Shown: positions 1 to 64,000 of the stretch, one piece after another
Numbering within the stretch: position 1 is the first letter of the stretch
Layout of the letters: each line of letters begins with the position of its first letter
Origin: Escallonia rubra
Lineage: Eukaryota > Streptophyta > Magnoliopsida > Escalloniales > Escalloniaceae
Assembly: GCA_033065855.1 (NCBI GenBank)
Contig: JAVXUO010001451.1
Location: 40,349 to 104,348, forward strand
Length of the DNA: 64,000 nt
Reading direction: 5' to 3'
Translations under genes and position numbers: made by a program
The notes under the pieces: generated by a model
Databases searched by the model: none
Told to the model about the DNA's origin: nothing
Seen by the model: only the letters and a program-made list of their open reading frames with translations

Positions 1-1918
1 TTATCGTGTATCATTTTTCTCCCACCCTCTAGCTGAACCAAGATTGTCCTATAGTGATAAAAAGCAGATAAAGAAGGGTGATTTATACCAAAAGAATATG
101 TAGTGCACGAAAAGAGCAATACCGTTAATACCGATAATATGTACACAGAAAGCAACAGAAGGAGGACGAAGAAGAAGAGAGAAACATAGAGTTGAGATAA
201 TGTCATCATGTAGGGCATTTACAATCGATGCCGCATCAAGCATCAATAGGGTCAATTGCACTGGGCGCCCCTAAGTTTGCTCGCAATAGCGTGCTGCGCC
301 CCAAAGTTTATTTTAGCTATCTCGCACCACAAACTTACTTTAGTGTGGCACTAATCACCCTCCGACCATATTCTGACCAAATTTCAGGCGAAAATTTTGA
401 TATGGCTGAACTCAGGAGGGCATTTTTGGAATATTAAGTCAAAAAATGCGGATCTGGGGTTGATTGTGCCCATTGAGGAAGAAGGGATCTAGGCTTTGTT
501 TATGGTAGAAATTGATGGTTGTGGTGGGATCTAGCGTAGAAATTGATGGTTGTGGTGTGATGGGTTTCTGTAATGGTGGCTAAGGTGGCGGCAGTCTTTA
601 GAAAGGAGGTGGCGGCGACAATCGAGAAAGGAGGTGGCGGCGGGTTTGGTGATTGGTGGAGGCCGTGGGTGGTGGGCATGGGTGGGAATGGGCTGCATGG
701 GGGGGGGGGGGGGTGTTGGGTATTGGTTCTGACATCAAATACTTCTTGGAAGAAGGCACATACTCCAAGCTGTTGGAGGGCTTCGGTTCAGCCCTTGTGT
801 ACTTTCACAACGTTTTGTTGGAATTTAGTTTAAGAAAGTTACAATAGAATAGATATACTTTGCGGGATGTCATTCTCAGTTGTCTTTTAAGGACATTAGA
901 CCACCTTGTGGGGTGGGGTTCTGGTAGAACATTGGAAAGGGATTGCATTTTTCGGCAGCATATTAAATTCACAAACACAGTAGATGTGGTATTTTTCTTT
1001 TGAATCGCATTTCTCCAAACTTCTCCAAACATGAATCTTGTTAAAAAATTCTGTTTTGGGAACCTAGGTACTTGTTAAGAGTGTAACTCTTTTGCCTCTG
1101 GTTGTGTATATTGGAACACTTGTTGTAACTAGAGGTAATAGCGACTACAAATATCTATCCAGCTGCATTTATCTTTTCCCTCCTACAATGCATCCTCAGC
1201 CATAAACAAGGACTTATCGTGTATCATTTTTCTCCCACCCTCTAGCTGAACCAAGATTGTCCTATAGTGATAAAAAGCAGATAAAGAAGGGTGATTTATA
1301 CCAAAAGAATATGTAGTGCACGAAAAGAGCAATACCGTTAATACCGATAATATGTACACAGAAAGCAACAGAAGGAGGACGAAGAAGAAGAGAGAAACAT
1401 AGAGTTGAGATAATGTCATCATGTAGGGCATTTACAATCGATGCCGCATCAAGCATCAATAGGGTCAATTGCACTGGGCGCCCCTAAGTTTGCTCGCAAT
1501 AGCGTGCTGCGCCCCAAAGTTTATTTTAGCTATCTCGCACCACAAACTTACTTTAGTGTGGCACTAATCACCCTCCGACCATATTCTGACCAAATTTCAG
1601 GCGAAAATTTTGATATGGCTGAACTCAGGAGGGCATTTTTGGAATATTAAGTCAAAAAATGCGGATCTGGGGTTGATTGTGCCCATTGAGGAAGAAGGGA
1701 TCTAGGCTTTGTTTATGGTAGAAATTGATGGTTGTGGTGGGATCTAGCGTAGAAATTGATGGTTGTGGTGTGATGGGTTTCTGTAATGGTGGCTAAGGTG
1801 GTGACGGTCTTTAGAAAGGAGGTGGTGTCAACAATCGAGAAAAGAGGTGGCGGCGGCGGGTTTGGTGATTGGTGGAGGCTATGGGTGGTGGGCATGGAGG
1901 TGGGAGTAGTCTGCATAT
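1..1918. repeat. 1213-bp-offset tandem duplication
   Basis: Positions 1-705 recur at 1214-1918 with a constant offset of 1213 bp. The first ~590 bases look identical; after that the copies differ by scattered substitutions and small indels in a GGTGG-rich stretch. The duplicated block includes the left end of a TIR transposon (249 and 1462). Because the first copy starts at the window edge, the true left limit is unknown. Small reading frames inside, such as the 70- and 69-codon ones, are duplicated with it and resemble nothing known. Confidence 0.9.
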
Positions 1919-2168
1919 CGGTGGTGGTGGTGTTGGTAAAGATGGAAGGTGGAAGATGGATGAAAGAGAGAGAGGGAGGGGTGATTTGCCAAAAATGTCC
2001 CCCAAAGTTTAGTTAAATTACCCCTCCAATGAGTTCATTGGCCGGAATGTGATCACGGGATGTTTCGTGCCACACTCATGCAAGTTTGTGGTGTATGATA
2101 GCTAAAATGAATTTTGGGGTGAAACGCGCTACCGCGAAAAACTTAGGGGCGCCCAGTGCAATTGACCC
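1462..2168. mobile_element. Non-autonomous DNA transposon with long TIRs
   Basis: The left end starts GGGTCAATTGCACTGGGCGC and the right end is its reverse complement, ending at 2168. The inverted similarity continues inward for roughly 120 bases at about 75-80% (shared stretches include TTTTAGCTATC and CACCACAAACTT). The 707-bp body is a GGTGG/CCACC-rich spacer with no transposase. Long TIRs and no coding capacity suggest a MULE-like MITE, but no convincing target-site duplication is visible (the 9 bases on each side do not match). A second left end at 249 belongs to the truncated tandem copy. Confidence 0.75.
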
Positions 2169-4715
2169 AACAACAATATAAAAAACCGCGATTTGCAAGA
2201 GAAATGCTGCAATTTAGGGAAGGGGAAGCGTGTGGCGGTGTACAAGGCTTAACCACCATCTAACAAAGCTAAATGATGCCGTATTGGCCTAACTTTATTT
2301 CCTTTCTTTTTCCCTCTTTTTCTCGTCCATCTTGGCTGAGCCAATGGCTCCTGTTGCTGCTGAGTGCTTGAGCTTGATCTTGAGTGACTTGCGTGGATTT
2401 CTGGGCACAACAGAATAAAACGGAAACCCGAGTGGGAGAAGAGGAACAATAATAAAAAGGTGGAAGCTGAGGGTAACAATTCCCGGCCACATCAGTTACG
2501 TGCTTTGCAACATGTGTCCCAGAGAGGCAGAGATCATTTCGTATGACAGTGATTATCTAATGAGTGACTGTCAAGAAGGTCAAAAAAAGTAATACAGTCA
2601 TACATGCTCATATCATAGTCATACGTGGCTGTCTCTTTTTTTGGTGCATTGTGGGAGCAAGGCTCCCAAGTAAATCACTAGCCTATTACAACCTTCCTCT
2701 GGGTTGACCTTCAGACGCATCCTCGAGCAAATTCTCCAGCAAAAAGTTTGGTGGGTCTTCCAAAACCTGCATCCCTTGTTCAGTTGCATACCTTTCTTTG
2801 CCGTGCATTCCCTCCATACATGCTGAATAAAGCAAAAGTCCACAGCTACCTCATCACTGGTCTCATATTGCTTATAGTCCTCCACATCTGATGTTGATTA
2901 TCCACCTTTTCTATCATCTGTACCAATCTCGCGCAGTCTGATCCGACCCTTAATATTGGGACTCTTCTTTCCCATGCCAATGGCTATCCTTTCTGCACAG
3001 CCCATAATTCTGCTTCCTTCACTACTAGATCTCGATGGTAGTTGCTATAATGCTGTTAATTTCCTTGGCCCTGGCAAGGATAGTGAATAAGGGCTCCCTT
3101 GAGGGATCTTTGGATGGCTCGTGAACCTTGTCCATCCCCAAACTGAGTAAATTGTTTCTATGAAAACAATCTCCCACCTTAGCCCTCAAACTTACAACTT
3201 GATTGGTTGGCTGAGTTCCAATCTAACCACTTGGTCGTGTCCAGGTTGAAGAATTAAGTTTGGCAATTTCACCGTAGAGTAGGAGCAGGGAAGATTAAAG
3301 AAGTTTAAGGCGAGGTGGCGAGACTAGTACTTGCTAATGCAACATTCTTGGACCTTATGGCTGTCACACCAAATTTTTTTGACAGAAAAGATTATTCTCG
3401 ACAAAGGAGAAATCATATTGGCTTATTGGAGATTCTCATTTTCTTGGAGCCTCATAGTTTTAGAAGAAAAAACTGGAGTGGCATCCTTGTGCTTTATGAA
3501 CAGTTTCTTAAAGAGTATGGTCTGGAGACTGACGTTAAGATGGGCTGTGGGAGGAGTACAGATGCTACTTCTTGGATGCACTCCCTCATCCCCAGGCCAG
3601 ACAGATTATGGTGCTTTTCCATTCATGTTGGTCAGTTTTGAGGTTGATGTAATTGCTATGTCTCGCAAGCTGCATGAACCTGGTATTTGAGAGGAGTTCA
3701 AACGTTTCATGTTTTAAATTTCTGAAAATGGAGGGATCGATGACATCAGGACTTGAGGCATTTTAGTTTTGGCGGTGGCATGTATTAGCTTATGGCCACT
3801 GTTTTTCGAGAAGGATTAGGATGGTGAAAGAGGGGATCATTTCATAGACTTGAATACTTCTGTTTGGTAAGTCGCACTATACGCATTCATGTTTCAATGA
3901 ACGTCTAATGGAGATGTTGAGGATGTGAGAGATGGATTCATATTAAAGTCGAGAAGGCAGAAGAACATGTTAGTTGGGATTTCACAGTGCACATTTTGAA
4001 GTACCAATAATGATTTTTTGGCGCCAAAGGACTTTATTTGCCTTGTTGAGAGACTTCTGGCTGGGAGGAGGTAACTTCTGGGGAGTGAGACCAGTGGAGA
4101 TATATCCAGAAGATTTTGTTTTCTATGCTTGAGCTTCAAAAGGTTGTTTGGGAAACGTCTTCCACTAGCATTGTCTTTGTGATTGACAATATTGCATGAA
4201 GCATATGTCTAGTAGTATATTGTGTACATGATGCTTGTTCATAGCTGTTGCGCAACCTGAAGACATCATAGTTCTGTTTGTTTCTTCCTTTAATCACCTT
4301 TAGAGGTATCAAGCATTGCTTTGGGATTAGACACTGAAACCTTTTTAAAACCATATATCTGCTTATTAAAATGATGAAAATTCATGTACTATGCCGGTCT
4401 GAGCATTGTGCCTTGGATTTAATTGAAACTTCTGCTGTAAATCTCAGCACCGAAACAGATATCTAGAACATTGGGAGAGCATATACAATTAGGCTAGAGC
4501 TTCTTTAGTGCTATAGAATGCCCGGAATTTTGCATTAGCTTGAGCATCTGACTTGGGCTGTTAAGAAAACCTTCTTTATAACCTACAGTCTGTACTTCCC
4601 GAAAAATACCTCTTGTACACTGTTTAAGATCACGTACAAAGACGGCTCCCGACTTCTCTTGGAATGATTTGTTTTTCTTTAGGCAGTTCTGTAACTATTT
4701 CTTAACAATGTGCAG
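2169..4715. other. Intergenic, no recognised gene
   Basis: About 2.5 kb with only short overlapping reading frames. The minus frame at 2619-2885 and the plus frames at 3315-3690 look mildly coding-like but are broken and match no family I recognise. The region 2640-3110 could be a decayed retroelement relic on the minus strand, without a diagnostic motif. Confidence 0.5.
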
Positions 4716-5016
4716 ATCTCCACAATCGGGATCACGTGCTCTTAAAACCCGTGCTGATCATCAACTTGGAGGTGAAAGATAATCACGAAGAGGCGGCAAT
4801 AGGAGGTCGGCTTACTCTAGCTTTATGCCAGGAGGTGATTCTGTGCTTTTTGAAAGCTTTGAACATCCATATCCTATCTATTATTTGCTGGACTAAGCAC
4901 ACTTTTATGTACAGCTTGAAGCAACAGAAAATTGGGAAGATTCAATCGACGATCTAATCATTGCTTTTGAGAGGCAGCACCGCAGGAAGCTTTTGTATAG
5001 CATCTCTTTCTATTGA
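4716..5016 (+). pseudogene. Terminal-exon-like stretch of unidentified gene
   Basis: After a splice-acceptor-like TGCAG at 4711-4715, one frame reads as low-bias coding sequence (a part containing RRSAYSSFMPGG) but has an in-frame TAA early on. After a second acceptor-like TACAG at 4911-4914, the frame 4915-5016 is open for 33 codons to a TGA (it begins LEATENWEDSIDDL). I do not recognise the family. The point of interest is position: the tandem array's left breakpoint (about 4952) lies inside this last exon, so units 2 and 3 begin with a fragment of it (the part reading AFERQHRRK) fused to P450 intron sequence. It may be the real 3' end of a gene upstream or a relic. Confidence 0.35.
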
Positions 5017-5822
5017 ATCTACCATGTACAGTATCAGTTCTGCCGATGGATGACCGGACGATGATCATTGTTTCTTGTTATTCTTCTTCTGAACGTTTGG
5101 ATCAATAAAAAGAAGAATATTATACATCTAGTGAAACTCATTGGCTTGCAAGTTGGTGGTCTAATCTAGCTTTTGCTTCATTCATATCTGTGATTTTGAA
5201 GTTTTAGCAGTTAGATTGTTCCTTAAAATTGGATGGTCTCAACCATTCTTTCTCAAAAGGAGCCAAATGATAGAAGTTACGAGGAAAAGGACTGATCAGA
5301 CAAATGGCTTAGAAAGTTTTTGGCAGTTTGGTATAGAACTGTTCTCAATATATTGAATGTAATCTTCTCCCTTGGATGGAGACTACTGGAACATAGATAT
5401 TCAAGAGAGGGGACCAGAACCAGAAAGAAAATGAAGTTGAATGGAACTTGAAGCATCAATACCACCTGTATCCCCTTTTCTCCAAGAAAAATTGTTGAAA
5501 TCTTTGATAAAATTTGAACAAAATCTTATTACAGATTTCTCTTTTACAAAAAAAAAGACGGGAATTGACATTCGAGATCTATTTTTTTACCATTTGGGCT
5601 TTACTTTTTTTATCGATAAAGGTTTAATGAATGTCACTATTGTTTTTCCCTTTGTTGAATTTAGTCACAGATTCACATGACTGTAATCTCTTTATGTTGA
5701 AAAATGTAAATCCAAGAGGCTACTGGCAAATTAATGTAATACCTTTTGTTATTAATATTGTTCTCTTATATATTGAAAAAGAATCTTAAGTTATAAATAA
5801 AAAAGCACAAAAAGAAAGTGGA

Positions 5823-5896
5823 TGCTCTCGTTGAGAGTCGAACTCAAGACCTCCCGCTTACTAAACGGGTGCTCTAACCAACTGAGCTACGAGAGC
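5823..5896 (-). tRNA. tRNA-Thr (AGU)
   Basis: On the minus strand a complete 74-nt cloverleaf can be read. It has a 7-bp acceptor stem GCTCTCG/CGAGAGC with discriminator A, D-arm GCTC..GAGC, anticodon arm CCCGT-TTAGTAA-GCGGG with anticodon AGT, variable loop AGGTC, and a perfect T-arm TTGAG-TTCGACT-CTCAA. A T-run lies just 3' (plus-strand A-run near 5808-5812), as expected for RNA polymerase III termination. The sequence encodes no CCA, which is normal for a nuclear tRNA gene. It is the only intact copy of three; the other two array units hold degenerate relics. The element decodes ACU (and, through inosine, other Thr codons). Confidence 0.93.
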
Positions 5897-5960
5897 ATTA
5901 CACCATTCCTATATTTTTAATATACTTAACAGAATTAATTTTTAATCCTATCCTATCGAC

Positions 5961-6100
5961 ACGTGTCGGCCAATGACCATGGTAGGATGCATAAACCTAT
6001 GAAGCCCGTGAACCGACAAGACTTTTCAAAACACAAGTACAGTCAGTCAGGCTACAAGCCTCTCTTTATATCCAACACAACACAACACCCACTTACCATC
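5961..6100 (+). promoter_or_regulatory. CAF1-1 upstream region with G-box-like palindrome
   Basis: An ACACGTGT palindrome containing CACGTG lies at 5961-5968, followed by GGCCAAT and, ~100 bp on, by TTTATATCC (TATA-like) around 6065. Unit 2 keeps the palindrome (18190-18197). In unit 3 the equivalent reads ACGCGTGT, and a transposon lies just downstream. Regulatory function is inferred from the motif and its conservation only. Confidence 0.4.
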
Positions 6101-6579
6101 TTCCACATTTTCTTTCTGACCTCACTTCCAGACACTTCGCAATGTGAGCTCTAAACAGGCAAAAACTGCTTTACTCAAAGCCCTATCTACTCTCTCTTTC
6201 TCTCCCCCTCCCTCCTCCCATAAACCCTAGAACAAAAGCATCATTTTCACCTTCCGTTTTAGCCTCCATTTGAATTTGAACTAGTCTAGAAAAAACCAAC
6301 CCCCAAAAAAATACACCTTCTTGAATCGGAGACACAAAAGTTCACAGCTTTGTGGTCAGATCTCGTTTTCCATTCGATTTCTGAATTATTTACTGTTATT
6401 ATAGTTGTGGGTTCTTTTGAAAGTTATGAATTCATGCCATTTCGTGCAGCTTTGGATTGATTTGGTTTGGCTATTTCTGTTGTTCTCTTTTCTGGGTTTT
6501 GCAGATTTAGGGTCTTGATATGCATATGGTGTGTTTTTGAATAGGGGTTTTTGTGGGCTTATTCGATTTTGTGGAGAAA

Positions 6580-7404
6580 ATGTCGATTTTGTCCAAGAGT
6601 GATTCGATTCACATAAGGGAAGTGTGGAATGGTAATCTTGAAGATGAGTTTGTGTTAATCCGCGATATCGTTGATGACTATCCCTTTATAGCGATGGACA
6701 CTGAGTTCCCTGGCACTGTTCTTCGCCCTATAGGGACTTTCAAGAGCTCAACTGAATATAATTTTCAGACCCTTAAGGCCAATGTTGACCTTCTGAAGTT
6801 AATACAAATGGGTCTTACTTTTTCTGATGAAGAAGGGAATCTTCCCACCTGTGGGACTGATAAGTACTGCGTCTGGCAGTTTAATTTCCGCGAGTTTAAT
6901 CTCAACGAGGATGTTTACGCGAATGACTCGATCGAGCTGTTAAGCCAGAGTGGCATTGATTTTAAAAAAAACTTTGAAAAGGGCATTGATGCGAATCGGT
7001 TCAGCGAGCTACTGATGTCTTCTGGGATTGTGTTGAATGATAATGTGCACTGGGTGACCTTTCACAGTGGGTACGATTTCGGTTACTTGCTTAAGCTTTT
7101 GACTTGCCAGCATCTGCCCGATACACAAGTGGGGTTCTTCAATTTGATCAACATGTATTTCCCCACACTGTATGATATCAAGCATCTGATGAGATTCTGC
7201 AATAGCCTTCACGGTGGGTTGAACAAGCTTGCGGAGCTCCTGGATGTTGAGAGGATTGGTATCTGCCATCAAGCTGGTTCGGATAGTCTGCTTACTTGTT
7301 GTACATTCCTGAAGTTAAAGGAAAATTTCTTTAGTGGAACTCCTGAGAAGTATGCTGGTGTGTTGTATGGCCTTGGTGTTGAGAATGGACAAATTACTTA
7401 TTAA
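6580..7404 (+). CDS. CAF1: CAF1-family poly(A) deadenylase, copy 1 (catalytic set complete)
   Basis: This is an intronless 274-codon frame encoding a CCR4-associated factor 1/POP2-type 3'-5' exoribonuclease, the deadenylase subunit of the CCR4-NOT complex that shortens mRNA poly(A) tails in the cytoplasm. The start chosen is ATG 6580 (MSILSK), the usual plant CAF1 N-terminus; the frame is open upstream only through non-ATG codons. All DEDDh residues are visible: D40 and E42 in MDTEFPG, D166 in [10 protein letters not shown]230 and D235 in [11 protein letters not shown]. The C-terminus [10 protein letters not shown] is family-typical, and length matches the usual 270-280. An AATAAA follows at 7433. 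The 5' leader may contain an intron (TTTTGCAG acceptor near 6500). Plant CAF1 genes are often intronless and stress-responsive. This is the only one of three array copies with a full active site. Confidence 0.95.
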
Positions 7405-9019
7405 GAAAACAATATCGATGTTTTAAATTATAAATAAAATCTATTTGTTGGAGTACATGTATGTTCAATGTTGTGATATCTTGTTTTCCTTCACTGTAAT
7501 TACTGTTTGTTCCTTATTTGAACTCACACTGTGATTACTGTTTGTTCCTTATTTCAACCCCCCCCCACCCCAACCCACACGTGCCCGCACCATTTAAGCT
7601 GAATTGTCTCTTCTTGTTGGAAATGCCAATGCTACTGATAAAGCAATCAAATTCCTGCTGTAGCATGATGTACAATGATACAAAGTAGTATTTGCTTTTG
7701 CAAAAGCCAATACTGCCGACCAGTAGAATTTTCCGTCTAAAACTTGCTGTTGGAATCACATCTGGTATATAGTTTGGCTTGGATTGTGTTTATACTGCAT
7801 TCACTGGACCTAACAAATATAGTATAATGCTCTTATGATTTCAATTGATCTGGTTTAGACTAAATATGTGCTTGCAAACGAGGCAGAATCTAATGAAAGG
7901 AAATTTTTGGTTTAGTAATCTTCTACTTCTGTTTGTTGACGAGCAAAGCAAAATCAAAACTTTGTCGCCAGCCCGAGATATTTCCTGTATGGATTATTTA
8001 CAATGTTGACCGGCTTCGTGAAGGTTGACGTACATGAAATAACTTCCTCATCCCTTCTTTCCTTGACACCGCAGTCATTAATCATCTTCTCATCCTGGCT
8101 TTGGGGTTCGTTTTTGTTGTGGCATGACCTGTTTGATATTATATTGACCAAAGGAAAAAGACTCTTCCACAGTTGAAACTATCCAAGTTAAAGGTGCAGA
8201 AATGACCTCTTCTGTTAATATTTGTTTCTTCTCAAAGGTATGCAATGGCCACTTCCTTTGTGCCCCTACAGAATCATCTATCAGTAATATTTTAGTAGAT
8301 TCCTGTAGTTTTGTTTTGTTTTTTATTTGCTTAATTTGATGGTAAGGATAATTGCTGATATTATCTCAATTTGTCTGAACTTGCTTTCTGACTATTGCAA
8401 TCTTTCTAAGGAGTATCAAGTGATGAGATTGATTTTTCAGTTTGTGTTTATTTAACGGCTCAAACTACTCATTGACATGGTTAGTTGATTCTGAACCCAC
8501 TTAAAATTTTGAAAGTTCATGTATATCTAGATTGTTGTTTTATGTCCCCTTCCCCAAGCAGATTTGAAAAGTAATGAATTCCATACCTTTATATTGCATC
8601 TGCAAACCAAAACATCCATCAGAATTCTCTTCTTAGCTGTGAATAGTGGATAGAACCTTCGACTGCATGCACTATTAATATCTTCTGGCTGTTAAGAAAC
8701 TGTATTGGACAATGTTGGATTCTGAGCTAAGCCTGTTCTTCGAAGTGTAAGGATGAGTAACTCTGCTTACCGCCTTCAAAGCTTCTCAGGGAAATAAATT
8801 CATGTTTAGAATATTTGATCTTGGTAACTTTCGTCCCTGCTGGAGAACTCTACGGAGTTGGCTGCGCCAAAGCCTACTGCTTATATATCTCATTTGTTTT
8901 GTAATCGGAAGACTTCTGTAACATCTAGTATGGCCTTTCTTTTTTCTTAATTTTCTGACTGAATTGGACTTTTTTTGGTTATTATGTGTGTTATTACCAT
9001 ATTACCTGTTGCTATCTAG
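7405..9019. other. Spacer 3' of CAF1-1, no gene recognised
   Basis: AT-rich sequence, closely paralleled in unit 2 (19406-21018) and, for the first ~700 bp only, in unit 3 (32965-33690). Short minus frames (74 and 65 codons) recur between units but carry substitutions and no known motif. No RNA gene or transposon end is apparent. Confidence 0.5.
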
Positions 9020-9960
9020 TATGTTTATTCGATGCCAGCACTGGAGAAGGTATTGGTATAAGAAGGGCATTGGAGAGATATCATACGGAACGCGTTAGGC
9101 ATCCAAAGGGGAGGGCTGAACCAGATTCGGTCTTGTTCTCATCAACCTGAAAAAGAAAGATGTTCAGGTGACGGCATTTCATTGTCTTTTTCATGTATCA
9201 TAGTTCAGGTTTTGAATGGTTGCGTTGCTAATCTTATTCACCCACCAGCTTCCCTTGGTCTACATAAGAAGGTGCATTTATTTGTCTTTTTTTATCATTA
9301 TTTTGTGTGTCTATGCCTGTGAGTGTGTGTTGGTGGGGGGGAATATTTTCTATTGACTCCACTATTCTTACTGCATCTGTCTTTTTTTCTCCCATAGAGC
9401 TCCCTCTCTCTCTCCCTCCCTCCCTCCCTCCCTCCCTGGCAGTTGTATCTATCAGGTCACGATACCATGTCCACTCACGAGCTTTATCATGCAGCTGCAA
9501 CTTAGGTTGAGAAGCATTATCGTATAGGAAAAGCAAAATATAGAAATACATTGTTGGCTAAGGAATTCAGGGCCTAAGCTTCCTGAATCATTACCACGTA
9601 ACAGCAACTAGAAACTTGTCATAAAGATTTAGGTCCTGCCCTCCGTCCCCATCACCTCCAGGAGAAATGGTGGGGGGGAGAGAGAGAGAAAGATGCAGTA
9701 GGTGGTTTTTGATGCGTCCAGAGGCTCAATGCTCAAACTCTTACGCAGCCTAGATGATGCTTTTTGGTTATGTCTTTGTGATATACAAATAAAACTTTCT
9801 TGTTTATGCCAGATGTCTGCTATGTTGGAACTAGAAAAACTGGATGCATCAGTACAAAAAGGAAGTGGCTCATCACGATGAAGCACTTCGAACACTTGTA
9901 TAAATGGCTAGAGGTAATGCTAGAAACAGATTTAATGAAGGGAAGGAGTTTCACCACTTG
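9020..9960 (+). pseudogene. Degenerate exons of an unidentified plus-strand gene (unit 1)
   Basis: A 148-nt block bounded by TAG and CAG|GTGACG has a frame matching the better-preserved unit-2 version (GIGEISYGTVWHPKG), but here it is broken by changes near 9094 and at AACCTGAAAAAG. A second block after TTTATGCCAG (from about 9811) begins MSAMLELEKLDASVQ and then frameshifts; downstream codons read as a charged helical segment. Between them lies a TC-rich microsatellite at 9405-9437 (CTCC/CTCT units). I do not recognise the family. Both blocks sit in the same order in unit 2 and are absent from unit 3. Confidence 0.4.
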
Positions 9961-10101
9961 AAAGGGGAAAATGCATTGCCCATGCTAAAGGTTGTTATGC
10001 TTATGCATATGCACTTTATGTTCCTTTGCAATGTTTCTGCTGCTTTCTGCACCATATATAGTTGCTGCAGTTGCATCAAAACTCGAACACTACCATTTGT
10101 C

Positions 10102-13100
10102 TCAACGCCTTCTACGCTTCCTCGATATCTTGTCCATTGCATAAGCGATATCCTCCTTTAATGTGGCTTTCCTCTCCCTTTTTGAAGTTCCACAGTTCTG
10201 GTACAATGTATCTCCCACTAGGGTTGTACTCATTCATCTCCTTGAAAGCTGTTGCTACGACTCCGTACACGTCCTTCCCTCATTTCTCCCCTAATGTTCT
10301 CAGCTTGTTCCCTTCATCTAACATTTCCTGCATTTTGCAACATCACTCACTTGATTAATAACTTGTGCAAATCGTGCAGGTAACCAGTTCTCTTTGCCAA
10401 TTTTTAGATTGTTATGACTTGGAGACACGGATTGATTGAGCTTGTTCATGGTCATTGTTCTTAAGATGAAGGTTCCTATCTTTAAAGCTCAAGCAAGAAT
10501 ATGATTGGCAGTACGCAAAAGTATATGGTATGATGAATGGTTTGAAATTCAAATACTTCATGCCTGTCCCCTGATGAAATTTAATCTATTGATAAGATGG
10601 CCATAGTTTATGCCATATTGTTTGTAGCCAGTAACTCAGGCAGAGTTGCTAGCAGATTTAGGCCTAATAAAGGTTATGCGACAGGTTTAGTCAGAAACTT
10701 TGGTCAAAGAAGTGTAAAAAGTCGTGATAATGGAATTTCAGGTAGCCTTGACTGCAAGAACTAGAAATAGAGTAGAGATAGGATACATACCTCATTGCCT
10801 TCCCCTTCAGTTTCGAGGACTTTGAATGGATGGCGTCCAGGATCCTGAATTTACTCTTGCCATTTGGAGCATAACAAGGCTGCCTTCTCCATTGCTGTGC
10901 GATTTAAATATCTTCTTTTGCATTCCTGTTGAAATGGTCTTAAACTATGGTCTCCCATTCTCTTGATTCCAAAAGTCGTGCAACCACTTAACAGCTTCGT
11001 CTTACCTAATAGGCAAATATAAGCCACTTCATTGACATCTAAGTATGAGATCTCGTATAATTGTAGAAACTGCACGGGTTTCATCGTAAACGTAAAACGT
11101 GTAAATATTACACAATTGTTAGGGCATATTAAATTTCTTTGATATTGACTACAATCTCCGGCAGCGAATGGTAATTGTGACATAAAAGAATCGAAGAAGA
11201 CAATTGTACCCTAATCATTTCCTGGTAGGGTGCTTGTAAGTTGTAACTGGTCATTCATTTTACGCTCTTTCACACCGAGGGCTAGACTCAGCTCCTCTTT
11301 TTCCTTCAACCCTTCCTCAAATTCCATCTTCTTCCGCACACTTGGATCACTTCCTTGCTAGATCTCAAATCCTCTATTTCCAACTGCAGCTGCTGTTTTG
11401 CATCTAACTCTTTCTCTAATGCAAATATCTTTTCCAAAGCTGCCTTTTTCTCTCCCTTGAACAGCAAAATTAATTGAATGGGAAGGACTTTAAATTAATT
11501 TGTGCAGAAATAAATTTCAAAGAGATGAGGAGGCCTGGCATGAAATTGCGATACCTGTTGCTCTTCAAGCAGCGTCAAGACATTATCATTGGCTTTTAGT
11601 TGCTTCTTTGATCCAAATGGAGTGATTCATCTTTCTGGTATCCGTTGGAGAAAGGATGGCATTAGCACAAGCATCTTCACTCTTCATGAAGATAACTTCT
11701 AATGGTATAATTTCAGTCGGCCTTCATTTAGTTGAAATCAAGATTTACCTTTGTCTTCTCATCCTCAATTATTCTCCTTTAAAGGTGGGTTAAGGCTTCT
11801 TGCTCTGACAGTTGTTTTTACCATTTGCCAACAAGTTCCCTCTTTGATTCCAATTCAAACTTCATTTAATCACTTTCCTCCAAAGTCCTACGAGCGTGTT
11901 CCTGTGTCACATGCTGCATCCTTTCCATTTCTGGCAAATAACTTAGATACATGTTAATCATTAATACCTTTGTGTATCAGATAAACTGATGGTCCTGCAG
12001 GCGTATGAAACTATGAACGTCGTTGTCAGCTTCTAGTCTTATCCCTTGCTGTCACTATGACCATGAAATTACAAGTGTCTATTTCTGCTTGTGGATATTA
12101 AAAAGAGGACGGTTCATTTGTCTGGTTCTGAGAAAGTAGATAGGTCTCATCTTGTTCTAATGACTGACATGATTATGCAGCAAACCTGCAACTTTTGTTG
12201 TAAACAAGCAAGCCTACAATTTCAGTTACTCGTAAAGGTGCTAACTTTCGTTGTAAGCCCGGTGCATCTTTTCATCCTCTTCAAGCATCCTACTTAGAGA
12301 CGTACTCTTCTCATTTTACTTGTGCTGCAAGTCATTTATGTTTTCATTTGAGCTAGATCAGCAACCGGAATGTTCCTTTTCTCTGTGGTTTTGTCATGAT
12401 GCTAGATGTTGTTTCCAGTTATGCTTTCTCAAGAAGATAATTTGTAATTGGCACTTCAGAGTGATAGTCGTCTGTCTGCTTGTGCACACCATCCATAGAT
12501 ATCCAAACCAGGGTGTCTTCTCGGTGCATCCCAACTTTATTGGCTCCGAAATCTTTCTAAAGTTCCATGACTTATTGAATCCCTTCCAATCTTCACTGCT
12601 GAAGTGCAATATAGCACACCCTGCAAAGCCTTTTTCAGTCGACAATACCTGGACATGTAATGGTTTATACTTGCAGAATTTTCTCAGCCATGATTTGTTT
12701 TCTGTGTGTTTCTTCTCTCATGTTGTCCTTGTCCTAATATTGTCAATGTTACCTTTGCAAGGGGAAACAAACAGTTCATCATGCCTCGCATTTTTAATGA
12801 CATTTTTCTGATCAAGAGTGCAACTTATGGCATCTATTTGAGCTAGGTCCTTTCCCAAGTACTTTGCCAAGGCTAGATGGTCGGCCTACCACTCCTGTTG
12901 GGTGAACCTGTACCTACTCCAGAGGCATGCTGTTGAAGCTCACCGTAATGGCACTCTTGTTTCCTCTTTCCTGCACAAAAGGGACATTTAAAGGTGCCGT
13001 TTGGATTCTTAAATTTTTATTTTCCAGCTTTTAGGTGTCTTAGGGCTTCTGTTTATAATGATTAATCTCAGATTCACTTAAATCTGACTCTTCTGCACTG

Positions 13101-13105
13101 CCCAT
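10102..13105 (-). pseudogene. FDM/IDN2-like XS-XH protein pseudogene (unit 1)
   Basis: This is a decayed FACTOR OF DNA METHYLATION-type gene. FDM/IDN2 proteins bind double-stranded RNA and act in RNA-directed DNA methylation. Recognisable in order: N-terminus at ATG 13105 (MGSAEESD.SESEIN); the zf-XS part keeping the C-P-F-C pair; ALAKYL; an XS-domain stretch around 12394-12645 (GFAGCAILHF, EDWKGFN); coiled-coil exons at 11300-11900; and XH-domain exons at 10851-10990 (KRRYLNRTAMEKAALLCSKWQE) and 10102-10350 (EYNPSGRYIVPELWNF). Breaks: a 1-nt loss soon after YKQKP giving TAA; a frameshift before HLALAKYL, shared with unit 2; and a TGG-to-TGA change in the XH exon (LREKWGK region). It keeps a GT donor after GKGNE and reads past the unit-2 stop to DIAYAMDKISRKRRRR. 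Confidence 0.85.
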
Positions 13106-14338
13106 TGAATTCGGTGAAGAAAATGATAGTTATCCCTGACAGAAGAAAAAGGGGAAACATTGAGATACCAAATGTCAAGAAACCATCTAGTAATGAGACA
13201 CCGCATGATTAGAAACGTTAAGATGCTCCCGAGTTGGGGATTACAAAATCAAGGACAATGTAGAATCGTCAACGTAATTATGCAGACAAAAGGGATTTGC
13301 CGATTGAAAGTAAGGTTGCTAAGAAGAATCTCTTTGAGATTAGATAACTAAGTTGTTTCTGGTAGAAGTGCCACTGTACAGGTTTTGTAGTTCAATTTAA
13401 AGCACTCTTTTATATGACGATAAAGCATTAGGATCTCTAAATCCTAGATGGTTTTACAAGCTACCTAAATGCAGAGTAGTTAAAGAGGGTTAATGAACTT
13501 TTCAAATTCACCTACCTCAATAGTTTTATATAGGGAATACATGCTAGGGCTGTTCCATGGTTTAGATAATCACATACTTTGAATGAACTGTATTATATGC
13601 TAGGGCTAAGCAAGAAGAGTACTAGGATCTCAGGACACAATATCAAGTTATCAACAATCCATCATAGAAGTTATCCCCTCTACCCCGCCACCCAGGTTCC
13701 TTGTACTTATTCAGGAAGCTGTTAGATATCCTTATGTGGATTCATATTTTTCCCTAATCTCCCCTAATTAGATTTTGTTTGCAAAATTTTTGATGGTCCA
13801 GAATGGGACAAGCAGAATTAGTCAAAAGTTCAACTCTCTGATAGATTGCTTCAACCCACTCTTTCGACAACAGCAGGATCCTCTGCATATACCTCAATAA
13901 GCTAGTCCTGATCTGAAATGGATTTCACGTGATCATACATGTTTCTTGTTTCACAATCACTCCTTCTTTCATCTTCTTAGGAGTTATTACTTGCTTATAC
14001 CACTAATGATCTTTGACTTTTGATTATATTCTCTTCTCAAAACTTTGTACTAGTTAGGTGATATTACTATATATATATATTAATAAATTTCTAACACCTA
14101 GAAACCTACTTTATTTTATTATTGTTTGAAATAGTTTAAGAGTTCCACACCGAGGCTCAGATTGGTTAAGTGAGAAAGAAAGATGTCAGTAGAACCATGG
14201 GGAAAATACCGTCCTTTTCCTTATCCGATGAGCAGATCATTTCTAACATGTTTTTTGAATTTACTAACCTACGTACTAATAGAAAGTCTGATGATTACCT
14301 AGTTACTCGAAGAACTGTAGAGGACTAGATGATCGTAC
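13106..14338. other. Spacer between FDM pseudogene and P450 region, unit 1
   Basis: No gene seen. It is similar to 25475-26621 in unit 2, with many substitutions and small indels. Its 3' half (from GTTAGATATCC near 13722) is what follows the deletion joint in unit 3 (about 33705). It contains a short AT dinucleotide run near 14070 (TATATATATATA). Confidence 0.5.
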
Positions 14339-15720
14339 ATCGAAGAATGATGCTGCTCCCGAGCCTCGCTGAACTTTTGCATGAAGAAGCACAACCGCCA
14401 GTAACGGTATTGTATTGCCAAAGGTTCACAGCTTTATGTACAGGCAAGATCAGTGTACCAAAATCCAACAAAATGTCGATGTTTAGATCAAGATGAATTA
14501 CAGGGAGATTGGAGCACACTAGAAATTCATACATTTAACCAACTAGAATCAAGAAATAAGTGGAAAGAAGAGGTAAATGAAATCAAAATGTGTGCAAGTT
14601 CATTGTAGTTTTCATTGTAGAATCAAGATGAATTACATGGAAATTGTAGCACACTAGAAATTCATACATTTAACCAACTAGAATCAAGAAATAAGAGGGT
14701 CAGTTTACTGTATTTAATGTTTACTTTGTGGACTTAATTGTACAGCTTGTTATTAGCATAATCTTTATGTGATCATTTACTAGCTGATACGTTTTTAACA
14801 ATTATGGTAACTTGCATAAGACATTCATGCTTGCCTTGATGGATTGCTCAATTTGCTAGAGATACGTTAAGAGTCCAGCTCTTTTTTGTTAAAAGCTTCT
14901 GATCTGATATAGACGTCGGCAGGACTGAGCCGTGTCGCCCATTGTAAAAGTATTTCAGGGCATGCTTAGGAAGAAAGGGGCATATCAAGAAAATAGAACT
15001 GCTGGTATGAGTTGTAAGGAATACCAGTAGGCCGCAGGATACTTTCAGTCTCCACATGTTAATGGAACTCGATAAATAGCATTTACCATGCACAAATCAT
15101 CGGTGAATAATTGCTGTTATTTATTTTACTTTTTACCATTGAAAGGGTGCTAGTGAATGTGTTATATCGCGTATGAATGATCTGGAAAGGGATGTTTGCT
15201 GGAATTACAGATAAAGAAACCTTTACTGTTGAACTTAAAATGTTTATCATCATGGTGCATCATTAGTTAATTGAATTATATGACGAGATGTGATGGTCTT
15301 CAGAGACAGCTGAACCAGACGATTGCTTTGAACCTCTTAACTTTTTGTCATGAACTGCCATTTCCTGTTAACTCTCTTTCAGCACAAGAGTTTATGGGCT
15401 TGCACTACTGGCATAGAAACGATATGTGTTGCTGGAGTATTGGAGATGGAAAATGCCGTGATGTAGAGAATCCAAACAGTAAATTGCAGGCCGTTCGAGA
15501 CCACATATGTTGTAATTGATGGATGGTTTCACGTCAAGCATGCCATAACATGGCCGAGACCTTGCGTCCATTGCAGTCTCTTCCCTCCAGCAAGTCTTCC
15601 CTCGGTGTAATGACAGCTTTCTTTCCTTCCAAAAGTTTAACAGCATGTTTGCACCTTATTTTTTGAGATGTGCAAGGGAAAAAGGGATAGTGGATGATGT
15701 TTGCACCTTATTTTTTGATA
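14339..15720. repeat. 1.38-kb tract apparently identical to 26622-28003
   Basis: From CATCGAAGAATGATG to TTTTTTGATA this stretch matches unit 2 at a constant offset of 12283 with no difference I can find. The flanks on both sides, and all other inter-unit alignments, show frequent substitutions. Within it a ~45-bp motif (around AATTCATACATTTAACCAAC) occurs twice, about 137 bp apart. No protein-coding gene is recognised; it is the upstream region of the P450 copies. Confidence 0.8.
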
Positions 15721-15772
15721 CGATGACAATCATTTAAATAGAGTTGTGGTCACCATCAAACCATTTGGTCCC

Positions 15773-15779
15773 TATAAAA
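15773..15779 (+). promoter_or_regulatory. TATA box of P450 copy 1
   Basis: TATAAAA in the context GGTCCCTATAAAAGTTGGTGC, conserved at 28056-28062 and 35751-35757 in front of the other P450 copies. In the intact unit-3 gene it lies about 50 bp before the start codon. Confidence 0.7.
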
Positions 15780-15780
15780 G

Positions 15781-16052
15781 TTGGTGCATCTTCCCTCCCT
15801 TCCGCTCGTTGTGCTTCTACTCTTCCTCTCAAAACCTCTGCACTCCATTTTCTGGGTTCCATGGAAAATCCAGCGACACTTCAGGAAACAAGGCGTAGTG
15901 GGGCCCAGCTACCGTCCCATTGTCGGGAACTCGGCGGAGATCAGCAACACTTCAAAACCTCTACGCATTTTTCTGTTTTAATATAATAGTTGTCTGTTTG
16001 ACTTTAACATGAACTACGTATTCGTCTCCAGAAGTTGATCGATTGCATTGCT
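15781..16052 (+). pseudogene. CYP72-clan P450 fragment, unit 1 (exon 1 with internal deletion)
   Basis: It encodes the membrane-anchor end of a cytochrome P450 exon 1 ([16 protein letters not shown], then [20 protein letters not shown]), homologous to 35805 onwards. The start codon region present in unit 3 (about 40 bp with ATG) is missing. At 15944, after GAGATCAG, the sequence jumps to intron 1 (CTACGCATTTTTCTG), removing the rest of exon 1 and most of the intron, about 0.9 kb relative to unit 2. Exons 2-4 were never included in this unit. It is non-functional as a P450. Confidence 0.88.
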
Positions 16053-16464
16053 ATCTAATCATTGCTTTTGAGAGGCAGCACCGCAGGAAGCTTTTGGGAA
16101 GAATATTAGACATCTAGTGAAACTCTTTGGCTTGCAAGTTGGTGGTCTAATCTAGCTTTTGTTTCATTTATGTATGTAATTTTGAAGGGTTAGCAGTTAG
16201 AAGTTACGAGGAAAAGGACTGTTAAGAAAGAAAATATATCCAAGATGAACACATATCCAAGAGGAATCAAAAAGAAAATGATGTCCCGTTTGAATGGAAC
16301 TTGAAGCATCAACACCACTTGTATCCCTTTCTTTTTCAAGAAAATTTGTTGAAATCTTTGATAAAATTTGAACAAAATCTTATTACAGATTTCTCTTTTA
16401 CAAAAAAAAAAAAAGGTCTAATAAATGTACAGTTATATTGAATTTAGTCACCAATTCATGTAGT

Positions 16465-17139
16465 TCATGTTAAACTCCAATAATCCAATTGTTGAATCAA
16501 TTGGGACCTGTAATAATTATTAGCAGAAAAAAAAGAAGTATTTCGAAAAACATTGCCTCTTTCATTTATGTAGTGGATTTCACCAAAGGAAAATGACTCA
16601 TTTAATAAATGATTACTTTTATAAAAAATATTTCTGTTTTTTCGAAATGTAATGACTAGAAGTGCTACTGATAATAATGATCCACATAGAAGAGCCGCAT
16701 AGCCCAATATCATCATACTTACGTGCATTATTAACCATTCGGATTGTAGAGCGGGTACTAATATTGTGGATTGATCTATTTCGGTTAAAAGACCCGAAGT
16801 CGCAAAGCCTTGGGTAAAAATAGCACTGGACGCCGTTATTGTGCTTAAATGATTTTGATTTTTTTTGAAATATGGAACTAGATGAATAATGGAGAAACTC
16901 CATGAAAGAAAGATTAATGATTCATATAAATCACTTAGTGGGAAATGCCCAGAATAAATCCAACGAGTGACTAATAATCCTGTTATACATAAAAAAGTAG
17001 CTATCATACCCTTTTCTGACGAATCATATAGTTTTATGATTTCATCAACTAATAAGGTTATCAAATGAATTGTAATTACAACTGAAACGATCGAAAAGGA
17101 AATATGAGTTAAAATATGCTCTAAAGTTGAAAATATCAT
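16465..17139 (-). pseudogene. ccsA: Plastid ccsA fragment (cytochrome c biogenesis protein), truncated
   Basis: The 224-codon frame starts [16 protein letters not shown] and follows plastid CcsA, a thylakoid membrane protein of c-type cytochrome heme attachment, through the hydrophobic segments and [13 protein letters not shown] up to [10 protein letters not shown]. After that it leaves the family and stops (LT then TGA), because plastid DNA ends at the insertion joint. Full-length CcsA is about 310-330 residues and carries the C-terminal WWD-type heme-handling motif (WGSYWNWDPKE) that is absent here. The fragment is open with no internal frameshift, which suggests recent transfer. It has no nuclear promoter or transit peptide, so function is unlikely. 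Confidence 0.95.
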
Positions 17140-17855
17140 AAAAAAAAAAAGGAATCCCTAAATTAGGAAATAGAAATCGGGAATTGAATTCATTATACGA
17201 TCTATTGTATCTCTTTTAGAAGATGACCTGGTCTGCCGCCACTCGGACTCGAACCGAGATGCTCTAGCACTGCTTCCTAAGAGCAGCGTGTCTACCGATT
17301 TCACCATAGCGGCTTGCTCGAACTCATAATAGCCTATTCATATTCAATCGTCGAGATTGGAGGAGTCAATTCAATCTAATATTTTTTAGGAAAAATGGAA
17401 ATTCATAAATAAAAATTTGTTCAAATAGGAATTTGAAGGTTCATTCTTTTTTTTCAGTTTTCTTTACCTTAGGGCTGCTTTGGTATATTTTATGCTCTCT
17501 CGGAATTGAACTCTTGTAACTAGACAGTTCTACCCTCTAGCTAGGGCTAGAACTAAAAAAAATGTTTTCATTTTTAATGAATTATTTTTGATTTATCCGA
17601 TTTCATAAATTTGAAACAAAAATGCATTTTTTAATAAACATAAAATAGACCCTATGTTGGGACTACTCAAAATTGACACATTATTTATTCGTACATAATA
17701 TATCAACTAAGGTTTTTTATCGGTTGGTTTGAAAGCGGGAGATATAGGGTAGATCCATACAGTAATTCAGAGAAATTAAGAAGTCAGAAAGTTATACAAA
17801 AAGTTTTAAAAATTGGATCAATTAGTTTCAATGACACGATAACTCCAATAATCCA
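16473..17855 (-). other. Nuclear insertion of plastid DNA (NUPT: ccsA 5' part, trnL-UAG, spacer)
   Basis: Reading the minus strand, a rpl32-trnL-type spacer, trnL-UAG and the first two thirds of ccsA follow in chloroplast order. Units 1 and 3 lack it. The insert is bracketed by AACTCCAATAATCCA at 16473-16487 and 17841-17855, and just outside by a 22-bp host repeat (ATTGAATTTAGTCACC...) at 16437-16458 and 17893-17914 that is single-copy in units 1 and 3. The inner repeat's left copy is genuine ccsA sequence, so its right copy looks like copied filler. Confidence 0.93.
17234..17313 (-). tRNA. trnL-UAG: Plastid-derived trnL-UAG in nuclear insertion
   Basis: An 80-nt class II tRNA reads on the minus strand: GCCGCTATGGTGAAAT at the 5' end, anticodon arm CTGCTC-TTAGGAA-GCAGTG (anticodon UAG), a long variable arm, T-arm CTCGG-TTCGAGT-CCGAG, and acceptor 3' side GGCGGC followed by A. 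Placement 5' of ccsA on the same strand is the usual chloroplast order. One D-arm position reads C where I would expect T from memory (AAATCGGTAGAC). Structurally it is complete, but as a plastid gene in nuclear DNA its expression is doubtful. Confidence 0.9.
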
Positions 17856-18051
17856 TTTCTTATCGTAGACTTGTTTGTTTGTTTTTTCCTTTATTGAATT
17901 TAGTCACCAATTCACATGACTCTAATCACTTTACGTTGAAAGTGTAAATCCAAATACCTGGCAAATTAATATAATACTTATATATCAAAAAAGAATCTTA
18001 AGTTATAAAATGAAACTAGAAAGTAAAAAGAAAAGCAAAAAGAGAAGTGGG

Positions 18052-18126
18052 TGCTCCCAACGAGAGTCGAGCTCGAGACCTCCCGCTTACTAAGGGGATG
18101 CTTCTAACCAACTGAGCTACGAGAGC
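18052..18126 (-). pseudogene. tRNA-Thr relic, unit 2
   Basis: Counterpart of 5823-5896. The acceptor stem no longer pairs (GCTCTCG against TTGGGAGC), the T-arm reads TCGAG-CTCGACT-CTCGT with mismatches and a changed TTC, the anticodon stem has lost a pair (CCCCT), and one extra base lies in the D-arm (TTAGAAGC). The AGT triplet is still present. Not expected to fold or be processed. Confidence 0.85.
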
Positions 18127-18580
18127 TTGGTGCCTTTTGTCTATTTTTAGTTAATTTAACTGCATTTGTTTTCTAATCCTACCCTAGCCACACGTGTCCG
18201 CCAAGGAACATGGTAGGATGCATAAACCTATGAAGCCCATGAACCGACTTGACTTTCAAAACACACGAGTACAATCAGTCTAAGCTATAAGCCTCTCTCT
18301 ACTCTCTATGTATCCAACACAACACCCACAGAGACAGAAAGTTCACAGCTTTATGGTCAGATCTCGTTTTCCATTTTATTTCTGAATTATTTACTGTTAT
18401 ATACTTATGGTTTCTCTTGAAAGTTATAAGTCCATGCCATTTCGTGCAGCTTTGGATTGATTTGGTTTGGCGTTTTTTTGTTGTTCTTTTCTGGGTTTTG
18501 CAGATTTAGGGTCTTGATATGCATATGGTATGTTTTTGAATAAGGGTTTTTGTGGGTTTATTGAATCTTTTGGAGAAAAA

Positions 18581-19405
18581 ATGTCGATTTTGTCCAACAG
18601 TGATTCGATTCACATAAGGGAAGTGTGGAATGATAATCTTGAACATGAGTTTGCGTTAATCCGCGAAATCGTTGATGACTTTCCGTTTATAGCGATGGAC
18701 ACTGAGTTCCCTGGCACTGTTCTTCGCCCTATAGGGACTTTCAAGAGCTCAACTGAGTATAATTTTCAGACCCTTAAGGCCAATGTTGACCTTCTGAAGT
18801 TAATACAAATGGGTCTTACTTTTTCTGATGAAGAAGGGAATCTTCCCACCTGTGGGACTGATAAGTACTGCGTCTGGCAGTTTAATTTCCGCGAGTTTAA
18901 TCTCAACGAGGATGTTTACGCGAATGACTCGATCGAGCTGTTAAGCCAGAGTGGCATTGATTTTAAAAAGAACTATGAAAAGGGCATTGATGCGCATCGG
19001 TTCCGCGAGCTACTGATGTCTTCTGGGATTGTGTTGAATGATAATGTGCACTGGGTCACCTTTGACGGTGGGTACGATTTTGGTTACTTGGTGAAGCTTT
19101 TGACTTGCCAGCATCTGCCCGATACGCAAGGGGGGTTCTTCAATTTGATCAACGTGTATTTCCCTACACTGTACGATATCAAGCATCTGATGAGATTCTG
19201 CAAGAGCCTTCGCGGTGGGTTGAACCAGCTTGCGGAGCTCCTGGGTGTTGAGAGGATTGGTATCCGCCATCAAGCTGGTTTGCGTAGTCTGCTTACTTGT
19301 CGTACATTCCTGAAGTTAAAGGAAAATTTCTTTAGTGGAACTCCTGAGAAGTATGCTGGTGTGTTGTATGGCCTTGTTGTTGAGAATGGACAAATTACTT
19401 ATTAA
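18581..19405 (+). CDS. CAF1: CAF1-family protein, copy 2, catalytic Asp replaced by Arg
   Basis: This intronless 274-codon frame is ~93% like copy 1. Start taken at ATG 18581 (MSILSN). An in-frame ATG at 18530 would add 17 residues ([17 protein letters not shown]), which copies 1 and 3 cannot do. D40, E42, D166 and H230 of the DEDDh nuclease are present. The last metal-binding Asp is lost: residue 235 is Arg ([10 protein letters not shown] against [10 protein letters not shown] in copy 1), and the HS before GYDFGYL is DG. In CAF1/CNOT7 enzymes that Asp is needed for activity, so I infer a catalytically weak or dead protein that may still bind CCR4-NOT. No AATAAA is seen at the position used by copies 1 and 3 (TATATAAAAA here). 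It lies downstream of the plastid insertion and tRNA relic. Confidence 0.88.
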
Positions 19406-21018
19406 GAAAAGAATATCGATGTCTTAAATTATATATAAAAATCTATTTGTTGGAGTACATGTGTGTTCAATGTTGTGATATCTTGTTTTCCTTCACTGTA
19501 ATTACTGTTTGTTCCTTATTTGAAGTCACACTGTGATTACTGTTTGTTCCTTATTTCAACTCACTTCCTCCCACCCCCACACACGTGCCCGCACCATTTA
19601 AGCTGAATTGTCTCTTCTTGTTGGAAATGCCAATGCTACTGACAAAGCAATCAGATTCCTGCTGTAGCATGATGTACAATGATACAAAGTAGTATTTGCT
19701 TTTGCGAAAGCCAATTCTGCCGACCAGTAGAATTTGCTGTCTAGAACTTCTTGTTGGAATCACATCTGGTATATAGTTTGTCTTGGATTGTGTTTATACT
19801 GCATTCACTGGACTTTACAACTATAGTATAATGCTCTTATGATTTCAATTGATCTGGTTTAGACTAAATAATGGCTTGCAAACGAGGCAGAATCTAATGA
19901 AAAGAAATTTTTTGTTTAGTAATCTTCTACTTCTGTTTGTTGACGAGCAAAGCAAAATCAAAACTTTGTCGCCGGCCTGAGATATTTCCTGTATGGATTA
20001 TTTACAATGTTGACCGGCTTCATGAAGGTTGACATACATGAAATAACTTCCTCATCCCTTCTTTCCTTGACACCGCAGTCATTAATCATCTTCTCATCCT
20101 GGCTTTGGGATTCGTTTTTGTTGTGGCATGACGTGTTTGATATTATATTGACCAAAGGAAAAAGACTCTTCCACAGTTGAAACTATCGTTAATTTTTGCT
20201 TCTTCTCGAAGGTATGCAATGGCCACTCCTTTGTGCCCCTACAGAATCATCTCAGTAATATTTTAGTAGATTCCTGTAGTTCTGTTTTCTTTTTTATTTG
20301 CTTAATTTGATGGTAAGGATAATTGCTGATATTATCTCAATTTGTCTGAACTTGCTTTCTGACTATTGCAATCTTTCTAAGGAGTATCAAGTGATGAGAT
20401 TCATTTTTCAATTTGTGTCTATTTAACGGCTCAAACTACTCTTTGACATGGTTAGTTGATTCTGAACCCACTTAAAATTTTGAAGTACTTTGTTTTTGCT
20501 TTTTTTTATGGGAAGTTCATGTATATCTAGATTGTAGTTTTATGTCCCCTTCCCCAAGCAGATTTGAAAAGTAATGAATTCCATACCTTTATATTGCATC
20601 TGCAAACCAAAACATCCATCAGAATTCTCTTCTTAGCTGTGAATAGTGGATAGAACTTCGAGTGCATGCACTATTAATATCTTCTGGCTGTTAGGAAACT
20701 GTATTGGACAATGTTGGATTCGGAGCTAAGCCTGTTCATCGAAGTGTAAGGATGAGTAACTCCGCTTACTGCCTTCAAAGCTTCTCAGGGAAATAAATTC
20801 ATGTTTAGAACATTTGATCTTAGTAACTTTCGTCCCTGCTGGAGAACTCTACGGAGTTGGCTGCGCCAAAGCCTACTGCTTATATATCTCATTTGTTTTG
20901 TAATTGGAAGACTTCTGTAACATCTAGTATGGCTTATCTTTTTTCTTAATTTTTTTACTGAATTGGACTTTTTTTGTTTATTATGTGTGTTATTACTATA
21001 TTACCTGTTGCTATCTAG
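19406..21018. other. Spacer 3' of CAF1-2, no gene recognised
   Basis: Matches 7405-9019 closely, with scattered substitutions, a ~40-bp gain near 20485-20515 and a small loss near 20190. No known motif or RNA gene. Confidence 0.5.
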
Positions 21019-21911
21019 TATGTTTATTCGATGCCAGCACTGGAGAAGGTTTTGGTATAAGAAGGGCATTGGAGAGATATCATATGGAACGGTTTGGCAT
21101 CCAAAGGGGAGGGCTGAATTAGATTCGGTTCTTGTTCTCATCAACCCAAAAAAGAAAGATGTTCAGGTGACGGCATTTCATTGTCTTTTTCATGTATCAT
21201 AGTTCAAGTTTTGAATGGTTGCGTTGCTAATCTTATTCACCCACCAGCTTCTCTTGGTCTACATAAGAAGGTGCATTTATTTGTCTTTTTTTATCGTTAT
21301 TTTGTGTGTCTGTGCCTGTGTGTGTGTTGGTGGTGGTGTGGGGGGGGGGGGAGGATATCATCTATTGACTCTTCACTCTTCTTACTGCATTTGTCACTTT
21401 GCCCCATAGAGCTCCCTCTCCCTCTCTCTCTCTGGCAGTTGTATCTATCAGGTCACGATACCATGTCCACTCACGAGCTTTATCATGCAGCTGCAACTTA
21501 GGTTGAGAAGCATTATCGTATAGGAAAAGCAAAATATAGAAATACATTGTTGGCTAAGGAATTCAGGGCCCAAGCTTCCTGAATCATTACCACGTAACAG
21601 CAACTAGAAAATTGTCATAAAGATTTAGGTCCTGCCCTCCGTCCCCATCACCTCCAGGAGAAAGGGTGGGGGAGAGAGAGAAAGATGCAGTAGGTGGTTT
21701 TTGATGCGTCCAGAGGCTCAATGCTCAAAACTTTTAATGGTTACGCAGTCTAGATGGTGCTTTTTGTTTGTATTTGTGATATACAAATAAAATTTTCTTG
21801 TTTATGCCAGATGTCTGCTATGTTGGAACTAGAAAAACTGGATGCATCAGTACAATAAAGAAGTGGCTCATCACGATGAAGCACTTGGAACACTTGTATA
21901 AATGGCTAGAG
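21019..21911 (+). pseudogene. Exon-like blocks of an unidentified gene (unit 2, better preserved)
   Basis: Block one (21019-21166) lies between CTATCTAG and CAG|GTGACG. It is open in one frame for its full 148 nt and reads WYKKGIGEISYGTVWHPKGR, then AELDSVLVLINPKKKDVQ, which has clear coding character. Block two (21811-21911) lies between TTTATGCCAG and GAG|GTAATG. It begins MSAMLELEKLDASVQ and then meets TAA. The same blocks in unit 1 (9020-9960) are more damaged. Between the blocks are a TG/G-rich simple repeat (about 21320-21352) and a CT run. I cannot assign a family, and no complete frame exists, so I call it a pseudogene fragment. Confidence 0.4.
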
Positions 21912-22138
21912 GTAATGCTGGAAAGTGGAAACAGATTTCATAAAGGGAAGGAGTTTCACCACTTGAAAGGGGAAAATGCATTGCCCATGCTAGAGTTTGT
22001 TATGCATATGCACTTTATGTTCCTTTGCAATGCTTCAGCTGCTTTCTGCACCATCTATAATTGCTGCAGTGGCATCAAATTCGAACACTACCATTTGTCT
22101 CAACACCTTCTACGCTTCCTTGATATCTTGTCCATAAC

Positions 22139-25100
22139 TTAAGCGATAACCGCCTTTAATGCGGCTTTCCTCTCCTTTTTGAAGTTCCACAGTTCAGGTA
22201 CAATGTATCTCCCACTAGGGTTGTAATCGTTCATCTCCTTCAGAGCTGTTGCTACCACTCTGTACACGTCCTTTCCCCATTTCTCCCTTAATGTTCTCAA
22301 CTTGTTCCCTTCATCTAATATTTCCTGCATACTGCAACATCACCCACTTGATTAATAACTTGTGCAAATCGTGCAGGTAATAAGTTCTCTTTGCCAATTT
22401 TTATGACTTGGAGCAACAGTTTGATTGAGCTTGATCATGGTCACTGTTCTTAAGACGAAGGTACCTATCTTTAAAGCTCAAGCAAGAATATGATTGGCAG
22501 TACGCAAAAGTATATGGTGGGATGACTGGTTTGAAACTCAAACACTTCCTGCCTGTCCCCGATGGAATTTAATCTATTGGTAAGATGGCCATAGTTTATG
22601 CCATATTGTTTGTAGCCAGTAACTCAGGCAGAGTTTCATAACAAATTTAAGCCTAAAGGTTATGTTATGGGTTTGGTCAGAAACTTTGGTCAAAGAAGTG
22701 TAAAAAGTCAGGATAATGGAATTTCAGGTAACCTTGACTGCAAGAACTAGAAATAGAGTAGAGATAGGATACATGCCTCATTGCCTTTCCCTTCAGTTTC
22801 GAGGATTTTGAATGGATGGCATCCAGGATCCTGAATATACTCTTGCCATTTGGAGCATAACAAGGCTGCCTTCTCCATTGCCGTGCGATTTAGATATCTT
22901 CTTTTGCGTTCCTGTTGAAATGGTCTTAAACTAAGGTCTCCATTCTCTTGATTCCAATAGTCGTGCAACCACTTAACAGCTTCGTCAAACCCTAATAGGC
23001 AAATGTAAGCCACTTCATGGACATTTGAGTATGAGATCTCGCATAATTGTAGAAACTGCACGGGTTTCATCATAAACGTGTAAATATTACACAATTGTCT
23101 GTGCATATTAAATTTCTTTGGTATTGACTACAATCTCCGGCAGTGAATGGTAATTGTGACATAAAAGAAACGAAGAAGACAATCGTACCTTAACCATTTT
23201 CTGGTAGGGTGCTTGTAACCTGTGTTACATGGACCTAACCTGTGTTACATGGACTCTTCAAAATGCATAAAGTACCCGTGTCGGATACTCGACACTTGGA
23301 CATGGGTATGGGATATGTGTCCGACATATCCTAAATGATATGCCACTAAGAACACTATATTATAGTGTTTATTTTAGTTTGTTATTACTTTAAGATGATC
23401 TGAGTTTAAGTTAAAGCGAAATGCGTAAATTAAAACACAGTGTCGACTAAGGAATAAGTAAAATACAAGAATAGATAGGAATATTATGCCGTGTCCCCGT
23501 GTCTTTGATTTTGAGAAATAGACGAATCCGACACTTGGACACGTATTCGACTCGGGACACCCGTACCGAGTCCATGTAACATAGCTTGTAACTGGTCATT
23601 CATTTCATGCTCTTTCACAACGAGGCCTAGACTCAGCTCCTCTTTGTCCTTCAACTCTTCCTCAAATTCCATCTTCTTCTGAACACTTGGATCACTTCCT
23701 TTTGCTAGATGCTCTAGCACCTTCAATTGCCTTCTCACCAACTGCAGCTGCTGTGCTGCATCTAACTCTTTCTCTAATGCAAGTATCTTTTACGAAGCTG
23801 CCTTTTTTTTGTCTCTCTCTATCTCTTGAACAGTAAAATTAATTAATGGGAAGGGCTTTACATTAGTTTGTGCAGAAATAAAATTTCAAAGAGATGATGA
23901 GGCCTGGCTTGAAATTGCCATACCTGTTGCTCTTCAAGCAGCGTCAAGACATTATCGTTGGCTTTTAGTTGCTTCTTTGATCCAAATGGAATGATTCATC
24001 TTTCTGGTATCCGTTGGAGAAAGGATGGCATTAGCACAAGCATCTTCACTCTTCGCCAATATAACTTCTAATGGTATAATTTCAGTCGGCCTTCATTCAG
24101 TTGAAATCAAGATTTACCTCTCTCTTCTCGTCCTCAATTATTCTCCTTTCAAGTTGGGTTAAGGTGACAGTTGTTTTGACCATTTGTCAAAAAGTTCTCT
24201 CTTTGATTCCAATTCAAACTTCATTTAATCGCTTTCCTCCAAAATCCTACGAGCGCGTTCCTGCGTCACATGCTGCATCCTTTCCATTTCTGACAAATAA
24301 CTTAGATACTTGTTAATCATTATTACCTTTGTGTATCAGATAAGCTGATTGGCCTGCAAGCGTATGAAACCGTGAACCTCGTTGTAAGCTTCTAGTCTTA
24401 TCCCTTGCTGTCGCTATTAACATGAAATTACAAGTTTCTATTTCTTCTTGTGGAGATTAAAAAAAGGACGGTTCATTTGTCTGGTTCTGAGAAAGTAGAT
24501 AGGCCTTGTCTTGTTATAATGACTGACATGATTATGCAGCAAACCTGCAACTTTTGTTATAAACAAACCTACAACTTCAGTTACTCGTAAAGGTGCTAAC
24601 CTTCGTTGTAAGCCAGGTACATCTTGTCATTCTCTTCAAGCATCCTACTTAGAGACGTGCTTTTCTCATGGCACTGTGCTGCAAGTCATTTATGTTTTCA
24701 TCTATGACATCTAGTTTGTCAGCTAGATCAGCAACCACAGTGTTCCTTTACTTTGTGGTTTTCTCGTGATGCTAGATGTTGTTTCGAGTTATGCTTTCTC
24801 AAAAAGATAATTTGCAATTGGCACTTCAGAGTGATAGTCGTCTGTCTGCTTGTGCACACCATCCATAGATATCTAAACCAGGGTGCCTTCTCCGTGCATC
24901 CCAACTACATTGGCTTCGAAATCTTTCTAAAGATCCATAACATTATTGAATCCCTACCGATCTTCACTGAAGTGCAATATAGCATACCCTGCAAAGCCTT
25001 TTTCAGTCGACAATACCTGGACATCTAGTGGTTTATACTCGCAGAATTTTCTCAGCCATGTTGTGTTTTCTTTGTGTTTCTTCTTTCCCTTTGGCCTTGT

Positions 25101-25474
25101 CCTAATATTGGCAATGTTACCTTTCCAAGGCGAAACAAACAGTTCATCATGCCTCGCATGTTTAATGATATTTTCCTGATCAAGAGTGCAATGTATGGCA
25201 TCTATTTGGGTTAGGTCTTTTTCCAAGTACTTTGCCAAGGCTAGATGGTCTCCCTGCCACTCCTATTGGATGAACCTATACCTACTCCAGAGGCACGCTG
25301 TTGAAGCTCACCATAATGGTACTCTTCTTTCCTCTTTCCTGGGCAAAAATGACTTTTAAAGGTGCCGTTTGGATTCTTGATTTTGTATTTTCCAGCTCTT
25401 AGGTGTCTGTAGGGATTCTGTTTATAATGATTAATCTCAGATTCACTTATATCTGACTCTTCTGCACTGCCCAT
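22139..25474 (-). pseudogene. FDM/IDN2-like XS-XH protein pseudogene (unit 2)
   Basis: Second decayed FACTOR OF DNA METHYLATION gene of the array, longer-lived than the unit-1 copy. Visible: N-terminus at ATG 25474 (MGSAEESDISESEINHY); zf-XS segment with the first Cys changed to Ser (FKSHFCPGKR); after a frameshift near 25240, ALAKYLEKDL and XS-domain sequence (GFAGYAILHF, TDDYHSE); coiled-coil exons (SEMERMQHVTQERARRILEE near 24250; KQLKANDNVLTLLEEQQ ending in a GTATGG donor near 23930); then the XH domain in two open exons, 22800-22960 (KWQEYIQDPGCHPFKI) and 22139-22330 (EYNPSGRY-like NDYNPSGRYIVPELWNF). The donor after GKGNE is GC rather than GT, and a 365-bp element interrupts the coiled-coil exon. 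Function is probably lost, although the XH exons remain open. Confidence 0.87.
23219..23583. mobile_element. MITE-like TIR element inside FDM pseudogene 2
   Basis: A 365-bp insertion absent from unit 1, flanked by GCTTGTAA at 23211-23218 and 23584-23591 (8-bp target duplication, fitting hAT). Ends are inverted: TGTTACATGGAC on the left and GTCCATGTAACA on the right; the left end is tandemly doubled (CCTGTGTTACATGGAC twice). Internal subterminal motifs CGACACTTGGAC and CCGTGTC recur near both ends. No coding capacity. It post-dates the duplication of the array unit. Confidence 0.85.
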
Positions 25475-26621
25475 TGAATTTGGTGAAGAAAATGACAGTT
25501 ATTCCTGACGGAAGAAAAAAGAGTAATCGTGAGATACCCAATGTTTAGAAACCATGTAGTAATGAGACGCCGCATGATTAGAAACGTTAAGATGCTCCCG
25601 AGTTGGGCGATTACAAAATCAAGGACAATGTAATTATGCAGATAAAAGAGATTTACTGATCGAAAGTATGGTTGCTAAGAAGAATCTCTTTGAGATTAAA
25701 TAACCAAGTTGTTTCTGGTAGAAGTGCGGTCTAAATCCTACATGGTTTTACAAGCTACCTAAATGCAGAGTAGATAAAGAGAGTTATTGAACTTCTTAAA
25801 TCACCTACCTCAAGAGGTTTTATATAGGGAATACAGGCTAGGGCTGTTCCACGGTTTAGATAATTACATACTTTGGATGAACTGTATAATATGCTAGGGC
25901 TAAGCAAGAAGAGTACTAGTATCTCAGGACACAATATCAACAATCCATCATAGAAGTTATCCCCTCTACCCCGTCACCCAGGTTCCTTGTATTTATTCTG
26001 GAAGCTGTTAGATATCCTTATGTGGATTCATTTCCTTCCCTAATCTCCCCTAATTAGATTTTGTTTGCAAAAGGTTTTGATGGTCCAAAACGGGACAAGC
26101 AGAATTACTTAAAAGTTCAACTCTCCATCTGATAGATTGCTTCAACCCACTCTTTCGGCAACAGTAGGATCCTCTATTATGCATATACCTCAATAAGCTA
26201 GTCCTGATCTGACATGGATTTCACGTGATCATACATGTTTCTTGGTTCACAATCACTCCTTCCTCCATCTTCGTAGGAGTTCTTAATTGCTTATACCACT
26301 AATGATCTTTGATTTTTTTATTATATTGTCTCTTCTCAAAAAATTTGTACTACTTTGGTGATATTACTGCGTGTAGTAATACCCTTCTGACTCCTAGAAG
26401 CCTAGTTTATTTCATTATTGTTTGAAATAGTTTAAGAGTTGCACCGAGGCTCAGATTGGTTAAGTGAAAAAGGAGGATGTCAGTAGAACCATTGGAGAAA
26501 ATACTCGTCCTTTACCTTATCCGATAGCAGGTCATTTCTGACATTTTCTATGTGCATACTAACAGAAGGTTTGACGATTACCTAGTCACTTGAAGAACTG
26601 TAGAGGACTGAATGGTCATAC
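25475..26621. other. Spacer between FDM pseudogene 2 and the identical tract
   Basis: Counterpart of 13106-14338 with frequent substitutions and indels. No gene, RNA or transposon end recognised. Confidence 0.5.
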
Positions 26622-28003
26622 ATCGAAGAATGATGCTGCTCCCGAGCCTCGCTGAACTTTTGCATGAAGAAGCACAACCGCCAGTAACGGTATTGTATTG
26701 CCAAAGGTTCACAGCTTTATGTACAGGCAAGATCAGTGTACCAAAATCCAACAAAATGTCGATGTTTAGATCAAGATGAATTACAGGGAGATTGGAGCAC
26801 ACTAGAAATTCATACATTTAACCAACTAGAATCAAGAAATAAGTGGAAAGAAGAGGTAAATGAAATCAAAATGTGTGCAAGTTCATTGTAGTTTTCATTG
26901 TAGAATCAAGATGAATTACATGGAAATTGTAGCACACTAGAAATTCATACATTTAACCAACTAGAATCAAGAAATAAGAGGGTCAGTTTACTGTATTTAA
27001 TGTTTACTTTGTGGACTTAATTGTACAGCTTGTTATTAGCATAATCTTTATGTGATCATTTACTAGCTGATACGTTTTTAACAATTATGGTAACTTGCAT
27101 AAGACATTCATGCTTGCCTTGATGGATTGCTCAATTTGCTAGAGATACGTTAAGAGTCCAGCTCTTTTTTGTTAAAAGCTTCTGATCTGATATAGACGTC
27201 GGCAGGACTGAGCCGTGTCGCCCATTGTAAAAGTATTTCAGGGCATGCTTAGGAAGAAAGGGGCATATCAAGAAAATAGAACTGCTGGTATGAGTTGTAA
27301 GGAATACCAGTAGGCCGCAGGATACTTTCAGTCTCCACATGTTAATGGAACTCGATAAATAGCATTTACCATGCACAAATCATCGGTGAATAATTGCTGT
27401 TATTTATTTTACTTTTTACCATTGAAAGGGTGCTAGTGAATGTGTTATATCGCGTATGAATGATCTGGAAAGGGATGTTTGCTGGAATTACAGATAAAGA
27501 AACCTTTACTGTTGAACTTAAAATGTTTATCATCATGGTGCATCATTAGTTAATTGAATTATATGACGAGATGTGATGGTCTTCAGAGACAGCTGAACCA
27601 GACGATTGCTTTGAACCTCTTAACTTTTTGTCATGAACTGCCATTTCCTGTTAACTCTCTTTCAGCACAAGAGTTTATGGGCTTGCACTACTGGCATAGA
27701 AACGATATGTGTTGCTGGAGTATTGGAGATGGAAAATGCCGTGATGTAGAGAATCCAAACAGTAAATTGCAGGCCGTTCGAGACCACATATGTTGTAATT
27801 GATGGATGGTTTCACGTCAAGCATGCCATAACATGGCCGAGACCTTGCGTCCATTGCAGTCTCTTCCCTCCAGCAAGTCTTCCCTCGGTGTAATGACAGC
27901 TTTCTTTCCTTCCAAAAGTTTAACAGCATGTTTGCACCTTATTTTTTGAGATGTGCAAGGGAAAAAGGGATAGTGGATGATGTTTGCACCTTATTTTTTG
28001 ATA
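26622..28003. repeat. 1.38-kb tract apparently identical to 14339-15720
   Basis: Unit-2 partner of the identical tract. The first mismatch on the right is C (15721) against T (28004); on the left the flank AATGGTCATA differs from GATGATCGTA. Unit 3 carries the homologous region (34276-35700) at clearly lower identity with indels. Confidence 0.8.
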
Positions 28004-28055
28004 TGATGACAATCATTTAAATAGAGTTGTGGTCACCATCAAACCATTTGGTCCC

Positions 28056-28062
28056 TATAAAA
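28056..28062 (+). promoter_or_regulatory. TATA box of P450 copy 2
   Basis: TATAAAA, conserved with 15773-15779 and 35751-35757. Confidence 0.7.
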
Positions 28063-28063
28063 G

Positions 28064-28552
28064 TTGGTGCATCTTCCCTCCCTCCCGCCCGTTGTGCTTC
28101 AACTCTTCCTCTCAAAACCTCTGCACTCCATTTTCTGGGTTCCATGGAAAATCCAGCAACACTTCAGGAAACAAGGCGTAGTGGGGCCCAGCTACCGTCC
28201 CATTGTCGGGAACTCGGCGGAGATGAGACGGCTGACAAGCGAAGCCGAATCGAAGTCGAAACCGTTCAACCATGACAGTCTCCACCGTGTGGCGCCACAC
28301 TATCACGAGTGGGCTGAGATGTATGGGAAGACTTTCCTGTACTGGTTCGGGGTGAAACCGAGGCTAACTCTAGCGGATCCGGACTCGATCAAGGAAGTGC
28401 TTCCAAATAGTACGAGTGGCTCGTTTGATAAGCTTGGGTTTAACTCTTTGTCTGAGATGCTGTTCGGGCGGGGTCTTGCTGGGTTGAAGGGGAAGACGTG
28501 GGTTGTGCGCAGAAAGCTTGCAAGCCAGGCCTTTAACATGGAAGTAGTTAAG
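28064..28552 (+). pseudogene. CYP72-clan P450 exon 1 only, unit 2
   Basis: Exon 1 of the P450 is open from the membrane-anchor end to its splice donor (AGTTAAG|GTGATT at 28552/28553) and includes [26 protein letters not shown] and [14 protein letters not shown]. The initiator segment found in unit 3 (TTACAATGTATTTTCTCATG region) is deleted, leaving no ATG before the anchor. Intron 1 sequence follows to 29229 and then fuses to unit 3, so exons 2-4 with the I-helix, ExxR and heme loop are missing. It could at most yield a non-catalytic fragment. Exon-1 amino acids differ from the intact gene at about a dozen positions. Confidence 0.9.
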
Positions 28553-29738
28553 GTGATTTTCTCTCTTTAAGTCTTATACAGAAGATTGTCCTCGCTTGCT
28601 TTTCTTTTCTTTTCTTTTCAGCTCACAAATGGAGCGCAGATGTGATAGTCAGAGGGTGGTTTAATCCGAGCCTTCATGTACACTTTTTTTGCGTCTTGAA
28701 CTGTTGCAAATTGGTGGTATTTCAAAGCCAAAGGTGGACTCTCACGCGCGCACGTGAGCCCGGCTTAGGCCCAGGCCATTCCGAGGCAAATTTTAGAAAT
28801 TCAGCGAAAAATTAGTTAGCCAGACGCGTCATGTGTTACTCGCACGCAATGGGGTGCAAATCCCAGCACAAAAGCCCTCGCGGGCCTACCTGATGATGGC
28901 ATTCTTTTTGCGGTTTTCGTTGACCATAACTGTCGAAATCATATTCTCTCTAGTTATCCAATTATAAATGCAAGCAGAAGGGTGTTCGTGTGGCCCTCCT
29001 TATTCGAGTACTCCTTAGCGGAGAAGAAACTTTCGACTCCTGGAGGGTAACCGTTCGAGATCTTGGGCACCGAGATGTTATCTCTGTCAGGCGAAACTAC
29101 TCTTTAAGGGCAGCGGTCAAGCTGTCGATAGTTTTACTACGCATTTTTCTATTTTAATATAATAGTTGTTCGTTTGACTTTAACATGAACCACGTATTCG
29201 TACCCATAAAGTTGATCGATTGCATTGCTATCTAATCATTGCTTTTGACAGGCAGCACCGCAGCAAGCTTTTGGGAAGAATATTAGACATCTAGTGAAAC
29301 TCTCTGGCTTGCAAGTTGGTGGTCTAATCTAGCTCTTGCTTCATTTCTTTCTGTAATTCCAAGGGTTAGCAGTTAGATTGTCCCTTAAAATTGGATGGTC
29401 TCAACCATTCTTTCTCAAAAGGAGCCAAATGATAGAAGTTACGAGGAAAAGGACTGATCAGACAAATGGCTTTGAAAGTTTTTGGCAGTTTGGTATAGAA
29501 CTGTTCTCAATATCTTGAGTGTAATCTTCTTTCTCCCTTGGATGGAGATTACTGGAACATAGATATTCAAGAGAGGGGACCAGAACCAGAAAGAAAATGA
29601 TGTCGTTGAATGGAACTTGAAGCATCAATACCACTTGTATCCCTTTCTTTTTGAAGAAAATTTGTTGAAATCTTTGATAAAATTTGAACAAAATCTTATT
29701 ACAGATTTCTCTTTTACATAAATAAAAAAAAAGGTCTC

Positions 29739-29765
29739 ATAAATGTCACTGTACGTGACATTTAT
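29739..29765. repeat. Perfect 11-bp hairpin
   Basis: ATAAATGTCAC, 5-base loop TGTAC, then GTGACATTTAT. The unit-1 counterpart near 5628 has only ATGAATGTCACT without the second arm. Confidence 0.8.
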
Positions 29766-30030
29766 ATCCCTTGTTGTGGAGCTCAAATATTGAAAAGAGA
29801 GTTGAAATATCACTTGTAAAGAAGAAGTCACATTTCTTATCGTAGACTTATTCGTTTATTTTTTCCTTTATTGAATTTAGTCACCAATTCACATGACTCT
29901 AATCATTTTATGTTGAAAATGTAAATCCAAATACCTGGCAAATTAATATAATACTTATCTATCAAAAAAAATATATCTTAAGTTATAAAATGAAATTAGA
30001 AGGTAAAAGAAAAGCAAAAATAAAAATGGG

Positions 30031-30105
30031 TGTTCTCGACGAGAGTCGAGCTCGAGACCTCCCGCTTATTGAAGGGGTGCTTCTAACCAACTGAACTACA
30101 AGAGC
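30031..30105 (-). pseudogene. tRNA-Thr relic, unit 3
   Basis: Counterpart of 5823-5896. The acceptor 5' side is GCTCTTG, the D-arm reads TAGTTCAGTTGGTTAGAAGC, and the anticodon loop is altered to TTCAATAA, so the AGT anticodon is lost. The T-arm also has mismatches. Clearly non-functional. Confidence 0.85.
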
Positions 30106-30194
30106 TTTGCGCCTTTTATCTATTTTTATTTAATTTAATTGCATTTGTTTTCTAATCCTACCCTAACCACGCGTGTCTGCCAATAAACATGGTA

Positions 30195-31798
30195 GTAGAT
30201 GTGAGCATTTAAACCGTAAAAATCGAACTGACAACCAATCCGACAAATTTCAAACCAATCGCAAAAACAATTGGTTTATTTATTTTTTTTACAAACCGCA
30301 TGTCCGGTTTGGTTTGATTTTTTTAAAACCGAACTGACCGTATACAATATAATATATAATTTTTTTTAAACTAACCCCAGTTAGTTTTAACTGAATTAGG
30401 TAGTTAAACTTAACCCTTCATATAAAATATCGGTAACCCTAAATCCTAATCCATCTTTTCTTCAATCGCCGCCCACTCCCAGATCTGCTCCACAAGGACC
30501 ACAACCTCACACTCCACGCCTCATCTCATCCCTCAACTCTCAAGGCAGCACCTCCACCAAGGCAGCGTCTCCACCACGGCAGCGCCTTTTTCAGCGTCGT
30601 CTCTTCAGCCGCCGCCTTCTCCAGCGCCATCTCAACCTCCCACAGTTGCGCATCTGTATCTCCTCCTACCGTTGCCTCCTATTTCCTCTAGCCTCCAAGG
30701 TAATGTCTCCCCTTTTCTAGATTCCTCCTTTCTTAGCAGTTAGCTCCTCAGTTAAGCTTCCCCATTTCCCCTTCATCTTCTTCCCTGAATTATCAGAAAT
30801 TGTAGCATATTCATCCGTAGTACAGTGCTACTTTAGACTTTAGAGCCCCCAAAATGACGTGGGTGGGTGATGGGGGAGTTGGTCACTTGGTCAGGATCAA
30901 TTTTGGTGATTAACAAGAAAAATTGTCTCAGTTAAGATTAGTTTTCAATTAGTGCAAAAATGCAATTGCCCTGTACATTTATATATTAGTCATTGTTAAT
31001 ATAGACAGAAGTGATTGCAAGTAGTTGGGATGATTGTGCCTGAGAACTGCAGTAGAGCTAGGGCCACCCTTTTGAGAATGACAATGCAAATAAAATGTCA
31101 CAAACTCACAATTGCTTAAAGAGAGTACATATTCTGAAATCTTTGGTTTGAATCAGTACACTTGAAATGTCACAAACTCATAATTGGTTTGATTCAGTAT
31201 ACTTGATTTGAAGGAAATTCTCAATAACTAGTATCACATCAGATGGTTATGATGAATAATGTTTGTGAAAAAAGTAAGGAGATTTAATCTCACAAAATTT
31301 TTAGTAACCAGTATACTTGAAGTAGATTTAATGATTTCTTATCATTGTATTGTATTAGATGGTTGATGATGCGGGTGCAATAGGTGCTGATGGATAATAA
31401 TGTGTAATTTGATTAAAAGCTTAACAGATGCTATGTAAGGCGTTATTTTCTTTTGAATGTTATGTAATTTTCATTAGAATTTTAAGAAATGCTATGTAAT
31501 GATTTGTGTGTAATGAGTTATTTTCTTTGGATGTTATGTAATCTAATTAGAATTTTAGTCTTATGAGCAAAGATCTGCTGAATTACTTGAGTTTTGTTAC
31601 AAATTTTTAGTTGTTTTGGGCCCAGAATGGAATCTAGCCCAAACCGATTTAATCCGTTTAAACCGAACCGTTCGATCCATCTAATCCGTTCAAACCGAAC
31701 CGTTCAACTATAGTTCGGTTTATTTTTTTCCAAATCGATGTTGGTCGGTTCGGTTTGATATTCAACCTCCAAACCGAACCAACCGTGCTCACCCCTAC
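30195..31798. mobile_element. 1.6-kb non-autonomous TIR element (hAT-like) upstream of CAF1-3
   Basis: Left end GTAGATGTGAGCA and right end TGCTCACCCCTAC form imperfect 13-bp inverted repeats. Next to both ends are AAACCGAACC / GGTTTGGTTTG motif clusters, a common layout of plant hAT-like elements starting with AGGGGTGAGCA. The interior holds a short exon-like, CT/CC-rich block (30470-30700) ending in AAG|GTAATG, perhaps a captured 5' leader. No transposase. No target duplication is seen because host sequence next to it is missing relative to units 1 and 2. Confidence 0.7.
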
Positions 31799-32136
31799 AA
31801 TCTAATCTCTATATATCCAACACAACGCAACGTGAGCTCTGAACAGGCCTAAAAATACACCCAATTTTTTACAGTTTTTGAATCGGAGACACAGAAGTTC
31901 ACGGCTTTATAGTCAGATCTCATTTTCCATTTTATTTCTGAATTATTTACTGTTATATACTTATGGTTTCTCTTGGAAGTTATAAGTTCATGCCATTTCT
32001 TGCAGCTTTGGATTGATTTGGTTTGGCGTTTTTTTGTTGTTTTCTTTTCTGGGTTTTGCAGATTTAGGGTCTTGATATGCATATGGTATGTTTTTGAATA
32101 GGGGTTTTTGTGGGTTTATTGAATCTTTTGGAGAAA

Positions 32137-32964
32137 ATGTCGATTTTGTCCAAGACTAGTGATTCGATTCACATAAGGGAAGTGTGGAATGACAATCTTG
32201 AAGATGAGTTTGGGTTAATTCGCCATATTGTTGATGACTATACCTTTATAGCTATGGACACCGAGTTTCCTGGCATTGTCCTTCGCCCTACAGGGACTTT
32301 CAAGAGCTCAGCTGAGTATAACTTTCAGACCCTTAAGGCCAATGTCGACCTTCTGAAGTTAATACAAGTGGGTCTTACTTTTTCTGATGAAGAAGGGAAT
32401 CTTCCCACCTGTGGGACTGATAAGTACTGTGTCTGGCAGTTTAATTTCCGCGAGTTTAATCTCAATGAGGATCGTTACGCGAATGACTCGATTGAGCTGT
32501 TAAGCCAGAGTGGCATTGATTTTAAAAAGAACTATGAAAAGGGCATTGATGCGCATCGGTTCCGCGAGCTACTGATGTCTTCTGGGATTGTGTTGAATGA
32601 TAATGTGCACTGGGTCACCTTTGACGGTGGGTACGATTTTGGTTACTTGGTGAAGCTTTTGACTTGCCAGCATCTGCCCGATACGCAAGGGGGGTTCTTC
32701 AATTTGATCAACATGTATTTCCCTACACTGTACGATATCAAGCATCTGATGAAATTCTGCAATTGCCTTCGCGGTGGGTTGAACCAGCTTGCGGAGCTCC
32801 TGGGTGTTGAGAGGATTGGTATCTGCCATCAAGCTGGTTCGCGTAGTCTGCTTACTTCTTGTACATTCCTGAAGTTAAAGGAAAATTTCTTTAGTGGAAC
32901 TCCTGAGAAGTATGCTGGTGTGTTGTATGGCCTTGGTGTTGAGAATGGACAAATTACTTATTAA
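32137..32964 (+). CDS. CAF1: CAF1-family protein, copy 3, catalytic Asp replaced by Arg
   Basis: This 275-codon intronless frame starts [11 protein letters not shown], with one extra Thr-type residue against copies 1 and 2. D41, E43, D167 and H231 are present, but the final DEDDh Asp is Arg236 ([10 protein letters not shown]), and DGGYDFGYL replaces HSGYDFGYL, as in copy 2. The N-terminal half has its own changes ([27 protein letters not shown]). Poly(A) deadenylation activity is therefore doubtful, although the CCR4-NOT docking fold may persist. AATAAA follows at 32993. An upstream ATG (near 32088) opens a frame overlapping the start out of phase. The upstream region is altered by the 30195-31798 transposon. 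Confidence 0.88.
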
Positions 32965-35750
32965 GAAAAGAATATCGATGTCTTAAATTATAAATAAAAA
33001 TCTATTTGTTGGAGTACATGTGTGTTCAATGCTGTGATATCTTCTTTTCCTTCACTGTAATTACTTTTGTTCCTTAATTGAACTCACACTGTGATTATTG
33101 TTTGTTCCTTATTTCAACTCCTCAACCACCCCCTTCCCCCCGCCCCGGGGCACCCACCACCCACACCACTGAAGCTCTCTTCTTGTTGGAAAGGCCAATG
33201 CTACTGCCAAAGCAATCAAATTCCTGCTGTAGCATGATATACAATGATACAGAGCAGTATTTGCTTTTGCAGAAGCCAACAATGCCGGCCTGTAGAATTT
33301 GCCGTCTAAAACTCGCGGTTGGAATCACATATGGTATATATTTTGGCTTTGTTTGTCTTGATATTGCGTTCACTGGACCTTACAAATATAGTATAATGCT
33401 CTTATCATGTCATTTGATCTGGTTTAGACTAAATATGTGCTTACGAGCGAGGCAGAATCTAATAAAAGGAAAAATTTATTTAATAATTTTCTACTTCTGT
33501 TCGTTGTTGAGCAAAGGAAAATCAAAAGTCGTTGCCAACCTGAGATATTTCCTATATGGATCATTTACAATGTTGATCGACTTCGTGAAATCGATGCACG
33601 TGAAATAGCTTCCTCGTTCGTTCTTTACTTGACACGGCAGTCATTAATCATCTTTTCCTCCTGGCTTGGGATTTGTTTTTCTTATGGCATCACGCATTTG
33701 AGATTGTTAGATATCCTTATGCGGATTCATATTTTTCCCTAATCTCCCTTAATTAGTTTTTGTTTGCAAAATTACTCTCCATCTAATAGATTGCTTCAAC
33801 CCACTCTTTCAACAACAGCAGCATCCTCTATTATGCTAATACCTCAATAAGCTAGTCCTGATCTGAAATGGATTAAAAAAACGTGATCATACATGTTTCT
33901 TGGTTCACAATCACTCCTTCCTTCATCTTCTTAGGAGTTATTACTTGCTTATACCACTAATGATCTTTGACTTTTGATTATATTGTCTCTTCTCTAACTT
34001 TGTACTATTTAGGTGATATTACTCTATATATATTAATAAATATCTAAAACCTAGAAGCCTAGTTTATTTTATTATTGTTTGAAATAGTTTAAGAGTTCCA
34101 CCGAGGCTCAGATTGCTTGAGTGAGAAACCATTGGAGAAAAAACCGTCCTTCTCCTTATCCGATGAGCAGCAGATCATTTCTAACATGTTTTATGAATTT
34201 ACTAACCTACGTACTAACAGAAGGTTTGATGATTACCTAGTTACTCGAAGAACTGTAGAGGACTAGATGGTCGTACATCGAAGAATGATACTGCTCCCGA
34301 GCCTCACTGAACTTTTGCACGAAGAAGCACAACCACCAGTAACGGTATTGTATTGCCCAAGGTTCACAGCTTTATGTACAGGAAAGAGCAGTGTTCCGAA
34401 ATCCAACAAAATGTCGATGTTTAGATCAAGATGAATTACATGGAGATTGGAGCACACTAGAAATTCATACATTTAACCAACTAGAATCAAGAAATAATTG
34501 GAAAGAAGAGGTAAATGGAATCAAGAAATTCATACATTTAGCCAACAAAATGTGTGCAAGTTCATTGTAGTTTTCTACACTTGGTCGTCTCCTTGTGTCG
34601 ATGTTTAGATCAAGATGAATTACATGGAAATTATAGCACACTAGAAATTCATACATTTAACCAACTAGAATCAAGAAATAAGAGGGTTAGTTTACTGTAT
34701 TTAGTGTTTACTTTGTGGACTTAATTGTACAGCTTGTTATTAGCATGATCTTTATGTGATCATTTACTAGCTGATATGTTTTTAACAATTATGGTAACGT
34801 GCATAAGACATTCATGCTTGCCTTGATGGATTGCTCAATTTGCTAGATATGTGTTAAGAGTCCATCTCTTTTTGTTAAAAGCTTCTGATCTGATATAGAC
34901 GTCGGCAGGACTGAGCCGTGTTACCCTTTGTAAAAGTAGGTGTTTCAGGGCATGCTTAGGAAGAAAGGGTCATATCAAGAAAATAGAACTGCTGGTATGA
35001 GTCGTATGGAATACCAGTAGGCCGCTGGATACTTTCAGTCTCCACATGTTAATGGAACTCGATAAATAGCATTTACCATGCACAAATCAACTGTGAATAA
35101 TTGCTGTTATTTATTTTACTTTTTACCATTGAAAGGGTGCTAGTGAATGAGTTATATCACGTATGAATAATCTGGAAATGGATGTTTGTTGTAGTTACAG
35201 ATAAAGAAACCTTTACTGCTGAACTTAAAATGTTTGTCCTCATGTTGCATCATTAGTTAATTAAATTATGATGAGCTGTGATGGTCTTCAGAGACAGCTG
35301 AACCAGACGATTGCTTCGAACCTCGAACTTTTTGCTATGAACTGCCATTTCCAGTAACTCGCTCTCTCTCAGCTCAAGAGTCTGTGTTTGCACTGGCATA
35401 GAAACGATATGTCTCACAGGGGTACTGGAGATGGAAAAAGCCATGATCGAGTATCCAAACAGTAGATTGCAGACCATATGATCCATAAAGTTGTACAGAT
35501 AAATGGTTTCACGTCAAGCATGGCATAACTTGGCCGAAACCTTGTATCAATTGCAGTCTCTTCCCTCTAGCAAATCTTACTTGTGTTTGTGTGGACTGAG
35601 CCAGGCCTGCAGAATAGGTTGAAGCTATTTGCACCTTATTTTTCTGAGATGCGCAGGACAAAAGGGACAGTGGACGATGTTTGCACCTTATTATTTATAT
35701 GATGACAATCATTTAAATAGAGTTTTGGTCACCATCAACCATTTGGTCCC
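32965..35750. other. Spacer CAF1-3 to P450, no gene
   Basis: Homologous to the CAF1 3' spacer (to about 33700) and then, after a deletion joint, to the spacer upstream of the P450. It contains direct repeats of TTCATACATTTAACCAACTAG-type sequence (three at 34460-34670, against two in units 1 and 2). The plus frame of 176 codons at 33078-33608 is an unsupported chance frame across the spacer. Confidence 0.55.
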
Positions 35751-35757
35751 TATAAAA
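35751..35757 (+). promoter_or_regulatory. TATA box of the intact P450 gene
   Basis: TATAAAA, 48 bp before the ATG at 35805, with a CT-rich leader between. Conserved in the two truncated copies. Confidence 0.8.
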
Positions 35758-35804
35758 GTTGGTGCATCTTCCCTCCCTCCCACCCTCACTCTTCTGACTT
35801 TACA

Positions 35805-38470
35805 ATGTATTTTCTCATGATCTTGGTTCTGCTTCTAATCTTCCTCTCAAAACCTCTGCTCTCCATTTTCTGGGTTCCATGGAAAATCCAGCAACACTTC
35901 AGGAAACAAGGCGTTGCGGGGCCAAGCTACCGTCCCATTGTCGGAAACTCGGCCGAGATCAGACGGCTGACAAGCGAAGCCGAATCGAAGTCGATACCGT
36001 TCAACCATGACATCCTTCACCGCGTGGCGCCACACTATCACAGGTGGGCTGAGATGTATGGGAAAACTTTCCTGTACTGGTTCGGGGCGAAACCGAGGCT
36101 AACTCTAGCGGATCCGGACTTGATCAAGGAAGTGCTTCCAAATAGTACGAGTGGCTCTTTTGATAAGCTTGGGTTTAACCCTTTGTCCGAGATGCTGTTC
36201 GGGCAGGGTCTTGCTGGGTTGAAGGGGAAGAAGTGGGTTGTGCATAGAAAGCTTGCAAGCCAGGCCTTTAACATGGAAATAGTTAAGGTGATCTTCTCTC
36301 TCTACATCCTACACAGAAATTATCCTAGCTTGCTTTTCTTTTCTTTTCAGCTAACAAATGGAACGCAGATGTGATAGTCAGGGTGGTTTAATTTAAGCCT
36401 TCATGTACACTTTCTTGTGTCTGAACTGTTGTGGACTCTCATGAGCACGTGAGTCGGGTTTATGCCCAAGCCATTTTAAGGCAAATTTCAGAAATCCACC
36501 GAAAAACTAGTTAACTGGCGCATCACGTGTTACTCGCACGCAAGAGGGTGCAAGTCCCGGCCCAAAAGCCCTCTCGTGCCTACCAGATGGTAGCATTCTT
36601 TTTTGGGGTTTTCGTTGACCTACTGCCGGAATTATATTTCTCTCTAGTTGTCCGATGATAAAAGCAAGCAGAAGGTTAACGCGGGCTCGTTAACAAAGAA
36701 GAGACTGCTTATCGGAGATTGTTGAATCCTGGAGGGTAGCAGTCCGATACCTTGAGAACCGGATATTATTTTTGAGGGGACAAAACTACTATGAAGGGCA
36801 GTAGTCAAACTGTCGATAGGTTTTGCTACGCTATCTTTTGTTTTGACATAGTATTTTTCTGTTTATTTTTAACAGAACTGTGTATTCTTCCTAGAAAGTT
36901 GCTTGATTGCATTGTTATGTTTCACTCCCATTTATAATCATGTACTTCGGAACTATGATTGTCAAACTGTGTGGTGGCCAGCATGAGACATTATTTCTAT
37001 CCTACATACCTTTGAAGAACTTCAGAATAACCATATTAAGCAAAGAAATTATTATAATGGTCATCCTTCTACTTGATTCGTTTTAGACCTGCAAGGCCTA
37101 AATCATCTCGACACTCAACAGGCTTGGGTGCCTGAAATTGTAGTCAGTACCATCAAGATGCTGAGAAAATGGGAAGAAGAAAGTGGTGGAAAGGATGAAT
37201 TCGAGGTGGAAGTGCATAAAGAACTTCATAACCTGTCAGCAGAGGTTATATCCAAAACAGCTTTCGGAAGCAACTTTGAAGAGGGAAAGCGCATTTTTGA
37301 AATACAAGAACAGCAAGCAAGCCTTGCCTTTTTGGCTATGCGAAGCGTATACATACCTGGATTCAGGTGACTTCCCTGTATACGTGAATTGTAGTAGACA
37401 ACTCAGCTAGCAACACTCTTTTCTTGTTAATAGCACTTCCTGTAGAACAGACAATGTCATTGCATTCCATGATCTTTTTCTCTAACTTCTGAATGAGCCC
37501 TAACAAGCTACTTGGCTAGACCTTTTGTGAGAAAATGTATTTGTTCTTGTTAAATTTGTTTGATGTTATGTCTGTAATACTTTGTCCTGATGAGATATAT
37601 ACAGGTTTCTGCCCACTAAGAAGAACAGGGTTAGATGGAGACTGGAGAGAGAGATTAGAGACTCGATAAGAACGCTAATCGAGATGAACAACAGAACAAG
37701 AGCAAACTCTAAAAATCTTCTTAGTCTGTTGATGTCTGGGAATGATAGTAATCATGAAGAAGAACAAGGATTGGGGGTGGAGGAAGTCATCAATGAGTGC
37801 AAGACTTTCTACTTTGCAGGGAAGGATACAACCGGTAATCTCTTGACCTGGGGACTTCTCCTCCTTGCATTGCATCAAGATTGGCAAATCAAGGCACGCG
37901 AAGAAGTTTCTCGGATTTGCAAAGGCAGTGAGCTCCCTTCTGCAGAGAACTTGAGTGACTTCAAGATTGTAAGTTCAATTTTCCGTTTAGGCTACACATT
38001 TCGAACAAGGGGGACTGATCTTCAAGTGTTCCATTTACTTTTTCTTACAGGTGAGCATGATCATAAATGAAACACTTCGGCTTTACCCTCCAGTTGTGAT
38101 GTTAACTAGGCAAACATCCAAGAATGTCAAGTTGGGAAGCCTTGACATTCCTGCAAAGACAGAATTCTACTTGGCACTAACTGCTGTTCACCATGACACT
38201 GAGATATGGGGAGAAGATGCCAATGAGTTCAACCCAATGAGGTTTTCCGAGCCTCGGAAGCATCTGGCCTCGTTCTTTCCATTTGGGTTAGGCTTCAGAA
38301 TCTGTGTAGGCCAAAATTTGGCCTTGGTTGAGGCAAAAATAGCCCTAGTCATGATCATCAAACAGTTTTCATTCGCAGTATCACCATTGTATGTTCATGC
38401 TCCGAAGTTGTTTCTCACGCTGCAGCCTCAGTATGGTGCGCACATCCTCTTTAGAAGGATACAGCTTTGA
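35805..38470 (+). CDS. Cytochrome P450, CYP72 clan (CYP721/CYP734-like), complete
   Basis: Four exons give 503 codons: 35805-36287, 37122-37366, 37605-37968, 38051-38470, all with GT..AG introns and consistent phases (0, 2, 0). The product is a heme monooxygenase held in the ER by an N-terminal anchor ([18 protein letters not shown]). Hallmarks: I-helix AGKDTT at 314-319, K-helix ETLR (E371, R374), FNPMRF near 424-429, heme loop [10 protein letters not shown] at 442-451 with Cys449 as ligand. Sequence style ([33 protein letters not shown]) is that of the CYP72 clan near CYP721A/CYP734A. CYP734A enzymes inactivate brassinosteroids, but I cannot assign a substrate here. It is the only complete copy in the array; two upstream copies are exon-1 fragments. 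Confidence 0.93.
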
Positions 38471-39174
38471 ATTTGCAGCTTTCAGCAGTTGACAATATCA
38501 CCCTGTTCAGTTGTTGACAATTTCAGTTGTTTACAAGGTTAAAAATTATCACTGTGCTCACCAACCAAGTTCAAGTGGCTCTTCCGCGGTGACCAACAAA
38601 ATTTCGTACATTTTCCTTATTTTTGCTACTAATTATGCAATTGTTATCACTGATGATGGATGTCTGTAAAACGGTAAACAAAAACTTGCATTTGCCCTTG
38701 AATGGGGGTTGAAAGATTGCTTCAATTTGAAGGAAAAAGTATCCATTCTACTCCCTTCACTCAAGGAATTCGCCTTCTTTTGCCTCCGTTGTTTTTTAAG
38801 AAAATATAACTTGAATAGTAATTTTTTAAGAAAATTATTATTGTTCAAATGGAGTCACAAGACTCAGAACTCAGCTAGGTTTACATTGCTAGACTAATGA
38901 TAGATCCCTGATAGGGCTATGAGAACTGGACCTTGGACGGATATTTTACTGAACCGGTGATGGGCGGTGAGCTTAATCATTTAAGCCGGACTGGACATTG
39001 AATCGGTGAAGGCACTAACTAGTTATTTGGTTCAGTAGCTCAAACGACAATTCAACTGGTTGTATAATGAGAGTGATGAATATATATTATTTAATACGGA
39101 AAACGCAAATTTACTTGAATATTTTAGCCACTATAGACAATTTCCAAGCTCAACACTAATAAAATTTAATGAAG
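38471..39174. other. Intergenic 3' of the P450
   Basis: No gene. Around 38930-39060 a GAACCGGTGA / GGACTGGACATTGAATCGGTGA repeat-like stretch resembles degenerate repetitive DNA but shows no element ends. Confidence 0.45.
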
Positions 39175-41517
39175 TTGTTTAGTGGATTTTGTAAACCCGG
39201 TTTGGGGAATTTAAGGCATGGATTTGTCCCATTGGATATCTTTAATCGGTTGATTTTGAAGGATATTTAGTTACTTTGCGATTTGTCGTCTAAATGGATA
39301 GTTAGGGACATGGCCGGGCCCGCGGGGTTCAGGGCGTTACAGTTATGGTATATGCGAATTTAATAGCATAGGTATACGATGTATATGGGAGTTTAGGAAC
39401 TTAATAGGGATATGATCTGGGTGCAAAGTCTATAGCTAATTGATATAATCCGAATGAGAAGTCTAGGGCTTAGGACTTGTAGATTTAAATTCAAGAACTT
39501 TGGAAGGTGAGAAGAATGAAAGTTAGATCGCAAGGGTTGATTCTTACTTTGGTACACCTTAGGCTCGATATTAAGCGTGTTAATTAGGCAGATTGTGGAA
39601 AATGTATGATTTGATATATATCAGAGTGGCGGAGCGAAAGCGTAGTAGACCAGAGTTTGATGTAGTGTGTTTCATTTTCTAGTTAAGTCATAAAAAGTTT
39701 GAGGACCAGAATTTCATTTAAGGTAGGTGGAATGTTCCAACTCATTTAGGAAGGTGAGAATCTATTTTACATACATGCGTTACTTTTAAAAATCACATAG
39801 GCCGGAACTTATCAACAATTACTTGTTAAATTCGAGGTAGCAAATTTCGAGGACATGATTGTAAAAAGAGGATGAGAATGTAACACCCCGAGCCTAAAAG
39901 GAATTATTTAAAATAAGTGATGCACTTTTAGCGTTATTTAATAATGTAGAATTTTAGCGGTCATTAGACTCGCGTATTTTTGAAAGAAATGATTAGAGAG
40001 TTTTTAAGTGGGCTCTCAACTTTGGATTTAACATAATTTATTTTTATTTGTTGGCAGCGCAAAATAATATAAATAAACTAATTTGAAAAGCAGAAACCTA
40101 CAAGGATTACATAACACATGGCATAAAAGGAAGTTTTATGGGAAGGCTAGAGTTGTCACAAGAAAGAGAAGGGGGGGGGGGGGGGGGGGGGGTGTGTTTG
40201 GAGAAAAAGGAGGTTGCAAAAGATTTGTTGTTAAAATAAAGTTCTTAAATATATTCGTTAAGATCCCGATTTTGTAATTCACATTTCAATATCATACTCT
40301 TAGAATTTGGTTTCGAAATGTTAAATGCAGATAACCATTATCATGAATAACATTATATATTGTGTACTCTCCGAGTAATCAAACTAGAACTTTTTTCTTA
40401 AGAAATTTTGGAGATGCAATAGCCAATAAGAAATGGTACTCTCCAAATTATTTTCCAAAGTTTTTATCGTAGCTTTATGATACGGGAAACCACATATTTT
40501 TTACTTACTGTCACAGGTAAGTACTTTTAAAAGGTGAAACTAAATTTAATTAATACTAGTGATTTAGGGATGATTTGAAGGTTTTAATCCTATAATTTCT
40601 TTGAGAGGCTTGAGATTAGTCATGGATGCTTCTAGCAATTAGAATATTAGCTTCAAATACATTAAAGTCAGTTTGGTGGGTTCTTTTTCCTAGGCTGGAT
40701 TCATATGAATGAGTATTATAGGATTTGTTGTGGTTAGATGAGTTGTATTTTTAGTAAACGTGATTATGTGATCTAGGAACCTATTCAAGCGATTGTGTTT
40801 GCACAATTTGAGGTAAGAGAAAACTCCATTCCTCTTGTTGGTTTCGAACGATTGTGTCGTTGGTCGTTGATTCCTTTGTATTTTTGCTCTGATATTCGTT
40901 TGTACTCTTAGAAGAATTGTCGTGTGTTGAAGTGATGGCTGACGTACTCCAACTAGTGAATGATTTTTTTAGTCCCTTAGCTGCCGTTGTTTGGTTGTAA
41001 GGTTAGGAAGATTTGGCCTTTATGGCTACAACGTATTTGGCTTTTGGGCGATGATTGATTTAAATCATATCATAGTTATCCTTGTGATGTTTCGACCTTT
41101 GTTTCATTGATCGGGAGTCTTTGATTGTATAGCCTTTGGTATTTCTCACTCATGCGACTGTTAGTATTCAATGTTATTGTTGTGTTATGTCACCGGTCCG
41201 TGGTGTTTTTCCTTGTTGGGCTATTTGAGCTCACTCCCTTCCTCCCCACAAGTTGACATAAATTTTAAGGTGGTCATTTAATGAAGGTTTGATGGATGCT
41301 CACGAGGCTCAAGATTTTATTTATTTGCTTTCCTAGTCTAGTAGCTAGTTATAGACACGTGGATTTTATAATCCCAGTTTGGCAATTTAAGTCGTGGATT
41401 TGTTCCATTGGACGTTTTTATTTAGTTGATATTGAAAAATATTTAGTCATTTTGTGGTTTGTCGTCTGAGTAGATAGTTAGGAACATGGCCGAGCCTTTT
41501 TGGTTCTGGGTGTTACA
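39175..41517 (+). mobile_element. Truncated LTR retrotransposon (Ty3-type signals)
   Basis: The 3' LTR spans 39879-41517 (1639 bp) with ends TGTAACACCC...GGGTGTTACA. A purine tract AAAAAGAGGATGAGAA (39863-39878) directly precedes it, and AAATTTCGAGGACATGATT just before is the typical end of a gypsy polyprotein region. About 165 bp of a second LTR 3' end (39175-39341, ending GGGCGTTACA) lies 540 bp upstream, so most of the 5' LTR and nearly all internal coding sequence are gone. The bases after the 5' LTR (GTTATGGTATATGCG) may be a decayed primer-binding site. A 20-base G run lies at about 40171-40191. Confidence 0.8.
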
Positions 41518-42992
41518 CTATGGACCGCCTTTCTTTTAAATCAACCCTCTTTAAATTTCACTGTGAAGTTGATGATGTTTGCACCATTTGTTTGGCCATG
41601 TTGAGACAGTCGGTCATTTTTCCTCAAATGTTCATGTACGAGACTTGTGTGGTTTGGTCTTCCTTCGGGTTAATATGGCTCATAACCTAGATTCGTCCGC
41701 AACAAAACACAATCCAAAGTTAGTCTCTAAATCTTTTGAACTTTGTGGTATATTTGGTTACACTAAAATAAAAGCATATTCTATGATGCATCCTTTGACC
41801 CTTATCATATTATTTAACTAGCCACCCTTTTGGTTAACCAACTTAAGAAGTTAGCAGTTTCACCATAATCGTAATACTTGGAAATTGCTAGCTCGTCCAC
41901 TTTTTCCCAAATTAACCTACCCTTTCCACCAAAGTCGAAAGAGTTGTATATGTCCCCACGACTTGAGTATTCCTTTGATCATGTCACTTAAAGCTGGTAT
42001 GGGAGTGGTAATCACTCTTTCTTCTGTAAGAATGCTTGAACGCATGGCCGAATCTTTCAAGTCTTTGAACCATCATATTGTTCAGGATACGCTATACTTT
42101 TATCATGTTGATGGCCTCAAAATAGTCACATTAAAAGCATGTTATTCTCCGTCGTAACACACAATTTATTATATACCAGATGATGGGAACAGATAGTGTA
42201 TTAGCCATGAATCATAACTCCAATATTCTTCGACACATATTCTGAGTGTAGTTTTTCATAGTTTTTGTCGGTCTCAATGGGTAAGCCAAAAAAATTGTTT
42301 CATTATCATGCCAAGCTAGTTGTCTCTCACTTCAGGAATGGTTACTTTACGGCCCTACTACACATGACTATTTCCTTTTTGATTAACTTCGTCTTTCATT
42401 TGATTGTTGCACAAAAAAGAAGTTAATTATTTGTTTGGCCTTTTCCGGTGAGTTTGTTCTGATTTGAATACGTCTTAAGACCAGATTATGTAATTTCCTT
42501 TACTAATGTAGTTCTACTATTTAAACTAAAAGAAAAAGGATTTATTACACTCAGTACTCCTGAATTTATGTCTTAATACACTCGTCACCCCTTTCTTTTG
42601 AAAAATTACATTGACACTCGCTCGGTATTAGATTTTGGTGGATTTAAAATTTTTGGTTAAAATGATTTGATAGCCCTTAAATGCGTAACGAACGAATTTT
42701 CAGAATTGTTGAACACTTTTCAAAAACCAATTCCAATTCCTACCCCATAAACCACAACACCCACCAGACCCGGCCACCACAGACCTACCATACCTAATCG
42801 ATCCCACCACCACAAACATATTAGTACCAACAGTCCCACCACCCCCTACCGATTCTTCCACCACAAACTGATCACCACCGACATAAACCCACCAAGACCC
42901 ACCACCACCAAGACAGACCCATTACCACAGATCCCCCACGGCCAACCAATCGCCCACCCACAAACTAACCACCTCTAATTGATCCCACAACT
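41518..42992. other. Repeat-derived intergenic DNA
   Basis: The frame 41579-41821 ends in a stretch (SFELCGIFGYTKIKAYSMMHP) resembling the GYs-KGYk segment of copia integrases, but it is too degraded for certainty. 42545-42640 (ATTACACTCAGTACTCCTGAA...) looks like a transposon end, and 42700-42980 is a CCACC-rich spacer similar in style to the MITE at 1462-2168. No functional gene. Confidence 0.4.
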
Positions 42993-43452
42993 TTGTATGC
43001 ATGTCTCTCACTCTTCCCATCTCTCTTTCTCTCTTCCAGCTCGTTTCATCGCCACCGCCACCACATCCACAACTACTGCCACCACCACAAGTCCAAAGCA
43101 CCTCCACAGTGCTATGGAGGTGCTGCCCACAACCACTATAGATCCAACCACCACAATCACCCATTTGATCCATACACGTTGGATTCATTGAGGTTCGAAG
43201 GAAGTGGACCAATGCCATACAGGTTTGTTCCCTTCAGGGGTGGCCCTCGGATGTGCCCCGAGAACGAGTATGCAATATGGTGATACTCGATTTCATGCAT
43301 AACATGGTGACAAGTTTTCAGCGGGAGAAGTTGCTTCCCAATGAGGAAGCTGTAACGAATCCAATTCAAATTCCGGCTGATGGCTCTCCGGTTCAACTTC
43401 ATCCTCAGAAGCACAAGACTGTCACACAGACACAACTCTCTTTGTTTTGTTG
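42993..43452 (+). pseudogene. CYP716-like P450 last-exon fragment fused to CCACC-rich sequence
   Basis: From about 43182 the frame reads [20 protein letters not shown] then [11 protein letters not shown], the heme-loop exon of a CYP716/CYP725-type (triterpenoid or taxoid oxidase) P450. After a 1-nt shift near 43275 it continues [45 protein letters not shown]. The Cys ligand remains, but the following Gly is Glu (CPEN for CPGK) and an Arg sits in the PFGGG turn. No other P450 exons are nearby. Upstream, in frame, is 60 codons of His/Ser-rich simple sequence, so the fragment looks transposed or captured. A CYP85-clan P450 is unrelated to the CYP72-clan array. Confidence 0.85.
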
Positions 43453-45100
43453 AGAGAAGAGTAGAAATATATACCAAGATAATTACAGGAGGTTACAGAG
43501 CATGCCAAAAGGCAAGTAAAAGACAGTCGGATGACACCCCCATCCGATAGGCATTGCGATGAAAACCAAAGAAATTATGAAAATAACTAGCAAACACTAC
43601 TAGATAAACATTAACTAAAACAGGATAAAAAACAAGATAACTACTCAAAAACAGGATAACTAAGAAATGAAACAAGATAACCACACAAAAAAAAACAACC
43701 TATCAAAGAACACCAACTGTCTGTCCACCCCAGCCCACAGTCCAGACACGTGGCCCCGTCATGCATCGCTCCCCTATCGTCGTGCTGCTTCGCCGGCGCC
43801 GAACCACCACCTTTTTCCGGCCAACTAACTGCTGCCAAGTCCCTAAGGGCACAAAAGACGAACACCAACTGGAACCGCCGCCTTTTCCGGCCAACATGCA
43901 CCAACAGGCTAATGTCCTCACGATCAGAGCACCGGCGACTTAAAAATACCAATATTCCAGAGCCTAACAGACGCAACAAACGCCGCCGACCAAACCGCCA
44001 TCATCCAGCAGCTGCCAACCTTACCTTAACGCAACAATCCGACAGGCAGAGCACAGAAACCTCTCCACCAGCAATGGCAGAACACCAACCTTCCTAGATC
44101 CAGGGGGAGGGGGGCAACTAGGGGGGAGGGGGAGGAAAAAACCCTAGAAGAAAACCTAGATCTAAACTCACCGGACCATCTCCAACCCAAGACAGCCCAC
44201 CACAAATCATGACGGCGAAATCAAACACACGAAGCCACCACAATCCGATCGAAACCCCCGAGCAACCCATCAGCCGAAATCATAATTCACAGGACCTGAC
44301 AGCGTATCCCTCAACCGTCGCCAACCCCTCGCCGGCGCCGGAGAAGACAGAGAACCTTACCACTTGATCGAAGAGCTCCGACATGACGACGACGACGCCG
44401 TCTAGCTCACCCATGCCTCCAAGATCCCTCACGAGCCCCTAACGAATCTTCACCTAAGCTACCGCGTCACCACCTGCCGGGAAAACCGGCAGTGGCGACG
44501 GAAACGGAGGTGAGAGAGGAAGGTTGAGGGAGATGGGAAGCGGCGTGGAAATCGCCTCTCACAGAGGCTTTTTGTTTGGATTAACTCGGGTTGGTAACTC
44601 TCTTTGTTATGCACCGGCTACTAGCCAAAGCTACTAGTTTAGTACAGATGAAGCATGTGTAGAACACAACTCAGACTCATGATCCCACTTGAGCTCAAAA
44701 AATTAAAGTCAGATTAGATATATGTAGTTCGGCTAGAAATCGCTCCTATGTTCCCTTGTTTTCACTTTCGCATTTTTGGAAAACATTACGGTTTGTAAGT
44801 TCAGAAAACATTATATTTACTTTTTTTCATAATAATATTCACCGGTTTCATTGAAGATATATTACCTTAATTTCATGGAAAAAAAACGCCACTCATTTTC
44901 TTCATAACAAAGATGATGAAAAATGGCACCCCAAACAAGTTAGACATATTTTCATGTTTTTCGTAACTGCATCCACCTATATCCTAGACAAGAAGTAAAA
45001 CAACAACCTTCGTACTTCAATTGGTCATTTCTTCATTCTATTAAATAGATAAAAGATATTTGGTGGGACAGAGACCAATGAGTCTGACCATCTAGGATAG
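43453..45100. other. Intergenic, GC-rich gene-like relic
   Basis: 43480-44580 is unusually GC-rich. On the minus strand it looks like the 5' part of a gene or retroelement (CCGCC/CGGCG-rich, ending toward TTATCCTGTTTTTGAGTAG), with a G-rich run at 44100-44135. No protein family is recognisable. 44580-45100 is plain AT-rich sequence. Confidence 0.4.
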
Positions 45101-45717
45101 GGTTCCATATCCTCTGCTGTAGCTAGGGCAACAACAGAGGTGTTGTAGGGGAGATCCAAGCCGTCCAAATAAATCTCACGCTCAACAATCGGCCATGTCA
45201 CCACCTCTGCATTTAGGAGTGACGAATGTTACAGAGGGCGTGACTTCCTCTCTCCCGAATCCTCCTCTACTGCCAAAACCCCACCGCCTGGTAGCAAATC
45301 GTCTTCCCACCATCGTTGCTACACCACCGTCACCCCTTTTCTCCACCACCACCCAAAGTTTTCTCTTCCTGCATGATTTAGGGATTACAAGTTCTAAAAG
45401 GAAAATCTCTCAAATGAATTTCTTGAAAATTTCAACACATACAACGATAAGATCGGCCTCACGCAGAGGTAAAAACTCCTCTGACGGGTGGTTTGCCACC
45501 ATCACCACGGCTTCTCACCCCATGGCATCATCTCGCCAGCACTCAAACCGTCCACAATCAGTTTACATAGATGAAAGTTTGCTGATAGATTTTTGAGGTT
45601 TTTAGTGACTCGGGTGAGGTGACCAATTTTAGGGTGTAGGATTAATTTGAACGGTTTGGATCTCCCATACAGCACCTCTACCTCTAGCCCTAGCTACAGC
45701 AGAGGATCTACCTCCCC
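45101..45717. mobile_element. 617-bp TIR element with 7-bp flanking repeat
   Basis: Both ends carry ATCCTCTGCTGTAGCTAGGGC (right end inverted), and the inverted similarity continues for about 80 bases (GGGAGATCCAA.CCGT.CAAAT). AGGATAG flanks it at 45094-45100 and 45718-45724. The interior encodes a 133-codon plus frame at 45195-45596 (MSPPLHLGVTNVTEGVTS) that is Pro/Ser/Thr-rich, matches no family I know, and probably reflects a captured or spacer sequence. Probably a MULE-like non-autonomous element; superfamily not certain. Confidence 0.75.
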
Positions 45718-47424
45718 AGGATAGATAAATATATAGTAAAATAACTCTGCTTCCCTTAACCTCTCTTTCTATCCGCACAGCCCCCCGATTCAGTGTTTCT
45801 AAATGTTCAGAAATAATAGTCCGAGACCGTACAATATTTACTCACAAACAGAAACCTTCCTTTTAACCACAAGGACCACTCAAAAGGAAAGGATATTTGT
45901 AAGCTACCATGTTCTCTCACTCAGTTCAGTGGTGACAAACTTTATTACAAGCAGAAGACATTTTGTACGAGTTAGAGCAACTTACCAAAGAGCATCAACA
46001 ATGTCACAATATTCGTGAGGCCATTAAAATCCAAACTAATGTACGAGCGAAGAAGATCATAGATGTCTTTGTGGGGATAAAATGAGTCCATCTGGAAGTT
46101 AGTTTGCTCCAACACCAAGAAAGTCATGCAACTGGCCAACATCTTTGATTAAAAACCCATGACATGACAGGTTTTGAAATATTTCGATGTCGTATGAGTT
46201 GTGATTGCCAGTATTGACAATGTCATCTACGCATACCAGAATATAGGCAACATCTGGAACAATCCGGTAGATGAAAAGGGAAGCGTTTCAGAACCGATGG
46301 AAACCAAATCTGAAGGAACAAGCCCAAACATTGAAACCAAGCTCAAGGAGCCTGCCCATGTCCGTACAAGGATTGGTGTCATCAACAAATTCTCACCTCA
46401 TCATAACGAGAGGCTGGAAGGTTCACTATGAGTTGTACGAGGTCGTGCCTTGTGTGCACCTTGGCCAAGTATAACGCACTGCATTGAATAGACAAAGGAT
46501 GTGGGCATCTACAGGATTCACTTTTTGCTTAAATGACTAGCCTAAATCTAAAGGTATGGTATGGCATGACAACAAACTCATCGTCCAAGAACACCAACGC
46601 ATATGGGAACCAGCATTCACGCCTAGACAAAGACATATTATGCAATACGTTTCACCGACAAAGGCAATATATTCAGCACTTTGATTGTCGTGAATTCGGC
46701 ATATGGAAGCATCATTGACATGCAAACTTATCCTCTCCCATTTGGATAAACTTGATCTGACACTTACTCTCAATATCTAGGAGTTTTAGTTCGATATTTC
46801 GATTTCCATCTATGGTATTATAGCTTTCTCTTGTCCCTTCAGTACACACCGAGTGAGGTGTGGTCAAGAACCGCTAAATATTTCTCCATTACTCCGTGTT
46901 TTCACGAAGCCAGATTTCTTTAAAACTGCTTATGGAGATTAAACTGGAATGGAAAATGACATGTTTCAAGCTTTTTTAACTTGATATGCTTCAACAATTT
47001 ATACAAAATGGTCCCAGCATCACATCCAAATGCAGCATTTATGAATCTTTATCTATTTCACCGAGTGCACCAATGACATATATCACTGAAACATCTTGTC
47101 ATGGCTTAACATTTAAGACTTCGGTTAAGTTCCACGAAATGCTCAGATGCATTAACACCGCATAGGCGATAGAGCACTTTAGTTGTACAACCACCACAAT
47201 GGAGTGAAACATAATTCGGACTTTACACCGAGGGCCACGGAGAGACATTCACGAAGTGTACCAAATCTTCACCAGAAATCGATTTCCCACATTTCACTAG
47301 TTAATTAATTGCATTTGCATTTGTAAGTCCCAGTTCGTATCATCAGCAAGCAATAAATTTTCACCATCGAGTCATCATGTTGTCACAGAACTGATGAAAA
47401 ACTTACATGAGACTCGCGCAAACA
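45718..47424. other. Copia-like retroelement relics
   Basis: On the minus strand, 46030-46330 reads through stop codons as a Ty1/copia reverse transcriptase: DASLFIY-like, ILVCVDDIVNTGN, then FLIKDVGQLHDFLGV and LPDGLILSPQR. The motif YVDDIV..TGN is the RT active-site signature (first residue changed to Cys). 46537-46773 (minus) includes SAEYIAFVGE, reminiscent of a copia RNase H start, but lies on the wrong side of the RT, so the relic is rearranged. Nothing intact. Confidence 0.55.
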
Positions 47425-50400
47425 TCATCCTAATCTTGCTTCTCTCCGTAGTACCTGAAGCGGATAAAAAAGGTCAGCGGAAGCAGAGGGTCGTTATCTC
47501 TGAAAGCAATTCATGAAATACATCTATAGAGATGAGGCTCTCTTCCTTAGCACAAGAATGAGGCATTTTTGCTTAGTACAGGCACATAAACAAATTCATA
47601 TCATAGGGACGTCCAGTGTTATAAAAAGCGCGCCTAGGTGCACACAGCGCGCCTCACCTAGGCCTAGGCGCAGCGCGTTCAAGAAGGTGCGCGCCTTGTG
47701 CGCCCAGGCGCTAGGCGCGCAGCGGCGGTGGAGGCGCCAAGCTAGGCGCACGACTGTGTAGCCGTTCAAGTTAAGAACACCCACCCCCAAATCAGTTTCT
47801 GATTCGCGACCCAAGACCCAAGCTCTCTCAGTCTCTCACAGTCACCTTGTGACCCAAGACTCAAGCTTTGCTCTGTTCGTCGCCGTCGCATCTCCCATCT
47901 CCTCCGGCTGTCTGCTCTCCAGTCGCTGGCGCTGCTTCAACCGTCGTAATTGCTGGTGCTCTTTGCAGCTGCTACTCCGCTGGTCAATTGAAGCAGCTTC
48001 TCAGTTGCGGCAGGTTTGTCTCTCTTTCTCTTTCTCAGGTGAGCTTCACTGCTCCATGTTCACGGTCGTTGCCGCTGCTCTCCTCTGCCCTGCTGCTCGA
48101 CTGCTCCACTGTCTGCTGCTCCAATTGATGTACCTGCTTGCCTACTCTAGTTGCTGCCGCTCTCTCATCTTCCTTTCAATTTGGTTTTGATTGTAGTTTT
48201 AGGTTTGGGGGATAATATAGGTCTCGGTGTAATATAGGTGGCGGTGACGGTGATTGAAGGGAGCTAATGGCAGTTGTTGAAAGGAGGCACGTGGTGATCA
48301 ATGAAGGAGCTTGGTGGTCGCTTGCTCTTTTGAGGGGAAGAAAGAAAATGAATCTGCAGAGGGGAGAAATAGAAAGAAAATGGATAAAGACTATAAAATG
48401 GGCTTTGTGGCTATTTTATATTGGGCTTCTATAGTTAATTAGATTAGATTATTAGACTAAGAATGAGTGTATGGTTGGCTTTAAGATTGTAAGCAATGAT
48501 CTTTTGCAGTGTATGGATTTCTTTGGCTAGGTAAAAATTAAAAGTTATAGGCATTCTAAAAAAATGTGGACATATTATGTTACTTGCCATATTCCAAAGC
48601 TTGCACTTATATTGTATAGATTACGTGTGCTTAATATTGTACAAAGCTTGCACTTATAATCTGTTTCATGGTTGAAAAGGCTTAGTTTTTGTTAATTGTC
48701 ATGTTCTTAATTTTTTTACGTAATTTTATTGTTTTAATGCACTATTACTTATATTTTTTTATTAATTTTATTTTTGCGCCTAGCTTCGAAAAGGCGCGCG
48801 CCTGCGCCTAGGCTCCAGGGACCTTTTCCGCCTTAGGTGCGCCTGCGCCTTTAATAACACTGGGGGGACGTCTTAAAACAGAGGTTTTAAGCAAACCGAG
48901 CAGCTAAACTCAGGATCACCAAACAGCACACTCAAGCTTCATTGATACCAAAGTGTCCAAACCTTTAGCCATGAAGGTTTAAGTGCAAAAGTGAGTTTAG
49001 TTCGGGGGACAGGTCAGACGTAAAATATGCTGTATCTACCTCTTCAGCAAACTTTATCAAAATGGTCGTTCGAGGTCTAAGCTGGCCCTCCACCGGTACA
49101 AAATGTGCCGTTACAACTGCTGGAAAACCTGCGCTATCCAGGACACCCTTCAAAGAAAGGAGGAAAATAAACTATTAAGATGTTTCTTACAGATGACCAC
49201 AAAGTGATTACATAGGCAACAGAGACACACCCTTACGATTCCAGCAACAAATGCACCACAGTTAAATGTTCCCATGTCTTTCGGTATTGAAATAAACCTA
49301 CAATGCAAACACTGCTCCTCAGACAGAATAAACTGAAAGAGCATGTCTTCGGCAAGTTGCATTTAAATGATTAAGTAAAAAACGTAGAACCTCTGTCATT
49401 GTGTGTATCTGTGTGTGTGTTTCTCGGCGTGGGGGGGGGGGGGGGGGAGGGGAGGGGGTGGGAGGGAGGGCGACGGACGGAGGGACATTAATCATCGATA
49501 AAATAAACCCTTACCTGTTGACAAGGAGCTCCTTTTCACTGATCATGTACTCATCTTCGTGTTCAGTGCCTTTCTCAAGTGAGTCAGCCACCTAATATAA
49601 CATCGCAAATAGGTTGAGAGTGGGTAACAAACGAATCGGTTCAAACAGTTTGTGGCAAAGAGAAGTAAACAAAAAGCTAACATAAATGGTTCTAGCAAAT
49701 GAATTCCCATTGCCCTAATACATAACATTTAATGAACCATATGCTGCACAAAATACCACCCCTCTCTTAATATCTTTGTGCAATGGAAGTATAAACATAT
49801 CGAATCTTTATTGTGCAAACGTTTCCAAGGTTTTAAAAACATACAGGTGAACAGTTCAGCTTTATCTGCTCCAATGGGAAAAGGTTCGGGTGGGGGGGAC
49901 ACAGGGAAAAGGTATACAAAGGATTGTTGGATCATACCTATGACAAAAGATAAAAAAAAAAAGTTAAATTGGGCCTAAATCATTCTATTTCTATAAAAAT
50001 GACAAAAACTTCCAAAATGCACAACTAGCTAAAGTTAAGATAGATTTGATATGCACAAGTGCTGGCTTTCTGGACAATAGGGTACTTGTAGTTGCATTTG
50101 CACTAATTTGTATTTATACGTCAGCTGCAGACTTCTTTATTATGCTTTCGCCCGGAGGTATGCTCCTGTATTTCTGTAACAATGCTTCCCAATCTTTTGC
50201 TACAAGAATTTCCCATTTACCGAGAAGAAAAGAGCTAGTCTGATCACAGAATCAAAGAAGCACAGTATTGATATAAAGACTCTAAGCAAGACAATAATCA
50301 AGGAGAAGATGAACTTTTTAAATCATATAAGGTGTATCTTAAATATCTCAAATACCTCAGCCAATGAAAAACTAACAAACTCTACAAGCAAACACAAGCT

Positions 50401-53400
50401 GTCTTACAAGCTCAATTAAGACAAAAGGATTATGTCTGTATCCACGTTAAGGGTTGAAACTTAAAGCCAGTGAGTTTTGTTTCAGCTGCACAAAAAAGAG
50501 GAAAACGAAGAACATGCCATGGCATACAGCTCCGCTGTGTCTCATTCTAAATCTTTTCTCAGAACCCATTACTTTGTGGATAGAAGTGTCTACACCATAA
50601 TCTCTGGAATTTCTTGTGGCATAATTATCTCTCTTTGATGGAACTAGCTTTTTGAATACCCCTTTTCCACACAAGATGTGCCACTATTGTTGATGTAGGA
50701 CAAAATCAAAAAGGAAAAAGGATAGATTTGCGTCGCATTCCGCACTGTTTTGTGTCACCCTTGCAATTACCCGCAGGCCAATTGCTTCGTCCTAGCATGT
50801 AATAGCCGTGCCTGCAGGCAAAGAAGATAAAGCACATAGCTTTCTTTCACGAACTAAATCCTCAAATCATTCCCTTAACGCCCAGAGAACGGAACTAACA
50901 AATTGATTATAGACCTCGAACTTGAACAAGAAGAACCCTAATCTGCTAAACTACCAAAGATAACCTAACAGTACAGCTTGAACCTAAACCAAATCCCTAG
51001 CTATTATTATCTATAAATTGCAAATAAAATCCCAGCAGATCCCAATACGTATTATACTCCATCCAAAACTCCCAATAAGCTATCTTTGTGGTGCTGGGGA
51101 AGGAAATTAGTACAATACCACTTATTTTGTATGTCTGAGACCTCTCTTTTTCTCTTTCTGGTTTCTTCCAAATGTCGCATGGAGGCTGTCCTTCAAGAAG
51201 AAACGATCCCGCACATTTATGATATCTTTCCGTACTATATATCTAGATCAATAATGATAATTGCAATCTAAAAGCTCCAATAAACCCCTTCCCCGCAGTC
51301 CTTGCCTCCATATATCCAGTGTATAGAATATAAAATACATTATGTGTAAACATATAGGCATTATACTAGTAGGATGCACATGCGCTGCATGTGAGCATTT
51401 ACATGAATGTGATAGAATGGGGTTTACAAGTATTTGCACTTTCCTTACAAAAATCAAAGACATTACCTTACTCCAAGAGATATAATTAGGCTAAGACCAT
51501 GACAACCGATTTCGGAAAAAAACAAATGAGGTAAAAATTATTTAAAGAAAGAGATGTGGATTTAAGATTGAACTTTGGTCAATAGGACAAACAATGGATG
51601 TCACCGCTTGCAATCTCTGCTCGTAAAATATTTTGCTATCACACTCTGAGGCGCATGTTTCTCCCTTTCCCGATAGACACATCGGACACAATGTAACCAC
51701 CCCCCACCTGCGCCACGACACTCGGGGATATTTTCTCCCACCCCATGCTTGCAGCAACCAAGACCACAAAATTTGGCTTGATCCACTGGATCCCAAACAT
51801 GCAAGGAGTACACTCCAAAGGCTGCCCGCAACCTCACAATGTAGAAGCATCTGATCAACCAATAACCGGGCCTTTTTAAACATCACAATCTGACAAATTG
51901 TTAGAATCTCAACCTGTACTGCTGTCTACACAACAAAACAAAAAAAAACTACCTTACCAGATACTCCTTCAAGGAAATGACAAGATCCCCTTACCGGAGG
52001 ACTTTAACCCACCACCTCCAAATACAATAAAACCGAATGCACTAACACAAGCCCTAAATCCTCAAAACCCCATCTAAACCTTATGTTCCACGCTAAGCCA
52101 CTGCAGTTCAAGTCACATAATCAGCAAAACTGGCTTTATAGTGCCATGGGCCCACGGCAAAACTAAACAGCTCCAAAGATCAACCATTGAGTGACTCTCC
52201 TAGATCCCACGCATCAGGCAATAACCCGTCTTTCATCTCCTATCGTACAAAATATGTCTCATGAAAGCATTCGTCATCCAAGATGCCCCTCCAAACCCCC
52301 ACCCCGTAGCTACCCCTCCCCAACCCTGAACTGATCACGACCAAACCTGGCATCGATCACTCTCCTCCATAAGTACCCTCCTCACAAGGGTACCTCCACA
52401 ACCAATTTCAAGAGCCTGATAACAGCTGAAAATCCTTAAAACCCAAACCATCTTACTCTAGTAAGCCAGATGATGCTTAAAGCCATCTTGATTCCTTTCC
52501 CCAGAAAGTCTCTATACAACTTCTCCAGCCTCTTCCTATTTGAAGCAGAAATGGGGAACAAGGTGTTGGACTCTTAATAGGATCAAGAATAAGCCAACAG
52601 AAAAAAGTTGAAAATTGGCTCGGCTTCTTTGAAAATCTAATAGTCAGATTGAGATTTAATAAAATAAGTTTTATATTTCTCTTGGTTAATCTATGTTGAT
52701 CAGGTTATTAAATTTTTCATATGTTCCTTATAGCAGGTGCACATTTTAATTTGCTTTTTTCGACTAAAAGGTTACTCAGTCTTGTGGTAACATATGAGAC
52801 CAAGAATATAGCCCAGTGGTGAGGTCCTCTCCGTTTCCTGTACAAGGTCACAAATTCACGTCTCATGGGGTAGGCATCCCTCACAAGAGCAAGTTCTCAA
52901 AATTAAATGCAGATATGGTTTTCACTTCTAGAATCCCTTAGGCAACACACCAAGAGCAAGATGTATCACACTTCCCAAAGCTTACATGCTGAAGCATCCC
53001 ACTTACTTCTTAATCCTTTAAGCTTCAACGTTACAGCCCAATATAAGCTAACAAAAGGAGGCTCTTTAGTAGTTACGTAAAGTGTGAAGGAACTGGAGGT
53101 TACTAGGTACTTTCTTTTGGTCCATCGGACATACGGGCTACACTATAGAATGCTAGACAGAGTGCATTGGACCAAGTTTAATTCTCCCACCCTTATATTG
53201 GTTTATCAACAAGTACATAGAAGAAATTCTTGATAAATTTGAGGAGATTTTGGAGACAAAATTGAACGTTAAGCAGTCAACAACAATAGAAAGGTTATGA
53301 CTGGAGGGGGGATTTGACGCAAATGGCCAAATTTTGACATTCAAGCTTTAAGCTTTTTGGATCACCAGAATTATATCTAGAGTAGAGTTCTATTATATAA

Positions 53401-56248
53401 CCTCCCGAAAAAATTGCAAAGAACCAAGGAAATTACCTGGGCTCCATAGACATAATAGATATTAACGCACACTTATGCCACAAGAAAATTTGCCTAATGT
53501 TCAGAAGTATCATTATCCAGTCTCAAACATAAAACACAAACAGCCGTAAGTAGCAAGGGGCTAGATAACTTTCTTAATAGCAAGTAGAAAAGGTTAACTG
53601 CTAAATATCGCACATCAGATAATTCTCCGACTCAATGACAAACTAGTTGGTGTCAAGCCACGTGGGAGTATTGTCACTTAGCAAAGAGTGGATTTGTATC
53701 ACTGGAAATTTGAAATAGCGTACTCTACAAGAACGGACAGTCATGAAACTTTCCCAACAAGAGAGAGAGAGACGCACGTGCGCGCGCACACACACACACA
53801 GAGGGGAAGATAATGGAAGAACCCTAGAAATACTAACCTTTCCGAACAACACCTTCCATACTGTACTGTGTACAAAAGATAAAATACCCAGCAAACGTGT
53901 TTCCCTTCTGTTTCCCTGCAGCATATTGTGCCAACATCATTAAGAAAATACATGAAAGCAAGCAAAATTTTCATTGGCTGTTTAATGGGGAAACCAGAAG
54001 GCCGCAGAACATGGCTAAACTTTCAACAGCCATGATATTGAGCCTATAGGCTCAGAAAAATTACAGCCGTGGGGAGCAATCATAGCATGCATATAGGTAG
54101 AATGCCGTACCACCCAACCAAACCCAATCGTCGAAAATTACATAAGTTTATGACATCAAGATCTCCTATTACAATTCCAAGGCCTAACATGAAAAGCAAT
54201 TACAGCTCCAACAGTAAACATACCACCAAAAATCACCAGACATATGCAGACAGAAAGTAATATAATCAAGCAGTCAAATAGTAATAAGTGAGACACGGTA
54301 AATTGCCAAGTGTATTTAGAACAACGAAAAATTGTAAATTTACAGTGAAATCATTCCTTCAACGGTTGTATAGTATGGAAGCACAATACAAGGATAATAT
54401 GAGTGTCAACATGCATAATGCCCAAAGAGATGGCCCCAAATTAAATAAGATGTCTTCATCAGCAACAAGAATAAAATAATTTCCAATCCATCAACTCTCA
54501 AACATAGAATGAAACATGGAGATATGGCTCTCCATGACAAAACTAGGCAAAGGGCGCTTTTTTCCTTTTTTTGGATAAGTAACTAAACATAAAGAAAAAA
54601 GGTTGGGAGATTATCAAGTTTTCTGCGATTGCTGAAAAGAGAATTCACCCGTTAACTATTGAGATGATAACCAACTGAAGTCCACACTAACATAGAATAA
54701 AAGTTGTGGTGGAAGAATTCACTCAGCCCTAATGAGAGTTCCAACAAGTCATGGAGTAAGGTAGCAGTAAGTTTCGTACTTTTTCCCGATGGCAAAGAAG
54801 TTCCAGAACCCGTGCCCCAACGGCGTATCCTGCATCTTCCAATCTACATCATAACCAATAAAAATCATAAACCACACACACCACCTTGTATGGCACATAA
54901 GATTCTCACAGTCATTACCAAGACAGGTCAAAACCTGACTTAATGAAAGATAAATATGAACATTTATTAAAATGTGCACTTTCGACTTGAATCAGTACAT
55001 GTCAGCAAAAATTGCCCAAGCAACTCTTTTTCAAACACATTTTCATTCACTTATCCTCCTACCAGCCAATCCTACCGGGTACCCAGTCTTCCATTTACTT
55101 CAATTTCTATAATATCACCATCTTTCATTTAATTCAATTGAATCTTTCTGTGTTTCCTTAAGTTTGGTCATGCAAATAGCTACTTCATAAAACCTAAGGC
55201 TTTTATCAACCTTAAGACATGAGGTAGAAATTAGGTGAAATATATAAGGTGAAACCTATAATGAAAATTAGAGGACAACATGCAAATGCTAGTGTGGAAA
55301 TGATGAATCACCTCCGTTCTAACTCGGCGATGTTGTCAACTTGGGTCTGATTATATTGAACCATCTCCGAGAATAAGAACGCAAATGCACTCAAACTCAC
55401 CTGCATAAAAACAATAGAGCCCCTCATTACCAATCACAACATAGACATAAGTGCAAAAGGGTACCTTCAACTTTCACCCCGATAGCTTAAGAATCCAAGT
55501 AAATTTTACCAAGAAAATTTCTCACATTCTTAACTAAAACAAGTCGAATGTCCACTTAATGCAGTTAGGTTCCTTTCTTTTTTTAAGTAGAAACCCTAAG
55601 GGGACCAAAACTGAAACTTTCATATACTCTTTTGACAAGCACTAGTGTACCTTCAAATTCACCCAATAGCTAATCAAGTCTCTTTCACCAAGAAATCACA
55701 AATTTCGGGTTCTTTTCTTTTACGTAAAAAAACTTGAGGAAAGGAAAACTGAATATTTGCACTCTCCCTTTTTACAAGTACGAGTGTACCTTCAAATTCA
55801 CCCCAACAGCTTAAAAAATCCCAAGTCAATTTTACCAAGAACACTTAATTTATCACATTGTCAAATGTCCACTTAATTAAGTACGGTTCCTTTCTTTTTA
55901 AATAGAAATCCTAAAGAATTCGAAAACTGAAATCTTTGGTTCTCTACAAGCACGAGTGTACCTTCAAATTCACCCCACTAGCTTAAAAACCCAAGTCAGT
56001 TTTACCAAGAATACACAATTTCCCACCTTTGTTTAACTAAAACAAATCAATCGTAGTTGGGTTCTTTTCTCCTTAAGTGGAAACTCTAAAGATGAAAAAC
56101 TTTAAATTCATTTTCTGCTTTCAATATAGGAAGATCTGTAACAAAAACCAGCGTGTATGCGTGTGCGCGAATCTACCTCTTGTTTGCCCTTGCTGAGTGG
56201 TTTGTCGAGGACATTGGTGTATTGCTTGATCTTCCCAACCCCGATCAT
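47425..56248 (-). CDS. TRS31: TRAPP complex subunit TRS31/TRAPPC5, nine exons
   Basis: The reconstructed protein has 194 residues, the expected size. It is a Bet3-fold subunit of the TRAPP tethering complex that activates Rab GTPases in ER-Golgi and endomembrane traffic. Minus-strand exons: 56177-56248 (MIGVGKIKQYTNVLDKPLSK), 55312-55400 (VSLSAFAFLFSEMVQYNQTQ), 54780-54843 (LEDAGYAVGARVLELLCHRE), 53838-53915 (GNRRETRLLGILSFVHSTVW), 49515-49591 (VADSLEKGTEHEDEYMISEK), 49231-49297 (FISIPKDMGTFNCGAFVAGI), 49040-49147 (GVLDSAGFPAVVTAHFVPVE...FAEE), 47425-47454 (VLRREARLG). The exon listed as FISIPKDMG joins through split codons. I count eight coding blocks here; introns are GT..AG with consistent phases. 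The gene is stretched to 8.8 kb by a LINE relic and a hAT element in introns, yet the coding sequence has no lesion. Confidence 0.95.
47614..48862. mobile_element. hAT element in the last intron of TRS31
   Basis: 1249 bp with inverted ends CAGTGTTAT...ATAACACTG, GGCGCGC/GCGCCTAGG subterminal repeats at both ends, and the 8-bp target duplication GGGACGTC at 47606-47613 and 48865-48872 (two extra G on the right). The interior (47760-48190) is CT- and GC-rich and exon-like, possibly captured leader sequence; it encodes no transposase. Orientation is not determined. Confidence 0.9.
50400..52600 (-). mobile_element. LINE relic in the long intron of TRS31
   Basis: On the minus strand 51542-51886 reads KKARLLVDQMLLHCEVAGSL then WSVLLACLGSSG, the zinc-knuckle-like C-terminal module of plant L1-type LINE ORF2 (consensus style: ESVDHLLLHC..A..LW). 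51950-52560 upstream on that strand contains degraded ORF2 text (LWRRVIDARFG, LRGGGLEG). Many stops and frameshifts are present. The outer limits are approximate; 50400-51540 may include its 3' part. Confidence 0.65.
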
Positions 56249-58886
56249 CCTCTTTGCGTGTGCGCGTGGAGAGTACGACTATAAGATCTCTGTGTAAATC
56301 TGGGTCGCCTAGGTTTTCGATACAACGGGTGTTTTTCAAGCTGGCTAAATACTAAAACCTTATTTTAACTTTTGGAAGGGAAAAGAAGAAAGAAAATAGT
56401 ACGGAGTATATTGTTGTAGCATACTATCCCCATGTAATTCTATCAACGTTTCCGTTCCGTTGGAGCCCGTGTAATTTGATCAACTTTCCCGTTCTGTTAA
56501 ACGCTATAAGTACTTTTATATATTTACCTTTTTATATATTTTTATTTTATTTGTCTTTTCACGTTTAAATTTTCATCAAATCATTTTTTCTTTCCTGATC
56601 CACTTTCTCACGCTTTTTTATTCATTTCTCTCTTTACATTTAATTTTTCACTAACCAATTTTCTCTCTTCTGATCCACTTTCTTCAATACATCTCTCTAA
56701 ATGGTAGAATGAGAAACTTACAATATATCACTTAAATCTTTAATCTATGTGCATGAAAAAAAATTGATCAAATTATGTGGGACGAAATGAGTATAAAAAT
56801 GACCAGTTATCGTGGTGTGCATGTGAAGATAAAATTAATATAATTTTTTTAAATAATTAAGTATTACGTATAAGTATTTATTGTTACATGGGAATAAAAT
56901 AAAATTTAAATTGTGAAAACCAAACATGCCTTTAGGTAGTTATTTTTGTTCTGTCACTTTTCAGCAATTTCGTTATTATGTCAAGCGTCGATATTCTAAA
57001 TAAGTGGTTATGTAACACCAATAAAAGTTACTTTTAAAGCTAGAGAAATGGCGAGGTTGGTGAAAATTAATGAAACATCGGTTGTACGGGTTACGGGGTC
57101 GAGCCTCGATAAGCATTCAAAATGCTTTACGCTAGTATTGTACGGGGCTTAAGAGCCTATGTACAATTTCTAGATGTGGCAGTAGTTCCACAAAAGTGAT
57201 TTTCTGGAGACATGATACACCGTAGTATATGGCCCTTGCGAGATATGAGGATGGGTTGGAAATCTAGCTAAAACTAAGGGCGCGAGGCTTTAGGTCATGG
57301 CTCATAGTTAGGGCTTACACATGGATCACATGTCTTCTTAGGTTGGGTATGGCTCGCGTCGTTAAGTTGGACAGCGTTTTGGACTTGCAATGAAAAATGT
57401 TCAGTTTATTTGAAAATGAAGTGAGGTACTCATACTAGGAAACTAGGAAAGAAGGTCATGGTGAATAATGACTCCTTAGAAGTCTTAGATGTATGCTCTT
57501 TACAAGAGTTAACTTGCCTTGCCTTTGTCCTTTTGACTTTGCTTGCTTCAGTCAAGAGGCATGGGACGAGCACTGGTCCCATCTCGAAGGATGGACAGAG
57601 GAACGAATCGCCCTAACATGTGGGAAGGCAGAGTGTTGATCAAGAACGGATCTTACAATACTTAATGGATAAAGGTCTCTATCGTATATCTCAGCGAGGT
57701 CACAGTTGGTGGAATCATTATGGTACTTCCTCCTTTCGGCCACGTTATCATTAGCTTCTTTGGCCTTGTTGTGGTTTCGTCTTTGAGGGATCGAGAAAGA
57801 CCTCACTTTTTGCTTGTGCAAGTAATAGGCTTTGAGGAGTGTGGCCTATATGTTACTATAGGGCTTGATCCTCTTGGGATTTTCCTCGACCATTTTCTTT
57901 AGTAAGCAAGGCCATTAGCCTATGCAGGCCGCGCTGCACAATTTGAGGACTTGTTATAAATGATCCCTACTTATTCTTAATAGAAAGAGGTCTTGCAATT
58001 TAGTCAATCAATGATTCAAACATCTAGAGTCAGAACTACTATGCACATTATTTTCCAAGGATGATTTGAATTCGAAATCGCATTATATGAACTTTTCTGT
58101 AGGCCAACAAGCGAAAAAAGACATTTTAGCAATAGTGCTTTCTTTTGAGCTGGGCTATCTTTCCATGACTTTGTAGCGGTGACATAACAAAGTGCTCGCG
58201 AATAAAATACTCTAGGGGCGTGTAGGATGATTATCGAATCATTGATTTGGAATACTAAAGCTACAAAGCAATATATTTTCATTTTACTGTTTTATCTTTA
58301 ATGTGTCGCTAGTTAGACTAAGAAATGAGATTTACTTAAAACGTATCAAAGCTTTAGTTTGATTCTTCTCAATATGCATGATGCAATCAACTATTGGGAT
58401 AAAGTAGGAAATCAAGTTCGATTTGAATTTTTGCGATATAGATATGTTAAGTATGATAACATTGCTGGACACATTCTCTAAAAGCTTAAGTTTTTAAAAC
58501 AGATGATAACTTAACATGGTCCCTTTCAGTTTATTTGGTATTAGAGCTCCGATTTTGCGAGATAGATATGAGTATGATATCTTCCCGCTTGCATATCTGG
58601 TCCCTTTCAGTTTATTTCTGTGTTGGTCTGCCTCTCCACGTGTTTAATGTTGTCTTGATTTGTCTCTCCACGTGCAATCAGAGGCTTGCACGTGAAGGAA
58701 AGTGTTAAACATGATAACATTGTTGGGCCCATCTCTAAAAGCTTAAATTTTTAGAGCAGATGATAATTTATAGGTCCAACAATGTTATCATGATTAGCAA
58801 GATAGAAATATTATGAGGAGCAAACTTGCATTGCTTGAAAGAATAATTGGAGTGAGGATATGTCTATAGTTTAACTTAAGTCTTAA
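56249..58886. other. Intergenic between TRS31 and the Harbinger-like element
   Basis: 56400-56800 has a MITE flavour (GTACGGAGTATA left, GGGACGAAATGAGTATA right, as in stowaway-like ends), but the two ends do not pair well. 57000-58100 has several short frames without a known family. 58711-58795 contains a near-perfect inverted pair (ATGATAACATTGTTGG and CCAACAATGTTATCAT). Confidence 0.45.
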
Positions 58887-58934
58887 GGTTGTGTTTGGCG
58901 ACAAGGATACGGGTTCCGGATAGGACATGATAAG

Positions 58935-60920
58935 TGTAATACCCCGAAAATTTTCTTTTTCTTGTGCGAAATTAATATTTTTGAATAATTAAATTTGTGG
59001 TCTTTTGTTAACATTAAGAAAATGAATTGGGATTGTTTCTGAAATTTTTTGTTGAATGAAAGTGGTTTCATTCGAATCAAAACTTATTGATGATAAAAAT
59101 TTTGAGTTCTGAAATATTCGGTCGAAGGAAAATAGTTTGGCTTCGAATAAAAATGGTTTTCTGAAGTTTTAGTCGAATTTAAAAGGTTTTAGTTGACTAA
59201 AAGAGTGTTTCGGTCGACTAAAAGTTTTAGTCGATGAAAATTGATTTTGAACAGTAAAATATGAACAGTTTTTGACCATTTTAGTCGATGAACAGTGTTT
59301 TGAACAGTAACTTTGAACAGTCTTGACTAAAAGAGTTTTCGGTCGACTAAAAGTTTTTAGTCGATGAACAATGTTTTTAGTCAACTGAAAGTACACTTTC
59401 AGTGGACTAAAATGTGTTTTCAGTCGACTCAAAGTTGTTTTCGGTCGACTTAAAGATGATTTTCGGTCAAATGAAAAACTTTAAAAATTTTGTCCCCTAT
59501 AAATAATGTTCTATTTCATTTCTAGCCTTTTTAGGTTATCTATTTCTTTTCTTCTCCTTTGTACGAGAGAAAGGGAGAGAGAGAGAGATAGATAGATAAG
59601 AAGGCTTGGAAAATTTGGAAGCTCTAAGGAGGAGCTTAAGGATTTGTGACTCTGAAGAGGCTTGATTAAGGTAAGAGTTTACTTTCGAAATTCGAATCAG
59701 CAATGGACCAATCGCTCATGTAAGTCTTTAGATTCTTTTGAAATCCGAATCTCTTCATATGGGGATAAGTGATTCTTCATCTCATTTTTGTTTTGAACTT
59801 TGTTAAGAATGACTTGTTGTCAATTCTATGATTTGTGAAAAAATCAAATTCCGTCGGATTTGTTTGACCTAAGAATACTGACACATTGATATCATTGTTT
59901 CAGTGATTTATGGTCGTTATTATTTTCTTAAACTCCACTTATTGTTTGACGAGTTCGTTATTTGATAATGTGATTTTGAAACTTTTGAAGATGGTTTGAT
60001 TTGTTCGATACTTGATAACGGTCATTTTGAGATTTTGTTTTGGTGACTTTATGAGCCATGTCACAGTGTATGTGACTTATTTCCGACTTACCCACGTGGA
60101 TTGAAACGTGGGCTAGCTCAGGGGAGTTGAGCTAGGGATCGCGATCTTACTTTCTGAACCGGCCTCATATGTCAGGAATGACGTATTTGACCACTTTCTG
60201 AATGTCTCTCTAGTGTCTGTTTCCGTATTCAGATAAATTTATGACATTTGATATTTAGTCCGATAGAGTCTCTCCGTACTCAGATATATTTTGACATTTG
60301 AATTTGGTCTGACCTCTATTCAGTCAAAATTGGTGTGCCTTTGAAATATTGTCTTTCAGAAGTGTTTTGACATTTGAAATCTGGTTTGATTATCTGTTCC
60401 GTTGAAACAAATTTGGTGCTTCCGAAATTCCGTTTCTCTATTATTTTTGGGTTCCGACTGATTGGTCATTTGAGCGACCTATTATTGTTTTTCCTTTCAG
60501 TTGGTTAGTAGGTGGGATTTCAGATTTGAAGGGTTAGCTGTGTGACCAAAGTTAGCTGCCTTATTTCAGAATTAGTATTGACATTTAAGTGTATTTAATT
60601 AAGACAAGTTGGTATTGTTTAGGTTTTGTTTTGAACTCTGTGTTGGAGTAAGATTTTGAATTATATAAAAGTTTTGAGCCCTACGACAATTATTGATGTA
60701 CTTTTGGGAGTTATTAGTGCATGCTCTGATTGACCGTTTTGGATATTTTTGATATTTTAAGGTTTTCTGATTTTCGTTTGGAGGACTTTCGATATTGTTT
60801 TGTTTGGGATTTTAGTGTATGCTCTGACTTACCAATTTGAAATCTTCTGATAATTATGGAATTTTATCTGATCTCTATATATTTGGCATTAACGCTCCGT
60901 AAATAAATTCGGGGCGTTAC
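58935..60920 (+). mobile_element. Solo LTR, 1986 bp, with 5-bp target duplication
   Basis: Starts TGTAATACCCCGAAAA and ends CGGGGCGTTACA, flanked by ATAAG at 58930-58934 and 60921-60925. No internal retrotransposon sequence and no second LTR are present, so it is a recombination-derived solo LTR. A TATAAAT at 59498-59504 is a likely LTR promoter, followed by a GAGAGA/GATA simple repeat. 59160-59465 contains a dense array of TTTTAGTCGA / GGTCGACTAAAAG and GATGAACAG repeats in the U3 part. Confidence 0.92.
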
Positions 60921-61136
60921 AATAAGGGCGGATAAGGCCGGACAAGCTATACTGTCGGATAAGGCTGGATAAGTAAGAAATTATATCCAGCGTTTGGACC
61001 AAGTCAGGATTATAAGCCGAATAAGTATTTTATAAAGTATAATATACACACACACACACACAATGTGAACATAGAATCCCTTTTATCTATTTGCCCAATT
61101 TTCAACGAGAAGCTTTAGGTAGTTCGAAGCATTAGA

Positions 61137-61571
61137 TCAATTGAATCCAAGATCCAACCTAGATAGACTTAACTTCCAGTAGGTATCTGCACAAATTGAA
61201 TCACGAACCTCTGTTGCAGCCAAGGGGGCTGTTTCCCTAATGTCGAAAGCCTGAGTTTGTGAAGTTGCCGAAGACCGAACGATCATGAATCCTTCGCCAC
61301 CAATCCCACTGGCCATTGGATTGACAATGCCGAGGCACAAGGTCGTCGCAATCGCAGCATCAACAACGTGCCCACCCCGCCGAAGAACTGATGCACCAAC
61401 TTCGGAGCATCGGCCATCATCAGCGGCAACAACTGCTTTCTCCGACTCAACAATGTTGGCATCTTCAAACCGTGAACTCCCAGTATACTTCTTATGAACC
61501 GTCACCGCCTGAGATCTTAAGTTGCCTTGTAGTGTAAGGCCAACACCTTGAAAAGAAAATGTAAATTCCAC
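61137..61571 (-). pseudogene. Gamma-glutamyltransferase fragment captured in transposon
   Basis: The minus frame contains VESEKAVVAADDGRCSEVGA, SVLRRGGHVVDAAIATTLCL, GIVNPMASGIGGEGFMIVRS and QTQAFDIRETAPLAATE, which is the N-terminal large-subunit region of plant GGT (glutathione hydrolase). It is open for over 120 codons and ends near a GAG|GTTCGT donor-like site. A hydrophobic leader-like stretch (TLMFFLFPVNTVAAA) lies just upstream around 61620-61680 in another frame. The catalytic Thr and small subunit are absent, so the fragment cannot be an enzyme. GIGGEGF replaces the usual GIGGGxF. Its location between Harbinger-like TIRs explains its isolation. Confidence 0.88.
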
Positions 61572-61852
61572 AAATTAATTTGGTTGCCGACGGAGAAGAT
61601 GGGCGGACGACCGACAGCTGCGGCAACGGTGTTGACGGGAAAGAGGAAGAACATTAGGGTGGGTCCCATTCTTTTTATTCCAATCCCACCATGATTAATA
61701 TTATACCCCCCTAGGTACAGAATTATCCCACTCCAATGGGATAAACACAAGTCCGAATGATAACTTATCCGGCCTTTAAGTGCGCCACCAAACGCCGGAT
61801 AAGATTATTTTTATCCTATCCGGAGGTCTTCTCCTGTGCGCCAAACACAAAC

Positions 61853-63157
61853 TAAGAGTATTAAGAAGGCAAAGGTAGAGCAAAACTGTTTTAAGGTGAT
61901 GTTTGAAGTCCGCATCAAAATCCTAGAATAGAAGCTAACCAAAGTATCCTTATGGGGGGTGTCTACAGAATCAGAAAAATAGTGGAGACGTCGGAAAAGA
62001 AATATGAAGGCAAAAGACTCAGTACTGCAATTTATGAAATACCATACACACGTGGGAATCCGTTTGAGACACTTGCTCACCTTTCCACTTAACTATTTGG
62101 CGACTTAACATCAAAGTCGATACCTCTTAGTATCTTGAGCGCACCAAATCGATGTATCGTTCAACCAAATCCTGACATCTTTTGTTGCACTGAGAAAAGA
62201 TGAAATACTAAATAGATAATCTCGAGTAATATTCGCTAAGAGGTTCGTTTTTCGTCGATGAACATCAAACCTTTCTTTTTGGCAGAGCAAGACCGAATAA
62301 GCTAATTCATATCATTCATTTTAGTTAAGGTACAATACAGTGACCCACCTAATCCCCGAATAATATTTCAAAGGACAATTGAAGTGATTGATTGCATTAA
62401 TACGTGTTGATTAATGTGCATATATCATTTGATCCAATAAAAATGGTCTACATAATACTGTAACGATCCAGTGCACAGTCCACCACATGGCATTGCCTCC
62501 CTCGACAAGTAGGTGCTTATGAATTCATGGTTAGGGTCTTATAAGTCCAATCGTAAATCATCCCACATTCGGTGTAAAATATTACAATCTTCTCTATTTA
62601 TGGCTTAACATTCTCGCTAAGGCTCGATTACACGTAGTTCAGAGTCTTCCTCTCTAGTCGACGTGGAATATACTTGATGTGAGATATACCCGCATTTGCC
62701 TTCATTTTTTCAAACCATCGGCAATTCGACTGGATAGCCCAGCTCGAACTTTTTAGATTCGGATTATGATACTATATGTAATGACGTGGTCCACATCCCC
62801 ACCACATGTCATTCCTATCTTAAAAGGGACAGTCAAATACATACTTATGAGTTCATTGACAAAGTCTTATTAATCGAATAACAAATTATTATTTCACAAC
62901 CGACGTAGGATATCACAAATATTCCTAATGTTAAATTGATCGAATTATAATGGTCCTATTAGATAATACTCGGACCATTATATATCACATGCAATCATCA
63001 AATCTTGAATTAGGAAGTCTAGCTTACCATAGTAAGATTTCCCCATCTTCAGAACACACACACACACACACACACACATAATTTTCACACAAACAATACA
63101 TAAATCACACCTCACACAAACCTCAAAACCCCCTCTCTCTCTCTACAAGCCCTCCTC
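61853..63157. other. Upstream region of FIPS5 with diverged direct repeats
   Basis: Two related stretches, about 62484-62560 and 62797-62880 (CCACATG.CATT, TACTTATGA.TTCAT, GTCTTAT), lie ~315 bp apart as diverged direct repeats. A CA microsatellite (about 63052-63079) and a CT run (63132-63145) sit just before the FIPS5 start codon. No other gene is seen. Confidence 0.5.
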
Positions 63158-63880
63158 ATGGAAGAAGACGACGAGTTCGGCGATCTCTACACTGACATCC
63201 TCATCCCCCCCTCCACCACCGCCGCCGCCCCTACGCCGCCGTCCATCCGCCCTCCAATCGACAGCGACGATGACGACGACCAGATCCTGCACAGCCAATC
63301 AATTCCCGACACGTCTCATCACAACCCAAAAACCCTTGTTCCCAACCAAGACGAGCTCCCACACGCAGCCGCCGTGGCCAAAGCAGATGAATTGGCTCTC
63401 GATATTTCAATTGATCAAAACTTTACGAACAGAGACGAAACCCTAACCCTAGATTTCGTCGCTAAAGATGAAAACGCCGGTACTGAGGCGATACCGGGCG
63501 TGTCGATACCGGGGGTGTCAGACGGAGCGGATCGGGAGGAACAAGCTGAATTTGCGGAGGGGGATGACTGGGACAGTGACAGCGAGGATGATTTGCAGAT
63601 CGTGCTGAACGATAATGGGCACGGGATGGCGATGGGGGGAGGGGGCGAAGACGGGGACGATAGCGGTGAGCCCCTGGTGATCGTAGCGGATGGGGACCAG
63701 AGTCATCAGGTTATGGAGGGGCGGGAGTGGGGTGAGGTGGTGGGGCAGGTGGGGGACGGGGAGCGGAAGGAGCCAGGCGATGCGGGAAAGGCTAGTGGCG
63801 GGGCAACGGGGCAGCAGCAGCAGCAGAAGGTTGCGTATGGTGGCGGGCACGGGTACCATCCCTTTCATTCACAGTTCAAG
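63158..63880 (+). CDS. FIPS5: FIP1-like polyadenylation factor FIPS5, first exon (partial gene)
   Basis: The first exon encodes 241 residues from MEEDDEFGDLYTDIL. FIP1 proteins tie poly(A) polymerase to the CPSF complex in nuclear mRNA 3'-end processing. Diagnostic for the plant FIPS5/FIP1[V] type are the acidic N-terminus, DDWDSDSEDDLQIVLND near 137, PLVIVAD, and GYHPFHSQFK at the exon end. A splice donor AAG|GTCAGTG at 63880/63881 in phase 0 ends the exon; the conserved Fip1 domain and the arginine-rich C-terminus must lie beyond the window. The exon is GC-rich with a CAG repeat (Gln-5) and Gly/Asp runs. It lies head-to-head with TRS31 across 6.9 kb of transposon-rich DNA. Confidence 0.95.
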
Positions 63881-64000
63881 GTCAGTGTTGTTGTACATAC
63901 GGGGTTTAGTTAGATAGAGATTGTTGAAATGTGAGCTAGTGGTGGCTTGTGAATGCTGTATACTGTATAGTTAAATGAGTTGATTAAAAGGAGTGACAAA

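Follow-up and report, generated by a model that had tools for sequence, protein, structure and literature searches.

Two of three tandem CAF1 copies in Escallonia rubra share one damaged 3' half

Do two neighbouring CAF1 genes that have lost a metal-ligand aspartate, with their reading frames still open, represent pseudo-deadenylases kept by selection or duplicates in decay? The question is raised by a window of 64,000 nt, i.e., the whole analysed stretch of contig JAVXUO010001451.1 from Escallonia rubra, to which all coordinates refer. Here a tandem unit of about 11-12 kb is present three times, the third being shorter, and each unit contains one CAF1 frame:

5112..16428, + strand: tandem unit 1, with tRNA-Thr, CAF1 copy 1 and a block matching the P450 side of units 2 and 3
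6580..7404, + strand: CAF1 copy 1, 274 aa from MSILS, complete DEDDh set, PF04857 E=1e-21; key codons H162 (7063-7065) and D235 (7282-7284)
17854..29746, + strand: tandem unit 2, with tRNA-Thr, CAF1 copy 2 and a partial P450 frame (28061-28567)
18581..19405, + strand: CAF1 copy 2, 274 aa, PF04857 E=2.6e-20; altered codons R142 (19004-19006), DG 162-163 (19064-19069) and R235 (19283-19285)
29831..36918, + strand: tandem unit 3, with CAF1 copy 3, then P450 pieces continuing to 38467
32137..32964, + strand: CAF1 copy 3, 275 aa, PF04857 E=9.7e-22; altered codons R143 (32563-32565), DG 163-164 (32623-32628) and R236 (32842-32844)

All three copies exceed the Pfam cut-off for the CAF1 ribonuclease domain (PF04857) and resemble the CAF1/CNOT7-type deadenylases of the CCR4-NOT complex in domain, length and most motifs; the phmmer match to CNOT7 chain 4gmj_B has E=6.2e-92 for copy 1, whose DEDDh set is complete, and E=8.1e-89 for copy 3. 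Translation bore out the original prediction that motif III reads HQAGSDSLL in copy 1 but HQAGLRSLL in copy 2 and HQAGSRSLL in copy 3, that the HSGYD of motif II has become DGGYD in both of the latter, and that all three frames run over 274-275 codons without stops. The codon for the final Asp is GAT in copy 1 and CGT in copies 2 and 3, which takes two base changes, and the motif II codons CAC AGT are replaced by GAC GGT. Motif I DTE, the catalytic GYD Asp and the HQAG His are all retained, i.e., the D, E, D and H of the set are present and only the final Asp has given way to Arg. In human CAF1 the counterpart of this residue, D230, directly contacts MgB (PMC3510486, in excerpt). Compared with CNOT7, copies 2 and 3 also lack the His and Ser of motif II and have Arg at the position of A137 (codon 142 in copy 2, codon 143 in copy 3). 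Inspection of the coding sequences (CDS) of both found neither a stop nor a frameshift; copy 3 has a single codon inserted close to the N terminus, and copy 2 has an upstream in-frame ATG at 18530. Since 6 of 6 further distinct, complete CAF1 genes that were translated from this genome have HQAGSD and the motif II His, loss of the Asp is not a habit of the family. Among 265 compared columns, 121 are invariant in four paralogues; copies 2 and 3 depart from these at 8 columns each and copy 1 at 4, and the extra departures include H162, S163 and D235. An AlphaFold2 model of copy 3 built on 8 sequences had a mean pLDDT of 46.9 and was discarded.

The relationship between the copies changes along their length. 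The distances d12/d13/d23 are 0.085/0.097/0.036 in the 5' flank, 0.021/0.060/0.068 in the CDS 5' half, 0.056/0.050/0.020 in the CDS 3' half and 0.047/0.147/0.165 in the 3' flank (from 7462). Copy 2 thus resembles copy 1 in the 5' half, and it is 98% identical to copy 3 in the 3' half (444 columns); in the flank from 7462 copies 2 and 3 differ by 16.5% over 659 columns, a figure that includes a poorly aligned C-rich stretch. The D>R, H>D and S>G changes of copy 2 all lie in one tract:

~18970..19463, + strand: tract of copy 2 matching copy 3 and not copy 1, covering the CDS 3' half and the start of the 3' flank

A second copy-3-like tract of copy 2 sits in the 5' flank. Informative sites divide in the same manner: in the 3' half 19 group copies 2 and 3 and 3 group copies 1 and 2, against 2 and 20, respectively, in the 5' half (Fisher p 3.6e-7; the maximum chi-square was reached in 0/20000 permutations of the 44 sites). 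Units 1 and 2 moreover show zero base differences in 1250 compared columns (14373-15636) beside adjoining blocks that are 10% apart, which points to exchange elsewhere in the array. On this pattern, conversion or exchange has made the CAF1 array a mosaic, and because copies 2 and 3 have the CDS 3' half in common, the two Asp losses read as one loss seen twice and not as independent events.

The direction of the transfer was also considered. The even d13 along the CDS might have marked copy 2 as the recipient, but this is undercut by synonymous d13, which is 0.20 in one half and 0.078 in the other, and is weakened by unit-to-unit distances that vary along the array. Conversion of copy 1 from a paralogue of the type of L012 left no sign, the 3'-half synonymous sites of copy 1 being no closer to L012 (dS 2.4, against 1.9 and 2.0 for copies 2 and 3; these values are saturated and the test is weak).

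Selection on the two CDS halves was compared by maximum likelihood. In the 3' half, a separate omega for copies 2 and 3 and their shared branch improved the fit over a single omega by 2dlnL = 39.7, with these branches fitting omega = 1 or above and a background of 0.055. For the copy 1 branch alone the estimate was omega 0.118, with a cost of 2dlnL = 5.2 when it was set to 1, which indicates that copy 1 is constrained in this half. Within the 3' half, the changes private to copies 2 and 3 number 9 N : 0 S, low counts that have P = 2.3e-7 at omega 0.06, 0.0032 at 0.3, 0.021 at 0.5 and 0.12 at 1. The private sites of copy 2 over the whole CDS, not polarised, are 10 N : 1 S (P = 3.9e-7, 0.0098, 0.062 and 0.29 at the same values), and the derived changes common to copies 2 and 3, 6 N : 2 S, are as compatible with omega 0.3 (P 0.19) as with 1 (P 0.77). 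No purifying selection was detected on copies 2 and 3 in their 3' half, where omega 0.06 and 0.3 are rejected. In the 5' half, neither the branches of copies 1 and 2 (omega 0.67, 2dlnL 0.2) nor copy 3 (omega 0.25, 2dlnL 0.5) can be distinguished from 1, and there is thus no contrast there between copy 1 and copies 2 and 3. A dN/dS near 1, which the original prediction had named, together with absent transcripts, as a sign of plain decay, was accordingly found for the 3' half only; the whole-CDS NG86 values are 0.31 for pair 1-3 (bootstrap 0.16-0.65), 0.42 for pair 2-3 (0.21-0.94, just under 1) and 0.67 for pair 1-2 (0.33-1.65).

If omega is fixed at 1 on the copy 2 and 3 branches of the 3' half, the fit worsens by 2dlnL = 4.4, in the direction of omega >1 with the estimate at its bound. 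An omega above 1 is not predicted by neutral decay, and two-base codon changes (GAT>CGT, CTT>GTG) can yield it.

At this age the open frames say little, because only 3.4% of random base changes create a stop and a sequence with 20-30 changes would still have none with a probability of 0.50-0.35. The CDS has 0 indels between copies 1 and 2 and a single one, in-frame and 3 bp long, in copy 3, whereas each pair has 3-8 in the 3' flank, which suggests that the frame was protected during part of its history.

The regions above copies 2 and 3, as aligned, are rearranged:

6093..6329, + strand: 237 bp above copy 1, missing from copy 2, where 18329 and 18330 adjoin
30212..31797, strand unassigned: dispersed repeat of ~1.6 kb with matches on many contigs, inserted directly upstream of the TATA-like stretch of copy 3
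32088..32159, + strand: upstream frame of copy 3 that overlaps the main ATG in another reading frame; a G>A change, present in copy 2 too, opens it

We propose that copies 2 and 3 are young, decaying tandem duplicates, and give this reading a probability of roughly 0.75. A functional plant CAF1 gene would sit within a tandem unit present three times; one unit lineage would have lost CAF1 constraint and gathered replacements at otherwise conserved sites, among them the final DEDDh Asp to Arg, the motif II His-Ser to Asp-Gly and an Arg in the NOT1-contact pocket. The damaged 3' half could have reached two units by common descent, via gene conversion or unequal exchange, and the youth of the copies, together with partial sequence exchange with copy 1, may be why the frames are still open. 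To judge from the sequences, copies 2 and 3 have most likely lost all or nearly all catalytic activity and are turning into pseudogenes, the working gene is likely copy 1, and weakened NOT1 binding and reduced expression of copies 2 and 3 may be inferred. As for the marks of a pseudogene, both have lost constraint in the 3' half, present a mixed picture over the whole CDS, and lack stops and frameshifts. Young tandem duplicates undergoing gene conversion, some of them decaying, are a known kind of locus; mosaic structure, relaxed constraint, rearranged upstream regions and shared lesions are alike here, with the difference that no stop or frameshift has yet appeared. The literature searched, which left subscription journals mostly outside and in which absence is unproven, held no direct match for a mutant of the last DEDDh Asp or for an inactive or pseudogene CAF1 in plants.

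The original prediction favoured selected or at least tolerated pseudo-deadenylases competing for CCR4-NOT binding. Tolerance of open-frame copies that lack the metal-ligand Asp holds, whereas selection for them is at odds with the 3' half (omega >=1 and no private synonymous change). That copies 2 and 3 are made and bind NOT1 or CCR4 without cutting, as dominant-negative decoys under selection, is improbable, and the N:S counts and the likelihood fit rule it out as the main reading. It would suit the open frames, the strong match of copy 3 to CNOT7 and the slight replacement excess, as well as the NOT1-contact positions named for CNOT7 (11, drawn from PMC3510486, in excerpt, and mapped by hand), at which copy 3 equals copy 1 in 10/11 and copy 2 in 9/11. 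Drosophila POP2 that is catalytically dead or unable to bind NOT1 also inhibits decay when overexpressed (same excerpt). Against it stand the 3' half without purifying selection, the rearranged upstream regions and the Arg at the A137 position: in the human complex A137 contacts the P1257 knob of NOT1, although the reverse change, P1257Y in NOT1, did not by itself abolish binding (PMC3510486, in excerpt). With an Arg in the knob pocket, simple competition for NOT1 seems less likely.

Quite improbable, too, is that copies 2 and 3 are still active nucleases with an altered site, in the manner of Saccharomyces cerevisiae Pop2 (SEDQt for DEDDh; PMC8216464, in excerpt). Three acidic ligands and the His are retained, and yeast Pop2 shows RNase activity despite its non-canonical site (PMC3870282 and PMC8216464, in excerpt). 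The Arg, however, brings a positive charge to the metal site at the MgB-contacting position. Pop2 is also the sole CAF1 of its species (PMC3870282, in excerpt), whereas intact paralogues exist here, and the altered half of copies 2 and 3 shows no constraint.

Very doubtful is a dead CAF1 unable to dock on NOT1, kept twice by gene conversion, that holds CCR4 or other partners off the complex. It would be an evolved counterpart to the dominant-negative POP2 mutants of fly cells and, if true, a natural dominant-negative brake on deadenylation. In other organisms CAF1 binds CCR4 via an LRR domain that plant CCR4 homologues reportedly lack (PMC3870282, in excerpt), which counts against CAF1 copies holding CCR4 away.

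An assembly or sequencing artefact is highly unlikely: L012 and L013, on two contigs with equal match and score, suggest some duplicated contigs in the assembly, but the three copies lie on one contig, are 2-17% apart by segment, have their own flanks and repeats, and the Arg codon is present in two units. Independent, convergent loss of the Asp, with nothing but the end state in its favour, is extremely unlikely, being contradicted by the shared tract, the identical two-base codon change and 17 further 3'-half sites where copies 2 and 3 are alike and copy 1 differs.

If copies 2 and 3 are indeed decaying duplicates, the locus would be a clear, ordinary case of tandem-array exchange spreading a disabling lesion, in which two inactive copies mimic two independent or selected losses. 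Such a case cautions that open frames and absent catalytic residues do not suffice by themselves to call a pseudoenzyme.

The window lies on contig C1242 of a 566 Mb genome and carries three tandem units, each with one open CAF1 frame (3/3); all three frames exceeded the Pfam CAF1 cut-off in the profile search. The genome is presumably that of a plant, judging by its plastid-like ccsA insert and by CAF1 genes of plant type. The features of the window are as follows:

1-698 and 1214-1916: direct repeat, 97.6% identity over 703 columns, spacing about 515 bp
about 5.1-16.4 kb: tandem unit 1
6580-7404: CAF1 copy 1, open frame
16468-17313, minus strand: insert resembling plastid DNA, presumably of plastid origin, that separates units 1 and 2, with a ccsA-type frame (Cytochrom_C_asm) adjoined by tRNA-Leu(TAG)
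about 17.9-29.7 kb: tandem unit 2
18581-19405: CAF1 copy 2, open frame
28061-28567, plus strand: partial cytochrome P450 frame in unit 2
about 29.8-36.9 kb: tandem unit 3
about 30212-31797: insert upstream of copy 3, a dispersed repeat of roughly 1.6 kb
32137-32964: CAF1 copy 3, open frame
35721-38467, plus strand: three cytochrome P450 pieces from unit 3 on, jointly covering 332/462 profile positions
61140-61574, minus strand: Gamma-glutamyltranspeptidase fragment (PF01019)

The residues are as the original prediction gave them, i.e., copies 2 and 3 have Arg for the last DEDDh Asp and DGGYD for HSGYD. Copy 2 is without the 237 bp directly upstream that correspond to 6093-6329 of copy 1, and the insert upstream of copy 3 has at least 72 matches in the genome, the window's own included, with the best 40 of 1070 candidates scored. 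A G>A change common to copies 2 and 3 creates an upstream ATG, which in copy 2 is in frame and lengthens the predicted protein, and in copy 3 opens an out-of-frame reading frame overlapping the main start.

Genome-wide searches for CAF1 loci gave 20 matches with the Pfam family, 49 with the protein of copy 1, and 11 with the DNA of copy 2, the window's copies being included each time. Six complete, distinct genes outside the window (L012, L014, L015, L016, L018, and L019) were translated, leaving out stop-bearing fragments (e.g., L017 and L024), repeat-borne fragments, split matches on contigs C927 and C2598, and L013, whose match on a different contig is identical to that of L012. HQAGSD and the motif II His are kept in all six and the Ser following this His in four, which indicates that the Arg, Asp, and Gly of copies 2 and 3 are derived states. 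L012 (C2215) and L013 (C2216) share one CAF1 match with equal score and, judging by this match and score, are probably redundant assembly.

A repeat of about 1.37 kb, found at about 828-2203 of locus L020 and at 16 other loci (L021-L023, L025-L036, and L038), contains a CAF1 gene piece of about 280 bp that is closest to L015 (88.6% over 281 bp). At 90-95% identity, it is nearly whole in L020 and 15 of the 16 others (among these L022, where it is in two pieces), and L038 carries only part of it. It has terminal inverted repeats of about 47-50 bp (GGGATAATATCAC...). At the element ends, 7/17 loci show a 9-bp A/T-rich direct repeat and 2/17 an 8-bp one, and none was found in 8/17. The repeat looks like a gene-capturing Mutator-type element, which we take to be of the Pack-MULE kind.

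The grouping of sites among copies 1-3 changes abruptly along the CAF1 gene. Over the 5' CDS half, 20 sites join copies 1 and 2 against copy 3 and 2 sites join copies 2 and 3 against copy 1, while in the 3' half these numbers are 3 and 19 (Fisher p 3.6e-7), and the observed maximum chi-square was reached in 0/20000 permutations of the 44 sites. The 5' flank groups like the 3' CDS half, with 18 sites joining copies 2 and 3 and 6 joining copies 1 and 2; starting at 7462, the 3' flank has the opposite grouping (9 and 87 sites, respectively, counts that take in a poorly aligned C-rich stretch). Elsewhere in the array, the P450-side block 14373-15636 and its unit 2 counterpart have no base differences over 1250 compared columns, and the blocks preceding it differ by 10% between units 1 and 2; such identity indicates recent conversion or exchange between the two units. 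The abrupt switch in grouping, together with exchange elsewhere in the array, places the Arg codon within sequence that is common to copies 2 and 3 by descent, i.e., a single loss and not two.

Selection was assessed with a purpose-written codon model on five sequences (copies 1-3, L012, and L014), with a separate tree per segment. In the 3' half, where the background omega is 0.055, a separate omega for copies 2 and 3 and the branch they share raised lnL by 19.85 over a single omega; this separate omega hits the upper bound, and constraining it to 1 lowers lnL by 2.2 units. For the copy 1 branch of the same half, omega is 0.118, with a loss of 2.6 lnL units when it is set to 1. The assignment to branches is rough, because the comparison with the outgroups is saturated at synonymous sites. 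In agreement with the model, direct counting over the 3' half gave 9 nonsynonymous and 0 synonymous private changes for copies 2 and 3 together. Differences confined to copy 2 over the CDS number 10 nonsynonymous and 1 synonymous at unpolarised sites (codon 29 of copy 2 encodes the same residue as in the outgroups), excluding codon 25, where all three copies differ. Neutrality fits both counts (P 0.12 and 0.29), and omega 0.06 or 0.3 fits neither.

Other results fit decay less well or not at all. The shared derived changes of copies 2 and 3 (6 nonsynonymous, 2 synonymous) are compatible with omega 0.3 and with 1. In the 5' half, the codon model gave omega 0.67 for the copy 1 and 2 branches and 0.25 for copy 3, neither distinguishable from 1, thus full-length constraint is not demonstrated for copy 1. 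The pairwise values over the whole CDS, 0.31 for copies 1-3, 0.42 for 2-3, and 0.67 for 1-2, together with the value of 0.18 for pair 1-3 in the 5' half (bootstrap 0.06-0.42), indicate that the CAF1 copies were constrained during part of their history, to which the absence of frameshifting indels from the aligned CDS of the three copies likewise points. The stop-free frames carry little weight, because a random change to this CDS creates a stop in only 3.4% of cases.

Such Asp-less copies had been proposed as selected or tolerated pseudo-deadenylases that could compete for CCR4-NOT binding, and this decoy reading finds little positive support. In human CAF1, D230 is in direct contact with MgB, along with E42 and D40, according to the sections consulted of PMC3510486, and the mutant D40A/E42A is reported inactive in those of PMC8216464; no assay of a D230 mutant was found in the sections consulted. 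In the phmmer alignment, copies 2 and 3 carry Arg opposite CNOT7 A137; copy 1 has Ser there, and L012, L014, L015, and L016 have Gly or Ala. The sections of PMC3510486 list A137 among the residues that the NOT1 knob P1257 contacts, thus Arg at this position may weaken NOT1 binding. They also describe that NOT1 P1257Y by itself left binding intact and that binding in human cells is lost when M141, which copies 2 and 3 keep, is changed to Arg. The best reading of the array is that of young tandem duplicates in decay, with one lesion shared by exchange.
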